The translations under genes were made by a program, and so were the position numbers. Positions 1-47,212 of a stretch of DNA of 47,212 nucleotides are shown here, piece by piece. The notes under the pieces were generated by a model, which was not told the DNA's origin, did no database searches, and worked only from the letters and a program-made list of their open reading frames with translations. Position 1 is the stretch's first letter. Every line of letters starts with the position of its first letter. Origin of the DNA: an uncultured beta proteobacterium (GTDB lineage: Bacteria; Pseudomonadota; Gammaproteobacteria; Burkholderiales; Rhodocyclaceae). The stretch is taken from contig CAIXSK010000062.1 in NCBI GenBank assembly GCA_903922075.1, positions 1 to 47,212 of the forward strand, given 5' to 3'.

Positions 1-12
1 ATCACAATTTTT

Positions 13-34
13 ACAAACGTTTACCGACGTTTGT
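13..34. promoter_or_regulatory. 22-bp perfect palindrome upstream of the first HD-GYP gene
   Basis: Two 8-bp arms, ACAAACGT and ACGTTTGT, are separated by 6 nt. The palindrome lies 45 bp upstream of the ATG at 79. No T-run follows on the plus strand, so an operator is likelier than a terminator. A -10-like TAGAAT lies at 67-72, only 6 nt before the ATG, so the transcript could have a very short leader or none. The regulator is unknown. Confidence 0.45.
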
Positions 35-78
35 TGGGAAATTGGCTACGCTTCGGAAACGCCTGCTAGAATTCCCGA

Positions 79-1284
79 ATGATCAAGCAGATTCGCACCG
101 AACAGCTCAAGCCGGGCATGTACATCCACGACCTCAATTGTGGCTGGCTCGATCATTCCTTCGTTTCCAACGCCTTTGCCGTGCGCGACCAGGCGACGGT
201 AGACAAGATCATCAGCCTGGGCATCCGCGAGCTCTACATCGACACGCTCAAGGGCGCCGATGTCTGGGAAGCCCGGCCGCAGTCCGAGGTCAATGCCGAA
301 CTCGAAAAACGCCTGCAGGAAATCGCCCAGAAGCGCGCCGAAAAGCCGGTCGTCATCGAACTGAAGGACGAAGCGGCGCGCGCCCGCCGCCTGCATGCCG
401 AAGCCAACAAGACGGCCCGGCTGGTCCTCGACGACATCCGGCTCGGCCAGAAGATCCAGATCGACCGCGTCGAACCGCTGGTCGACAACATGGTCGAGTC
501 GGTCTTCCGCCATCAGGACGCCTTGCTGCCGATGGCCCGGCTGAAGAACATCGACGACTACACCTTCGAGCACTCGGTCGGCGTCGCCGCGCTGCTGATC
601 GCCTTCGGCCGCACGCTCAAGCTGTCCAAGGAAACGATCCGCGAAATCGCCCTCGGCGGCCTGCTCCACGACATCGGCAAGGCGCACGTGCCGGAAGCCA
701 TCCTCAACAAGCCGGGCAAGCTGACCGACGACGAATTCGCCAAAATGAAATCGCATGTCAATGAAAGCCTGCGCCTGCTGCAGGGCGTGCCGGGAATCAG
801 CGAGGTGACACGCCAGGTCGTCGCCCAGCATCACGAACGCATCGACGGCAGCGGCTACCCGAACCGCCTGGCCGGTCAGGCCATTTCGCAGTATGGCCAG
901 ATGGCGGCCATTGTCGACGTCTACGACGCGATCAGTTCGGACAAAGTCTACTGCCGCGGCATGCCGCCGACCCAGGCGCTGAAGAAGCTGCTCGAATGGA
1001 GCAAGCACCACTTCGACCCGCAACTGGTCCAGACCTTCATCCGCGCCATCGGCATTTACCCGACCGGCACCCTGGTCCGCCTGGAAAGCAACCGCATGGG
1101 CGTCGTCGTCGAGCAGAACGAGAACAACCTGCTCGAACCCGTGGTCCGCATTTTTTACCACGCCGGCAAGCAGCACTACGTCCCGCCGGAACTCGTCGAT
1201 CTGTCCAAGGTGCAGGACCGTGTCGCCAGTTGCGAGAATTACGACAAATGGAAAATCGACCCCCACCAGTGGTTGCCCTCCTGA
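79..1284 (+). CDS. DUF3391 / HD-GYP domain cyclic-di-GMP phosphodiesterase
   Basis: This 401-aa cytoplasmic protein has an N-terminal DUF3391 region (about residues 1-135, beginning MIKQIRTEQLKPGMYIHDL) and a C-terminal HD-GYP domain (about 150-340). Metal-binding and catalytic motifs are complete: HD at H197/D198 in LLHDIGK, HHE at 251-253, and GYP at 259-261. The family hydrolyses cyclic di-GMP, usually to GMP or pGpG, favouring motility over biofilm. No receiver or membrane segment is seen, so input must come through DUF3391 or a partner. Its 3' end overlaps the next ORF, and a paralogue with a broken HD motif follows at 1894. Family assignment is firm; activity is inferred from the intact motifs. 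Confidence 0.93.
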   Translation: MIKQIRTEQLKPGMYIHDLNCGWLDHSFVSNAFAVRDQATVDKIISLGIRELYIDTLKGADVWEARPQSEVNAELEKRLQEIAQKRAEKPVVIELKDEAARARRLHAEANKTARLVLDDIRLGQKIQIDRVEPLVDNMVESVFRHQDALLPMARLKNIDDYTFEHSVGVAALLIAFGRTLKLSKETIREIALGGLLHDIGKAHVPEAILNKPGKLTDDEFAKMKSHVNESLRLLQGVPGISEVTRQVVAQHHERIDGSGYPNRLAGQAISQYGQMAAIVDVYDAISSDKVYCRGMPPTQALKKLLEWSKHHFDPQLVQTFIRAIGIYPTGTLVRLESNRMGVVVEQNENNLLEPVVRIFYHAGKQHYVPPELVDLSKVQDRVASCENYDKWKIDPHQWLPS

Positions 1285-1880
1285 GCCTGCTGCTCGCGCT
1301 GCCGGTCACCGCGCTGGCCGCCGATGCTGGCCGCGAGGTCGCCTGGCAGGAGCGCCTGGGCCGGGCTGCGGCGATGCAGGAAGAGAGCAGGGCCATGCAT
1401 GGCGCAGCGAGCAAGTTGCTCGAACAGAAAAACCTCGAATGCGCCAAGGACTTCCTGGTCAATGCCTGCCGCCACGAGGCCCACCAGACCTACCTGAAGA
1501 GCAGCCGCGAGGCCCATCGCCTCGAAAACGACGGCAAGGCCCTCGCCCGCGAAGTGAAGAATGAACAGGCGGCGGAGCGCCGCCAGCGCGTGGTCGACGA
1601 GGCGCCGCAACGCGAAACGGAGCGCCACGAGCGCGCGGCGGAAATCGCGGCGGCCCGTCAGGCGGCCGAGCGCAAGGCGGAAAAAGCGCGGGTCGACAAG
1701 GCGCGCCAGGCCGCCAATGGCGAGCGGCGCAAGGCGCGCGAGGCCGAGAAGCTGCGCCGCAAGCAGGCCGCGCACCAAGCCCGGGTAGCCGAAAAGAAGC
1801 GGGAGGCGGCGCAGCGGGCCGAGAGCGAAGCCAGGCGTCGGGCCGGGCAAGAAGCGGCCAAGGCTGCGGCGAACCGGTAA
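1248..1880 (+). CDS. Secreted charged coiled-coil protein, function unknown
   Basis: This 210-aa protein starts at the ATG at 1248, inside the end of the HD-GYP gene (37-nt overlap), because a clear Sec signal peptide begins there (hydrophobic core VALLSLLLALPVTALAA, probable cleavage after ALA). The longer ORF from 996 would bury that signal. The mature part has a short segment with two cysteines (NLECAKDFLVNAC), then about 130 residues almost wholly Ala/Arg/Glu/Lys, predicted as one long helix or coiled coil. It lies between two HD-GYP paralogues in the same direction, 13 nt before the second. No enzymatic motif is visible; a periplasmic structural or adaptor role is only a guess. Similar proteins often appear as hypothetical in betaproteobacteria. 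Confidence 0.7.
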   Translation: MENRPPPVVALLSLLLALPVTALAADAGREVAWQERLGRAAAMQEESRAMHGAASKLLEQKNLECAKDFLVNACRHEAHQTYLKSSREAHRLENDGKALAREVKNEQAAERRQRVVDEAPQRETERHERAAEIAAARQAAERKAEKARVDKARQAANGERRKAREAEKLRRKQAAHQARVAEKKREAAQRAESEARRRAGQEAAKAAANR

Positions 1881-1893
1881 CAGCCAGCCCACC

Positions 1894-3108
1894 ATGATCC
1901 GCAAGCTCACCATCGACCAGTTGCTGCCCGGCATGTATGTCGTGGACCTGCACAAGCGCTGGCTCGACCATTCGCTGTGGATCAAGCGCTTCGCCGTGCG
2001 CGACGAGGCGCACATCTGGAAACTGCGGGAAGAGGGCATCAGCGAAGTCAGCATCGATACCGACAAGGGCATCGATCTGCCGCCGACGCCGATCGCCCGC
2101 ATCAACGAGGTCGAGCGGCGGATCAAGTCGCTGGCCGAGATCAAGGCCGAAGTGCCGCGCACGGTCTCGCTCGGCGAGGAGCGCCGGCGCGCCACCCGGC
2201 TGCTCGGCGAAGCCAGCGGCACGGTCAGCCTGCTGATGCTCTCCGCCCGGGCCGGCCAGCACGTCGATGCGGCGCACCTTGAGCCGATCATCGGCAAGAT
2301 GATGGAATCGGTGATCCGCAACCCCGATGCCCTGGTGCCGCTGGCCCGCCTCAAACGCCAGGAAGCCTACGCCAGCGAACACGCCGTGGCGACGGCCGCG
2401 CTGATCATCGCCTTCGGCCGCCAGCAGGGCATGCCCGAACCCGAAATCGAAAAGCTGGCGCTCGGCACCATGGTCAAGGACATCGGCCAGTCGGCCCTCG
2501 ATTCGCGGCTGATCACCAAGCCCGGCATGCTGTCCAAGGCCGAGTATTCCATCGTCCAGAGCCACGTCGAGGAAGGCCTGGCCGTGCTCGAAGCCACCTC
2601 GCGGCTGGCCGAGACCTCGGTCGCCGTCGTCCTCGAACACCACGAACGCTACAACGGCTGCGGCTACCCCTACCGGATGGCCGGCGACGATATCTCGGTC
2701 GCCGGCCGCATGGCCGCCATCGTCGACACCTACGACGCGATGACCTCGGCGCGCCCCTACCGCGCCGCCATGGCGCCGTCGCACGCCCTGCGCCAACTCT
2801 ACGACGAGAGCGGCACCCAATACGATCCGGCACTGGTCGCTGCCTTCATCAAGACCGTCGGCATCTACCCGGTCGGCACCCTGGTCCGGCTCGAAAGCGG
2901 GCATCTCGCCGTCGTCGAGCAGCTCCACCCCGACAACATGCTGACCCCCATCGTCCGCGTCATCTACCACACCGGTCGCCGGCAATACGTCACGGAACCG
3001 GTCGAAGTCGACCTGGCGCGCAAGATCGGCAACCACTACGGACTGATCGTCCGCGCCGAAAGCTACGAGCAATGGGGCATCAGCCCCCTGCGCTGGCAAC
3101 CTGCCTGA
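1894..3108 (+). CDS. DUF3391 / HD-GYP paralogue with degenerate HD motif
   Basis: This 404-aa protein has the same layout as the 79-1284 product: DUF3391 (MIRKLTIDQLLPGMYVVDLHKRW), then HD-GYP. The HD motif reads VKDIGQ, so the metal-ligand His is Lys195 (D196 is kept) and the following Lys is Gln199. HHE (249-251) and GYP (257-259) remain. Loss of the HD histidine normally removes a metal ligand, so the protein is probably inactive or altered, and may act as a c-di-GMP sensor or a regulator of its paralogue. It is 13 nt downstream of the coiled-coil gene, suggesting a three-gene operon. Its 3' end overlaps convergent mutY by 29 bp. Confidence 0.92.
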   Translation: MIRKLTIDQLLPGMYVVDLHKRWLDHSLWIKRFAVRDEAHIWKLREEGISEVSIDTDKGIDLPPTPIARINEVERRIKSLAEIKAEVPRTVSLGEERRRATRLLGEASGTVSLLMLSARAGQHVDAAHLEPIIGKMMESVIRNPDALVPLARLKRQEAYASEHAVATAALIIAFGRQQGMPEPEIEKLALGTMVKDIGQSALDSRLITKPGMLSKAEYSIVQSHVEEGLAVLEATSRLAETSVAVVLEHHERYNGCGYPYRMAGDDISVAGRMAAIVDTYDAMTSARPYRAAMAPSHALRQLYDESGTQYDPALVAAFIKTVGIYPVGTLVRLESGHLAVVEQLHPDNMLTPIVRVIYHTGRRQYVTEPVEVDLARKIGNHYGLIVRAESYEQWGISPLRWQPA

Positions 3109-4117
3109 TCAACTTCCTGATCGGCGTCGGCACCCCGGCGTCGGCGGCACGGGCAATCGCCACCCACTCAAAGCCGCTTTCGGCCACCCCGGACTGGGGA
3201 GAGACCCGGCACAACACCGGTTCCAGGGTTAGCCGGAAATGCGTGAAGGCGTGTTTGAGCGCAGGCAGATTTCGCGTTTCCCTGAGCTGCAGGCCCAGTC
3301 GGGCCGCCACCGCGGCCGGCTCGCCTTCCGGCGGCACCAGCAGTCCGCCCCACAGCCCGGCCGGCGGGCGGCGCTCGAACAGCAGGCGCTGGCCGTCGGA
3401 GAACAGCACGAAGGTCGCGCTGCGTTCCGGCACCTTGGCGCGTGGCCTGGCGGTTGGCAACTCGGCCTGCCGGCCCTCGCGCCGAGCAACGCAGCCGGCG
3501 GCCACCGGACAATCGGCGCAGCGCGGCCGACTACGCGTGCATAGCGTCGCCCCCAAGTCCATCAGCCCCTGCGTATAGACCTCGATGTCGCCATCCGGCA
3601 GCAGCGACTCGGCCAGCGCCCAAAGCCGGCGGTCGATGGCTGTGGAGCCAGGAAAACCATCGACGCCGAACTGTCGGCACAGCACCCGCTTGACGTTGCC
3701 GTCGAGAATCGCCGCCCGGCGCCCGAAAGCGAAAGCCGCGATGGCCGCCGCCGTGGACCGGCCGATGCCGGGCAGGGCGGCCAGCACCTCGACCGAATCG
3801 GGAAATTTGCCGCCATGCGCCGCGGCAAGCTGCTGCGCGCAGCGATGCAGGTTGCGCGCCCGGGCGTAATAACCGAGCCCGGCCCAATGCTCGATCACCG
3901 CCTCGACCGGCGCCGACGCCAGCGCCCGCACATCGGGAAAGCTGTCGAGAAAACGCGCGTAATAGGGGATCACCGTGCTGACCTGCGTCTGCTGCAGCAT
4001 GATCTCCGACAGCCAGATGCGATAAGGATCGCGGGTCCTCTGCCAGGGCAGGTCATGGCGGCCGGCCACCTTCTGCCAGGCGATCAGTTGTTCGGTGAAA
4101 GGGTTGATAGCGATCAA
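3080..4117 (-). CDS. mutY: Adenine DNA glycosylase MutY
   Basis: MutY removes adenine mispaired with 8-oxoguanine in base excision repair. From the chosen TTG start the protein is 345 aa. The HhH-GPD domain carries catalytic E38 (LSEIMLQQTQ), helix-hairpin-helix LPGIGRSTAAAI (115-126) and catalytic D139 (ILDGNVKRVL). A 4Fe-4S loop of C-X6-C-X2-C-X5-C follows (C193, C200, C203, C209). The C-terminal part is the NUDIX-like 8-oxoG recognition domain. The ORF track extends upstream to 4699, but that extension is antisense to the flavin reductase gene and has no family similarity. No ATG fits before residue 40, so TTG at 4117 (LIAINPFTEQL) is the best start. The 3' end overlaps the convergent HD-GYP gene. 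Confidence 0.93.
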   Translation of the reverse strand: MIAINPFTEQLIAWQKVAGRHDLPWQRTRDPYRIWLSEIMLQQTQVSTVIPYYARFLDSFPDVRALASAPVEAVIEHWAGLGYYARARNLHRCAQQLAAAHGGKFPDSVEVLAALPGIGRSTAAAIAAFAFGRRAAILDGNVKRVLCRQFGVDGFPGSTAIDRRLWALAESLLPDGDIEVYTQGLMDLGATLCTRSRPRCADCPVAAGCVARREGRQAELPTARPRAKVPERSATFVLFSDGQRLLFERRPPAGLWGGLLVPPEGEPAAVAARLGLQLRETRNLPALKHAFTHFRLTLEPVLCRVSPQSGVAESGFEWVAIARAADAGVPTPIRKLIRQVASAGG

Positions 4118-4125
4118 ATTCTGTC

Positions 4126-4154
4126 TCGACGCAAGCTGCGGGAGCACGGATAAT
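4126..4154 (+). promoter_or_regulatory. Putative sigma70 promoter for the flavin reductase gene
   Basis: A -10-like GATAAT (4149-4154) follows TCGACG (4126-4131) with a 17-bp spacer, in the 69-bp gap between divergent mutY and the flavin reductase gene. The match to consensus is moderate. Confidence 0.35.
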
Positions 4155-4186
4155 ACGGCCTCTTTTCCTCCCGGCCTACGCCCCCG

Positions 4187-4687
4187 ATGACCCAGCCGCA
4201 ACACGACAGCCGCGCCCTGCGCAACGCCCTTGGCCGCTTCGCCACCGGGGTTGCCGTCGTCACGGCCATCGATCCGGACGGCCACCCGATCGGCCTGACC
4301 GTCAATTCCTTCGCGGCCGTCTCGCTCGACCCGGCGCTTGTCCTCTGGTGCCTGGACAACAGCTCGCACAACCTCGAAGCCTTCCGCCGCGCCAGCCACC
4401 ACGCCATCAACATCCTGGCCGCCGACCAGCAGGACATCTCCAACCGCTTCGCCACCTGGCCCGCCGACCGCTTCGCCGGCCTGCCCTGGCACCCCGGCGC
4501 TGGCGGCGCACCGCTCTTCCCCGGCTGCTGTGCCACCTTCGAAGTCGCCAACGAAACCGCCCACGCCGGCGGCGACCACACCATCTTTGTCGGCCGCATC
4601 GAACGCTTCGGCGAACGCGTCGATCTCGCCCCGCTGCTCTACCACGCCGGCCGCTACGCCTTCCTCGCCGACGCCCAGGACGATTGA
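4187..4687 (+). CDS. Flavin reductase-like domain protein (FMN-binding split barrel)
   Basis: This 166-aa protein matches the flavin reductase domain seen in HpaC-type reductase partners of two-component monooxygenases: ALRNALGRFATGVAVVTA at the N-terminus, then GLTVNSFAAVSLDPALVLWCLD (the FMN-binding strand and loop) and a late GDHTIFVGRIE strand. It probably reduces FMN or FAD with NAD(P)H and hands the flavin to an oxygenase, which is not in this window, so the partner is unknown. It is divergent from mutY with 69 bp between starts. The stop codon overlaps the -35 box of the downstream tRNA promoter, so the two are packed tightly but transcribed separately. Confidence 0.85.
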   Translation: MTQPQHDSRALRNALGRFATGVAVVTAIDPDGHPIGLTVNSFAAVSLDPALVLWCLDNSSHNLEAFRRASHHAINILAADQQDISNRFATWPADRFAGLPWHPGAGGAPLFPGCCATFEVANETAHAGGDHTIFVGRIERFGERVDLAPLLYHAGRYAFLADAQDD

Positions 4688-4712
4688 ACCGGGCGCCATC
4701 TGCGCTTAGAAT
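4684..4712 (+). promoter_or_regulatory. sigma70 promoter of tRNA-Gly
   Basis: TTGAAC (4684-4689), a 17-bp spacer and TAGAAT (4707-4712) form a near-consensus promoter. Initiation is expected near 4719, about 11 nt before the mature tRNA. The -35 box overlaps the stop codon of the upstream gene. Confidence 0.7.
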
Positions 4713-4729
4713 GCAGCCTCTTGCCCAGA

Positions 4730-4803
4730 GCGGGCGTCGTATAATGGTAATACCCTAGCTTCCCAAGCTAGAGCCGTGGGTTCGATTCCCATCGCCCGCT
4801 CCA
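4730..4803 (+). tRNA. tRNA-Gly (anticodon CCC)
   Basis: This is a 74-nt cloverleaf with encoded CCA. The acceptor arms GCGGGCG and CGCCCGC pair fully, with a T discriminator before CCA. The anticodon arm is CTAGC-TTCCCAA-GCTAG, giving anticodon CCC (reads GGG). The T-arm contains GTGGG-TTCGATT-CCCAT. The gene is the attachment landmark for the Tn7-like element, which starts 28 bp beyond the CCA end. The tRNA is intact, so the host keeps it. Confidence 0.97.
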
Positions 4804-4826
4804 CATCGAATACTCGCAGGTCGTTG

Positions 4827-4831
4827 ATCTG
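4827..4831. repeat. Left copy of the 5-bp target-site duplication (ATCTG)
   Basis: ATCTG directly precedes the TGTGCC terminus of the transposon and recurs directly after the other terminus (33736-33740). Five base pairs is the duplication length of Tn7-family transposition. Confidence 0.93.
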
Positions 4832-4907
4832 TGTGCCGTTAAGCATAAAGTGTCCGCCCGGACAGCTTATGCTTTATTTCCCGATAAGACACATTTTGCT
4901 TTATCGG
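4832..4907. repeat. tRNA-proximal transposon end with three TnsB-like sites
   Basis: Terminal site P1 (4832-4855) begins TGTGCCGTTAAGCATAA. Site P2 (4860-4879) reads GGACAGCTTATGCTTTATTT on the plus strand. Site P3 (4881-4907) runs from CCGATAAGACA to TTTATCGG. P1 faces outward, whereas P2 and P3 point the opposite way, in the same orientation as the sites of the distal end. P1 and P2 together form an imperfect hairpin followed by TTTATTT. These sites should bind the TnsB half of the transposase. Confidence 0.85.
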
Positions 4908-4959
4908 AAATTTATGGCTGTCGTCAGACGGTTTTCCCGGGCCCCCAAGCACCAGACGT

Positions 4960-4985
4960 AAAAAAACCGGCCATGTAGCCGGTTC
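4960..4985 (-). terminator. Rho-independent terminator of the tnsAB-tnsC-tniQ operon
   Basis: Read on the minus strand, AACCGGC-TACATG-GCCGGTT is followed by a T-run. It lies 24 nt beyond the tniQ stop and inside the transposon end, so it stops transposase transcripts before the tRNA gene. Confidence 0.85.
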
Positions 4986-5009
4986 TTTGTACATTTCGAA
5001 TTTGTTCGG

Positions 5010-6347
5010 TTATTTTGCGGCTTCAGACTCGAAATCTGGCCTCATCAGGTGACTTTGTACGTCCTTGAGATTCAGGAGGAGATTGCTCAAGGGCGCCAGA
5101 ATTGGAGCTGGCACCCGGGCGATGACCTCACGTAGGGTGACCGACTTTCCCTCTGCCCAAATATCAATGCAAGCCTGCTCGAGATGCGGCCATGCATTGA
5201 CAACATGTTCATCCTGACGCCGGCGTAGATAGTCCTTCCAGCGCTCGCCGAGTTGCCGAGTGAGCATATTCGCGCGTAGATACAGCAGTCTGGTATCGAT
5301 ATTTAGTCGCTGTGCTGCCTCTCGCACGGTGATTGGCGTCGGCAACACAAGAAATGCCTGGAGTTGGTTTTCAATTTCTGTCCAGTTTCGCTCACGCTTC
5401 ACCGTGCGAGTTCGTGGTTTGGGCTGGGGCAGGTTCAGAACTAGCTGAGGCTCAATTTGCGGGCACACCCACGTCGATAAATCTCCGCTCAAAAGCTGTG
5501 TCAGGCTGGCTCCACTGTGAGCTGCAATCTTTAGGCTGGCCTTCAGGGTTGGTGTGCCATCACCCTTCAACCAGTTGTGGACAGTGCTTTTGGCGACGCC
5601 AATACGTCGAGCGAAGAGAGCACTTTGCCCGTTGTCCATCTCCTCGATGATTTGCGATATTGCATTGATGAGGTTGTCGCGCGTTGGTGTGCTCGCCAAA
5701 GTTTGCTGAGCATGAACCAACTCACCAATTTGCCGTGCGGCCCATCGTTCAGCAGGGTCGATTGTGGTAGTAGCTGGCATTTCCCCCGCTTTCCCAAGGA
5801 ACTCTCCACAATGAGTGCACCAGCCGGGAACTACATAGGCAGCGGTATGACGAATATTGTCTTTACCGCAATGAGGGCAATGTGTCTCGAGCGAGCAAGC
5901 GTGTCGCGAACAAACGGAAACCTCAGCAGACTCCCAAGCCAGGCGGAAATAGGGTTCCCGGCCTTGTGCAAGGTCCTCGGCAAAGCAGGAAGGACAGAAT
6001 TGGCCTCGCGTGACGATGGAAAGGCCACTTCGGGAAATGACGTATTGCCATGGCAGGAAGGTTAATTTGTCCAGGTTCGGGACAGCGGTGAGTTCTGACA
6101 GAGCGGCCGACCAGGTTTCAGCCGACTCACAAGTGCTAGCCAATCGCCGTTGGTGCCAGTCGAATTGCTGGCTGACATCGTGCTCGATACGTTGTGCAAT
6201 CGAGCGCGAGAGCGCCAAGGTGGATACCGAGTGAGATACTGCGAGCCGGCAGAAGTAGCTGGGTAGGCTTTCAACATCGCCGGTGCCTTCGCCCAAAGGT
6301 TGAAGGGCATGCAACTCGGAGCGTGGGTTGTTGAGCACGGAATTCAT
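5010..6347 (-). CDS. tniQ: TniQ/TnsD-family target-site selection protein
   Basis: This 445-aa protein has an N-terminal TniQ domain (LPSYFCRLAVSHSVSTLALS) with a zinc-ribbon region: CPSC near residue 120, CSRH and CPHCG near 150-160, CTHCG near 180. A helix-turn-helix follows (ARRIGVAKSTVHNWLKGDG, about 245-265), then a C-terminal region with another HTH-like segment (TVREAAQRLNIDTRLLYLRA). The size is close to TnsD, which binds a fixed chromosomal site and recruits TnsC, rather than to the short TniQ of CRISPR-associated elements. The gene overlaps tnsC by 4 nt (ATGA) and is last in the operon. Given where the element sits, the inferred target is the tRNA-Gly gene; the sequence does not prove the DNA contact. 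Confidence 0.9.
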   Translation of the reverse strand: MNSVLNNPRSELHALQPLGEGTGDVESLPSYFCRLAVSHSVSTLALSRSIAQRIEHDVSQQFDWHQRRLASTCESAETWSAALSELTAVPNLDKLTFLPWQYVISRSGLSIVTRGQFCPSCFAEDLAQGREPYFRLAWESAEVSVCSRHACSLETHCPHCGKDNIRHTAAYVVPGWCTHCGEFLGKAGEMPATTTIDPAERWAARQIGELVHAQQTLASTPTRDNLINAISQIIEEMDNGQSALFARRIGVAKSTVHNWLKGDGTPTLKASLKIAAHSGASLTQLLSGDLSTWVCPQIEPQLVLNLPQPKPRTRTVKRERNWTEIENQLQAFLVLPTPITVREAAQRLNIDTRLLYLRANMLTRQLGERWKDYLRRRQDEHVVNAWPHLEQACIDIWAEGKSVTLREVIARVPAPILAPLSNLLLNLKDVQSHLMRPDFESEAAK

Positions 6348-7384
6348 GCGGCCTCCCGGGTACGGTGCGGCTTGGCCGTCTTGATGGGCGGCAAATTCCG
6401 GGTCAGGCTCGGATTGATAGCGGCCTCACCCTCGAGAATTTCCTCAAGGATTCGGGTTCTCTGGGCATCGGTCAGCAGGGCGCGCTCCAATGCTTTAACC
6501 GTCCATCGCCCATCGGCTTCTGCAAACCTGGCGGCGCGCGTCAGAACGCTGCTCAAGGTGCCGACGCAACCCAGCGTGTTCTCGTGGAGCGCCTGGGCAT
6601 ATTGAACCAGCTGGTCGCCCCACACATGCGGGAGTACAGACTGAAACTTTTGCACGCAGGCGGTGAATGCCAATACATCTTCGGGACGGTCCTGTCGGTA
6701 ACGCTCGCAGTGCACAACGTGAATGCGCCGTGCCAATTGCCCAGAGAGTGAAACTAGCTGGTAAAGGTCATACGAGCCCACCATGACTATCTGGGAGCAT
6801 CCCTTGTTGGCCAAAGATTTCAACGTGTCCAACTGGATTTCAAGGCGGCTCCGCCGCGTTTGACGAATGATGTGTGCTGCCTCGTCGATGACGACAAAGC
6901 GCGTATCACGTTCCTTCAGGCAGCGCTCTACCGCGGTCCGCAGGCCCGCCAATCCACCAGGGCTGATTCCGCGCGGGCGGACCATTTTCCCTGTGGTTGG
7001 GTCAATCCCATACGCAACTTTTGGGGCACTCAAATCTTCCCCAAGTTCGGCAAGTGCCTGGGTATAAAACAGGCGCCAGGAGAAATCATCCTCGCCCGAT
7101 GACGGGGCCTCTACATAGACAGCAGGAATCAATCCCGCATCCTTATTCATCTCGGAGGTGGCCCCTTCCAAGGCCTGTTCGACCATGTAGCGGGCCAATG
7201 TGGTTTTGCCTGCCCCGGTCGGGCCAATCACGAGCAGGATGCTGTCCTGGCTGCCCGGGTAAATCAGGGTATTGAGCTCATCAATGACCTGCTTGATGCG
7301 GGTGTGTTTGATGCGCAGGTTCAGCAGAGATTCGGCTGAGGCGGGAACCGGCGTCAAGGCGGGTTGAGAAGGTTTGTGAATCAT
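6344..7384 (-). CDS. tnsC: TnsC/TniB-family AAA+ ATPase, transposition regulator
   Basis: This 346-aa AAA+ ATPase has Walker A GPTGAGKTTLARYM (near residues 54-67) and Walker B RFVVIDEAAHII (near 162-173). The N-terminal stretch LLNLRIKHTRIKQVIDELNTLIYPG resembles the TniB/TnsC start. In this family the ATPase assembles on target DNA marked by TniQ/TnsD, activates the transposase and takes part in target immunity. The start is 8 nt after the tnsAB stop; the stop overlaps the tniQ start by 4 nt. With no TnsE present, the operon appears built for TniQ-directed insertion only. Confidence 0.92.
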   Translation of the reverse strand: MIHKPSQPALTPVPASAESLLNLRIKHTRIKQVIDELNTLIYPGSQDSILLVIGPTGAGKTTLARYMVEQALEGATSEMNKDAGLIPAVYVEAPSSGEDDFSWRLFYTQALAELGEDLSAPKVAYGIDPTTGKMVRPRGISPGGLAGLRTAVERCLKERDTRFVVIDEAAHIIRQTRRSRLEIQLDTLKSLANKGCSQIVMVGSYDLYQLVSLSGQLARRIHVVHCERYRQDRPEDVLAFTACVQKFQSVLPHVWGDQLVQYAQALHENTLGCVGTLSSVLTRAARFAEADGRWTVKALERALLTDAQRTRILEEILEGEAAINPSLTRNLPPIKTAKPHRTREAA

Positions 7385-7392
7385 AGGTCACC

Positions 7393-10098
7393 TTAAAAAG
7401 TGTCAAAGTCAGGAAGGGTTTGCGGTGCTGTCGCCTCAGGCAGCGAACCGCTGGAAGGGATGGAAGGTGATGACCTGTCTTCCGCCATGGATGGGGCGGT
7501 ACTCGATGTTTCCTTGGTGAGGCTGAATTTTTTCAGGGGAGCAACGGGATTGATGCTGCCCACTTGCAACGTGTTGTAGAGCGATTTGTTTTCTTGCTGC
7601 CGCTCCAGTGCGGCGGCCAGCGCACCCTCAGGTGTGAAGACCTGCATGAACTCCCGTAGGCGCTGGCTGGCTTGCGCATCGTTCGCGTCAGCGCCACTGC
7701 GGCGGGTGTATTCCTCAGTCAGGGCACGCCGCTCGATTTCGGTCAGTTGGCCCAAGCCGACCAAGTTGCGACAGGTCGCGTGGAGCCAGCGGTCTTTGAA
7801 GCGAACGTACACGGATGAGGCATCCCACGGGTCATAGCGGACGGGTAGACTTTGACCGGCGACGCGAGGGTCGCGGAATTCCGGGTGCCAGTACAACTGC
7901 TCATTCACCTTGACGCCGCGTTGGCGGTTGACGAGGCGAACACCACCGTAGTCGACCGGCGGGCAGGTCGCAATCAGGAAATCCTGGTTGAAGAGAATCT
8001 GCCGCTGCGGGCGGGAGCCACTTTCTTTCAAGCCACGCTGAAATGCTTCTCGGGGGCTGCAATCCAGCGCGGGATGGCGCTCGTTGTCGTAATACTCGGT
8101 GGCCCAGTATTCAAGGCCAAAGTACATCGCTTCCAGTGTCCATTCCGCAAAATTCACCGGCAGATGCTTGCCGGTCACCATCCGCACGTTCTTGGTGGCT
8201 TTGGTGTTGCCGGGCAAGTTATGGACATATTCGCTGTGCGCCCGTCCGAACATGCGTTCGAGAACCGCGCCATGCCGCGGCTGGCCGGCCGGCCGAAAAC
8301 GCAGATGGACTCCCATCACCTGGAGGAAGGTTTCAAACGCTGACGACATGAAATCGCGGCCGTTATCGACCACGATGAACTCAGGCAATCGTCCGAAGCG
8401 GTTGACCATGTCGCGTATCACCATCATCACGGAGTGATAGGACGGTGGGTCGAAGGTCAGATATATCGCGACGACACGGCGCGACCAGGCGTCGACGGCC
8501 AGAGAGAGCCAAGGGCGCCCCAAGGGTTTGCCGGAACGGCTGGAAACCAACTCGATGTCGAGCTGGGTATGGTCGATATGTACATACTGAAACGGACGGC
8601 TACCATGGACGGGCGTGTCGGCGTACAGAACATCGACAAACTCACTCATCTGATAGGCCATTCGTTTGCCATGACGAACGCGCAGGTCGTGCGCAGTTTC
8701 TTCGGCCTTGATGCGGGCGATGAGGGTCGGGTAGGACGGCGCCTTGATACCGGCTTCGTCACAGGCCGCCTTCAGAATTCGGTAGCACGCCTTGTAGTTG
8801 ATGGCTTCATGGCTGCGCCAGTGAGTCTCGATGACATTCTTGAGAACGTCATCCTGCGTTTCCGTCAGTCGGGCGGTGCGATTGCCTCGAGCATCCGTAC
8901 GCGGCACCAGGGCCAGCACTTCATGGCCGCCATTGGCCAGGGCCGCATTCTGACGGGCTTGCCAGCGGCGTTGGGTACGGTCGCAGACGATGGCCAGGTG
9001 AGTGTCCGACTGCAATATGGCCTGGCGCTGCAACGCAACGTCTAACTGAGCCTGCGTATAACGGGCCAGGTCCAGTTTGCTACTTCCAGCCTCGATAACC
9101 GGTGAAATGCGCCCATTTCGAAGGGCATCTGTTAGCCATTCACGGGATAGTGTTACGGGTGAGCCAGCGCGGCGGGTGCAGACGACTTCCGATTCGCCGA
9201 CGAGAGACATCGTCAGTTCCTGGGATTCGTACTCGAAGCGAGTTCCCTCGGAAATATCGAGGACGAAATGTTCCTGGCCAGGAACTGAACCGACATGAAC
9301 CTCGCCCGCCATGAAGTCGCGTACCGTGGTGTCGCGGTAAAGCCGGCAACGTCTGGGCTCCATCAGGGTTTCACGGTCGAGGTCGGCAACAACCTGATGG
9401 TCGGCAACGGCCTTGAGCAGGACGTCTGCGGAGAAGCCATAGGGTTCGACCATCAATTCGGCCAGATAACAGGCGCCATGTTGTGAAAGTGCCGCCGTCA
9501 GACGCTGCAAGTCACCTTCAGGGCAGGGCTCTGCCGCAGGGTGGAAATAGTCTGCGAGGTGCAGTAGGTTTTCTACACGACGACGAGGGAAGGCTTCATC
9601 GCTGTAGATTCGATAGCGGATGCCCAGTTCTGCTAGCTGACGTTCAATCTGGGGAGATGACCACGTCCCGTCTGTGGCTTTGATATAGCGATACGGGTAT
9701 CTCTCCGCCAGTCGAGTCAACTTCTGCTCCGACTTCCACTCTTCGAGGGTAAAACCGTCCTCTTGAATGACCAGAAAGTCTGGGAAATGCTGAATCTTGC
9801 GAATCTCACCAGTGGCAGTATCTACGAGCTCCAGTTTTAGCTCGCAGGGCTGCGCGTAATACTCGATGACCTGCTTGTTGAACTCATGGTCGACGGCGGC
9901 GGCAAACTCGATATGCCGGCTCTCCGTTCGGATTTCACGTCCCATCTTCCGGCTGGCCATCAATGTAATGACATTCCCGCCACGCGATTTAACCTCGCGT
10001 ACAGGGGCCAGGGTGCGTGCCTTCAAAATGAGTTCGCGCCCGGCACGAGGTGTGCCGAGGTGCTCGAAGAGTTCGGTAATCTGTTCCTTGTTCAACAT
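7393..10098 (-). CDS. tnsAB: Fused TnsA-TnsB transposase (TnsAB)
   Basis: A single 901-aa chain combines both strand-cutting enzymes. Residues about 40-170 form a TnsA-like PD-(D/E)xK nuclease: E64 in RHIEF, D107 in HFPDFLV, and E120-x-K122 in LEEWKSE. A linker and HTH-rich region follow, then a DDE integrase core: D509 in VHIDHTQLD, D578 in FIVVDNGRDF, and E614 in AVLERMFG, with 35 residues between the last two. A Mu-type C-terminal beta-barrel follows (PVRYDPWDASSVYVRF). TnsA cuts the 5' ends and TnsB the 3' ends, giving cut-and-paste. The ATG at 10098 has AGGTC 4 nt upstream; the longer ORF to 10257 overlaps the divergent promoter region and is rejected. Confidence 0.94.
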   Translation of the reverse strand: MLNKEQITELFEHLGTPRAGRELILKARTLAPVREVKSRGGNVITLMASRKMGREIRTESRHIEFAAAVDHEFNKQVIEYYAQPCELKLELVDTATGEIRKIQHFPDFLVIQEDGFTLEEWKSEQKLTRLAERYPYRYIKATDGTWSSPQIERQLAELGIRYRIYSDEAFPRRRVENLLHLADYFHPAAEPCPEGDLQRLTAALSQHGACYLAELMVEPYGFSADVLLKAVADHQVVADLDRETLMEPRRCRLYRDTTVRDFMAGEVHVGSVPGQEHFVLDISEGTRFEYESQELTMSLVGESEVVCTRRAGSPVTLSREWLTDALRNGRISPVIEAGSSKLDLARYTQAQLDVALQRQAILQSDTHLAIVCDRTQRRWQARQNAALANGGHEVLALVPRTDARGNRTARLTETQDDVLKNVIETHWRSHEAINYKACYRILKAACDEAGIKAPSYPTLIARIKAEETAHDLRVRHGKRMAYQMSEFVDVLYADTPVHGSRPFQYVHIDHTQLDIELVSSRSGKPLGRPWLSLAVDAWSRRVVAIYLTFDPPSYHSVMMVIRDMVNRFGRLPEFIVVDNGRDFMSSAFETFLQVMGVHLRFRPAGQPRHGAVLERMFGRAHSEYVHNLPGNTKATKNVRMVTGKHLPVNFAEWTLEAMYFGLEYWATEYYDNERHPALDCSPREAFQRGLKESGSRPQRQILFNQDFLIATCPPVDYGGVRLVNRQRGVKVNEQLYWHPEFRDPRVAGQSLPVRYDPWDASSVYVRFKDRWLHATCRNLVGLGQLTEIERRALTEEYTRRSGADANDAQASQRLREFMQVFTPEGALAAALERQQENKSLYNTLQVGSINPVAPLKKFSLTKETSSTAPSMAEDRSSPSIPSSGSLPEATAPQTLPDFDTF

Positions 10099-10161
10099 CG
10101 CTGACCTAAAAATCCTGCTGATGTGAACGTGTAGGAACGGCACCTGCGCTAGAATGACGAT

Positions 10162-10179
10162 TCGGTCGTATATGACCGA
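10162..10179. promoter_or_regulatory. Palindromic operator candidate between tnsAB and the DUF6471 gene
   Basis: TCGGTC-GTATAT-GACCGA is a perfect 6-bp inverted repeat with a 6-bp AT-rich centre. It lies in the 124-bp divergent gap, just downstream of a TAGAAT -10-like box (10150-10155, plus strand). It is well placed to control the DUF6471 gene and perhaps tnsAB. The centre also holds TATACG on the minus strand, a possible -10 for tnsAB. Confidence 0.5.
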
Positions 10180-10222
10180 TTTGTGGCTTCTTGCCCCTAT
10201 CGTCACCTTGAGCCAGAACCCA

Positions 10223-10534
10223 ATGCGCGAATCGAAATCCACCCAAAAGAGAGTCACGGGGCCGCTGAAGCTTCGACCGGAGGTTGCCTACACACCATGG
10301 GAGGACCGAGCGAAGGAGGTGTTGGTCGAGGAGATGCGGAAGAGGAAACTTGGCTACAAGGAGTTGGCCCGGCTCTTGGAGCCTTACGGCATCGATGAGA
10401 CACCAGACCAAATTAACCGCAAGGCGAACCGGAAGCGGTTTTCGGCGGCGTTCCTGTTGGCGTGCCTGGCAGCGATGGAGGTGACTGCAGTCGAGGTGCC
10501 GACTCAGCTTGGGGTGCCGAAATCGTACAAATGA
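10223..10534 (+). CDS. DUF6471-domain small protein, likely regulator
   Basis: This 103-aa basic protein matches the DUF6471 pattern: WEDRAKEVLVEEMRKRKLGYKELARLLEPYGIDETPDQINRKANRKRFSAAFLLACLAAMEV. The central helices look like a small helix-turn-helix, and the C-terminal FSAAFLLACLAAM helix is the family signature. I chose the ATG at 10223 (MRESKSTQ) because the track start at 10154 lies upstream of the palindrome, inside the likely promoter. It is divergent from tnsAB and may set transposase expression by binding that palindrome; this is inference, since the family has no assigned function. The alternative 126-aa start cannot be excluded. Confidence 0.75.
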   Translation: MRESKSTQKRVTGPLKLRPEVAYTPWEDRAKEVLVEEMRKRKLGYKELARLLEPYGIDETPDQINRKANRKRFSAAFLLACLAAMEVTAVEVPTQLGVPKSYK

Positions 10535-10873
10535 AAGTGAACTACCCTCTGAACTTGCCTGCTTCTGCCAATTTGGCGAATGCCAATGTGCTTGTTTCTG
10601 CATCTTTCCCCCAATCTTGTCCGTTCACAAAATGGGGACCCACCGATTGTCTGGATGACAAGCCGGGTGCAGAAAGCACAGCAAATATCAAGTTGGCTCA
10701 ATAGCCTGTATGAAAATTAAATCAAACATCGTTGCCTAGCAAGCCCAGATGCTAGGCAACGCCTCCAATTGTTCGAATGAGTTGTACTTCCTGAGTTTCC
10801 GCTACCATGTCGTCTGAATAGATGCGCGCGGGCGGATTTCAGGCTGAGCGGCGCACAGAACCAGAAAAATGAC
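10535..10873. other. Intergenic region upstream of hsdM with a strong hairpin
   Basis: This 339-bp gap has no convincing gene. It holds a perfect 11-bp inverted repeat at 10730-10761 (CGTTGCCTAGC, 10-nt loop, GCTAGGCAACG). No T-run follows on either strand, so an operator or mRNA structure ahead of hsdM is as likely as a terminator. An AT-rich stretch (TGAAAATTAAATCAAA) lies just upstream. hsdM itself has only a weak ribosome-binding site. Confidence 0.5.
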
Positions 10874-12619
10874 ATGAACCACCAAGCCCTTTCTTCCTTT
10901 ATTTGGTCTGTTGCCGACCTCTTGCGCGGCGACTACAAGCAATCCGAGTACGGCAAGGTCATCCTGCCCTTTACCGTCCTACGTCGCCTCGATTGCGTGC
11001 TGGAGGCCACCAAGCCCGCCGTGTTGGCCGAGTTCGAGGCCAAGTTCAAAGCGGGGCTCAACCCCGACCCGTTCCTGCTGCGCAAGTCAGGGCAGAGCTT
11101 CTACAACATTTCGCCGCTCGACCTCGGCAAGCTGCTGGGTGACCAGGACCACATCCGAGAAAACCTTTACGCCTACATTCAGGGCTTTTCGCCGGCCGCA
11201 CGGGACATCTTCGAGCGCTTCGAATTCTTCACCCAAGTCGAGCGCCTAGCCAAGGCAGGGCTGCTCTATCTGGTGACCGAGAAGTTTGCCAACATCGACC
11301 TGCACCCGGATGTCGTCGATAACGCCCAGATGGGCCTGGTCTTCGAGGAATTGATTCGCAAGTTCGCTGAAATCTCCAACGAGACCGCCGGGGAGCACTT
11401 CACGCCCCGCGAAGTCATCCGACTGATGGTGAACCTGTTGTTCATCGAGGACGACGACGTGCTCACCTCCGGCAATGCCGTGGTGCGTACCCTGTACGAC
11501 CCGACGGCTGGCACGGGGGGCATGCTTTCAGTGGCCGGGGAATACCTGTTGGAACACAACCCAGCGGCCCGTCTGACCCTGTTCGGCCAGGAACTCAACG
11601 ACGAGTCGTACGCCATCTGCAAGGCCGACATGCTCATTAAGGGCCAGGACGTGGCCAATATTGTGGTCGGCAACACTCTCTCGGACGATGGCCACAGCGG
11701 CCGCAAGTTCGACTACATGTTGTCGAACCCGCCTTTCGGTGTTGAGTGGAAGAAGGTCGAAAAGGAGGTCCGCAAGGAATACGAGCAGAAGGGCTTCGAC
11801 GGCCGTTTCGGTCCTGGCTTGCCGCGTGTGTCGGACGGCTCCATGCTGTTCCTACTGCACCTCATCAGCAAGATGCGTCCGGCCGTCGATGGCGGCAGCC
11901 GCATCGGCATCGTGTTGAACGGCAGTCCGCTTTTCACCGGTGGTGCCGGGAGTGGAGAGAGTGAAATCCGCCGCTACGTTCTGGAAAACGACCTGGTGGA
12001 AGCCATCATCGGCCTGCCCACCGACATGTTTTATAACACAGGCATCGCCACTTACGTCTGGATACTCTCCAACAAGAAACCGGCTGCCCGCAAAGGCAAG
12101 GTCCAGCTCATCGACGCCAGTGTCTATTGGCAGAAGATGCGTAAGAGCCTGGGCAGCAAGCGCAAGGAGATGAGTGACGAGCATATTGCCAAAGTTACCA
12201 AGCTGTTCGGCGAGTTCATCGAGGCCGAGGAGGACGGGAAACCTATTTCCCGCATCTTTAACAACGCCGACTTCGGCTACACCACCATCACGGTTGAGCG
12301 CCCACTACGCGACGAAGCTGGCAATGTTGTGCTCGGCACCAAGGGCAAGCAGAAGGGCAAGCCACAGCCGGATTCGGCGCTACGCGATACCGAGAACGTC
12401 CCGCTCAACGAGGGCATCGACGCCTACTTCGCCCGCGAAGTGTTGCCCCATGCGCCGGATGCCTGGATAGATACCGAAAAATCCAAGGTCGGCTACGAGA
12501 TTCCCTTCAACCGCCATTTCTACGTCTTCACCCCACCGCGCAGCCTGCATGAGATTGATGAAGAACTGAAGGGTGTGACTGCCAATATTATGCGGATGCT
12601 GGAAGGACTGGCGGAATGA
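10874..12619 (+). CDS. hsdM: Type I restriction-modification DNA methyltransferase subunit HsdM
   Basis: This 581-aa protein has the N-terminal helical HsdM_N domain ([37 protein letters not shown]) and an N6-adenine methyltransferase domain with SAM motif [12 protein letters not shown] (about residue 212) and catalytic NPPF (about 289; [11 protein letters not shown]). Methylase motif preface [17 protein letters not shown] is typical. With HsdS it methylates one adenine on each strand of a bipartite site; with HsdR it forms the restriction complex. It opens an operon in which each stop overlaps the next start; its own TGA overlaps the ATG of a 47-aa ORF by 4 nt. Confidence 0.96.
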
Positions 12620-12759
12620 AGTGCCCCTGGCATATCCAAATATGGCTTGAGTTTTCTTATCAGGAAACCGATAATGCGCTTAACAACACCCGCCAAGGCT
12701 ATGCGCGAAAGCGTATCCTCAAACCGGCGGGTTCCTCGTTTACGGGGCGCGAAAAATGA
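12616..12759 (+). CDS. 47-aa small ORF coupled between hsdM and abi
   Basis: This ORF is too short for the ORF track. It starts [20 protein letters not shown] and ends SSFTGREK. The ATG overlaps the hsdM TGA (ATGA, 12616-12619), and its TGA overlaps the abi ATG (ATGA, 12756-12759), so it fills the gap exactly and keeps ribosomes moving from hsdM to abi. The same 4-nt arrangement at both ends argues that it is translated. Composition is aromatic-rich at the N-terminus and basic at the C-terminus, with no membrane segment or known motif. It could be a small modulator of the Abi protein, or simply a coupling ORF. Confidence 0.55.
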
Positions 12760-13655
12760 AGAGCGCCTTTACTAAACCCGCCACCACCTACGCCGAACAA
12801 GTTGCCAAGCTCCAGCAACGCGGCATGCTGTTCTCTGACCCGAACAAAGCGGCGTTTTACCTCCAGCATCTCAACTATTATCGCCTTGCAGCCTACTGGC
12901 TCCCCTTCGAGGCCGACCACGGCACTCATACATTTCTACCAGGGAGTCAATTCGACAATGTTCTGAATCTTTACATATTTGACCGCGAACTGCGCCTGCT
13001 GGTGCTAGATGCCATCGAACGCATCGAGGTCTCGGTCCGCAGCCAATGGGCCTACCAGATGGCTCACCTCCATGGGCCGCATGCACATCTCGACCCCGCG
13101 CTGGCCAAGGATTGGACAAACTGGGTCAGCGACAGCCATCAATTGCTGGGTGAAGTGGAGCGCTCGAAGGAAAACTTCATTGAGCACCTGAGGCAAACCT
13201 ATAGCGATGCTCTGCCGCCCCTATGGGCCGTTTGCGAAATCATGTCGCTCGGACTGCTCTCACGCCAGTACAAGAACCTCAAGCCCATGGCAACGCGCAG
13301 GGCCATTGCCAGCCAGTACAGCCTTGACCAGCAGGTTTTTGAATCCTGGCTGCACCATCTGACCTTCGTCCGCAATGTCTGCGCCCACCACAACCGGCTG
13401 TGGAACCGCGAATTCACGATTACTCCGCAACATCCCCGTAGCAAGCCCCGCATCCTCAGCGGTGAATTCATTGGCAGTTCACGCAAGCTCTATAACACCT
13501 TGGTCATCCTTACGCACTTTATGGACACCATCGCGCCCGGCCATCACTGGCGGCAGCGCTTAAAAACTCTGCTCACGCAGCACGCCATCCCTGTTCAGGC
13601 GATGGACTTCCCGGCCGATTGGGAAGAACGAGCGATTTGGCAGGAGGCAGCATAA
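12756..13655 (+). CDS. Abi_2-family (AbiD/AbiF-like) HEPN abortive-infection protein
   Basis: This 299-aa protein matches the Abi_2 family: [21 protein letters not shown] at the start, [19 protein letters not shown] (the conserved YYRL.AYW block), [29 protein letters not shown], and a C-terminal HEPN RNase-like motif R-X4-H ([13 protein letters not shown], about residues 204-216). The family causes growth arrest or death on phage infection, probably by RNA cleavage. It lies between hsdM and hsdS inside the R-M operon; its TAA shares a base with the hsdS ATG. The position recalls PrrC, an RNase kept silent by its host R-M complex. A guard role here is inference. Confidence 0.88.
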
Positions 13656-14983
13656 TGGGCTTGCTAAGGTATCCAGAGAGCAAGGAAAGCGGGGTTGCCT
13701 GGTTGGGGAAAGTGCCGTCGCATTGGCAGGTGCATCGCCTGAAGAACTTGTTTGAAATTCGTAAGCGCATTGTGGGTGAAGAAGGACATCAGGTCTTATC
13801 CATAACACAGCGAGGCATAAAGGTTAAGGACATTGAGAGCAATGACGGCCAACTCTCGATGGACTACTCAAAGTACCAAATAGTGCACCCAGGTGACTTT
13901 GCGATGAATCACATGGACTTGCTAACCGGGTTCGTCGACATTTCGCCGTACGCTGGCGTAACCAGCCCCGACTATCGGGTTTTTGCTGTGCGAGATGGCG
14001 TGCAGTGCGAGCCGAGATATTTCCTCTACCTATTGCAGAACGCCTACCGACAGAAAATCTTCTACGCCTTTGGTCAAGGAGCCTCTGAATTCGGCCGCTG
14101 GCGCTTCCCGACTGACCAATTCAACGACTTTCGATTTCCGTGCCCTCCATCTAGCGAACAAACCGCCATCGCCACCTTCCTCGACCGCGAAACCGGGAAA
14201 ATCGACGCTCTGGTTGCCGAACAGGAAAAGCTCCTCGCTCTGCTCGCCGAAAAGCGCCAGGCCACCATTTCCCATGCGGTCACCAAGGGCTTGAATCCGG
14301 ATGCGCCGATGAAAGATTCCGGCGTAGCTTGGCTGGGAAAGGTGCCGGAGCATTGGGGCATGAAGCGCATAAAGGACTGCGGATGTGAAGTAGTGGACTG
14401 CAAGAATAGAACTCCAGAACCCCATCCCGATGGGGACTACTTTGTAGTCAGAACGTCCTGCGTTAAGGACGGCAGGTTCGACCCGGAACCGGGGTATCGG
14501 ACTGATGAAAGAAATTTCATCGAATGGACCGCGAAGGGCAAACCGCAGACAGGAGACGTGCTCTTTACACGCGAAGCTCCTACAGGCGAGGCATGTCTAG
14601 CACCGCAAGGGCTCGATTTCTGTCTCGGGCAGCGAATGATGTACATCCGACCGCCAGAGCAGGTGCTACGCAGCGAATTCCTGCTCTACTCAATCTATGG
14701 TGGCCTTGCACGTGAGCGAATCAGCGAAAAATCGAAAGGAAGCACAGTCGGGCACCTGAGGGTAGGTGAAGTAGGAGAACTGCCGTTGCTTCTCCCCCCG
14801 CTTGACGAACAACGGGAGCTTGTTGAGTTCGTCGCTGACGAACTCAACAAGCTCCAATCGTTGGAAGTCGAATCCGAACGTGCAATCGCTTTACTTAAAA
14901 AACGCCGCTCTGCCCTCATCGCTGCCGCCGTCACCGGCCAAATAGACGTTCGCGGCCTCGTCATCGAACCGGAGGCTGCTTGA
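13655..14983 (+). CDS. hsdS: Type I R-M specificity subunit HsdS
   Basis: This 442-aa protein has two target-recognition domains in tandem. Each half opens with the same phrase, SGVAWLGKVPSHW near the N-terminus and SGVAWLGKVPEHW in the middle, followed by a variable TRD and a conserved coiled-coil spacer (EQTAIATFLDRETGKIDALVAEQEKLLALLAEKR, and DEQRELVEFVADELNKLQ). Each TRD reads one half of the bipartite DNA site. The ATG at 13655 overlaps the abi TAA by one base, with AGGAGG 7 nt upstream; the track start at 13619 is too early. Both TRDs are full length, so the specificity should be functional, but the recognised sequence cannot be read from the protein. Confidence 0.95.
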   Translation: MGLLRYPESKESGVAWLGKVPSHWQVHRLKNLFEIRKRIVGEEGHQVLSITQRGIKVKDIESNDGQLSMDYSKYQIVHPGDFAMNHMDLLTGFVDISPYAGVTSPDYRVFAVRDGVQCEPRYFLYLLQNAYRQKIFYAFGQGASEFGRWRFPTDQFNDFRFPCPPSSEQTAIATFLDRETGKIDALVAEQEKLLALLAEKRQATISHAVTKGLNPDAPMKDSGVAWLGKVPEHWGMKRIKDCGCEVVDCKNRTPEPHPDGDYFVVRTSCVKDGRFDPEPGYRTDERNFIEWTAKGKPQTGDVLFTREAPTGEACLAPQGLDFCLGQRMMYIRPPEQVLRSEFLLYSIYGGLARERISEKSKGSTVGHLRVGEVGELPLLLPPLDEQRELVEFVADELNKLQSLEVESERAIALLKKRRSALIAAAVTGQIDVRGLVIEPEAA

Positions 14984-17900
14984 TGCCTGCCTTGCACCAG
15001 GAAATCCACTTCGAAGCTGCCATCTGCACTCACCTCGGCCAACATGGCTGGTTGTATGCCGAAGGCGATGCCGCCCACTACGACCGGCAGAACGCCCTGT
15101 TTTTGCCCGACCTGCTGACCTGGGTGGAAACCACCCAGCCTGAGGCTTGGCAGGCGCTGACCAAGACCCACGGCGCCATCTTGCGCAAGGTGCTGGCGGA
15201 GCGGGTGCGCAAATGCCTCAATGAGCAAGGTACGCTGGAAGTGCTGCGCCGAGGCGTCGAGATGGTCGGCCTCAATAAGCCACTGTCCCTGGTGCAATTC
15301 AAGCCGGCCCTAGGCCTCAACCCGGCCATCCAGGCCGCCTACGAAGCCAACCGCTTGCGCGTGGTGCGTCAGGTGCACCACTCGCTCAACAATGCCAATG
15401 AGGCGGTAGACCTGGTGCTGTTCGTCAATGGCGTCGCCGTGGCCACGGCTGAACTCAAATCTGACTTCACCCAGAGTGTCAGCGATGCGGTCGACCAGTA
15501 CCGTTTCGACCGTCATCCGCAGCCCAAGTGCGGCCACGTCGAACCACTGCTGGCTTTCCCTGGCGGTGCATTGGTACATTTCGCCGTCAGCCAGTCGGAA
15601 GTGATGATGAGCACCAAGCTGGCTGGCACCAGCACCGTATTCCTGCCCTTCAACCGGGGTAATGCCGGTGGTGCGGGCAATGCGCCCAATCCCTTCGGCT
15701 TCGCCACCCATTACTTGTGGGAGGAAGTCTGGCAGCGCGACAGCTGGCTGGAAATCCTTGGCCGCTACCTTATCGGCAAGCGCAACGACAAAAAGCAGCT
15801 CACCGGCCTCATCTTCCCCCGTTATCACCAGCTTGACGCCACCCGGAAGCTGGTAGCCGATGTGTTGGAGCAAGGCCCTGGTGAGCGCTACCTGATTCAG
15901 CATTCAGCCGGCTCCGGCAAGACCAACTCGATTGCCTGGTCCGCTCATTTCCTCGCCGACCTGCACGATGCGGCGCACCAGAAGGTTTTTGATAGCGTGC
16001 TGGTGGTGTCCGACCGTACCGTGCTCGACGCGCAATTGCAGGAAGCCATCTTCGACTTCCAGCGCACCACCGGCGTGGTGGCGACCATCACCGATGAGCA
16101 TGGCAGCAAGAGCGGCCAGCTCGGCCAGGCGCTCAAGGACGGCAAGAAAATCATCGTCTGCACCATCCAGACCTTCCCCTTCGCGCTGGAAGCCGTGCAG
16201 AAGCTCGCTGCCACCGAAGGCAAGCGCTTCGCAGTGATTGCCGACGAAGCCCACAGCTCGCAGACCGGTGAAGCGGCCGCCAAGTTGAAGCAACTGCTCT
16301 CGGCCGAAGAGTTGCAGGAACTCGCCGACGGCGGCGAGGTGGATACCGAAACCGTATTGGCTGCCCAGATGGCCGCCAAAGCCAGCCAGGAAAAGAACAT
16401 CACCTACCTGGCCTTCACGGCCACCCCCAAGCAGAAGACACTGGAACTGTTTGGCCGCAAGAACGCCGACGGCCTGCCCGAGCCTTTCCACGTCTATTCC
16501 ATGCGTCAGGCCATCGAGGAAGGTTTCATCCTCGACGTACTGAAGAACTACACCACCTACAAGATGGCGTTCAAGCTGGCCCACAACGGCGAGGAATACG
16601 ACGAGCAGCAAGTCGAGAAGTCGGAAGCACTCAAGGGCATCATGCACTGGGTGCGCCTGCACCCGTACAACATCAGCCAGAAGGTACAGACCGTCGTCGA
16701 GCACTTCCGCGAGAACGTGCAGCCGCTACTGAACGGCCAGGCCAAGGCCATGGTCGTGGTCAGTAGCCGCAAGGAAGCGGTGCGCTGGCAGAAGGCTATC
16801 AGCGCCTACATCGCCAAGCAGCAATACAAGCTTGGCGTGCTGGTCGCCTTCTCCGGCGAAATCAACGACCCCGACAGCTACCCGGAACCGGTCAGCGAAC
16901 ACAGCAAGCTGCTGAACTCCGGCCTCAAGGGCGACATCCGCGAAGCCTTCAAAGGACCGGACTATCACCTGCTGTTGGTGGCCAACAAGTTCCAGACTGG
17001 ATTTGACCAGCCCTTGCTGTGCGGCATGTATGTCGACAAGCGTCTGGCCGGCATTCAGGCAGTGCAGACGCTTTCGCGCCTCAACCGTGCCCACCCCGGC
17101 AAGGACACGACCTACATCCTCGATTTCGTCAATGAACCGCAGGACGTCCTGGCCGCCTTCAAGACCTATTACGAGACTGCGGAACTCGAAGCCAATACTG
17201 ACCCGCATCTGGTGCTCGACCTGCGGGCCAAGCTGGATGCGACCGGTTACTACGATGGCTTTGAAGTCGACCGCGTGGCGGAAGCCGAAACCAACCCGAA
17301 GGCCACTCAGGCCCAGCTCAGCGCTGCCATCGCTCCGGTGGCCGACCGTCTGCTGAAACGCTACAAGGCGGCACAACACGACAAAGCGATAGCCGAAGCC
17401 AACCACGACGAAAAAGCCGCCCAGGCCGCCAAGGACATCATGGCCGCGCTGACCCTGTTCAAGGGTGACATGGGCGCCTTCAATCGCCTGTATGCCTTCC
17501 TGTCGCAGATATTTGATTACGGCAATACGGACATTGAGAAGCGCTATCTCTTCTTCAAGCGCCTTATCCCGCTGCTCGACTTCGGACGTGAGCGGGAAAC
17601 CGTCGACCTCTCCAAGGTGACCCTGACCCATCACACCCTGAAGAACAAAGGTCAGCAGACCCTGGACCTGAAACAAGGTGAGGCGCAAAAGTTACCGCCG
17701 ATGACCGAAACCGGCAGCGGTACCCTGCACGACAAGGAAAAGGCCTTCCTCGATGAAATCATCCAGAAGGTGAATGGCCTGTTCGAGGGGGAACTCTCGG
17801 ACAATGACCAACTGGTCTACGTGAATGGTGTCCTGAAGGGGAAGCTGCTCGAGAACGAAACCTTGGTGCAACAGGCGGCCAACAACACCAAGGAGCAGTT

Positions 17901-18105
17901 CGCCAATTCGCCAGACCTGTCACAGGCAATCCTGCACGCCATCATGGATGCGCTGGATGCGCATACGGCGATGAGCAGCCAGGCGCTGAATTCGCAGCGG
18001 ATTCAGGATGGGTTGAAGGATACTTTGTTAGGGCCGGCGCAGTTGTACGAAACCTTGCGTGCCCGGTCACAAGCGCTGTCCGCTGAAAAGTATTCGAGAA
18101 TGTAG
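14983..18105 (+). CDS. hsdR: Type I restriction endonuclease/translocase subunit HsdR
   Basis: This 1040-aa protein starts at the ATG at 14983 (overlapping the hsdS TGA by one base; GGAGG at 14971-14975); the TTG one codon earlier is a less likely start. The N-terminal nuclease domain shows the PD-ExK strand VDLVLFVNGVAVATAELKSD. The motor has Walker A QHSAGSGKTNSIAW (near residue 307), DEAH-like VIADEAHSSQTG, motif III TYLAFTATPKQKT, and a late RLNRAHPGKDTTYILDF. The C-terminal helical region binds HsdM. It translocates DNA and cuts at a distance from unmethylated sites. The operon ends here, convergent with trfA 27 bp further on. Confidence 0.96.
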   Translation: MPALHQEIHFEAAICTHLGQHGWLYAEGDAAHYDRQNALFLPDLLTWVETTQPEAWQALTKTHGAILRKVLAERVRKCLNEQGTLEVLRRGVEMVGLNKPLSLVQFKPALGLNPAIQAAYEANRLRVVRQVHHSLNNANEAVDLVLFVNGVAVATAELKSDFTQSVSDAVDQYRFDRHPQPKCGHVEPLLAFPGGALVHFAVSQSEVMMSTKLAGTSTVFLPFNRGNAGGAGNAPNPFGFATHYLWEEVWQRDSWLEILGRYLIGKRNDKKQLTGLIFPRYHQLDATRKLVADVLEQGPGERYLIQHSAGSGKTNSIAWSAHFLADLHDAAHQKVFDSVLVVSDRTVLDAQLQEAIFDFQRTTGVVATITDEHGSKSGQLGQALKDGKKIIVCTIQTFPFALEAVQKLAATEGKRFAVIADEAHSSQTGEAAAKLKQLLSAEELQELADGGEVDTETVLAAQMAAKASQEKNITYLAFTATPKQKTLELFGRKNADGLPEPFHVYSMRQAIEEGFILDVLKNYTTYKMAFKLAHNGEEYDEQQVEKSEALKGIMHWVRLHPYNISQKVQTVVEHFRENVQPLLNGQAKAMVVVSSRKEAVRWQKAISAYIAKQQYKLGVLVAFSGEINDPDSYPEPVSEHSKLLNSGLKGDIREAFKGPDYHLLLVANKFQTGFDQPLLCGMYVDKRLAGIQAVQTLSRLNRAHPGKDTTYILDFVNEPQDVLAAFKTYYETAELEANTDPHLVLDLRAKLDATGYYDGFEVDRVAEAETNPKATQAQLSAAIAPVADRLLKRYKAAQHDKAIAEANHDEKAAQAAKDIMAALTLFKGDMGAFNRLYAFLSQIFDYGNTDIEKRYLFFKRLIPLLDFGRERETVDLSKVTLTHHTLKNKGQQTLDLKQGEAQKLPPMTETGSGTLHDKEKAFLDEIIQKVNGLFEGELSDNDQLVYVNGVLKGKLLENETLVQQAANNTKEQFANSPDLSQAILHAIMDALDAHTAMSSQALNSQRIQDGLKDTLLGPAQLYETLRARSQALSAEKYSRM

Positions 18106-18132
18106 CTTGAGTCTGTAGGCTGATTCTGCCAA

Positions 18133-19227
18133 TTAACAAGCAATTGGTATCCCTGCCGACGATTCCGATAGGACCGTCTTCCATCTCAAAAGCTCGACGG
18201 TGAGGTGTGTATCGGTGAGCTCAAATGCCGACACCCTCACGTCGCCTGAGACGTCATCACGCTGTAGCCGCTCCAAGGAGCGCTTCAGCCGTCGGCGAAA
18301 CTCGCGGAGTTCGCAGACCACACCGCTCCACTTGAAAAGGTCTTCAATTTTCACTGGGTATGGCTTGGCGTGCGTGCTGTAGTAGCTCGCCAGCCACGCC
18401 GGCAGGCCTGAGTATTCGTGCAGCGCGGTGTTGCTGACCGTACTCCAGGCCTCTGGCCCAAAAAGCCTGGCCATGGAGTCCAGAACGCGAAAGGAAATGA
18501 GGTCGCTGCCCTTCAACAATCGCTCCGGCGTATCTCGGCCTTGGTAGCCGTCATCGAATAAGACATCCAATAAGCGCGGCATCGGGATGTCCACGCGTTT
18601 CACCCGGATGCGCAGGTGGGCGGCATTGAGCCGAATGAGACTGTCACGGATGGCCCTGTGCGTGTTGGCGCAGTAGGTCACATTTAGGTCCCGCGCCAGT
18701 TGCCAGAAGGTCACGCTAACCCACCGCAACTCCCCACCTGGACAGAGGGGCCGCTCGTCACGGTAGTAGTTCAGACAGGCAGCAAAAACACGTCGGTCGT
18801 AATCACCCAGAGGGTGCCCCGTCAGTGTCAGGGACGTATCGCCCTGTACGCTTATCTCGACGTTCATCAGCGGCTTGTCGGTCACCTCGGAAGCTCCGAA
18901 CAAAGATGAGCGCAGCAAGGTATTCGGGATTCCCACCGTCGCTTCCCGCCAAGTAGGCAGGTAAACATCGTCGCCGCGCCGAACTGCCCGACGCTGCCGG
19001 GCCTGCCGCATCTCAGTGACTGAAGCGTTGTCGGGTAGCACCAGGACGGGTTCCTCCTCGGCAGCCATCTGCCGTAGCTGACTGCGTGCAACCGATTCGA
19101 GCGTTGCGGCTGCTGCATAGCTAAGGTCCTGGGTAAATATGTCCGTTGCGGTTTCAGCAGCGCGTCGCGCTGCCGCAGCTTGTGCCTGAAGCTCAGCAAT
19201 CTGCTCAGCGCTGCGCCGCTTGGCCAT
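18133..19227 (-). CDS. trfA: TrfA-family plasmid replication initiator
   Basis: This 364-aa protein resembles the IncP initiator TrfA over its C-terminal two thirds: DDVYLPTWREATVGIPNTLLRSSLFG, then HPLGDYDRRVFAACLNYYRDE, a winged-helix-like SVTFWQLARDLNVTYCANTHRAIRDSLIRL, and KPYPVKIEDLFKWSG. TrfA binds iterons at oriV and loads host helicase. The N-terminal 70 residues are an Ala/Glu-rich helix. The ATG at 19227 (MAKRRSAEQ) has AGGAG 7 nt upstream; the extension to 19320 overlaps the upstream gene. Translation is probably coupled, as the RHH gene ends 23 nt inside trfA. An initiator inside a transposon suggests captured plasmid DNA, or a gene kept as decoy or helper; the function here is unknown. 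Confidence 0.88.
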   Translation of the reverse strand: MAKRRSAEQIAELQAQAAAARRAAETATDIFTQDLSYAAAATLESVARSQLRQMAAEEEPVLVLPDNASVTEMRQARQRRAVRRGDDVYLPTWREATVGIPNTLLRSSLFGASEVTDKPLMNVEISVQGDTSLTLTGHPLGDYDRRVFAACLNYYRDERPLCPGGELRWVSVTFWQLARDLNVTYCANTHRAIRDSLIRLNAAHLRIRVKRVDIPMPRLLDVLFDDGYQGRDTPERLLKGSDLISFRVLDSMARLFGPEAWSTVSNTALHEYSGLPAWLASYYSTHAKPYPVKIEDLFKWSGVVCELREFRRRLKRSLERLQRDDVSGDVRVSAFELTDTHLTVELLRWKTVLSESSAGIPIAC

Positions 19228-19411
19228 GTCGGGCTCCTGATGCGCGTTCAACGTAGGCGGCCAAGAGACCGCGAAGAACGACCGATGCACAGAGGCCTTG
19301 CACCGCGCAAAGCGAGGCAAATTCGTTCTTCAGGTCATCCGGAACCCAGACTTTCATCTGGACCGAGCCGGCACGATGCCGGTCGCCAGGTTTTTCGATT
19401 TTGGTTTTCAT
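19205..19411 (-). CDS. Small ribbon-helix-helix-type DNA-binding protein upstream of trfA
   Basis: This 68-aa protein starts MKTKIEKPGDRHRAGS. The segment VQMKVWVPDDLKNEFASLCAVQGLCASVVLRGLLAAYVE has the beta strand followed by two helices typical of CopG/Arc-like regulators. The ATG at 19411 has GGAGAAG 5 nt upstream. It overlaps trfA by 23 nt, so it is very likely its co-transcribed regulator, as copy-control proteins are on plasmids. Two short palindromes just upstream of its start are good operator candidates. Family assignment is by pattern only. Confidence 0.7.
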   Translation of the reverse strand: MKTKIEKPGDRHRAGSVQMKVWVPDDLKNEFASLCAVQGLCASVVLRGLLAAYVERASGARHGQAAQR

Positions 19412-19424
19412 GTGTCTTCTCCAC

Positions 19425-19444
19425 TGGGACCCAATGGGGCCCCA
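19425..19444. promoter_or_regulatory. Tandem short palindromes upstream of the RHH-trfA operon
   Basis: TGGGACCCA (19425-19433) and TGGGGCCCCA (19435-19444) are two near-identical palindromes in tandem, about one helical turn apart, 14 nt upstream of the RHH start. RHH proteins typically bind such repeated short palindromes cooperatively, so autoregulation is likely. Confidence 0.5.
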
Positions 19445-20200
19445 CATGAATCGGTATAGCGCGCTGGAGAGGCATGACGAACGACAGAACTTACCCAGAA
19501 TGGGTTCAACGCTGCCTGAAAACACGTTTTACTTGGCGTCGAAACACACGCTGCTTGTCGTGGCCCCACATTTCGCTTGGCCTCAAAACACGCCATGGCG
19601 CCCCCGCCAACAAAATCTCCCCAGCCGGCAAGGCGTTTTCAGGGGTATCCACCCCCGTAATCCTTAATCCTTTAATCACCCACCCCCGCCAGCATCTCTC
19701 TGGGTGTGCGCCTCACAACGTCGCAAAGCAGCGTGAACGTCAGGACCTTGAACATGGGTTCAACGTCTTTCCGGTGAGCAACCCGCTTCTGGCAACCAGG
19801 TGGCTGGTCAGGTCGCTCGTCAGTGGGCAGCGCTTACTCTAACTGGCAAGGCTCATTGGTATGCCGTCAGACAACAGCCCTGGCAGCCCTCATGCAGCCT
19901 GTGGAATGCGATGCCAGTTCCCTCGACTGAGACCATCAGCCAAGTAGAACGTAGCCAACGCCGATGACGATAAATTCCATACCGCCAAGGTTGGCACGCA
20001 AACCACATACCCTGCGCAACGCGTCAGGAGCGATGCCGACATGAGTATCGTTGCGTCTCGCTTCACTGGAGCGTAGCAGGCTTAACCGATGGGTTCGCAG
20101 TAGCAACACCTCAATGCCTTGGTTAAGCCATGCCCGGAAAGGACATCTACTCGCATTGGCCCACCAGTTCCCCGCTTTTCATGGGTGATACGATTACTGC
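19445..20200. other. Noncoding region next to trfA, candidate replication-origin remnant
   Basis: These 756 bp hold no convincing gene; the listed ORFs have no ribosome-binding site or recognisable product. CCTGAAAAC followed by A/G-C occurs at 19515-19526 and inverted at about 19631-19642, with related AAACACACG and CAAAACACG copies near 19541-19592 next to CTTGGC. A TTAATCCTTTAATC AT-rich spot lies near 19663. A 9-bp inverted repeat GGCTTAACC/GGTTAAGCC (20079-20087 and 20121-20129) is further down. Clean IncP-type 17-bp iterons are not seen, so an active origin is not shown. Confidence 0.3.
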
Positions 20201-22540
20201 ATGCAAGATACCTTGACTGCCCTTCAAAACGAGAACGCTCGCCTGATTGCCTTGCTCGAGGAACATGGTATCGAATGGCGCTTGCCTCAACCTCCAACAG
20301 CCACTGTGCCAGTCATTGAACCGGTTCTGCTGTCGACAGCAGAAAAAGTAGCGCTTTTCCGTGCTCTGTTTCGAGGCAGGACCGATGTTTATCCCGTTCG
20401 CTGGGAAAGCAAAACGACAGGAAAGGCGGGTTACTCGCCTGCCTGCGCCAATGAGTGGCGCTCAGGTATCTGCATCAAGCCGCGCGGAAAGTGTTCGGAC
20501 TGCGGGCAGCGGCTCTTGCTGCCGCTCACCGATTCGGTCCTTTATGACCATTTGGCCGGCGAACATACGGTCGGTGTCTATCCCTTGCTTGAAGACGATA
20601 CTTGCCACTTCCTGGCTGTCGATTTTGACAAGCAGGATTGGCGGGAGGATGCGCAGGCGTTTGCGCAGTCATGTCGAGCGCTTGGGGTGCCTGCTGCCTT
20701 GGAGATTTCCCGCTCCGGCAATGGTGCTCATGCCTGGATGTTTTTCGAGCACAAGGTCGATGCCAGGGATGCCAGGCGTCTGGGGAGTGCGCTCATCAGC
20801 CATACCTGTGCGCGTACCAAGCAATTACAACTGGAATCCTACGACCGTCTGTTTCCCAACCAGGACACCATGCCCAGGGGCGGTTTCGGCAACCTGATTG
20901 CGTTGCCGCTCCAGAAGCATGCCCGGGAAAAAGGAGGCAGTGTTTTCGTGGATGACGACCTTCAGGTTTACGCAGACCAATGGGCCTTCTTGGCATCGGT
21001 GAAGCGGATGAAGGTCGCAGATATGGAAGCAGTTATTTTCCAGGCCACGGGGAGTTCTCACCCCCTCGATGTGACGTTTATCGAGGAAGAAGATAACGAA
21101 ACACCGTGGAGGCGACCGCCGGCGGCGAGCAAAAAATTGGCTGGCATCATGCCCAAGCAGCTGCGTATAACGCTCGCCAATCAGCTCTACTTCGAGAAAG
21201 AGGCCATGCCACAAATCCTGGCCAACCGCCTCATTCGCTTGGCGGCCTTCCAGAATCCTGAGTTCTATAAGGCCCAGGCGATGCGTTTTCCGGTATGGGA
21301 TACACCTCGGGTCATCGGCTGCGCGGAGAACTATCCTCAGCATATCGCCTTGCCCCGTGGCTGCCTGGATGCCGTGCTCGAACTTTTGTCAGCGAACAGC
21401 ATCGAGCCAATCCTCGTTGACGAGCGTTTTTCGGGGGAGCCAATCGAAGCGCATTTTGAGGGATTGCTGCGTATCGACCAGGAAGCGGCTGTATCCGCCA
21501 TGATGCACCAGGAGGTTGGTGTCCTATGCGCGCCAACGGCCTTTGGCAAGACAGTAACGGCAGCGGCCATGATTGCCAGGCGAGGCATCAATACCCTTAT
21601 CCTGGTTCATCGGACCGAGTTATTGAAACAGTGGCAGGAACGGCTGAAAGCCCTTCTGGGCCTTGGCAAGGAAACGCTAGGTACCGTCGGGGGCGGCAAG
21701 TCGAAGGCCACTGGAAAAATCGACATTGCCGTCATGCAATCTCTCTCACGCAAGGGTGAGGTTAATCCCATTGTCGAGAACTACGGGCAAATCATTGTCG
21801 ATGAGTGTCACCATATCGGTGCTATTTCGTTTGATGCGCTATTGAGGCGGGCCAGGGCCAAGTACGTCCTTGGCCTGACCGCAACGCCAATACGCCGTGA
21901 TGGACAACATCCCATCATCTTCATGCAATGCGGACCGGTCCGGTACAAGGCGGAGCGACCGGCGACGGCGCCGCATCGACTGGAAGTGCATCCCCGGAAT
22001 CGTTTTCAGGGAATTGAGTTGCCGCCTGAGGCAGCCATTCAAGACGTGTTCCGGTACTTGGCAGCAGATACCAAGAGGACACGGGAAATTGCCCAGGAGG
22101 TCATCGACAACTTCAGGGCTGGCAGGAAAATTCTTGTGCTCACCGAGCGCACTGACCACCTCGATGAGCTGGAAAAAGCGCTTCTGCCAGAGATTCCCCA
22201 GCTTTTTCTGCTGCACGGCCGAATGTCGCGCAAGCAGCGTAACGCCATCACCGTGGATTTGGATGCCTTGCCACCTGATGTGCCCCGCGTACTTCTTGCC
22301 ACAGGTAAATTGGTGGGGGAGGGGTTTGACCACCCAGCCCTGGACACCTTGATACTCGCTATGCCCGTTTCCTGGAAAGGAACCTTGCAGCAATACGCGG
22401 GGCGCCTGCACCGCGAGCACAGCACGAAGTCGGACGTACGTGTCATCGATTTTGTGGACGCCAGCCACCCTGCGCTCAATCGGATGTGGGAGAAACGGCT
22501 CCGTGGCTACCGGGCGATGGGGTACGGCGTGGTTACCTAA
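20201..22540 (+). CDS. TOTE-type archaeo-eukaryotic primase fused to SF2 helicase
   Basis: This 779-aa protein opens with a short coiled coil (LTALQNENARLIALLEEHGIEW). A primase-polymerase domain of the TOTE conflict-system type follows: CSDCGQRLLLPLTDSVLYDHLAGEHTVGVYPLL (zinc-like CxxC and lead-in), the metal-binding DxD in HFLAVDFDKQDW, and the SGNGAHAWMFF motif. The C-terminal half is a superfamily 2 helicase with Walker A APTAFGKTVTAA, DECH box IIVDECHHIGA, LTATPIRRDG, and motif VI QYAGRLHREH. It is full length and stands alone. The family is linked to mobile-element and phage conflict, with priming and unwinding as predicted activities. Next to trfA it might also serve replication. It has a weak ribosome-binding site and ends convergent to jetD. 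Confidence 0.88.
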   Translation: MQDTLTALQNENARLIALLEEHGIEWRLPQPPTATVPVIEPVLLSTAEKVALFRALFRGRTDVYPVRWESKTTGKAGYSPACANEWRSGICIKPRGKCSDCGQRLLLPLTDSVLYDHLAGEHTVGVYPLLEDDTCHFLAVDFDKQDWREDAQAFAQSCRALGVPAALEISRSGNGAHAWMFFEHKVDARDARRLGSALISHTCARTKQLQLESYDRLFPNQDTMPRGGFGNLIALPLQKHAREKGGSVFVDDDLQVYADQWAFLASVKRMKVADMEAVIFQATGSSHPLDVTFIEEEDNETPWRRPPAASKKLAGIMPKQLRITLANQLYFEKEAMPQILANRLIRLAAFQNPEFYKAQAMRFPVWDTPRVIGCAENYPQHIALPRGCLDAVLELLSANSIEPILVDERFSGEPIEAHFEGLLRIDQEAAVSAMMHQEVGVLCAPTAFGKTVTAAAMIARRGINTLILVHRTELLKQWQERLKALLGLGKETLGTVGGGKSKATGKIDIAVMQSLSRKGEVNPIVENYGQIIVDECHHIGAISFDALLRRARAKYVLGLTATPIRRDGQHPIIFMQCGPVRYKAERPATAPHRLEVHPRNRFQGIELPPEAAIQDVFRYLAADTKRTREIAQEVIDNFRAGRKILVLTERTDHLDELEKALLPEIPQLFLLHGRMSRKQRNAITVDLDALPPDVPRVLLATGKLVGEGFDHPALDTLILAMPVSWKGTLQQYAGRLHREHSTKSDVRVIDFVDASHPALNRMWEKRLRGYRAMGYGVVT

Positions 22541-22714
22541 CTACAAAGAGCGCCAGCGTTGCTACATTCCAATGATGAACGCCCATCCTCCGGGGTTAGA
22601 GCCCAACCATCTTCATAAGCGCATCTAACGCGCCGGGCATCGGGGAGAGCGGTTTATGTTGTTCTTCCCATTATGACGAATGCCAAGATGTTTTCGACCT
22701 TAATTGCACCAATG

Positions 22715-23935
22715 CTAACTCTGGCTGAACATGCCATTGAGAAGGAGGGGAACCCCTGAAAACACCTCGCTCTCAGCGATGCTTTTCATCGCCTCCGGCC
22801 AGCAAATCCGTTCTTGCTCAAGCCGGATGTTGTTATTCCACCTACCGGTGCGTAGTCCTTCAAAAGCATCCCGCTCAGTTGGCGTCAGTAGGGGGAGTTC
22901 AGTTTCAGAAGACGGGATGCTCTCTTCAACCCATAAGTCCTGGTAGGCCAGCAATGTAGCCGAATCCATCATGACCGACAGAAGATTGGGGAAGTAGCTT
23001 CGTGCTCGATTGAGGATGGCAAATCCGTGTGTGTCGATGTCACCCCAGTAAAGCATGGAACAATCCTGTAACCAGGTTAAGCCCGACAGCAGGCTCACCG
23101 CGTTACCAAGGCGCATGAACGCTACCGTGTCTGGAATGTCCGCTAGGGCCAACCCGGTTTCCAGGTTTTCAACAATGATGACGCGCTTGGGGGTGATGGC
23201 TAGCTCGCTTAACTCTGTCACAGGGGCTTCAATATCTCTCAGACCACCGAGCATGCTACGCAACTTCGGGCAAAGAATTCGGGCGCGTATTCTGGGCACG
23301 GGCCGTTTCAAACCACATATTGAGTAGAAGTCGGCCACATCATCGATGGCGCGAATACTTCTCAGCAGGTCGGTCACAACGCCAGCCCTCTTTTCAAGCC
23401 ATTTGGTATCAAGGCCGGCAACTGGCAGTTGTCGGGGAGCCAAGCCCGAGGAGGGATTTTTCTCCAACCAGTCGAGCATAGAAAACAGACGTGTGAAATC
23501 AGTATCGGCGTAATCGGCCAAAACACCGAAATGTCGTCCCAGGACAGTGTGGGCTGCCAGCTGTGGCCAGCGGTCTACAAAACGCTGGTAACGCTCAGCG
23601 GCTGTTCTCCAGCGCTTACCTTGACCAATGAATGATGCAACGTCACTGGGTGCGGCGATTTCCAAACTGGCCGGCAAATTTTGAGTACCCAAGCGGGACC
23701 ATTGTCGAGATACCCAAGTCAGCTTGGCTGGGCCGTGCCAGTCGCTCCAGGCTTCAACCCAATGCCTGACTCCGCCAATATCCTGAGTGGCATCGGTTTC
23801 TGTTGGGATGCCGAGATTGACGGTTATCGGCCATTGGCCTTCTCCTAACAACCAAGCTTTGTGCTGGTTGGTGTATCGGCGGGTAAGCCATTCGATGACA
23901 TCTTTAGGCAGCAGCAGCTTCTTGGCCATTGCCAT
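22715..23935 (-). CDS. jetD: Wadjet JetD, TOPRIM-domain plasmid-cleaving nuclease subunit
   Basis: This 406-aa protein has an N-terminal DUF3322 region (KKLLLPKDVIEWLTRRYTNQ) and a C-terminal DUF2220 TOPRIM nuclease: catalytic Glu in VIIVENLETGLALA and the acidic pair in MLYWGDIDTHGFAIL. In type I Wadjet JetD is the endonuclease that cuts closed circular DNA after the JetABC motor has extruded it. It overlaps the jetC 3' end by 32 nt and is last in the operon. All expected metal-binding residues are present. Confidence is high from both sequence pattern and operon order. Confidence 0.95.
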   Translation of the reverse strand: MAMAKKLLLPKDVIEWLTRRYTNQHKAWLLGEGQWPITVNLGIPTETDATQDIGGVRHWVEAWSDWHGPAKLTWVSRQWSRLGTQNLPASLEIAAPSDVASFIGQGKRWRTAAERYQRFVDRWPQLAAHTVLGRHFGVLADYADTDFTRLFSMLDWLEKNPSSGLAPRQLPVAGLDTKWLEKRAGVVTDLLRSIRAIDDVADFYSICGLKRPVPRIRARILCPKLRSMLGGLRDIEAPVTELSELAITPKRVIIVENLETGLALADIPDTVAFMRLGNAVSLLSGLTWLQDCSMLYWGDIDTHGFAILNRARSYFPNLLSVMMDSATLLAYQDLWVEESIPSSETELPLLTPTERDAFEGLRTGRWNNNIRLEQERICWPEAMKSIAESEVFSGVPLLLNGMFSQS

Positions 23936-26900
23936 CCTCCGGTTTCAACTTCAGGCGTTGGCTTTCTTCATCGTATTCAATCGGGATTGCAGCCGAGTAT
24001 TTCCGGTTCTTGATATGAATAAAGCAGGCACCGCCGATAAAGGGCTCGAGGGTCATCACCGATTTCAGCGGGGTGGCGACAATCATCTGGAAGCCGAAGG
24101 TCTTGAATATGTTCATCGCCATGGCGGTGAATTCGGCATCGGCTTTATCAAAGGCCTCATCCAGAACGACGGTTGAGAAGGTCGGCAATTCACGACCATG
24201 ACTGCCTAGTTGATAGCGCAGTGCTGCTGCCAGGCACGTCGCGGCCAATTTCTGGCGCTGGCCTCCTGACTTGCCTGCTCCACTGCGGTAGACCTCAATC
24301 TCGAGGCCGGAGGCATCAAGTTCTCGGGCAACAAATTCCACATGCTGTCGTACGTCGAGGACCAAAGCACGCCAGTTACGGTCGGCCGTTTCTTGGCTCG
24401 ATAGTTTCTTGACCAATTCATTGAGTACCGAGAAGCGAGACTCTGCCGCTTCCTTGTCCTGGCTAAAGGAGTGGCTCAGCGCATCCTTCAGGCTTTGTTT
24501 GAAGTCGAGAACATCTTTCAACATCCGGTCGTGTGTATCAATAACCAAATGGGTGCCGGGCCCGAATGGTGCGGTTTCCAGGCTTTCATTGACCACATCC
24601 ATACGGTCGCGGATGGCCTTTCGCTCCTGGTCGAGTTGGGTGGACAGGCGAGTCAGGTTTTGGTCGCTCTGCTCTTGCAATAGGCGCAGGAAGCGTTCCT
24701 CGAACTCTGGAAGCCCATCTTGTTCAAGGCGCCGCAGCTTGGCGAAGAAATCATCGGCACTGGCCATGGTGGGGTCGAGGCCGCCAGCCTCGGCTGGCCA
24801 GGTGGAAACAAACCGCTGGAAGCGCTCCTCAATAGCTCGGACATGGTTGTTAATTTGCTGGCCTAGGCCTTGGAGCTCTTTATTGATGCCTCTCACGACT
24901 TGCAGTGCGGCATTGGTCAAGTTTGTCAGGGTCAATGTGCTACTGGCTTCACCAAAGCGCTGATTGAGCGCTTCCATTTGTTGTGGGGCGATTGAGAATG
25001 CCAGAAGCTCAAACCGCAATGCGCCCATACTGATTTTGAGCTTTTCAAGCTCCGAACCTTTCGCAAGGAGGTTTGCTGCGTACGCATTTTGTTTGCGCTG
25101 CTCTGCGTCGTGTAGCTCAGCTTGCTTTTTGATTTGCTCGTCCAACGTAGCTAAGTCGGGATGTGCTTCGAGTTCCGTCCTGAGTTGTTCTTGCAGACTG
25201 GTGATGCGAGTCAGCATCGAGGCAACGTCCACCTCGCTCCATTGAAGATTGGCTAGGGTCTGACAGTGCAATAGCCGCTGCTCAGTCATTTCGCTGCGCG
25301 TTTGATGTGCTTCCAGCTCTTTGCGAAGCTTTTCGTGCTCAGTGGCCAATTCCAGGGCGCGACGTTCGTATAGCGTTCGTTTTGCCTTGTTGTCGAAACC
25401 CAGCACCCACTGGGTTTGGTCATCAATGCGGCGCCGGTCATCTTTCTCGTGGCGAATTGTGTTGTGCTTGACCTGTCCTTCTTTGGTGACGGCGCGTGTC
25501 GCATTGCGAAAAGCCTGAAGGCTGTCGACACACTCGTAGTTGAAGTGGGCTTTCAGCTCTTCACGCAGCCACTCCGTAAGTGGCCCGCGGGCAAATTTCA
25601 GTTTGCTGACGATTGAGTTCGCTCCAACCGTGCGCATCTCCGTGCTGCGTTCAATCACCCGCAAGTAAGTCAGTCGTTCCCCAATGTTTTGCTCATTGAG
25701 ATAAGCCGCGACAGCAGCGTAGTGCTTGTCCGGAACCAAGAGAGAGCGTGCAAATCCGCCGAGCACACGTTCAATAGCGCCTTGCCACTCATGCTCCTCC
25801 TCCTTCACCTCAATGAGTTCGCCCGCATAGGGCAGTTTTTCCTCGGGAATCTCCAAGGTTTTTGCCATGTGCTCCCGGATGCCCAGAAGGCGGGATGGGA
25901 TATTGGATGGATGCTTCTCCATCGCCGCAATTTCCTGGCGCGTCTCAGTAAAGTTACGTTCGCAAGTTTTGAGTTGGTCTCGCAGTTCAACGGTTTTCTC
26001 GAGCTGCTCTGCTCGCCTCTCCTTGGCGCCCAAAAGCTCTCGGCGAGCCTCATCGGCTCGTTCCGTGAATTCAGTGGCAGTGCTGGGATAGGGCCAACCG
26101 ATACCCTGGCAAGCGGTTTCCGCTTGGCTACGTTTACCGATGCGTGCATCGCGTTGCGACTCTGCTTCCTTGACGTCGCGACTTAATTGCTCGATGCGGC
26201 TACCGCCTGAATCAAGGCGCTTCTGTTGCAATCCCTGAAGGGTCTCAAATGCATTGCGTGTTGCACTCTCTTGCTCTTTTGCCTGGGCTTGCAGCCCCGC
26301 GATAGCCACTTCCTGCTCATGGATAGCAGTCGTCAAAAGGCGCTTTTTTTCTCGTTCTGAATAGGCATCGATGGCCAATGAGAGAGCTTCTAGCTCAGTT
26401 CTGGAGCGTTGGGTCGCTTCGAGCAGGAAGGATTCCGCTTGGGCGGGCTTGAGGGTTTCAATCTGCCGACGCGCTTCGACAACGGCTTTGTGCGCTTCAT
26501 TGAGTTCCTGGAACTGTGACACCAGGTTGTCGGCCAACTCGAACGTCTCGGGTGCGTCGAGCATGAAATCACGGAGGAAGGTATTGAGGTCTCCCAGATT
26601 CTTGGCGGATTGAGTCTTGTGCAGCAGGCGGAGCGCACGCTCGTTATCAATGTCGAGGAGTTGCCGAAAGCGTTCCTGATAGCTGCTGAATTCCTCCTTG
26701 ACCGTGGCATCAGGTAGGTCGAATTTGAAACGGCGTACCTCGAAATTGTGGTCCGCGAAAAACTGTAGTTCCCGAACGTCGAATGGGCGCTGGAGTATCA
26801 AATAGCGCTTGTGCACATCACCGAGTGAGCTACTCTTGCCGCGAATCCAAAAAACCTGGGCGAGAACAACGACACGCCCCGTTCCGTCGCGATAGGTCTC

Positions 26901-27278
26901 GGCAATGGCTGACCAAGTGGTTTCCGGCCGCAGATATTGGGAGACGTATTCACCCGCATCCCCTGTTTGCTGGGACCACGCCCCGCGGACATAGGTGATG
27001 AGGTTTCGGTCTTTGCCGTGGCGCTCGTCCTGACGAGCTGCTACGTTGAAGTCCACCCATTTGGGTGGGGTCAAAATGGCCGAATGGGCATCCAAAGCCG
27101 TCGACTTTCCGGAACCAGACGGGCCGAGAAATGCATAACCGCTGCGGGGAATCGAGAAATCGACGATGCCGTTAAAAGTGCCCCAGTTGAATAATTGGAT
27201 GTGGGTGAGGCGAAACTGGTTGATGTCAGCCGAGCCCTCTGCAAAGAAATTCAAGGTGCTCTGCGGGTTTCTATTCAT
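23904..27278 (-). CDS. jetC: Wadjet JetC, SMC/MukB-like ATPase
   Basis: This 1124-aa SMC-type protein has N-terminal Walker A FLGPSGSGKSTALDAH, two long coiled coils (about residues 240-480 and 610-900) around a hinge-like centre (IPSRLLGIREHMAKTLEIPEEKLPYAGELIEV), and C-terminal signature SGGQRQKLAATCLAAALRYQL with Walker B FSTVVLDEAFDKADAEF. Two JetC copies with JetA and JetB form the loop-extruding motor that recognises small circular DNA. I chose the ATG at 27278 because GGGAG lies 6 nt upstream; the ATG 6 nt earlier has no spacing. It overlaps jetB by 8 nt. All ATPase motifs are intact. Confidence 0.95.
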   Translation of the reverse strand: MNRNPQSTLNFFAEGSADINQFRLTHIQLFNWGTFNGIVDFSIPRSGYAFLGPSGSGKSTALDAHSAILTPPKWVDFNVAARQDERHGKDRNLITYVRGAWSQQTGDAGEYVSQYLRPETTWSAIAETYRDGTGRVVVLAQVFWIRGKSSSLGDVHKRYLILQRPFDVRELQFFADHNFEVRRFKFDLPDATVKEEFSSYQERFRQLLDIDNERALRLLHKTQSAKNLGDLNTFLRDFMLDAPETFELADNLVSQFQELNEAHKAVVEARRQIETLKPAQAESFLLEATQRSRTELEALSLAIDAYSEREKKRLLTTAIHEQEVAIAGLQAQAKEQESATRNAFETLQGLQQKRLDSGGSRIEQLSRDVKEAESQRDARIGKRSQAETACQGIGWPYPSTATEFTERADEARRELLGAKERRAEQLEKTVELRDQLKTCERNFTETRQEIAAMEKHPSNIPSRLLGIREHMAKTLEIPEEKLPYAGELIEVKEEEHEWQGAIERVLGGFARSLLVPDKHYAAVAAYLNEQNIGERLTYLRVIERSTEMRTVGANSIVSKLKFARGPLTEWLREELKAHFNYECVDSLQAFRNATRAVTKEGQVKHNTIRHEKDDRRRIDDQTQWVLGFDNKAKRTLYERRALELATEHEKLRKELEAHQTRSEMTEQRLLHCQTLANLQWSEVDVASMLTRITSLQEQLRTELEAHPDLATLDEQIKKQAELHDAEQRKQNAYAANLLAKGSELEKLKISMGALRFELLAFSIAPQQMEALNQRFGEASSTLTLTNLTNAALQVVRGINKELQGLGQQINNHVRAIEERFQRFVSTWPAEAGGLDPTMASADDFFAKLRRLEQDGLPEFEERFLRLLQEQSDQNLTRLSTQLDQERKAIRDRMDVVNESLETAPFGPGTHLVIDTHDRMLKDVLDFKQSLKDALSHSFSQDKEAAESRFSVLNELVKKLSSQETADRNWRALVLDVRQHVEFVARELDASGLEIEVYRSGAGKSGGQRQKLAATCLAAALRYQLGSHGRELPTFSTVVLDEAFDKADAEFTAMAMNIFKTFGFQMIVATPLKSVMTLEPFIGGACFIHIKNRKYSAAIPIEYDEESQRLKLKPEDGNGQEAAAA

Positions 27279-28014
27279 GCTCATCTCCCGTGCTTTGCTC
27301 TTCGTCATCGCCTTCCAGCGGGCCATTTGCATGGTGAGAAAGTCCGCGCTGCTGGATGTCCTGATAGGTGCGCGTGAGCGCTTGAATTTCCTCGGCCGGG
27401 AAAAGTAGTTTCAGCGTCGGTGAAACCTCGAAACGGTCATCCGCCCCGCGGATTTTCTGAAGAAAGTTGAGTTTCTTGGCTTTTTCAATGGCGCCTTGGC
27501 ATTGCTTGTCGAAACGCGCATGGTCGACATTGCCGGTCCGCTCGTAGACACTAAGGTGTTCAATCATCTCCAACCAAGAGACCACAGCACGGTTGCCATC
27601 AGTATTTGCCTGAATGAGCCGTTGGCGGAGGAAGAGGATGAGTACCGATTCCATGAAGGTGAGATTCGCCCGCCGTAACAAAATGGGAATCTCAATGTCG
27701 TCGGCCGCAACCTGGCGCGTAAATGCCACCTTCTGCTCTGGGTCAATCACTAACTCGAGAAAAAGCTCGTGCAGGCGCTGGCGGATGGCCGCTTCATCCC
27801 GTAGGAGCGTTGCCCAAAGGTTGGCCTGGCGCCGTCCGTCAACGGCAGGGCCGAGCAGGAGCTGAACAATTACCCGACGCGTTTCGAGGGGAAGCATTCC
27901 CATATCGCCGGGGAATACGGCAGCGTCTACCTCCTCCTTGCTCTGCGCTTGGTCAGTGGGTTCGTCCGGCTGAAGCGCTTCACTGGAGCAACTGTCATTC
28001 GTTGAATAGTTCAA
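27271..28014 (-). CDS. jetB: Wadjet JetB (DUF4194, MukE-like)
   Basis: JetB is the winged-helix MukE-like partner of JetA. The family core is clear: LPLETRRVIVQLLLGPAVDGRRQANLWATLLRDEAAIRQRLHELFLELVID, then VAFTRQVAADDIEIPILLRRANLTFMESVLILFLRQRL, and a C-terminal VSPTLKLLFPAEEIQALTRTYQ. From the TTG at 28014 the product is 247 aa; GGGAG lies about 8 nt upstream and the overlap with jetA is 20 nt. The track starts at 28092 (also TTG) and 28071 (ATG) lie deeper in jetA without a ribosome-binding site, and would add a tail unlike the family. The acidic C-terminus overlaps jetC by 8 nt. Confidence 0.9.
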   Translation of the reverse strand: MNYSTNDSCSSEALQPDEPTDQAQSKEEVDAAVFPGDMGMLPLETRRVIVQLLLGPAVDGRRQANLWATLLRDEAAIRQRLHELFLELVIDPEQKVAFTRQVAADDIEIPILLRRANLTFMESVLILFLRQRLIQANTDGNRAVVSWLEMIEHLSVYERTGNVDHARFDKQCQGAIEKAKKLNFLQKIRGADDRFEVSPTLKLLFPAEEIQALTRTYQDIQQRGLSHHANGPLEGDDEEQSTGDEHE

Positions 28015-29461
28015 GCATGCTCTCCCTGACAAAATAGATGGCCGGTACCTTGGCCTTTCGTTGTTTTTCATCGCTGCCGAGCCACGAGACAAGCTCGGTC
28101 TCGCTAGTGACTTCTCCGTGCTTGGCTCCTAACGCAACGTAGCCAACGACACTGCCAAAGCCCTGTTCCGCAGGAAACCTATTCAGCAACTGGCCAACAG
28201 TGATTTGTGACTGTTCGGAAAGCGCTTCTCTGAGATGTTGGCGCAAGGTGCGGAAATCGATTTCAGACTGGCGCACCAGCTCCTCTACGACATCAAGTCC
28301 CAGTTCCGACGGCTCCGCTTCTGGCATGGCGGTATCGGCAACATTCAGGCTCGGGTCGTGAAGTTCCCACTGGCTCACCGAGCGAAGGCGACTACTGGTT
28401 AGCGACAGGGAATAATCGAGCTGCGAGTTCGGGCGAATGGAGTCACGCGCCTGAAGAGCTGCCTGCTGCGCTTCGCGCAATAGACTGTGCAGACGTCGCT
28501 GTTCTTGGAACTCACGGCTCTGCACGAAGGTTTTGAGGCTACGGGCGAATTGCTGGACGACTTCATGCACACTGCCGCCTTCGGCCATCAAGGTTCCCGT
28601 CAGGTTTTGCAGGAAGCGTCGTTCCTTCAATTCCAAGCCGCGCGCAAACGCGCGGGAGGTGACAGATTCCAGGGACTCCATCAGCGTTGCCGCTTGCTCA
28701 CCATCCGTTAGCAGGCGCCAGAAGGCGTTAAAGGTTTTTCCATGCTCACTCTGGGCAATCAGGTCCACACCTGCAAACAACGCTTCCAGAACCTCGCCTC
28801 GACTGCCGTCGCTCTCCATCAAGCTTTGGCGGAGTCCTCGATTCAGCTTGTCGAACTCATCACGTACGTTGCGGAAATCTGAGGCCAATTCTTCGGCGAG
28901 GGCAATGATTTCGCGGACACGTTCGAGCGCCCGCTCTTCGGGGAGTGTTTTGACGCCCTCTCGTTCTAATGCCAGAAGTTCGGCATCGATGCGTTCTCGT
29001 TCAGCGATGAGCGTGGCTCGTCTCGTTTCTGGGTTGGCATCTGTCTCGTCGGCTAGGCGAGTTAGCTGCAGAATGACCGTGGCTAGACGACTTTCGGTGG
29101 CTGCGGTCCGGGGCTTCAACAAGCCATTCAAAAAGCGTAAAGCGCTCGTCGCTTCCGCGGTCAGTTCGAATTCTTCTTCACTTGCCCCAGCTGGAAATCG
29201 CCGGCTGAGCCAGCCTTCACCAATCCAGTCTGCAACGTAAGCTTGCGGTGTCTGCGGGAGGTCATGGCCATGAGCACGGAGCGTATCGATTTCTCGCGAT
29301 AAACGTTCGTGGAAAACCGAGCTGGGAAGGGTTTTCTCCTGTTCGAGCAGTAGGCATTGCATCAATCCCATTACCAATGGGGCCTTGTCGGCAGCCAGTA
29401 ATCGCCATAAAGGTCGGCTACGCAAGGCGATAAGAGCCGCTGAAGCACGCAGTGCTTTCAT
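27995..29461 (-). CDS. jetA: Wadjet JetA (DUF3375, MukF-like kleisin)
   Basis: This 488-aa helical protein matches DUF3375: ALRSRPLWRLLAADKAPLVMGLMQCLLLEQ at the N-terminus, AYVADWIGEGWLSRRFPAGASEEEFELTAEATSALRFL, and a coiled-coil middle. It acts as the kleisin bridge joining JetC heads and holding JetB. The ATG at 29461 (MKALRASA) has AAGG about 8 nt upstream; the GTG at 29470 is less well spaced. It opens the jetA-B-C-D operon, whose promoter carries two palindromes of the likely WYL repressor. Confidence 0.94.
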   Translation of the reverse strand: MKALRASAALIALRSRPLWRLLAADKAPLVMGLMQCLLLEQEKTLPSSVFHERLSREIDTLRAHGHDLPQTPQAYVADWIGEGWLSRRFPAGASEEEFELTAEATSALRFLNGLLKPRTAATESRLATVILQLTRLADETDANPETRRATLIAERERIDAELLALEREGVKTLPEERALERVREIIALAEELASDFRNVRDEFDKLNRGLRQSLMESDGSRGEVLEALFAGVDLIAQSEHGKTFNAFWRLLTDGEQAATLMESLESVTSRAFARGLELKERRFLQNLTGTLMAEGGSVHEVVQQFARSLKTFVQSREFQEQRRLHSLLREAQQAALQARDSIRPNSQLDYSLSLTSSRLRSVSQWELHDPSLNVADTAMPEAEPSELGLDVVEELVRQSEIDFRTLRQHLREALSEQSQITVGQLLNRFPAEQGFGSVVGYVALGAKHGEVTSETELVSWLGSDEKQRKAKVPAIYFVRESMLELFNE

Positions 29462-29517
29462 TGGCGGCACCTTACATCATGGCTTGTTTTGAGCATTGTC
29501 CTATCCAAAATAGATGA

Positions 29518-29568
29518 ACGTATAAAAACTATACGTTCAAAATTGCCGTACGTAAAGTTTTTATACGT
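29518..29568 (-). promoter_or_regulatory. jet operon promoter with two 19-bp palindromic operators
   Basis: The site ACGTATA-N5-TATACGT is perfect at 29518-29536 and nearly so at 29550-29568 (one mismatch), 32 bp apart or about three helical turns. On the minus strand TTTACG (29556-29551), a 17-bp spacer and TATAGT (29533-29528) make a good sigma70 promoter for jetA. The -35 box lies in one operator and the -10 box in the other, so a bound repressor would block polymerase. The divergent WYL-protein gene starts 18 bp beyond. Confidence 0.8.
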
Positions 29569-29585
29569 GTGCTACAGTGGTTGGC

Positions 29586-30473
29586 ATGAAAAAGATGGCC
29601 AATCAACGCGCAGAACCGGACTTGCCTACCCGCTGGGGGCCTGAGAAACGGCTTGAGTTCATCGACTTTCGCTTGCGATGGGACGGTCGATTGAACCGGG
29701 GGGACATCTCCGATTTCTTCGGAATCTCGACACCACAAGCCTCCCTCGACATTGCTCGCTACCTAGAGATGGCGCCTCTGAATGCTGTTTACGACCGCAG
29801 TGAGCGAAGCTACGTCGCAACTCGAGACTTCCAACCGGTTTTCCCCTCCAGTCAGCCACAGAAATACCTCAATGACTTGCTAATGCAAGCATATGGCATA
29901 TTAGACCAAGGTGTCAGTTTTTCCGGGTGGCTACCATCAGTTGCCGTTGCACCGACGCCAGCCCGAACCTTGCGGGCCGAGACCCTGATTGCGTTGATAG
30001 GGTCAATACGGCGATGCCAGGCTCTTGAGATGGCTTATCAGTCGATGACGAGTCCGATTCCAAAAAAACGCCTTGTTTCCCCTCGAGCGCTAGGGTTCGA
30101 TGGGCACCGCTGGCATGTTCGGGTTTATTGTCACCAAGAGGACGGATTTCGGGACTTTGTTATTGCTCGGATTCTCTCGCTCGGAAATGAGCAGCAACCC
30201 CCAACAGTGCCGCCCATCGACCAGGATTGGGAGACCTTGGTTACCCTCGTATTGGCGCCAAACCCTGGATTGCCCGATGCACATCAGCGGGTTATTGAAC
30301 TGGACTATGGAATGGTGAATGGCGAGCTACGCTTTGAATGCAAACGAGCGCTGCTGCTTTACGTTGTTCGGAACCTTGGCTTGGATGGCGCAGAAGGGAA
30401 AGCTCCCAGGGTTCAACAAATTGTCCTGCGTAATCTTGCCGAGATTGCCCCACTTTTGCCCGCGCAGAACTAA
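29586..30473 (+). CDS. BrxR/CapW-like WYL-domain transcriptional repressor of the Wadjet operon
   Basis: This 295-aa protein has an N-terminal winged helix (GPEKRLEFIDFRLRWDGRLNRGDISDFFGISTPQASLDIARYLEMAP, the BrxR-like opening), a central WYL domain (ALEMAYQSMTSPIPKKRLVSPRALGFDGHRWHVRVYCHQEDGFRDFVIARI) and a C-terminal WCX-like part. Members sit beside defence operons, bind inverted repeats as dimers and repress until a signal reaches the WYL pocket. Two matching palindromes lie between it and jetA, over the jetA promoter, so control of Wadjet and itself is likely. The start is uncertain among GTG 29577, ATG 29586 and ATG 29595; the middle one is used. Confidence 0.9.
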   Translation: MKKMANQRAEPDLPTRWGPEKRLEFIDFRLRWDGRLNRGDISDFFGISTPQASLDIARYLEMAPLNAVYDRSERSYVATRDFQPVFPSSQPQKYLNDLLMQAYGILDQGVSFSGWLPSVAVAPTPARTLRAETLIALIGSIRRCQALEMAYQSMTSPIPKKRLVSPRALGFDGHRWHVRVYCHQEDGFRDFVIARILSLGNEQQPPTVPPIDQDWETLVTLVLAPNPGLPDAHQRVIELDYGMVNGELRFECKRALLLYVVRNLGLDGAEGKAPRVQQIVLRNLAEIAPLLPAQN

Positions 30474-30474
30474 G

Positions 30475-31119
30475 TCACTGGTGATTAACGATGGGCAGAA
30501 TGTCCATAAAGTCCGTGTGCATCTGACGAACCTGCACCATGTTCTCTGGATTGCCCGAAAGAATCGCTAGTAACTGTGATGTCAGTGCAACAACGGCATT
30601 GGCGTTCCGAATGACGTCGTAAATCAATTGTGCCGGATAACCACTCATCGTTCGGGATAAGGGATGCAAACCGCCATGGGCATAACTGTTCATGGCCTTC
30701 CAGGTCACCTCTTTGTATTCCCGCAGCTGCGCGACGATGCCTGCCGGCGCATCAGGGTTGGCCTCCAGCTGCTTGAGCATTTCCGCCAGGCCTTCTCCCT
30801 CATTTGCTCGTTTCGCCGACTCCATGGTCAGAGGTTCGGATAGCTTTGTAACCCAGTTCTCGCTCGCCGCGTGGAGCAACCAGATTCCGCGCACTAGGCT
30901 TTCAAACTGGGGCCGGGTCAATGCAATCGCCGAAGAAAACAACCCTTGCTCGAACAGAACCAGCGCACTCACTGCATGCTCCAGCGACAGTAGCCCGGAT
31001 TGAAATGCGGTGATGAACCGTACGTCAGGGTAAGGAGTCAGGGTCTGTACGTGTTGTTGAACCCGCTCATGAAACGTAGCGGTTCGCTCAATGAGCTGGA
31101 GGAGTTTTTCTTCTGTCAC
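30475..31119 (-). CDS. Conserved hypothetical protein (DUF6988/DUF5677-like), alpha-helical
   Basis: This 214-aa protein is predicted all-helical. Blocks visible are FQSGLLSLEHAVSALVLFEQGLFSSAIALTRPQFESLVRGIWLLHAA and, later, MNSYAHGGLHPLSR, a pattern I associate tentatively with DUF6988 or DUF5677 proteins found near defence genes. The His in SYAHGG may be functional. It starts with GTG at 31119 and has a weak ribosome-binding site. Its stop is one base from that of the WYL gene (convergent), and it is divergent from the 31193 gene. Function is unknown. Confidence 0.6.
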   Translation of the reverse strand: MTEEKLLQLIERTATFHERVQQHVQTLTPYPDVRFITAFQSGLLSLEHAVSALVLFEQGLFSSAIALTRPQFESLVRGIWLLHAASENWVTKLSEPLTMESAKRANEGEGLAEMLKQLEANPDAPAGIVAQLREYKEVTWKAMNSYAHGGLHPLSRTMSGYPAQLIYDVIRNANAVVALTSQLLAILSGNPENMVQVRQMHTDFMDILPIVNHQ

Positions 31120-31192
31120 GACAATGATTCTAAGAAGGCCTATGCGATTATTTTATGCGGATTGGCTTGATGTATCTGGAAGGAATCGAAAG

Positions 31193-32389
31193 ATGGAGAA
31201 GACGGACAAGCCGGTTGACCGTGAAACCCTCTACAACGAGGTCTGGACGGACCCCGTAACGGTAGTAGCGCCACGCTACGGCCTCTCGGATGTTGGGCTC
31301 GCGAAAATCTGCCGAGCCTTGGCCATCCCCCTACCGAGCCGCGGCTACTGGGCAAAGGTGAAGGCGGGGCGCGTCATGGGGCGCGCACCGCTCCCTAGAC
31401 TCAAAACCCCAGGTCCGGTGCCGACTGGCTTGGTCAAGCTGCCTCCGGAAAAGGCCGCTGTACGCCAGGCAGCCAGACAATCGGCCGCCAAGATTCGCAA
31501 AGAAACGCCGCCATTGCCGCCACCGGAGGAGTCACAACCATCAGCTGCCCACCCGTTGGTTCGTGCCGCTGCCAAGCGTCTGAAACAACGGGATGGTTGG
31601 CCACCAGACACGTTGCTTCGCTCAGCCCCCAAAGAGGTGCTGCATCTTTCAGTGACGCGTGATGCACTCGACCGAGCACTCGGGATTACGGATGCCCTTA
31701 TAAAAGCGCTTATCCAGCGAGGCTTTGATGTGGAGGTCGATGGCGAGCGGGGGGCAACCACCCTGAAATACGTCGAAACCGGAACCAGGTTGGAGTTCAC
31801 GTTGACCGAATACATACGTCGAACGCGCCACGAAATTACTCCGGCAGAGGAGCGTGCCCGAAAACGCTACTGGGAACGTTCGCGCTGGGATAACTCAGTC
31901 AGTTATCCGCATGTGCCGATGTATGACTACACCCCAACTGGAACTCTCACCATTCAGATTGGCCGATGGCCATCACGAAACTGGAAGGACACTCCAAAAA
32001 CCCAACTCGAAAAACGCCTTGGAGAGGTTGTTGGTGGCATCGTAGCCCTTGCCCAGGAAACGCACGCCAAAGAGGTTGAAGAGGCGCGACGCAAAGAAGC
32101 GCACCGGTGCGCTGTGGAGCGCTATGAGTTTCTAACCAAACGACGCGAAGATGAAGTCGAACGCTTCAAGGAAGTCGAAGCCAGGGCGACAGATTGGGAG
32201 CGGGCCATGCGCCTGCGTGCGTTTGCGGACGCAGTTGAGGCTCAGGCCAAGTCGGCTGGCGAACTATCCACTGAATACGTGGAGTGGCTCGCTTGGACGC
32301 GTGCGAAAGCCGATTGGCTGGACCCACTGATTCTAGTCAGCGACCCGATTCTCGATGCCCCGGAACCCAAACGCCCCGGCTATTGGTAG
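31193..32389 (+). CDS. Conserved hypothetical protein with N-terminal HTH, common in defence islands
   Basis: This 398-aa protein begins MEKTDKPVDRETLYNEVWTDPVTVVAPRYGLSDVGLAKICRALAIPLPSRGYWAKVKAG, a conserved opening that looks like a helix-turn-helix fused to a short basic arm. The middle has LHLSVTRDALDRALGITDALIKALIQRGFDVEV, and the last third is a charged coiled coil ending in WTRAKADWLDPLILVSDP. I recall this type as hypothetical near restriction and abortive genes, but have no function for it. The ATG at 31193 has AAGGA 8 nt upstream and fits the family start; the ATG at 31142 is possible. Confidence 0.65.
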   Translation: MEKTDKPVDRETLYNEVWTDPVTVVAPRYGLSDVGLAKICRALAIPLPSRGYWAKVKAGRVMGRAPLPRLKTPGPVPTGLVKLPPEKAAVRQAARQSAAKIRKETPPLPPPEESQPSAAHPLVRAAAKRLKQRDGWPPDTLLRSAPKEVLHLSVTRDALDRALGITDALIKALIQRGFDVEVDGERGATTLKYVETGTRLEFTLTEYIRRTRHEITPAEERARKRYWERSRWDNSVSYPHVPMYDYTPTGTLTIQIGRWPSRNWKDTPKTQLEKRLGEVVGGIVALAQETHAKEVEEARRKEAHRCAVERYEFLTKRREDEVERFKEVEARATDWERAMRLRAFADAVEAQAKSAGELSTEYVEWLAWTRAKADWLDPLILVSDPILDAPEPKRPGYW

Positions 32390-32640
32390 GAATTGCTGAC
32401 CCGATAAAGCAAGAAGCCCATGTCGCTGAACATGGGCTTCGTAAATCTTGAACCTTGGCGCTCACGGCCAAGGTGAACGGTTCATTACCGTTGGGGTGCT
32501 ACTTGGTCATCTTGTCGAACTGCGGCGGATTTTCAGTCATGCTGCCTCCAATCGCGTTGTTCCTGAAGGGCCTGACCAACTGCCCGTCAGGCTTCAATTC
32601 CAGATTACTCCTCCAGACAAAAAAGTCTACTAGCGGTACG
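32390..32640. other. Noncoding stretch between the HTH gene and the YccA terminator
   Basis: No ordinary gene is visible. Contents: a TnsB-site-like 12-mer CCGATAAAGCAA (32401-32412), an 11-bp perfect hairpin (32413-32440), a 13-codon minus-strand ORF (MTENPPQFDKMTK, 32499-32540) preceded by GGAGG, and a 7-bp hairpin GCCTGAC/GTCAGGC near 32570-32593. The ORF is too short to judge. Confidence 0.4.
32413..32440. terminator. Hairpin downstream of the HTH gene, terminator-like
   Basis: GAAGCCCATGT-CGCTGA-ACATGGGCTTC gives an 11-bp perfect stem 23 nt after the stop at 32389. Neither side has a strong T-run, so termination may be partial. Confidence 0.4.
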
Positions 32641-32670
32641 GAAAAACGGCCCGCCAACTGGCGAGCCGTT
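32641..32670 (-). terminator. Rho-independent terminator of the BI-1/YccA gene
   Basis: On the minus strand AACGGCTCGCC-AGTT-GGCGGGCCGTT is followed by TTTTT, 26 nt beyond the yccA stop. Stem and U-tail are both good. Confidence 0.8.
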
Positions 32671-32696
32671 GTGGCACCGGTCTGTATCGGGCTGGG

Positions 32697-33371
32697 TTAG
32701 TCGTTGCTGGAGAATCCAAGCAGTTGCAGCACCGACAGGAAGAGGTTCAGCACATTCAGGTACATGCTGACCGCAGCCATCACATAGTTGTCTTCTTCGC
32801 CGCGCACCAGACGGCTGGTGTCGTACAGGATGAAGCCGGAGAACAGGAGCGCGGCAACTGCCGATACGCCAGCCTGCATGGCCGGGACAAACATCGCAGC
32901 AATGCTGGCCAGGATGACGACAATCAAGCCGGCGAACAGGAACCCGCCCATGCGGGAGAAATCCTTGCCGGTTTTATGGACGTAAGCCGTTAGCGCCAAG
33001 GTAACTGCGGTGGTTATCACGGCAGCGGTCAGCACCGTGCTGCTGCCTCCGGGCATGTTGATGTAGTGGGTCAGCGTCGGGCCGATACCCATACCGCTGA
33101 GGGCAGTAAAGGTGAGCATGGCCGGCACGGCTGCCGCAGTATCCCGTTTCTTGTGCAGATAGAACAGCGGAACCAGGCCAAGCAGGGTAAATACGATACC
33201 GGCCAGCGGACCAAAACCGGCCAGCATGCTGATACCAGCACCTACGCCGGCAACAGCCGTTGAAAGGGCGAGCAGTTGGTAGGTATTGCGAATAACACGG
33301 TTGGTGTCGGGCGCCGCAAACGTGCCATATTCGGTTCTGCTCAGGTCGATAACACGTGCTTCAGTGCGCAT
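32697..33371 (-). CDS. Bax inhibitor-1/YccA family membrane protein
   Basis: This 224-aa protein has about seven hydrophobic helices, for example LLALSTAVAGVGAGISMLAGF, GIVFTLLGLVPLFYL, VLTAAVITTAVTLALTAYV, GFLFAGLIVVILASIAAMFV, and a C-terminal YLNVLNLFLSVLQLLGF. GEEDNYVMAAVSMYLNVLNLFL is the BI-1 signature end. In bacteria YccA modulates FtsH proteolysis of membrane proteins; other members leak calcium. The ATG at 33371 has GGAGGAG 9 nt upstream. It lies inside the transposon, 230 bp from the distal end, with its own terminator, so it is cargo, although such genes are normally chromosomal. Confidence 0.92.
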   Translation of the reverse strand: MRTEARVIDLSRTEYGTFAAPDTNRVIRNTYQLLALSTAVAGVGAGISMLAGFGPLAGIVFTLLGLVPLFYLHKKRDTAAAVPAMLTFTALSGMGIGPTLTHYINMPGGSSTVLTAAVITTAVTLALTAYVHKTGKDFSRMGGFLFAGLIVVILASIAAMFVPAMQAGVSAVAALLFSGFILYDTSRLVRGEEDNYVMAAVSMYLNVLNLFLSVLQLLGFSSND

Positions 33372-33603
33372 GGTGGATAACTCCTCCAGTGGTTGGTGAC
33401 GTCACTGTAAGTCGTAGCGCGTTACCAAAAAATCAATCCACTGCTGACCTTCGATTCGAAAAAACCGAACCAATGTAACTTGTTAGTGAGTTTTTGCAGG
33501 ATGCTGACCCCAATGGGCACCTTCATCCATTGGCCTGGGTGGCGAACGTGATTTTTGTGGGAAACAGGTCGAAATCTCCCTGTTTTCTATGGCAATATTT
33601 TTT

Positions 33604-33735
33604 GGACACCTTATGCTTTACTTTGAGCCGATAGGACAGGTTATGTTTTATCGGTACCCAAGGGACTCGGCGCAGAGCCTGATGGTGCGGACAGGTTATG
33701 CCTTACTTTCCGGTCACCTTACGGCTAACGGCACA
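33604..33735. repeat. Distal transposon end with four TnsB-like sites
   Basis: Sites in the same orientation are D1 (33604-33624, GGACACCTTATGCTTTACTTT), D2 (33628-33654, CCGATAGGACAGG to TTATCGG), D3 (33689-33709, GGACAGGTTATGCC) and terminal D4 (33712-33735, GGTCACC to GGCACA). D4 matches the proximal terminus in inverted orientation at 19 of 24 positions. Four sites make this the denser end. Confidence 0.88.
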
Positions 33736-33740
33736 ATCTG
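33736..33740. repeat. Right copy of the 5-bp target-site duplication (ATCTG)
   Basis: Identical to 4827-4831 and directly abutting the ...GGCACA terminus. Confidence 0.93.
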
Positions 33741-33752
33741 CAAAAGAAAAAG

Positions 33753-33777
33753 CCAACCGAGTCCGGTTGGTTTTTTT
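33753..33777 (+). terminator. Rho-independent terminator, probably the original tRNA-Gly terminator
   Basis: CCAACCG-AGTC-CGGTTGG is followed by seven T. Removing the transposon would put it about 40 bp downstream of the tRNA-Gly CCA end, the usual place for a tRNA terminator. Confidence 0.85.
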
Positions 33778-33788
33778 GTTTCCCGGCA

Positions 33789-33861
33789 GGCTACTTGAAT
33801 TTATGTGTCCCAAGGGCTACATTGTTGGCCATTGAAGGCTAATTTGACGCCCGGGGGCTAC
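33789..33861. promoter_or_regulatory. GGCTA direct repeats upstream of hipB
   Basis: GGCTA occurs at 33789, 33815, 33837 and 33856, the second and fourth within GGGCTACA. Spacings of 26, 22 and 19 nt are irregular. They could be HipB contacts but lack the palindrome usual for this family. Confidence 0.25.
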
Positions 33862-33862
33862 A

Positions 33863-34126
33863 GTGACGACGCTATCCGATGTTGCCGAGATGCTCAGAAG
33901 TGCTCGCCGCGAAGCGGGGTTGAGCCAGGATGAACTTGCCCGGCGGGCGGGTGTTGCGCGCACGACTGTGGCGCGCATGGAAAACCTGGCCAAGGGTGAC
34001 ATGAGCGTGTCCGCGCTGGTGCGCTTGCTCGAAGCCGCTGGCTACGACCTGAAGCTGGTGAAGCCCGGTCACGCGCGCACGGTCGAGGACATCCTTGCCG
34101 AGCAACGCCGGGGTGATTCCGCATGA
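33863..34126 (+). CDS. hipB: HipB-like antitoxin (HTH_XRE)
   Basis: This 87-aa protein has a Cro/C1-type HTH at the N-terminal two thirds (MLRSARREAGLSQDELARRAGVARTTVARMENLAKGDMSVSALVRLLEAAGYDLKLV). It starts with GTG at 33863, preceded by GGGGG. The last 4 nt overlap the hipA start (ATGA), giving coupled translation as in HipBA modules. It should neutralise HipA and repress the operon. It lies in chromosomal DNA just beyond the transposon. Confidence 0.92.
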   Translation: MTTLSDVAEMLRSARREAGLSQDELARRAGVARTTVARMENLAKGDMSVSALVRLLEAAGYDLKLVKPGHARTVEDILAEQRRGDSA

Positions 34127-35472
34127 GGCTCGATGTTCAGGTCAGCGGCAAGACCGTCGCCCGGCTCTGGCGGGAGCGCGACGAGTACGTCCTGAAATAT
34201 CTGCCTGACACCGATCCGGCCGATTTCGTCAGCCTGACCATGCCGGTGCGTGATGAACCTTGGCGCTGGCCGCGTGACCTGCACCCGTTCTTTCGCCAAA
34301 ATCTGCCCGAAGGCTATCTGCTGAACATCATCCGCGAGGAGTTCGGGCCACTGATCGATGGCACGGATTTGTCCCTGCTGGCAGTTGTTGGTGGCACCGG
34401 CATCGGCCGTGTCACGGTCACGCCCGAGGGGGGCAAGCCCGGCGGGGAGATTGAGCCACTGCAGATCGAGAGCCTGCTGACGGCTGAGAACACCGCCGAG
34501 CATTTCGCATTGCTGGTCCGCCGCTATGCCCGCTCGTCGATTTCGGGCGTGGTGCCCAAGTTCATCGCGCCAGAAGAAACGCCCGACGAGGTGCTGGGAG
34601 CACTGGGCAAGCCCACGCTGCGCACCAGTCGCCACATCGTCAAAGGCTCGGACGACAGCACGCCCTACCTCGGCTTCAACGAGTTCTACAGCATGCGCGT
34701 GCTGGAGCGCCTGAATGTCGTACCGGTGGCCCGCACCCGCATGTCCGATGATGGCCGGGTGCTGGTGGTCGAACGCTTCGACGTGGACGAGCATGGCACG
34801 CCGACGCACGGACTCGAAGATGCCTGCGGGCTGCTTGGCCTGCCGCCTCACGAAAAATACGCGACCACCACAGAGAAAGTGCTGAACGCCACGCGTGCCT
34901 ACCTGCCGTCCGCACAGGTACGTGTCCAGTTGGAGCAATTTGGCTGGCAGGTTCTGGCCAACTATGTGGTGCGCAACGCGGACTGCCACGCCAAAAACAT
35001 CGCATTGTCCTACACCCGGCTTGGCGACGTAGCCTTTACGCCGGTCTATGACATCGTGACGACCCAGGCTTACCCACGCTACGCGAGCAACCCGCCGGGG
35101 CTGTCCATCGACGGCCGGCAGACCTGGGCGGCGGGCAAGGCGCTGCAGCGCTTCTTCAATGCGCGGCTCGGCATTGCGCCGCGACACTATGCTGAGATGG
35201 TCGAGCGTTTGTGCGAATCGGCAGTTGAGGTCGGCGAAGAAGTGATCGAAGCGGCCAGGAATGAGCCGCGCTGGCATCCGCTTGCCAAGCAGATGGTGCA
35301 TGCGTGGAATGAAGGCATGTCATCGCTGCGCGACCCGAAGAAGTCCGTAGCGCTCAGAGGCCTGGATGCCGCGATTACTGCGGCTGGCTTCTCCGAGCCC
35401 GAACCGCCCGAGCCGCCCCGCGTGACGACGGGCCGTTCCGAACTGCTGGCGTCGTCACGGCGGAAGCGCTGA
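34123..35472 (+). CDS. hipA: HipA-like serine/threonine kinase toxin
   Basis: This 449-aa protein has the N-terminal HipA_N domain (MRLDVQVSGKTVARLWRERDEYVLKYL and LHPFFRQNLPEGYLLNIIREEFG) and the kinase-like HipA_C with SSISGVVPKFIA (the ATP-loop and autophosphorylation region), NADCHAKNIAL (catalytic D and N), and VYDIVTTQAY (metal-binding D). E. coli HipA phosphorylates glutamyl-tRNA synthetase; the target of this branch is not known from sequence. Motifs are intact. It is coupled to hipB by a 4-nt overlap. Confidence 0.92.
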   Translation: MRLDVQVSGKTVARLWRERDEYVLKYLPDTDPADFVSLTMPVRDEPWRWPRDLHPFFRQNLPEGYLLNIIREEFGPLIDGTDLSLLAVVGGTGIGRVTVTPEGGKPGGEIEPLQIESLLTAENTAEHFALLVRRYARSSISGVVPKFIAPEETPDEVLGALGKPTLRTSRHIVKGSDDSTPYLGFNEFYSMRVLERLNVVPVARTRMSDDGRVLVVERFDVDEHGTPTHGLEDACGLLGLPPHEKYATTTEKVLNATRAYLPSAQVRVQLEQFGWQVLANYVVRNADCHAKNIALSYTRLGDVAFTPVYDIVTTQAYPRYASNPPGLSIDGRQTWAAGKALQRFFNARLGIAPRHYAEMVERLCESAVEVGEEVIEAARNEPRWHPLAKQMVHAWNEGMSSLRDPKKSVALRGLDAAITAAGFSEPEPPEPPRVTTGRSELLASSRRKR

Positions 35473-35514
35473 TGTTTCGGAAACCCCGGTTGCCCCGATC
35501 CGAATCCCTTGCAC

Positions 35515-36150
35515 TCAGCCTAGCAGTTTTCGCTGGCTCAGATACTTCTCAAGAATTTCCAGCCGTGCCACCGGGTCGTCCAGTTCGAGCAGCTTTTGCT
35601 TGGCCAGGTTCTGGATCGGCAGGACTTCGGTGATTCGGTAGCCGACCCATTCGGCTTCGTCGTAGCGGTGCGGTTCGGGCATGCGTTCGCTGCCGAGGTC
35701 GCTGACGATGCGGCGGAGCAGGGGCAACAGGCGTTCGCGTTCGGGGGGCAGGGGCGTCGGGCCGGTTTCGGCCAGCAGTTCGACGGTGCCTTCGAGCAGG
35801 TTGCCGGGGCCGACGGTGCTGTCGATGATGCGGAAGCGGCGGCCGCCTTGGGCGGTGACCATCAGGATGCCGAGCTGTTCCATCTCCCAGCTGGCGATGC
35901 TGGCCAGGGTGCCGACCAGGTGCGGCACGGCGCTGCCGCCGACTTCGCTGCCTTTTTCGATCAGGCAGATGCCGAACGGCGTGTTGTCCTTCAGGCAGGC
36001 GGCGGCCATGTCAAGGTAGCGCTGCTCGAATATCTTCAGCGGCAGCAGGCTGCCGGGAAAAAGCACGGTGTTGAGCGGGAAGAGCGGGACGCGCAGCGTC
36101 TCGACGGTGGTGCCGGTCGGTGAGCGGACAAAATCGAACCAGCCCATCAT
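35515..36150 (-). CDS. LON substrate-binding domain protein (no protease domain)
   Basis: This 211-aa protein consists of the Lon N-terminal domain only: TLRVPLFPLNTVLFPGSLLPLKIFEQRYLDMAAACL, then GSAVPHLVGTLASIASWEMEQLGILMVTAQGGRRFRI. No ATPase or Ser-Lys protease part is present, which is normal for this stand-alone family. It may present substrates or act as a chaperone-like factor. It overlaps the ubiX stop by 4 nt (ATGA), so it is last in the four-gene operon NusG-II, Gx transporter, ubiX, lon-like. Confidence 0.9.
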   Translation of the reverse strand: MMGWFDFVRSPTGTTVETLRVPLFPLNTVLFPGSLLPLKIFEQRYLDMAAACLKDNTPFGICLIEKGSEVGGSAVPHLVGTLASIASWEMEQLGILMVTAQGGRRFRIIDSTVGPGNLLEGTVELLAETGPTPLPPERERLLPLLRRIVSDLGSERMPEPHRYDEAEWVGYRITEVLPIQNLAKQKLLELDDPVARLEILEKYLSQRKLLG

Positions 36151-36767
36151 TCGCCCCAGCGTTGGATCAGCGTGTGCGGCACGGCGAGCTGGTCGAGGAT
36201 GCGGGCGACGACGAAATCGACGATGTCACCGACGCTTTGCGGGTGGTGGTAGAAGCCGGGGCTGGGCGGCAGGATGACGGCGCCGGCCCGCGACAGGCGC
36301 AGCATGTTCTCCAGGTGGATGGCCGAGAACGGCGTTTCACGCGGGATCAGCACCAGTTTGCGGCCTTCCTTGAGGACGACGTCGGCGGCGCGTTCGATCA
36401 GCTTGTCGGCCAGGCCCTGGGCGATGGCGGCCAGGGTGCCCATCGAGCAGGGGCAGACGACCATGGCGTCGGGCGGGTTGGAGCCGGAGGCGACCGGAGC
36501 GAACCATTCCTCGCGGCCGAAAACGGCCAGTTTTTCCGGGGCGGCCGTAGGAAAACGGGCGAGCAGGGCGGCTTTGACTTCGGCCGGGCGCGACGACAGT
36601 TCGACATCCATTTCCTGCTTGGCGACGATCTGCGCGGCTTGCGAGTAGAGCAACTGGACGTTGCAGCCGGCGGCGAGCAGGCATTCGAGCAGGCGCAGGC
36701 CGTAGGGCATGCCGGAGGCGCCGGTCAGCGCGAGGCAGATGGTCTTGGGTGAGGAAATTTCAGGCAC
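36147..36767 (-). CDS. ubiX: Flavin prenyltransferase UbiX
   Basis: This 206-aa protein makes prenylated FMN, the cofactor of UbiD-type decarboxylases in ubiquinone and aromatic metabolism. Motifs: LALTGASGMPYGLRLLECLL (FMN loop), DAMVVCPCSMGTLAAIAQGLADKLIERAADVVLKEGRKLVLIPRETPFSAIHLENML (the active-site core with PRETPFS), and PPSPGFYHHP. It starts with GTG at 36767, with GGAAG upstream, overlapping the Gx transporter stop by 8 nt. No ubiD is in the window. Confidence 0.95.
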   Translation of the reverse strand: MPEISSPKTICLALTGASGMPYGLRLLECLLAAGCNVQLLYSQAAQIVAKQEMDVELSSRPAEVKAALLARFPTAAPEKLAVFGREEWFAPVASGSNPPDAMVVCPCSMGTLAAIAQGLADKLIERAADVVLKEGRKLVLIPRETPFSAIHLENMLRLSRAGAVILPPSPGFYHHPQSVGDIVDFVVARILDQLAVPHTLIQRWGE

Positions 36768-37323
36768 GGGGGGCTTCCGAAAGCGCGGGTTCAGTCATCA
36801 GTTTAGCTGCGATCAGGCCATTGATGGTGCCGAATACCAGCGCCGCGCCGGCAAAGACCGGGGTGAGCAGGAAGACGCCGTCGTGCGGGATCAGCCAGGC
36901 GCGGGCGAGCAGCAGCTGACCGCCGATATGGGCGAAGGCGGCGAGGATGGACAGGCTGACCGGGCCGAACCAGCGTTTGGGCAGATGGCGGGCGAGACCG
37001 AGCGTGAGCAGGCTGAGCGTGGTGCCGGTCAGCGACAGGAAGAAGCCGGGGGCGAGGAAGAAGCCGAGCAGCAGGCTGCCGGCCAGCACGCGCAGGGCGC
37101 TGACCCAGACCGCGGTGCCCCAGCCGTAGCGGGCCAGCACAACGAGGGTGACGATGTTGGCCAGGCCCGGCTTGACGCCGGGCAGCGGCGAGGGGATCGC
37201 CGCGTCGACCAGCGACAGGCCGACCGCTGCGGTGGCCAGCCAGGCGACACGGCGGTCTTCGGCGGTGACGGCGAGTTGGGTCACCCCGGCGCCGGAGCCG
37301 TGCTCAGTAACTGATCGAGTCAT
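36760..37323 (-). CDS. Gx transporter family protein (HepA/heptaprenyl diphosphate synthase component I-like)
   Basis: This 187-aa membrane protein has five to six hydrophobic helices (VAWLATAAVGLSLVDAAIP, LANIVTLVVLARYGWGTAVWVSALRVLAGSLLLGFFLAPGFFLSLTGTTLSLLTLGLA, VSLSILAAFAHIGGQLLLA). PSPLPGVKPGLANIVTL is the Gx/ThiT-like signature. Such proteins pair with a NusG-II protein and are thought to be ECF-type substrate-binding subunits; the substrate is unknown. The ATG at 37323 fits the overlap with the upstream gene (20 nt). Confidence 0.88.
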   Translation of the reverse strand: MTRSVTEHGSGAGVTQLAVTAEDRRVAWLATAAVGLSLVDAAIPSPLPGVKPGLANIVTLVVLARYGWGTAVWVSALRVLAGSLLLGFFLAPGFFLSLTGTTLSLLTLGLARHLPKRWFGPVSLSILAAFAHIGGQLLLARAWLIPHDGVFLLTPVFAGAALVFGTINGLIAAKLMTEPALSEAPRA

Positions 37324-37681
37324 AGACCCTGGTCCGTCCGGCAATCTGGACGCTGACGCGGTTGGGGGCGCAGATGGCGATTTCGCCGGGGCGGATCAGC
37401 CAGCCCTGCTTGACGCAATATTGGCGTGGGCTGGGGTCGGCGACGACGCGGGCGCGGCCGGGTTCGACGGCGATCAGCGTGGTGCCGAGCGGGCCGGCGA
37501 CCGCGTACTGCTTGCGCGCCTTGAGGTCGACCTCGGCAAAGACGCGGCCTTCCTGGCGGATGATGGCGCGGTCGGCCAGGCCGCCTTGCCAGAAAAGCGG
37601 GAAGCTGGCGCCGACCAGCGCCGCGCTGGTCAGCATGACCAGCCAGTCGCCGGGGCGGATCAGGGGCAGCCAGGATTTCAT
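37304..37681 (-). CDS. NusG domain II-containing membrane-anchored protein
   Basis: This 125-aa protein has one N-terminal membrane segment (WLVMLTSAALVGASFPLFW), then a small beta-rich NusG-II domain (GRVFAEVDLKARKQYAVAGPLGTTLIAVEPGRARVVADPSPRQYCVKQGWLIRPGEIAICAPNRVSVQI). PRQYCVKQGW resembles the family's conserved C-x-GW region. It commonly precedes a Gx transporter, as here. The role is unknown. It opens the operon toward ubiX. Confidence 0.9.
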   Translation of the reverse strand: MKSWLPLIRPGDWLVMLTSAALVGASFPLFWQGGLADRAIIRQEGRVFAEVDLKARKQYAVAGPLGTTLIAVEPGRARVVADPSPRQYCVKQGWLIRPGEIAICAPNRVSVQIAGRTRVYDSISY

Positions 37682-37747
37682 CGGCTGGCAACGCCCAGCC
37701 GGGCGATTTCAATTTTGGCCATTTTTTCCGGCTGACCGTAGCATTCT

Positions 37748-37769
37748 GGGGTCAGGGCAGCCTGACCCC
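37748..37769. repeat. Perfect hairpin, REP-like
   Basis: GGGGTCAGG-GCAG-CCTGACCCC is a perfect 9-bp stem with a 4-nt loop, in the 109-bp gap after rapZ. Neither side has a T-run, so it resembles a REP-type element more than a terminator, though it may still stop rapZ transcripts. Confidence 0.5.
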
Positions 37770-37790
37770 GACGCAGGCGCCGCATCATCG

Positions 37791-38642
37791 TCAGTTGCAG
37801 GCCAGCGTACGGTGGCGGACGAGGACGCGCACCCGGTCGCCGAAGGCGCGGGCCAGCCATTCGGCCATGTAAACCGAGCGGTGCTGGCCGCCGGTGCAGC
37901 CGATGGCGACCGTCAGGTAGTTGCGGTTGTCGCGGATGTAGCTGGGCAGCCAGGTGGCGACGAAGCGGTGGATATCGTCGCGCATCAAGGCGACCTCGCC
38001 GGCTGCTTCGAGAAAGTCGATGACCGGTTGGTCCTTGCCGGTCAGCGGGCGCAGGTCCGGGTCGTAAAACGGGTTGGGCAGGCAGCGGACGTCGAAGACG
38101 AGGTCGGCATCGAGTGGAATGCCATGCTTGAAGCCGAAGGACTCAAACATCAGCGTCAGGCCGCGGCCGGGCTCGACTTCGATGAACTGGCGGACCCATT
38201 CGCGCAGGCCGCTGGCCTTCATGCCGCTGGTGTCGATGCGGTGGCCGAGGGCGGCGATCGGTTCGAGCATGGTCCGTTCGGCGCGGATGGCTTCGTCCAG
38301 CGTCTGGTCGGCCGTCGCCAGTGGATGGCGGCGGCGCGATTCGGAATAGCGCTTGAGCAGCGTTTCCTCGTGTGAAAAGAGAAACAGGAAGGTGACGTCG
38401 ATGCCGACTGCCTTGAGCTTCTCGATCTTGGACGGCAGCAGGTCGATGCCGTGCCCGGAGCGGGCGTCGATGGCGACGGCGACCTTGCTCACGTTCTCGT
38501 CGCGGAGCATCCGGGCGAGCACGGTCAGCATGACGACCGGCAGGTTGTCCACGCAGTAATATCCGGAGTCTTCCAGGAGGTTCAGGGCGACGGATTTGCC
38601 GGAGCCGGAAAGACCGCTGATGAGAACGAGTTTCATGGGCAT
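37791..38642 (-). CDS. rapZ: RNase adapter protein RapZ
   Basis: This 283-aa P-loop protein has Walker A LISGLSGSGKSVALNLLEDSGYYCVDNLP, then FLFLFSHEETLLKRYSESRRRHPL and a C-terminal domain with VFDVRCLPNPFYDPDLRPLTGKD and AIGCTGGQHRSVYMAEWLA. In enterobacteria RapZ delivers GlmZ sRNA to RNase E and senses glucosamine-6-phosphate; betaproteobacterial homologues may have other partners. The start may be ATG 38642 or ATG 38636; neither has a clear ribosome-binding site. It is divergent from the M20 gene. Confidence 0.94.
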   Translation of the reverse strand: MPMKLVLISGLSGSGKSVALNLLEDSGYYCVDNLPVVMLTVLARMLRDENVSKVAVAIDARSGHGIDLLPSKIEKLKAVGIDVTFLFLFSHEETLLKRYSESRRRHPLATADQTLDEAIRAERTMLEPIAALGHRIDTSGMKASGLREWVRQFIEVEPGRGLTLMFESFGFKHGIPLDADLVFDVRCLPNPFYDPDLRPLTGKDQPVIDFLEAAGEVALMRDDIHRFVATWLPSYIRDNRNYLTVAIGCTGGQHRSVYMAEWLARAFGDRVRVLVRHRTLACN

Positions 38643-38706
38643 GCAGCATAATCAAGGCTACGCCCGGTATCAACAGCGGCATAATATAAATAAACAGGAG
38701 ACCCCC

Positions 38707-39879
38707 ATGCCCGCCCCGATTCCCCTGCTCGAATTGCCTTTCGTGGCCGAACTGACTGCGCTGCGCCGCGACATCCATGCCCATCCGGAACTGGCCTTCA
38801 ACGAGAACCGGACGGCCGACATCGTCGCCCGCGAACTGCAGCGCTACGGGCTGGAAGTCCATCGCGGCCTGGCCAAGACCGGCGTTGTCGGCGTGTTGCG
38901 TGCCGGAACCTCGCAAAAGATGGTCGGCCTGCGCGCCGACATGGACGCCCTGCCGCTCTGCGAACTGAACGAATTTCCGCATCACTCGAAGCACGCCGGC
39001 AAGATGCACGCCTGCGGCCACGACGGCCATACCGCGATGCTGCTCGGTGCTGCCCGCTACCTGGCCGAGCAGCCGGATTTCGATGGCATTGCCGTGTTCA
39101 TCTTCCAGCCAGCCGAGGAATCCGAAGGCGGCGCGGCGGTGATGATCGAGGACGGTCTGTTCGAAAAATTCCCGGTCGAAGCGGTGTTCGGCCTGCACAA
39201 CTGGCCGGGCATCCCGGTCGGTGAAATGGCGGTGATGCCGGGGCCGGTGATGGCCGGCACCTGCGCCTTCGAGATCACCGTGCGCGGTCACGGCTGCCAC
39301 GCCGCGATGCCGCACCAGGGCGTCGACTCCATCGTCGCCGGGGCGCAACTGGTCCAGGCGCTGCAGACCGTCGTATCGCGCACGCTGCACCCGGGCGAGT
39401 CGGCGGTGGTCAGCGTCACCCAGTTTCATGGCGGCGAGGCGTGGAACATCATTCCAGAAGAAGTCGTGCTGCGCGGCACCATCCGCAGCTTCAAGCCCGA
39501 GGTGCAGGAGACTGTCGAGCGCGCCATAGAGCGCCTGTGCGGCGGGGTCGCGGCGGCCAACGGGGCGCAGATCGGGGTCAGGTTCGACCACCGCTATCCG
39601 CCGACCGTCAACAGCGTTGCCGAGGCAAGGTTCTGCCAGGACGTCGCAACGCAAGTCTTTGGCGGCGAGCGAGTGCTTACTGACATTCTGCCGTCGATGG
39701 GCGCCGAGGACTTCGCCTACATGCTCAAGGAAAAGCCGGGCTGCTATGTCTGGCTCGGCAACGGCCCGGGTACCGGCGGCTGCACGCTGCACAACCCGCA
39801 CTACGATTTCAACGACGAGTTGCTGACCCTGGGTGCCAGCTACTGGGTGCAGCTGGTCCGCCGCTGGCTGCCGGCCTGA
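38707..39879 (+). CDS. M20 family metallo-amidohydrolase (hippurate hydrolase-like)
   Basis: This 390-aa protein has the family opening ELTALRRDIHAHPELAFNENRTADIVARELQ, metal ligands in GLRADMDALPL and HACGHDGHTAMLLGAARYL, and FQPAEESEGGAAVMIEDGLFE, then the dimerisation domain and a late SMGAEDFAYMLKEKPGCYVWLGNG. It should cleave an N-acyl amino acid such as hippurate. The ATG at 38707 has AGGAG upstream; the track start at 38596 overlaps rapZ. The TGA directly abuts the stop of the convergent MBL gene. A -10-like CATAAT lies at 38680-38685. Confidence 0.93.
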   Translation: MPAPIPLLELPFVAELTALRRDIHAHPELAFNENRTADIVARELQRYGLEVHRGLAKTGVVGVLRAGTSQKMVGLRADMDALPLCELNEFPHHSKHAGKMHACGHDGHTAMLLGAARYLAEQPDFDGIAVFIFQPAEESEGGAAVMIEDGLFEKFPVEAVFGLHNWPGIPVGEMAVMPGPVMAGTCAFEITVRGHGCHAAMPHQGVDSIVAGAQLVQALQTVVSRTLHPGESAVVSVTQFHGGEAWNIIPEEVVLRGTIRSFKPEVQETVERAIERLCGGVAAANGAQIGVRFDHRYPPTVNSVAEARFCQDVATQVFGGERVLTDILPSMGAEDFAYMLKEKPGCYVWLGNGPGTGGCTLHNPHYDFNDELLTLGASYWVQLVRRWLPA

Positions 39880-40794
39880 TCAGCCGGCGAGGAGCATCCC
39901 GTCTTCCAGGCGCAGGGCGCCGACCAGTAGCAGTTCGCGTTCGACGCCGGCAATCAGCCGCTCAGCGGACAGGCTGAGAAAACGCGTGTTGACGTCGACG
40001 GCAAAGGGCAGGCCGAGGACGAAGGCCGGAAATTCGGCCCGGGCGATGCGGCGTCTTTCCAGCATCGCGAACGAAACGATGACCTTGATCGCATGCCAGG
40101 CCAGTTGCTCGATGCTGTCGCGGAAATGCCCGAGGCGCCGGAAGGCGCGCTCGAAAGCCGCATCGACGTTGCCGAACGGCCGGCCGTGGCCGGGGATCAC
40201 AGTGTCGATGGCCAGCCGGGAGAGCATCTCCAGCGTCGCCGCCGTGTGCGCCAGGCCGTCGGCTTCGCCGAGCAGTTCCGGGAAGATGACGCCGAAGCCG
40301 TTTTCCCAGAAGGCGTCGCCGGAAATCAGGATGCGTTCGTCCGGGCTGTAGTAGGCCAGCGCCTCCATGTCGTGCCCGGGCACGGCCAGCGCCTGCCAGA
40401 CCAGGCCGCCCATGTTGATCTCACTGCCGGCGGCAATCAGTCCGTCATGCTGAAAACGGGCACCCTGCTGGCCAAGCGGCGAAAGCAGCAGGGCGTCCTC
40501 GTCCCACTCGGCAATAGCGGCGTGCAGCCCGGTCGGTACGTCGATCCGGCATCCGAAAGCGGCCTTCAGGGCGGCATTGCCACCAATGTGGTCGGAGTGC
40601 GAGTGAGTATTCACTAGTCGCGCCAGGCTTTTGCCGTTGAGGGCATGGCGGACCAATTCGACGGTCTGTTCGGCGTGGGTGACGTAGCCGCTATCGACCA
40701 GCGTCGCCTGATTTCCGTCGAAGCACAGGACATTGTTGGCCGACAGCCAGCCGCGCTCCAGGACATGCAGCGAGGCCGGCAGCCGGGCGGTCAT
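39880..40794 (-). CDS. MBL-fold metallo-hydrolase
   Basis: This 304-aa protein has the metal motif LVNTHSHSDHIGGN (HxHxDH), then VPGHDMEALAYYSPDERILISGDAFWENGFG (second His and bridging Asp) and a late IPGHGRPFG. The family includes thioesterases, lactonases and glyoxalase II; which applies here cannot be read. The start at the ATG 40794 overlaps the upstream DUF1289 gene by 4 nt (ATGA), so translation is coupled. It is last in the minus-strand operon. Confidence 0.9.
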   Translation of the reverse strand: MTARLPASLHVLERGWLSANNVLCFDGNQATLVDSGYVTHAEQTVELVRHALNGKSLARLVNTHSHSDHIGGNAALKAAFGCRIDVPTGLHAAIAEWDEDALLLSPLGQQGARFQHDGLIAAGSEINMGGLVWQALAVPGHDMEALAYYSPDERILISGDAFWENGFGVIFPELLGEADGLAHTAATLEMLSRLAIDTVIPGHGRPFGNVDAAFERAFRRLGHFRDSIEQLAWHAIKVIVSFAMLERRRIARAEFPAFVLGLPFAVDVNTRFLSLSAERLIAGVERELLLVGALRLEDGMLLAG

Positions 40795-40973
40795 TCCGGC
40801 GCGTCCGCGGCGGGCTTGCCGGATGCCGGCGTATCGACCTGCGGACTGACCGCTTCGGCGACGATGCCCGGCTCGCCGAGCGGCGGCCGGCCGCAGCCGA
40901 GGCAGTAGCCGGAATCGGGGTCGGCCATGCAGACGCCGACGCAGATATAGTTGTCTTCTTGCTGGGTTTCCAT
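40791..40973 (-). CDS. Small DUF1289-like cysteine-rich protein with extended tail
   Basis: This 60-aa protein starts METQQEDNYICVGVCMADPDSGYCLGCGRPP, with four Cys in CVGVC...CLGC, the DUF1289 pattern. The tail (PQVDTPASGKPAADAPE) is low complexity and replaces the usual helix. It is coupled by a 4-nt overlap to the MBL gene and lies 6 nt after another DUF1289 gene. Function unknown; metal binding is likely from the cysteines. Confidence 0.75.
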   Translation of the reverse strand: METQQEDNYICVGVCMADPDSGYCLGCGRPPLGEPGIVAEAVSPQVDTPASGKPAADAPE

Positions 40974-40979
40974 GGTTTG

Positions 40980-41183
40980 TTACCGGTCGCAGTTGCCGCG
41001 CAGTTCGCCTTCCCACGGATCGTGGTCGTGGCGGCGCCGGGCGGCGGCGTTAATGATGGTGACGCGTTGGGCATCGTCGATCCGCGTCCACCGGGCAATT
41101 TCGTCGAGCGTGCGGAAGCAGCCGCGGCACAGGCCACTGGCGGAATCCATCTGGCAGACGTTGATGCAGGGCGAGGCGATCAT
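40980..41183 (-). CDS. DUF1289 family protein
   Basis: This 67-aa protein reads MIASPCINVCQMDSASGLCRGCFRTLDEIARWTRIDDAQRVTIINAAARRR, a textbook DUF1289 domain with CINVC and CRGC cysteines and the conserved EIARW helix. It is likely metal-binding, with function unknown. It begins directly after the stop of the 41184 gene. Together with the next gene it forms a tandem DUF1289 pair. Confidence 0.88.
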   Translation of the reverse strand: MIASPCINVCQMDSASGLCRGCFRTLDEIARWTRIDDAQRVTIINAAARRRHDHDPWEGELRGNCDR

Positions 41184-42170
41184 TTAGATGAGCATGAAGC
41201 GGTGTTGTTGGTCGCGGACCATGTCGACGGCCTCGATGGCTTCGTCGCGGCTGATCCGGGCCAGCATGGCGAGGTGTAGACGTCGGTCGCGGGCGGTCAG
41301 TTCGGGGAAATTCAGCGTGTGGGCGTTGTATTCGTCGGCTTCGTCGCGGACGACGCCGAGCCGGTCGACGGTGATGCTGACCGGCGTCAGGTGCAGCGCC
41401 GGCTCCGGTGCCTGCAGATAGTCGGCCAGCGCGGCGAGCAACTGCTCCGGCAGCAGCGATTCGGCGGTGCGCCGCAGTTGGGCGTCGAGTTCGGCCAGGT
41501 GGCGGGTGCCGACCGCATATTCGCGCCCGCCCGAGCTGCCACGCAGCACCGTCAGGTGGGCGCGCTCGGCCGAGACGTCGGCGCGCAGGCCTTCGCGTTC
41601 GTGGCGCAGCGCCTCGACGTGGGCATGGAAGGTGTGGAGCAGGCTTTCCAGCGCCTTGCAGCGCAGGCCGTGCAGTGTCGCGTCGAGCTGGCAGCTGGGT
41701 TCGATCAGCGTTTGCCCGGAAAAATAGAGCACCAGCTGCGGCACGTCGTTGCGGATCACCTCCCCCTGCTGAGCCATGCCGAGCTGCTTCTTCTGCTGGC
41801 GGCGGGCGGCGAACATTGCGTAAAAATGGTCGCTGTCCCAGCTGCAGGGTTCGGCCAGATAGTCGCGGACGGCCTGGCTACGGCCGAGCATCTGGACGAT
41901 GTCGTCGGCCGTGGCGAAAAGCGCATGGACCAGCGGGTCGCTGGCGAAGGCCTGGCGGTTGATGTCGACCGGGCCGGGCAGGGCGGCGACCAGGCCGGCG
42001 CAATAGCCGAGGGCGTGCTGCAGCGGTCCGCTCAACTGTCTTTCGAAGCCGGGCGCTAGTCTGAGCAGCGGGTCGACCAGTTCGGCCACCCGGCCCAGCG
42101 CCTGGCGCACGGCCGGGTCGGGCGGTGGCGCCGGCTTCAGGAAATCGCTAACGGCGGAAAGCAGGCTCAC
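41184..42170 (-). CDS. Conserved hypothetical protein, helical
   Basis: This 328-aa protein starts with GTG at 42170, overlapping the HMG-CoA lyase TGA by 4 nt (GTGA); the track GTG at 42185 is also possible. It is mostly helical with a central charged coiled coil (HVEALRHEREGLRADVSAERAHLTVLRG) and a C-terminal LTARDRRLHLAMLARISRDEAIEAVDMVRDQQHRFMLI. No catalytic motif is recognised. It is the sixth gene of the operon. Confidence 0.8.
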   Translation of the reverse strand: MSLLSAVSDFLKPAPPPDPAVRQALGRVAELVDPLLRLAPGFERQLSGPLQHALGYCAGLVAALPGPVDINRQAFASDPLVHALFATADDIVQMLGRSQAVRDYLAEPCSWDSDHFYAMFAARRQQKKQLGMAQQGEVIRNDVPQLVLYFSGQTLIEPSCQLDATLHGLRCKALESLLHTFHAHVEALRHEREGLRADVSAERAHLTVLRGSSGGREYAVGTRHLAELDAQLRRTAESLLPEQLLAALADYLQAPEPALHLTPVSITVDRLGVVRDEADEYNAHTLNFPELTARDRRLHLAMLARISRDEAIEAVDMVRDQQHRFMLI

Positions 42171-43072
42171 GGCGTTTTGGCGCACAGTGCCCGGCCGGCC
42201 CGGGCGCCGTTCGGGCGGTTGAGGGCGCTGGAAATCCAGTCGCCGACCGCGGCCAGTTTGGCCAGGTCAACACCGGTTTCAATGCCCAGGCCGTCGAGCA
42301 GGTAGACCACGTCCTCGGTCGCCACGTTGCCGGAGGCGCCTTTGGCGTAGGGGCAGCCGCCCAGCCCGGCGACCGAGCTGTCGAAGGTGGCCAGGCCCAG
42401 CTGCAGCGAGGCGTGGATGTTGGCGATGGCCATGCCGTAGGTGTCGTGATAGTGGCCGGCCAGCTTGCCGACCGGGATCGCGGCGGCGCAGGCGTCGAGC
42501 AGGCGGGAGATGCTGGCCGGGGTGCCGACGCCGATGGTGTCGCCGAGCGAGACTTCGTAGCAACCCATGGCGTACAGCGTTTTGGCGACGGCGGCGGCCT
42601 GGTGCGGCGCCACCGCGCCCTCGTAGGGGCAACCGACGACGCAGGAAACGTAGCCGCGGACCGGGATTTCCAGCGCGCTGGCGGCGGAAAGGATGGGTTC
42701 GAAGCGCTTCAGGCTCTCGGCAATCGAGCAATTGATGTTTTTGCGCGAAAAAGTCTCGGAAGCGGCGGCAAAAATGGCGACTTCGGTCGCGCCAGCCTCG
42801 ATGGCGGCGTCGAAACCCTGCAAATTGGGGGTCAGGGCGGCATAAGTCGCGCCGTTTTGTCGCCGGACGCCGCGCAGCACGGCGGCGTTGTCGGCCATCT
42901 GCGGCACCCACTTGGCCGAAACGAAGGCGGTCGCCTCGATGGCGCGCAGGCCGGCGTCGGTCAGGCGCTCGATCAGCTCGATCTTGGTCGCCGTCGGCAC
43001 GACTTCCGGCTCGTTCTGCAGGCCGTCGCGCGGGCCGACTTCGACGATCCTGACGCGTTTGGGCAGGCTCAT
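42167..43072 (-). CDS. Hydroxymethylglutaryl-CoA lyase
   Basis: This 301-aa TIM-barrel enzyme splits HMG-CoA into acetoacetate and acetyl-CoA in leucine breakdown. Motifs: [21 protein letters not shown] (catalytic R-D), [51 protein letters not shown] (metal His), and [19 protein letters not shown] with the catalytic Cys loop. The ATG at 43072 (MSLPKRVRI) overlaps the LOG gene stop by 4 nt; the 43096 start is rejected. No other leucine-pathway gene is nearby. Confidence 0.95.
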
Positions 43073-43668
43073 AGCTGGCGTTCCTCCTGCAGCCACTTGC
43101 TGACCGGCTCGGCGCGGTAGGCCGCCATCGCGTCGAGCAGGCGGCCGATATCGGTCTCGGCCAGCGCCATCGCGCGGTTTTGTTGGCGCAGGAAGCCTTC
43201 GCGCACGGCGTGGTCGAACAAGGCAAGCAGCGGATCGTAGAAGCCATTGACGTTGAGCAGGCCGATCGGCTTGGCGTGGAAGCCGAGCTGGCCCCAGGTC
43301 AGGATTTCGCAGAATTCCTCGAAAGTGCCGAAACCGCCGGGCAGGGCGATGAAGCCATCGGCCAGCTCGGCCATCCGGGCCTTGCGGGTGTGCATCGAAT
43401 CGACCACTTCCAGCCGGGTCAGCGTCCGGTGGTCGACGTGGCGGCCGGCCACTTCCTTGCCGACCAGGGCCTCGGGGATGACGCCGATGACCGTGCCGCC
43501 AGCGGCCAGGCAGGCATCGGCGACGGCGCCCATCAGCCCGACGTTGCCGCCGCCGTAAACCAGTTCGATGCCGCGTTCGGCCAGCAGCCGGCCGAGTTGT
43601 TCGGCCGCGGCGCGGTAGCGCGGGTCGTGGCCGGCGTTGGAACCGCAGAAGACGCAGAGTCGGCGCAT
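43069..43668 (-). CDS. LOG family protein (TIGR00730), cytokinin-type phosphoribohydrolase
   Basis: This 199-aa Rossmann-fold protein has [76 protein letters not shown], where PGGxGTxxE is the LOG motif. The family cleaves the N-glycosidic bond of nucleoside 5'-monophosphates such as AMP. Overlaps the HMG-CoA lyase start by 4 nt and begins 2 nt after the isomerase gene stop. Confidence 0.93.
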
Positions 43669-43670
43669 GC

Positions 43671-44276
43671 TCAGAAGCCTCCGGTCGCCAGCCAGTGTTC
43701 GATCTGCGGCAGGCGGTCGGCGCCGAAGAAGATTTCGCCGTCGATGATCACGGTCGGCGAGCCGAAAACGCCGCGGGCCATGGCCTGGTCGACTTCGTCC
43801 TTGAGGCGGGCCTTGATCTCGGGCGCCTGCACCGCCGCTTCGAGAATGCTACGGTCGATGCCATTTTTTGCCGAAATTTCAAAAATCGTTGCCGGGTCGG
43901 AAATGTCGCGGTCGTCGACGAACAGCGCGCGGTAAACGGCGTGGGCGAATTGCCGGGCCAGCGCGCAGTCCTGGCCGTGCAGCCAGTAATAGGCGCGGGC
44001 GGCGATCTGCGTCGGCAGCGGAAAATGGCTGGGCGCCTTGAACGGCACGCCGAGAAAACGGGCCGAACGGGCGAAGTCGCGCAGGTAGTAGGCGGCTTTC
44101 AGCGGTCCCTGCAGGGTCAGCGGGGCGCTGCCGGTGGTTTTGAAGATGGCGCCGAGCAGGATCGGGTGCCAGCGCACCTTGCGCTCGTATTGCGCCGCCA
44201 GGGCGTCGATCTTCTCGCTCATCAGGTAGCCGTAGGGGCTGGAGAAATCGAAGTAGAAATCGATCGGTTCGGCCAT
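43671..44276 (-). CDS. DsbA-family 2-hydroxychromene-2-carboxylate isomerase-like protein
   Basis: This 201-aa thioredoxin-fold protein has [19 protein letters not shown] at the active end, where the Ser in SSPYGY replaces the CxxC as in HCCA isomerase and kappa-class GST, and [21 protein letters not shown] near the C-terminus (cis-Pro). HCCA isomerase is a glutathione-dependent enzyme of naphthalene breakdown, but many relatives have other uses. The ATG at 44276 has AGGAGA upstream. It sits 14 nt after the EamA stop. Confidence 0.9.
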
Positions 44277-44290
44277 CTCGGGTCTCCTCG

Positions 44291-45184
44291 TCAAGAATGG
44301 CGGGTCGTCATCCAGACGCCGCCAATGACCAGCATACCGCCGAACAGCACCGGCAGGCCAAGATGTTCATCAAGCAGCAGCGCCGCCTGCAGCACGGCAA
44401 AGACCGGCACCAGGTTGATGAATACCGAGGCGTGGCCGGCGCCCAGGCGATGCACGGCTTCAGTGAACCAGGTGTAGGCGATGGCGGTGCCGAACAGGGC
44501 GAGGAACAGCATGCTGGCCCACACCCGCCACGACCAGTCGGCCGGCGCGATGTCGCCGTGGACCAGTGCGGCGAGGCCGAGCAGCAGGGCGCCGGCCAGG
44601 CTGGCGTAGAGCGTCGTGGCCAGTGGCGAGAGGAGTTCCGTCGCCCGGCGGCCGATGAAGGTGTAGGCCGTCCACGTCAGCACGCAGCCGACGATCAGCC
44701 ATTCGCCGAGGCCGATCGTGCCGCGCAGCAGGGCCAGCGGGTCGCCGTTGCCGAGCACGGTCAGGCAGCCGGCCAGCGCGACGGCGCAGCCCAGCGCCTT
44801 GCGGCCATTCATTTTTTCCTGGCCGAGCAGCCAGGCGACCAGCACGACGACGACCGGATTGAGGGCGACGACCAGCGCCGCCCGCCCGGCCGGCAGGTGC
44901 TGCAGCCCGAAGAAGAAGCACAGGCCGTAGAGGAAGATGCCGAAGAAGCCCAGCCCCCAGATCACACCCCAGGCCCGGCCGCCTCGCGGCAGCGGGATGC
45001 GGCCGGTGCCCAGGCGGGCGACGACGGCCAGTGCGAGCGCGGCGATCAGGAAGCGGATCGCGGCGACGGCCAGCGGCGCTGAGAGTTCCTGGGCGATGAT
45101 CCGCCCAGCGATCCAGGTGCCGCCCCACAGGAACATCGCGCTGACCAGCTTGGCGTAGGTCAGCGAGCGGGCAGTTTCGGGCAC
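44291..45184 (-). CDS. EamA/DMT-family transporter
   Basis: This 297-aa protein has ten hydrophobic helices in two EamA repeats, with SAMFLWGGTWIAGRIIAQELSAPLAVAAIRFLIAALALAVV opening the first and WLIVGCVLTWTAYTFIGRRAT the second. ALFGTAIAYTWFTEAVHRLGAGHASVFINLVPVFAVLQAALLLDE is the conserved end. Such proteins export amino acids or other metabolites; the substrate is unknown. It starts with GTG at 45184, 4 nt after the upstream stop. Confidence 0.9.
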   Translation of the reverse strand: MPETARSLTYAKLVSAMFLWGGTWIAGRIIAQELSAPLAVAAIRFLIAALALAVVARLGTGRIPLPRGGRAWGVIWGLGFFGIFLYGLCFFFGLQHLPAGRAALVVALNPVVVVLVAWLLGQEKMNGRKALGCAVALAGCLTVLGNGDPLALLRGTIGLGEWLIVGCVLTWTAYTFIGRRATELLSPLATTLYASLAGALLLGLAALVHGDIAPADWSWRVWASMLFLALFGTAIAYTWFTEAVHRLGAGHASVFINLVPVFAVLQAALLLDEHLGLPVLFGGMLVIGGVWMTTRHS

Positions 45185-45188
45185 CTCG

Positions 45189-46337
45189 TCAGGCGCCCAG
45201 CGCCTTGAGCGCCGCGTCGTAACGGGTCAGCAGATCGGTCGGGCAATCGACGGTGATGCCCAGGTCGTGCATCAGGCCGTCCTTGAGGCCGTAGATCCAG
45301 CCGTGGATGGTCAGCTTCTGACCACGCGCCCAGGCATCCTTGACGACCGGGGTGTGGCACAGGCTGACCACCTGTTCGAGGACGTTCAGTTCGCACAGCC
45401 GGTCGTGGCGCTGCGCCTCGGGCAGGCCGTCGACCATCGCCTGGTGGCGGGTGTGCACCTGCTGCACGTTGTGCAGCCAGAAATCGACAATGCCGACCCG
45501 CGCCTTCTGCAGCGCGGCGCCGACGCCGCCGCAGCCGTAGTGGCCGACGACCATGATGTGTTTGACCTTGAGTACATCGACGGCGTACTGGATGACCGAC
45601 AGGCAATTGAGATCGGTATGCAGAACGATGTTGGCGACGTTGCGGTGGACGAAGACCTCGCCCGGCAGCAGGCCGACGATCTGGTTGGCCGGCACCCGCG
45701 AATCGGAACAGCCGATCCACAGGAATTCCGGCGTCTGCAGCTTGGCCAGCTTGTCGAAATAGCTCGGGTCGACTTCCTGCATGCGCTGGGCCCAGGCGCG
45801 GTTGAAGTCGAACAGGTGGGAGAGGTTCTCGTTGCGGATTTCCTGCTCCGACCAGTTTTCCAGGTCGAGGGCGAGGAACATCGTGCCTTCGACCGGCGTC
45901 TGGTAATAATTCGGCGCTTCGGTGAAGCCGAGTTCGCGGTAGAGCTTCACGGCCATGCGCATGTTGGGCAGGGTGTCGATGATTAGCTTGCGGTAGCCGA
46001 TCTCCTTGGCGGCCTTGATCGCCGCCAGCGCCAGCGCCGCACCGATGCCTTGGCGGCGTTCCTCGGGGGCGACGTAGAGGCGTTTCATTTCGCAGACGCC
46101 ATCGCTGTCGTTGAGCGGCCGGACGCCGACGCAGCCGACTGGCCGGCCGTCCAGCTCGGCATAGAACAGGCGGCCTTGCGGCGCTGCATAGGCGCCGGGC
46201 AGCGAGGCCATCTCCTGATCGAAGTTCTGGTACGACAGGTCGACCCCCAGCCAGCCGGCGTAATTGCGGAAGAACTGGCGGACATGTTCGAGGGCCTGGG
46301 CGTCGTCGGCGCTCAGCGTACGGAGGGTGAGAGGCAT
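45189..46337 (-). CDS. GNAT acetyltransferase-beta-carbonic anhydrase fusion
   Basis: This 382-aa protein combines two enzymes. Residues 1-160 form a GNAT domain (VCEMKRLYVAPEERRQGIGAALALAAIKAA, acetyl-CoA loop RRQGIG). Residues 165-382 are a beta-class carbonic anhydrase: C210-x-D212-x-R214 in IGCSDSRVPANQIVG and H266-x-x-C269 in VVGHYGCGGVGAAL, all zinc ligands and the Asp-Arg dyad intact. The anhydrase interconverts CO2 and bicarbonate; the GNAT substrate is unknown. There is no frameshift or start at the joint, so it is one chain. It is first in the nine-gene minus-strand operon. Confidence 0.93.
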   Translation of the reverse strand: MPLTLRTLSADDAQALEHVRQFFRNYAGWLGVDLSYQNFDQEMASLPGAYAAPQGRLFYAELDGRPVGCVGVRPLNDSDGVCEMKRLYVAPEERRQGIGAALALAAIKAAKEIGYRKLIIDTLPNMRMAVKLYRELGFTEAPNYYQTPVEGTMFLALDLENWSEQEIRNENLSHLFDFNRAWAQRMQEVDPSYFDKLAKLQTPEFLWIGCSDSRVPANQIVGLLPGEVFVHRNVANIVLHTDLNCLSVIQYAVDVLKVKHIMVVGHYGCGGVGAALQKARVGIVDFWLHNVQQVHTRHQAMVDGLPEAQRHDRLCELNVLEQVVSLCHTPVVKDAWARGQKLTIHGWIYGLKDGLMHDLGITVDCPTDLLTRYDAALKALGA

Positions 46338-46517
46338 GCGAACAACTCCTGATGAAACGGCAGAGGCTGCTTAGTTTACCCGTTCACCGCCAAGTTCCTT
46401 CGAGGTTCGGGTATTCCATCCTTGCCAGCCAGCCACCGGGCCGGGAGAATTGGCCGGTGGCCAAATCGGTCCGCCGTGCCGCCATCCCCGCCCTTTGTTT
46501 TTTCATCAAGGTTGTCC
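46338..46517. other. Divergent intergenic region between GNAT-carbonic anhydrase and MBL genes
   Basis: It contains an 8-bp inverted repeat GCCACCGG/CCGGTGGC (46432-46439 and 46454-46461) that could be an operator. No clear promoter boxes are visible. Confidence 0.3.
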
Positions 46518-47212
46518 ATGTCCCTGCATTTTCCCCACGCCCATCCGCCGGCCGCCGGCGAGCTGACCGAAGTCGCTCCGGGGATCTTCTGGCTGCGCAT
46601 GCCGCTCCCCTTTCAACTCGATCACATCAATCTCTGGCTGTTGAAGGATGGCGACGGGTGGGTGATCGTCGATACCGGCTTCGCCGACGACGGCGTGCGG
46701 GCAAGCTGGTCGACGATACTCGACCGTCTCGACGGCCCGGTGAGGCGCCTGATCGTCACCCATTTCCACCCGGACCATCTCGGCCTGGCCACCTGGCTGA
46801 TGGAAAAAACCGGCGCCGCGCTGGTCATGACGACCGGCGAATTCCTGACCGCCCACGCGGTGTGGCACGAAGTCGGCGGCCACGGGGCACGCTTCATGGT
46901 CGAGCAATTCCGCCAGCACGGGCTCGACGAAGCCCATCTGGCCAGGTTTGCCAGCCGCGGTTCGGGCTACCGCAAGGCGGTGCCGGCGTTGCCCGAGTAC
47001 TACCAGCGGCTTAAGGCGGGCGACAATGCTACGGTCGATGGCAAAAATTGGCAGATTTTGATCGGCCACGGCCACGCGCCGGAGCACATGGCGCTTTACT
47101 GCGCCGAACTCGGCGTGTTAATTTCGGGCGACATGCTTTTGCCGAGAATTTCCACCAATATCAGCGTTTTTGCAGCGACGCCCGAGGCAGACGCGCTGCG
47201 CTGGTATCTGGA
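46518..47212 (+). CDS. MBL-fold metallo-hydrolase, 3' end cut by window
   Basis: The first 231 residues are present, beginning MSLHFPHAHPPAAGELTEVAPG. Metal motif IVTHFHPDHLGLATWLM (HxHxDH), GHGHAPEHMALYCAELGVLISGDML (later His and Asp) identify the beta-lactamase fold. It has AAGG 7 nt upstream of the ATG. The ORF track misses this frame because it runs off the edge. Divergent from the GNAT fusion; substrate unknown. Confidence 0.88.
   Translation, partial: MSLHFPHAHPPAAGELTEVAPGIFWLRMPLPFQLDHINLWLLKDGDGWVIVDTGFADDGVRASWSTILDRLDGPVRRLIVTHFHPDHLGLATWLMEKTGAALVMTTGEFLTAHAVWHEVGGHGARFMVEQFRQHGLDEAHLARFASRGSGYRKAVPALPEYYQRLKAGDNATVDGKNWQILIGHGHAPEHMALYCAELGVLISGDMLLPRISTNISVFAATPEADALRWYL

What the first reader, a model, noticed from the sequence alone, without database searches (positions are those of the whole stretch)
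4730..6347. TniQ/TnsD-like protein probably targets tRNA-Gly(CCC)
The insertion starts 28 bp past the CCA end, comparable to the fixed distance of Tn7 from glmS. The TniQ is long, with zinc ribbon and HTH segments, and no CRISPR partner exists. This suggests protein-guided use of a tRNA gene as the safe site.
Basis: partly seen in the sequence, partly recalled or inferred. Interest (0 to 1): 0.85.

Follow-up and report, generated by a model that had tools for sequence, protein, structure and literature searches.

The report
tRNA-targeting Tn7-like defence transposon
This is a 29-kb Tn7-like jumping element whose targeting protein most likely recognises the end of a glycine tRNA gene and inserts exactly 28 bp beyond it; its relatives use other tRNA genes, or the tmRNA gene, at almost the same distance, so the element belongs to a known kind but shows clearly how such elements change landing sites.

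Summary
Observation confirmed, interpretation supported. The element is window 4832-33735 (28,904 bp): 10-bp perfect terminal repeats (TGTGCCGTTA/TAACGGCACA) and a perfect 5-bp duplication (ATCTG). It starts 28 bp after the CCA of tRNA-Gly(CCC); same-genus genomes carry the empty site. It encodes a TnsA-TnsB fusion, TnsC and a 445-aa TniQ, with no CRISPR array, cas gene or second TniQ/TnsE found. By sequence and predicted fold the TniQ is full-length TnsD-like; its best match is TnsD of the type I-B2 CAST bound to att DNA (8v32).

Five elements whose TniQ is 86-100% identical all sit at tRNA-Gly(CCC), 28-29 bp out; one apparent exception is explained by a second Tn7-like element wedged in later. 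At 33-60% identity the target is another gene (Ser-TGA, Ala-CGC, Val-CAC, Met-CAT, or tmRNA in five genomes), still 28-30 bp past the CCA. All 17 resolvable junctions fit, and target choice follows the TniQ tree with the minimum possible number of switches.

TnsAB-fusion elements with tRNA-targeting TnsD are published, so this is a new member of a known kind. Repeated use of tmRNA is, as far as I could find, unreported. Binding is inferred, not shown.

The parts
4730..4803 (+). tRNA-Gly(CCC) gene with encoded CCA: the attachment gene
   Evidence: ARAGORN; Rfam
4771..4806 (.). predicted TniQ/TnsD footprint (+23 to +58 from the centre of the duplication, taken over from Tn7): 3' third of the tRNA gene (T arm, acceptor 3' strand, CCA)
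   Evidence: inference from PMC2918618; only the RNA-gene side is conserved among targets
4827..4831 (.). target-site duplication ATCTG, left copy
   Evidence: single copy in empty sites
4832..4908 (.). tRNA-proximal transposon end: terminal repeat TGTGCCGTTA and three TnsB-type repeats (4841-4856, 4859-4874, 4886-4901)
4961..4988 (.). terminator-like hairpin between tniQ and the transposon end
   Evidence: inverted repeat
5010..6347 (-). TniQ/TnsD-like target selector, 445 aa
6344..7384 (-). TnsC/TniB AAA+ ATPase
   Evidence: PmcCAST TnsC 8fcu/8v32/9bw1 E 1.7e-42
7393..10257 (-). TnsA-TnsB fusion transposase
   Evidence: PmcCAST TnsAB 9bw1 E 8.7e-138
10154..10534 (+). DUF6471 protein, divergent from tnsAB; possible regulator (inference)
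10874..18105 (+). cargo: type I restriction-modification HsdM, HsdS, HsdR with an AbiD/Abi_2 gene (12756-13655) inside
18133..19320 (-). cargo: TrfA-like replication protein
20201..22540 (+). cargo: TOTE-type primase-helicase
22715..29470 (-). cargo: Wadjet JetABCD
29577..33371 (.). cargo: WYL protein, DUF6988 protein, 432-aa unknown protein, Bax1-I family membrane protein
33603..33735 (.). distal transposon end: three TnsB-type repeats plus terminal repeat TAACGGCACA
33736..33740 (.). target-site duplication ATCTG, right copy; the displaced tRNA terminator follows

Best explanation
A CRISPR-free Tn7-like transposon of the TnsA-TnsB-fusion branch (the branch that gave rise to I-B2 and I-D CASTs). 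Its single TniQ is a TnsD: it binds the 3' third of the tRNA-Gly(CCC) gene as double-stranded DNA, recruits TnsC, which spans the next ~25 bp, and TnsC delivers the TnsAB-bound ends so that the element inserts 28-29 bp past the CCA with a 5-bp duplication, leaving the tRNA gene intact. Shown: boundaries, duplication, empty sites, fixed spacing, lack of conservation of the intervening DNA, target following TniQ phylogeny, homology of all three proteins to the solved PmcCAST TnsABCD machine. Inferred: direct binding, exact footprint, which residues choose the tRNA (the C-terminal ~70 residues are the best candidate).
For: Boundaries and duplication; empty sites. Matches to PmcCAST TnsD 8v32 (profile E 7e-52; single sequence 2e-30; Foldseek E 1.5e-21 over 457 columns), TnsAB and TnsC. 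17/17 resolvable junctions at 28-30 bp past a CCA end: 5 Gly-CCC, 5 tmRNA, 3 Ala-CGC, 2 Ser-TGA, 1 Val-CAC, 1 Met-CAT. Exact 5-bp duplications also for G110, G305, G116 and for tmRNA elements G1253 and G1356. Target follows the TniQ tree: 5 changes for 6 targets, shuffled mean 9.9, as low in 0 of 200. The region between CCA and the end is unconserved, while GTTCGA..C and CCA are invariant. G037's insertion landed 4 bp inside another element's end and L003's inside the terminator hairpin, so the flank does not matter. The spacing and footprint of Tn7 TnsD (+23 to +58, PMC2918618) fall on the 3' end of the tRNA; CyCAST inserts 30-33 nt past a tRNA-Leu gene (PMC10293859).
Against: No binding or transposition data. 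Invariant T-arm and CCA are common to nearly all tRNA genes, so their conservation alone does not prove they are read. Repeated use of Gly-CCC could partly reflect selection against insertions into operonic tRNA genes rather than molecular specificity. More distant TniQs (about 28-30%) include elements not at a tRNA (G018 in a comEC-like gene; G067 and G075 have no tRNA within about 40-60 kb on either side).
Confidence: 0.93

Rival explanations
1. TniQ reads only the universal tRNA T arm/CCA end, and the particular gene used is decided by selection (only isolated tRNA genes tolerate a downstream insertion).
For: GTTCGANNC, C72 and CCA are the only invariant positions among targets; six different RNA genes including tmRNA are used at one geometry; the genome's other Gly tRNA has a very similar 3' end.
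Against: About 40 genes in this genome carry the motif, yet five separate junctions of the window clade are all at Gly-CCC and each TniQ clade has its own gene.
Confidence: 0.2
2. The tRNA gene is a passive hot spot: insertion is attracted by transcription, a terminator hairpin or DNA structure downstream of tRNA genes, and TniQ does not bind the gene.
For: tRNA 3' ends are hot spots for many elements; other islands also occupy this tRNA-Gly.
Against: The spacing is exact to 3 bp over unrelated flanks, and insertion falls before, inside or at the edge of the terminator. The protein is a full-length relative of a TnsD solved on att DNA.
Confidence: 0.03
3. Targeting is RNA-guided by a CRISPR elsewhere in the genome acting in trans, with TniQ as adaptor.
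For: The nearest solved relatives are from CAST elements; V-K elements use tRNA genes through guide RNAs (PMC11406308).
Against: No array or cas gene in the element; the TniQ is full-length TnsD-like with the extra C-terminal region, unlike the short CAST TniQ; spacing is as for TnsD homing.
Confidence: 0.02

Closest known systems
PmcCAST (Tn7744, type I-B2 CAST) TnsABCD homing machinery, PDB 8v32/9bw1
   Same: TnsA-TnsB fusion, TnsC and TnsD all match best here; TnsD homes to a tRNA gene (PMC11406308; a tRNA-Val target plasmid is named in PMC10293859).
   Different: No CRISPR-Cas, no second small TniQ; host is a beta-proteobacterium; target is tRNA-Gly(CCC); cargo is a defence set.
CyCAST / McCAST (type I-D CAST) TnsD homing
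   Same: Fused TnsAB, TnsD-directed insertion a fixed distance past a tRNA gene (30-33 nt at tRNA-Leu, PMC10293859).
   Different: No Cascade; spacing 28-30 bp; different RNA genes, including tmRNA.
Tn7 (TnsABC+D at glmS)
   Same: 5-bp duplication, TGT...ACA ends with repeated TnsB sites, ~25 bp between the footprint and the insertion point, attachment gene left intact.
   Different: TnsA and TnsB are fused; attachment gene is a tRNA gene; tniQ lies at the target-proximal end; no TnsE found.
Tn5053/Tn402 TniABQ
   Same: TniQ and TniB-like ATPase.
   Different: Those lack TnsA, carry a resolvase and hunt plasmid res sites (own knowledge; PMC11406308 for res sites); here TnsA is present and the target is chromosomal.

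Membership tests
Tn7-like transposon with fused TnsAB (I-B2/I-D CAST branch, CRISPR-free) | TnsA endonuclease fused to DDE TnsB | tested here: met
   Pfam TnsA N-terminal, rve and Mu C-terminal domains in one ORF; 9bw1 match over 57-901, E 8.7e-138
Tn7-like transposon with fused TnsAB (I-B2/I-D CAST branch, CRISPR-free) | TnsC AAA+ adaptor | tested here: met
   TniB/AAA_22; PmcCAST TnsC E 1.7e-42
Tn7-like transposon with fused TnsAB (I-B2/I-D CAST branch, CRISPR-free) | 5-bp target duplication and TGT-type inverted ends with repeated TnsB sites | tested here: met
   further elements
TnsD (protein-guided target selector) | TniQ core plus long C-terminal DNA-binding extension homologous to a known TnsD | tested here: met
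   8v32 full length by profile and by predicted fold
TnsD (protein-guided target selector) | Fixed insertion distance from a conserved gene, flank irrelevant | tested here: met
   28-30 bp in 17/17 junctions, unconserved flank
TnsD (protein-guided target selector) | Sequence-specific binding of the attachment gene | not testable with these tools
   needs a gel shift or footprint
CRISPR-associated transposon (CAST) | Cas effector and CRISPR array in the element | tested here: not met
   no array; no cas gene among the cargo
Tn5053/Tn402 family | TniA without TnsA, resolvase, res-site target | tested here: not met
   TnsA domain present; chromosomal tRNA target

The most novel reading that the evidence does not exclude
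One TniQ/TnsD lineage keeps a fixed geometry on the universal T-arm/CCA end of tRNA-like genes and changes only its choice among them (Gly, Ser, Ala, Val, Met tRNAs and tmRNA), so its phylogeny is a natural series of target-switch experiments for re-programming a TnsD; tmRNA as a repeated Tn7-type attachment gene would be new.
Probability: 0.45. Interest if true: 0.65.

Novelty: new member of a known kind. Interest (0 to 1): 0.5.

Why it matters
It gives a CRISPR-free, single-TniQ example of the branch from which two CAST types arose. With its relatives it forms a ready series (sister TniQs at 60% identity, different tRNA, same spacing) for finding which residues of a TnsD choose the target, an open question for programmable insertion. 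It also explains how defence genes (Wadjet, type I restriction-modification, AbiD) are delivered to a site that leaves the tRNA gene intact.

Tried and rejected
Viral contigs gave no relative. Profile searches of 369 class-level and 399 phylum-level genomes gave nothing beyond the window's own genome, so the close clade looks confined mostly to Burkholderiales. The 86% homologue in L004/G030, at first sight a counter-example, was resolved: a second Tn7-like element (ends TGAGAC..GTCTCA) sits between tRNA-Gly and the first element, and taking the flank alone gives 29 bp. G1239, with no tRNA next to its end, abuts another transposon end (TTTACGGCACA CAAG TGTGCCGTTAGG), so its original target is unresolved. 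G457's contig ends next to TniQ. No convincing distal end was found for G285, G1298, G1299 and G1340 in the stretches held; the G042 duplication is weakly supported. The NAR 2022 paper on type I-D elements was not held. Whether Gly-TCC, whose 3' end is nearly the same, is avoided by specificity or by selection could not be settled (the contig ends there).

Full report
ARAGORN and Rfam place tRNA-Gly(CCC) at 4730-4803 including the CCA. The only TGTGCCGTTA in the window is at 4832 and the only TAACGGCACA ends at 33735; immediately outside both lies ATCTG. That gives an element of 28,904 bp with a 5-bp target duplication, starting 28 bp after the CCA. Searching same-genus genomes with the two flanks joined returned many unbroken sites with one ATCTG followed by the tRNA terminator, so the empty site is real and the tRNA gene itself is untouched by insertion.

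The machinery is a TnsA-TnsB fusion, TnsC and TniQ, all transcribed towards the tRNA gene. Each has its best solved relative in the type I-B2 CAST of the Peltigera cyanobiont: TnsAB 9bw1 (E 8.7e-138), TnsC 8fcu/8v32/9bw1 (E 1.7e-42), and TnsD 8v32 for the TniQ (profile E 7e-52; single sequence 2e-30). An AlphaFold2 model of the window TniQ (mean pLDDT 82) matches 8v32 TnsD over its length (Foldseek E 1.5e-21, 457 columns). No CRISPR array, cas gene, second TniQ or TnsE was found in the element.

With 86-100% identity: window and G074 at 28 bp; L003, G030 and a G037 remnant at 29 bp, all at tRNA-Gly(CCC). These look like separate insertions: the duplications or flanks differ (for instance ATCTG, TCTGA, CGGGT). 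In G037 the element entered 4 bp inside the end of another transposon, and in L003 inside the terminator hairpin. G030 looked like an exception until its tRNA-Gly was found 29 kb away with a second Tn7-like element, carrying its own TniQ (about 29% identical), lying between.

With about 33-60% identity the gene changes but the distance does not: Ser-TGA (L005 28, G166 29), Ala-CGC (G110 28, G412 29, G1298 28), Val-CAC (G042 28), Met-CAT on a Caballeronia megaplasmid (L093 28), and tmRNA in five genomes (G285 29, G1253 30, G1299 28, G1340 29, G1356 30). Five of these (G1298, G1253, G1299, G1340, G1356) were found after the 28-29 bp rule had been seen, and served as a fresh test; they fell at 28-30. 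Exact 5-bp duplications were recovered for G110 (AAAGG), G305 (CTAGT), G116 (GCAAG), G1253 (GGCCT; a 5.6-kb element with almost no room for cargo) and G1356 (TAGAG).

Target choice follows the TniQ tree as closely as it can: six targets need five changes, the least possible; shuffled labels need 9.9 on average and none of 200 reached five. A wider tree including distant TniQs gives 8 changes against 12.7. Among the targets only GTTCGA..C, C72 and CCA are invariant, and the bases between CCA and the transposon are not conserved. About 40 genes in the window's genome carry the GTTCGA..CCA motif (my count of the tRNA-like ones among 58 pattern matches), so the T arm alone does not explain why this clade is always at Gly-CCC. 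The C-terminal 70 residues are 97-100% identical among Gly-CCC TniQs, 51-53% in the Ser sister clade and 17-29% elsewhere, which makes them the best candidate for the reading part. This is inference.

Geometry agrees with what is known. Tn7 TnsD covers +23 to +58 from the centre of the duplication and the flank is irrelevant (PMC2918618); in the window this is 4771-4806, the 3' third of the tRNA gene. CyCAST inserts 30-33 nt past a tRNA-Leu gene using TnsD alone (PMC10293859). The review PMC11406308 states that I-B2 and I-D CASTs come from TnsAB-fused elements whose TnsD uses different tRNA genes. PMC8649781 also notes Tn7-like insertion downstream of tRNAs. So the principle is known; the element is a new, CRISPR-free member. 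I found no report of tmRNA as a Tn7-type attachment gene in the held library, which is not proof of absence.

Limits: binding was not tested. Distant TniQs of about 28-30% identity are not all at tRNAs: G018 sits in a comEC-like gene with duplication GCGGG (the gene name is my reading of the flank), and G067/G075 have no tRNA within about 40-60 kb on either side. Specificity versus selection against operonic sites is not fully separated, above all for Gly-TCC, whose 3' end is nearly the same.

Noticed in passing
window 10874-29470: One element carries type I restriction-modification with an embedded AbiD gene, a TOTE-type primase-helicase and a complete Wadjet JetABCD set: a compact defence island.
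   Followed up: partly
window 18133-19320: TrfA-like plasmid replication protein inside the transposon; function there unclear.
   Followed up: no
window 32697-33371: Bax1-I (BI-1/YccA-like) membrane protein gene just inside the distal end of the element.
   Followed up: no
window 33864-35472: HTH protein and HipA-like kinase genes directly outside the distal end, next to the displaced tRNA terminator.
   Followed up: no
L084 626-655, L034, L035 (G030:C3 307426-343606): Two distantly related Tn7-like elements stacked at one tRNA-Gly, the second inserted between the tRNA and the first; a further partial copy of the tRNA 3' end lies at 351042.
   Followed up: partly
L168 (G1253:C20): A 5.6-kb Tn7-like element at tmRNA with duplication GGCCT and almost no room for cargo, possibly a minimal form.
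   Followed up: partly
L037/L095 (G018:C8 1065547-1085710): An element with a distant TniQ, TnsC and a TnsB fragment inserted in a comEC-like competence gene with duplication GCGGG, recalling Tn6022 in comM.
   Followed up: partly
L176 1495-1520 (G1239:C73): Two transposon ends facing each other 4-5 bp apart, another stacked insertion.
   Followed up: partly

Follow-up and report, generated by a model that had tools for sequence, protein, structure and literature searches.

What controls the Wadjet operon of this uncultured beta proteobacterium, and what is the role of the WYL-domain protein encoded next to it? Wadjet is an SMC motor, which extrudes and cleaves small circular DNA. The locus was studied within a stretch of 47,212 nucleotides (contig CAIXSK010000062.1), the whole of which is called the window here. 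The best reading of the locus is local repression of both jetABCD and wyl by the WYL protein, which would be relieved by single-stranded DNA as in CapW.

The jetABCD operon and its divergent WYL gene

The operon and its neighbor consist of five genes.

jetD, 22715-23935, minus strand: DUF3322 and JetD_C; Toprim-type nuclease subunit; PADLOC JetD, E 2.4e-129
jetC, 23904-27278, minus strand: SMC-like ATPase, MukB-like; PADLOC JetC, 1360 bits
jetB, 27271-28017, minus strand: DUF4194, MukE-like partner; start position approximate; overlaps the end of jetA
jetA, 27995-29461, minus strand: DUF3375, kleisin-like; ATG at 29461; PADLOC JetA, E 2.3e-191
wyl, 29586-30473, plus strand, divergent from jetA: gene for a WYL-domain repressor (wHTH-WYL-WCX) of the BrxR/CapW family

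The original prediction described positions 22715-30473 as a Wadjet operon under a BrxR-like WYL regulator. Its coordinates are correct and the Wadjet identity is confirmed as type I jetABCD: all four subunits match PADLOC type I models at high scores, in agreement with Pfam and with PDB sequence matches. The gene order is jetA-jetB-jetC-jetD, with full-length reading frames that overlap or adjoin. The translated jetC product carries the P-loop GPSGSGKST. Plasmid restriction is the predicted function of JetABCD here.

For wyl, ATG 29586 is the preferred start; the alternative GTG 29577 is not kept in the related loci of Chromobacterium (L003) and Azonexus (L004). Residues 18-294 of the 298-residue WYL protein align with CapW and BrxR in PDB sequence matches. 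Membership in the WYL/BrxR family is thus upheld by Pfam and PDB matches, but the E-values place the protein closer to CapW (PDB entries 7tb5, E 2.6e-74, and 7tb6, E 7.6e-73; also 9c5g) than to BrxR (7t8k and 7qfz, E 1.6e-40 and 1.6e-27). By sequence, it is a member of the BrxR/CapW family with CapW as the nearer relative, and its fold is settled by the match to solved CapW structures. Mutations of R32 and of S42/Q45/S47 abolish DNA binding by CapW (PMC9122588), and all four residues are kept in the WYL protein (P0001) as R41, S51, Q54 and S56. The ligand-face and WYL-motif residues of CapW that were checked (Y145, S147, W156, R169, H171, R183, F185, R189 and W170) are kept in eight of nine cases, the exception being W156, which is replaced by arginine. 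DNA binding as a dimer, repression and release by single-stranded DNA are predicted for this protein by analogy with its relatives.

Three known systems are comparable. CapW of CBASS (Blankenchip et al. 2022, PMC9122588) belongs to the same protein family and shares the DNA-contact residues and the divergent gene, but it guards CBASS where the present locus has Wadjet, an SMC system against plasmids. BrxR of BREX (Luyten 2022, PMC9122589; Picton 2022, PMC9122601) is also a repressor found beside many defence systems, Wadjet included, whereas its sequence is more distant and its gene comes first in its own BREX operon, in the same orientation. Picton et al. had listed Wadjet among the systems located no more than 50 kb from BrxR homologues. 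CapW-linked Bub operons (PMC13373217) likewise have a CapW-type gene beside an immunity operon, although the effector operon is different.

The whole defence cluster is borne by a 28.9-kb Tn7-like transposon (4832-33735), located 28 bp after tRNA-Gly(ccc). It is bounded by TGTGCCGTTA...TAACGGCACA, carries repeated GGACAnnTTATGCTTTA sites at each end and is flanked by a 5-bp target duplication, ATCTG, at 4827-4831 and 33736-33740. TniQ, TniB and a TnsA-TnsB-like fusion are encoded at 5010-10257. The cargo includes a type I RM system, AbiD, a TOTE primase-helicase, Wadjet with the WYL gene, and DUF6988. A TrfA-like plasmid replication initiator gene (18133-19320) also lies within the cargo, and a 432-aa ORF with no Pfam or PADLOC match (31091-32389) adjoins the DUF6988 gene inside the transposon.

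Operators and promoters between jetA and wyl

The region between the two divergent genes holds the following features.

Possible weak third site, 29500-29516, unstranded: CCTATCCAAAATAGATG; 7.5 bits; just downstream of the expected jetA start point
Operator A, 29515-29539, unstranded: 25-bp palindrome (10-5-10) over the jetA -10 box
jetA promoter TTTACG-17-TATAGT, 29528-29556, minus strand: -35 box TTTACG at 29551-29556, -10 box TATAGT at 29528-29533
Operator B, 29550-29568, unstranded: weaker palindrome; lies on the jetA -35 box and on the upstream portion of the wyl promoter
Candidate wyl -10 box TACAGT, 29573-29578, plus strand: 7 nt before the wyl ATG

Two 19-bp palindromes 32 bp apart had been noticed earlier, one over TTTACG and the other over TATAGT, with a 17-bp promoter spacer, and this description is borne out. 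Site A spans 29518-29536 (ACGTATAAAAACTATACGT) and site B spans 29550-29568 (ACGTATAAAAACTTTACGT on the minus strand), with a start-to-start distance of 32 bp; the two are identical at 18 of 19 positions in opposite orientation. As 19-mers, their arms pair imperfectly (7/9 in site A and 6/9 in site B), since the five central bases form a spacer. In the full operator A, TGAACGTATA-AAAAC-TATACGTTCA, all 10 arm pairs are perfect on either side of the 5-bp spacer. Similar arrangements are found for CapW of CBASS, with palindromes of about 19-24 bp over the -10 box, and for CapW of S. maltophilia, with two palindromes in one promoter. BrxR operators, with whose published geometry the 10-5-10 layout of operator A agrees, are 10-11-bp inverted repeats near the promoter, separated by a 5-bp spacer.

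Within 29400-29650, TTTACG-17-TATAGT is the sole sigma-70-like promoter; it matches the consensus at 9 of 12 positions, while shuffles give 0.3. Its -35 box is inside site B and its -10 box inside site A, and TTTAC and TATAGT are kept in L001-L004. Among five orthologous loci, 17 of 19 columns are invariant in each of sites A and B, compared with 10 of 37 in the jetA leader. The possible third site has 13 of 17 invariant columns among five loci and is only tentatively a third operator.

Site A covers the -10 box and start region and site B the -35 box, and repression of jetABCD is therefore predicted. The WYL protein could instead activate jetABCD, in the way that the WYL regulators PafBC and SiwR switch on their targets (PMC11804915, PMC10693628). 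We consider this quite improbable: the strong site covers the -10 box and start region, a place where a bound protein obstructs polymerase, the nearest relatives CapW and BrxR are repressors, and jetA already has a fair sigma-70 promoter.

On the wyl side, TACAGT is found at the same distance from the ATG in L001-L004, and a -10-like hexamer also lies 6-7 nt before the ATG in L003, L004, L121, L122, L124 and L135. Across the WYL family, the -10-like match peaks 6-7 nt before the start; enterobacterial and Acinetobacter relatives have a Shine-Dalgarno-like sequence in place of this leaderless arrangement. Given the candidate -10 box 7 nt before its ATG, the wyl mRNA looks leaderless. No -35 box is recognizable for wyl. 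Site B is directly upstream of the candidate -10 box, and a weaker autorepression is therefore predicted; site B probably serves the wyl promoter too.

The operator motif at other loci

WYL relatives were gathered from genomes and plasmids. The systems behind them include CBASS, E2/E1/JAB ubiquitin-like (Bub) operons and a PD-(D/E)XK/UvrD pair, among others. EM motif discovery in the upstream regions of nine non-Wadjet relatives, which guard CBASS, Bub or UvrD-nuclease systems, yielded CGTATAaTtAtTATACG, and in hold-out runs the motif was recovered at every training locus. When the 47-kb window is scanned with this motif, site A is the best match (20.2 bits) and site B the second (15.3 bits), with 9.4 bits in third place. 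When the intergenic region was resampled 20,000 times with a Markov model, the score stayed below 20.1 bits every time, and a pair of sites of at least 15.3 bits never arose. In the whole 3.27-Mb genome, only sites A and B match the pattern with at most one mismatch.

Tandem sites 15-17 or 32-34 bp apart occur in nearly all loci of the motif-bearing clade. Bub-like loci L123, L146-L150, L156 and L157 have the operator in common with the window. The motif also occurs, at 16.0 and 15.0 bits, in the CBASS promoter belonging to a close orthologue of the experimentally tested E. coli CapW; this orthologue carries R43, S53, Q56 and S58 under the published numbering. In viral contigs, an exact search for the operator matched at 115 scattered places, the 12 specified bases being too unspecific for 2.9 million contigs, and a search of the phage collection with the wyl region gave no match. 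A terminator scan flags 29539-29515 on the minus strand, but a hairpin or terminator in the leader RNA of jetA, in place of a protein site, is rejected as extremely improbable: the stem overlaps the -10 box and expected start point and so would not be transcribed whole, it has only 3 G-C pairs, and tandem copies of this sequence are also found at CBASS and Bub promoters.

Other Wadjet loci separate the regulator from jetA. The motif is absent from thirteen jetA upstream regions without a WYL neighbor (at most 7.1 bits). It is present at 15.0, 14.8 and 12.9 bits in a diverged Wadjet locus, L122/L158, whose WYL protein is 51% identical, and absent from Wadjet loci L159 and L169, which have a distant WYL protein (33%). 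The latter two are 94.5% identical and were counted as one line; the recognition helix of their WYL protein is IQSAAAT, versus ISTPQAS. Presence of the motif therefore tracks the regulator rather than jetA. Assignment of the palindromes as operators is supported by the motif from other systems, by conservation and by the WYL-less jetA controls. In L159/L169, a different inverted repeat, CAATGCAA / TTGCATTG, is found at about 1415-1460, about 21 bp apart, and is maybe a different operator.

In the tree, the WYL group of the window falls within the motif-bearing clade, which is well supported (100/98). This clade also contains the L122 regulator, with a loose branching position, and the L159 protein is far outside on a long branch and is treated as a separate recruitment. 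Together with the motif pattern, this placement indicates that Wadjet probably recruited WYL regulators at least twice. Among 15 other genomes in which JetA was matched, 3 have a divergent WYL gene; in the remaining 12, some with contigs that include less than 1.1 kb of upstream sequence, no adjacent WYL gene was seen. WYL control is thus optional for Wadjet: the locus has the four subunits of type I Wadjet, and differs from most sampled loci of that type in its adjacent WYL regulator and operator.

DNA similarity to the window ends at 30401 in L003 and at 30623 in L004, at or just past wyl, so the operon and regulator behave and move as one cassette. The sites might also serve wyl autoregulation only, with an incidental effect on Wadjet, since the CapW family autoregulates (PMC9122588) and every divergent locus of the clade has operators upstream of wyl. 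This seems just as improbable as activation: the strongest site is over the jetA -10 box, 50 bp from the wyl start, and wyl and jet remain paired across genera although their neighbors change.

Proposed control of Wadjet

It is highly probable that the WYL protein acts as a homodimeric repressor of the CapW type and is dedicated to the adjoining Wadjet operon, which would very likely be kept off until the cell is stressed. Binding and repression at sites A and B are predicted from their sequence and position. A dimer on the strong site A would block promoter opening for jetABCD, while a dimer on the weaker site B would block the jetA -35 box and throttle wyl. The outcome would be tight repression of Wadjet and a looser autorepression of wyl. 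CapW is released by single-stranded DNA, according to work cited in PMC13373217. Once the WYL domain is occupied on its ligand face (in tested CapW proteins, single-stranded DNA is the ligand), the winged helices would leave the operators; JetABCD would then be made and act on small circular DNA as known Wadjet does. The ligand and the order of occupancy proposed for this WYL protein follow from the analogy with CapW.

In the tested CapW-CBASS system, induction through CapW is not needed for phage protection (PMC9122588), so the value of such control to Wadjet is uncertain. Given that single-stranded DNA is what CapW-type repressors sense and that plasmids are what Wadjet destroys, plasmid entry may itself be the inducer: the single strand of conjugation or rolling-circle replication would release the repressor, and Wadjet would be made only when a plasmid arrives. 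By analogy this is conceivable, but we regard it as rather unlikely.

A full-text search of the open-access literature, which covers it incompletely, found no study of Wadjet transcription control. The mechanism class is already known, and a specialist would expect such a Wadjet-WYL pairing to exist; Wadjet as the target and a case at the promoter level appear to be new. The locus suggests that the sensing of single-stranded DNA and defence against plasmids are connected. The switching-on of Wadjet has been little studied, and this locus offers a concrete and cheaply testable promoter with named sites. The clade-wide operator consensus CGTATA-N5-TATACG can be used to predict defence operons under a CapW-type repressor.
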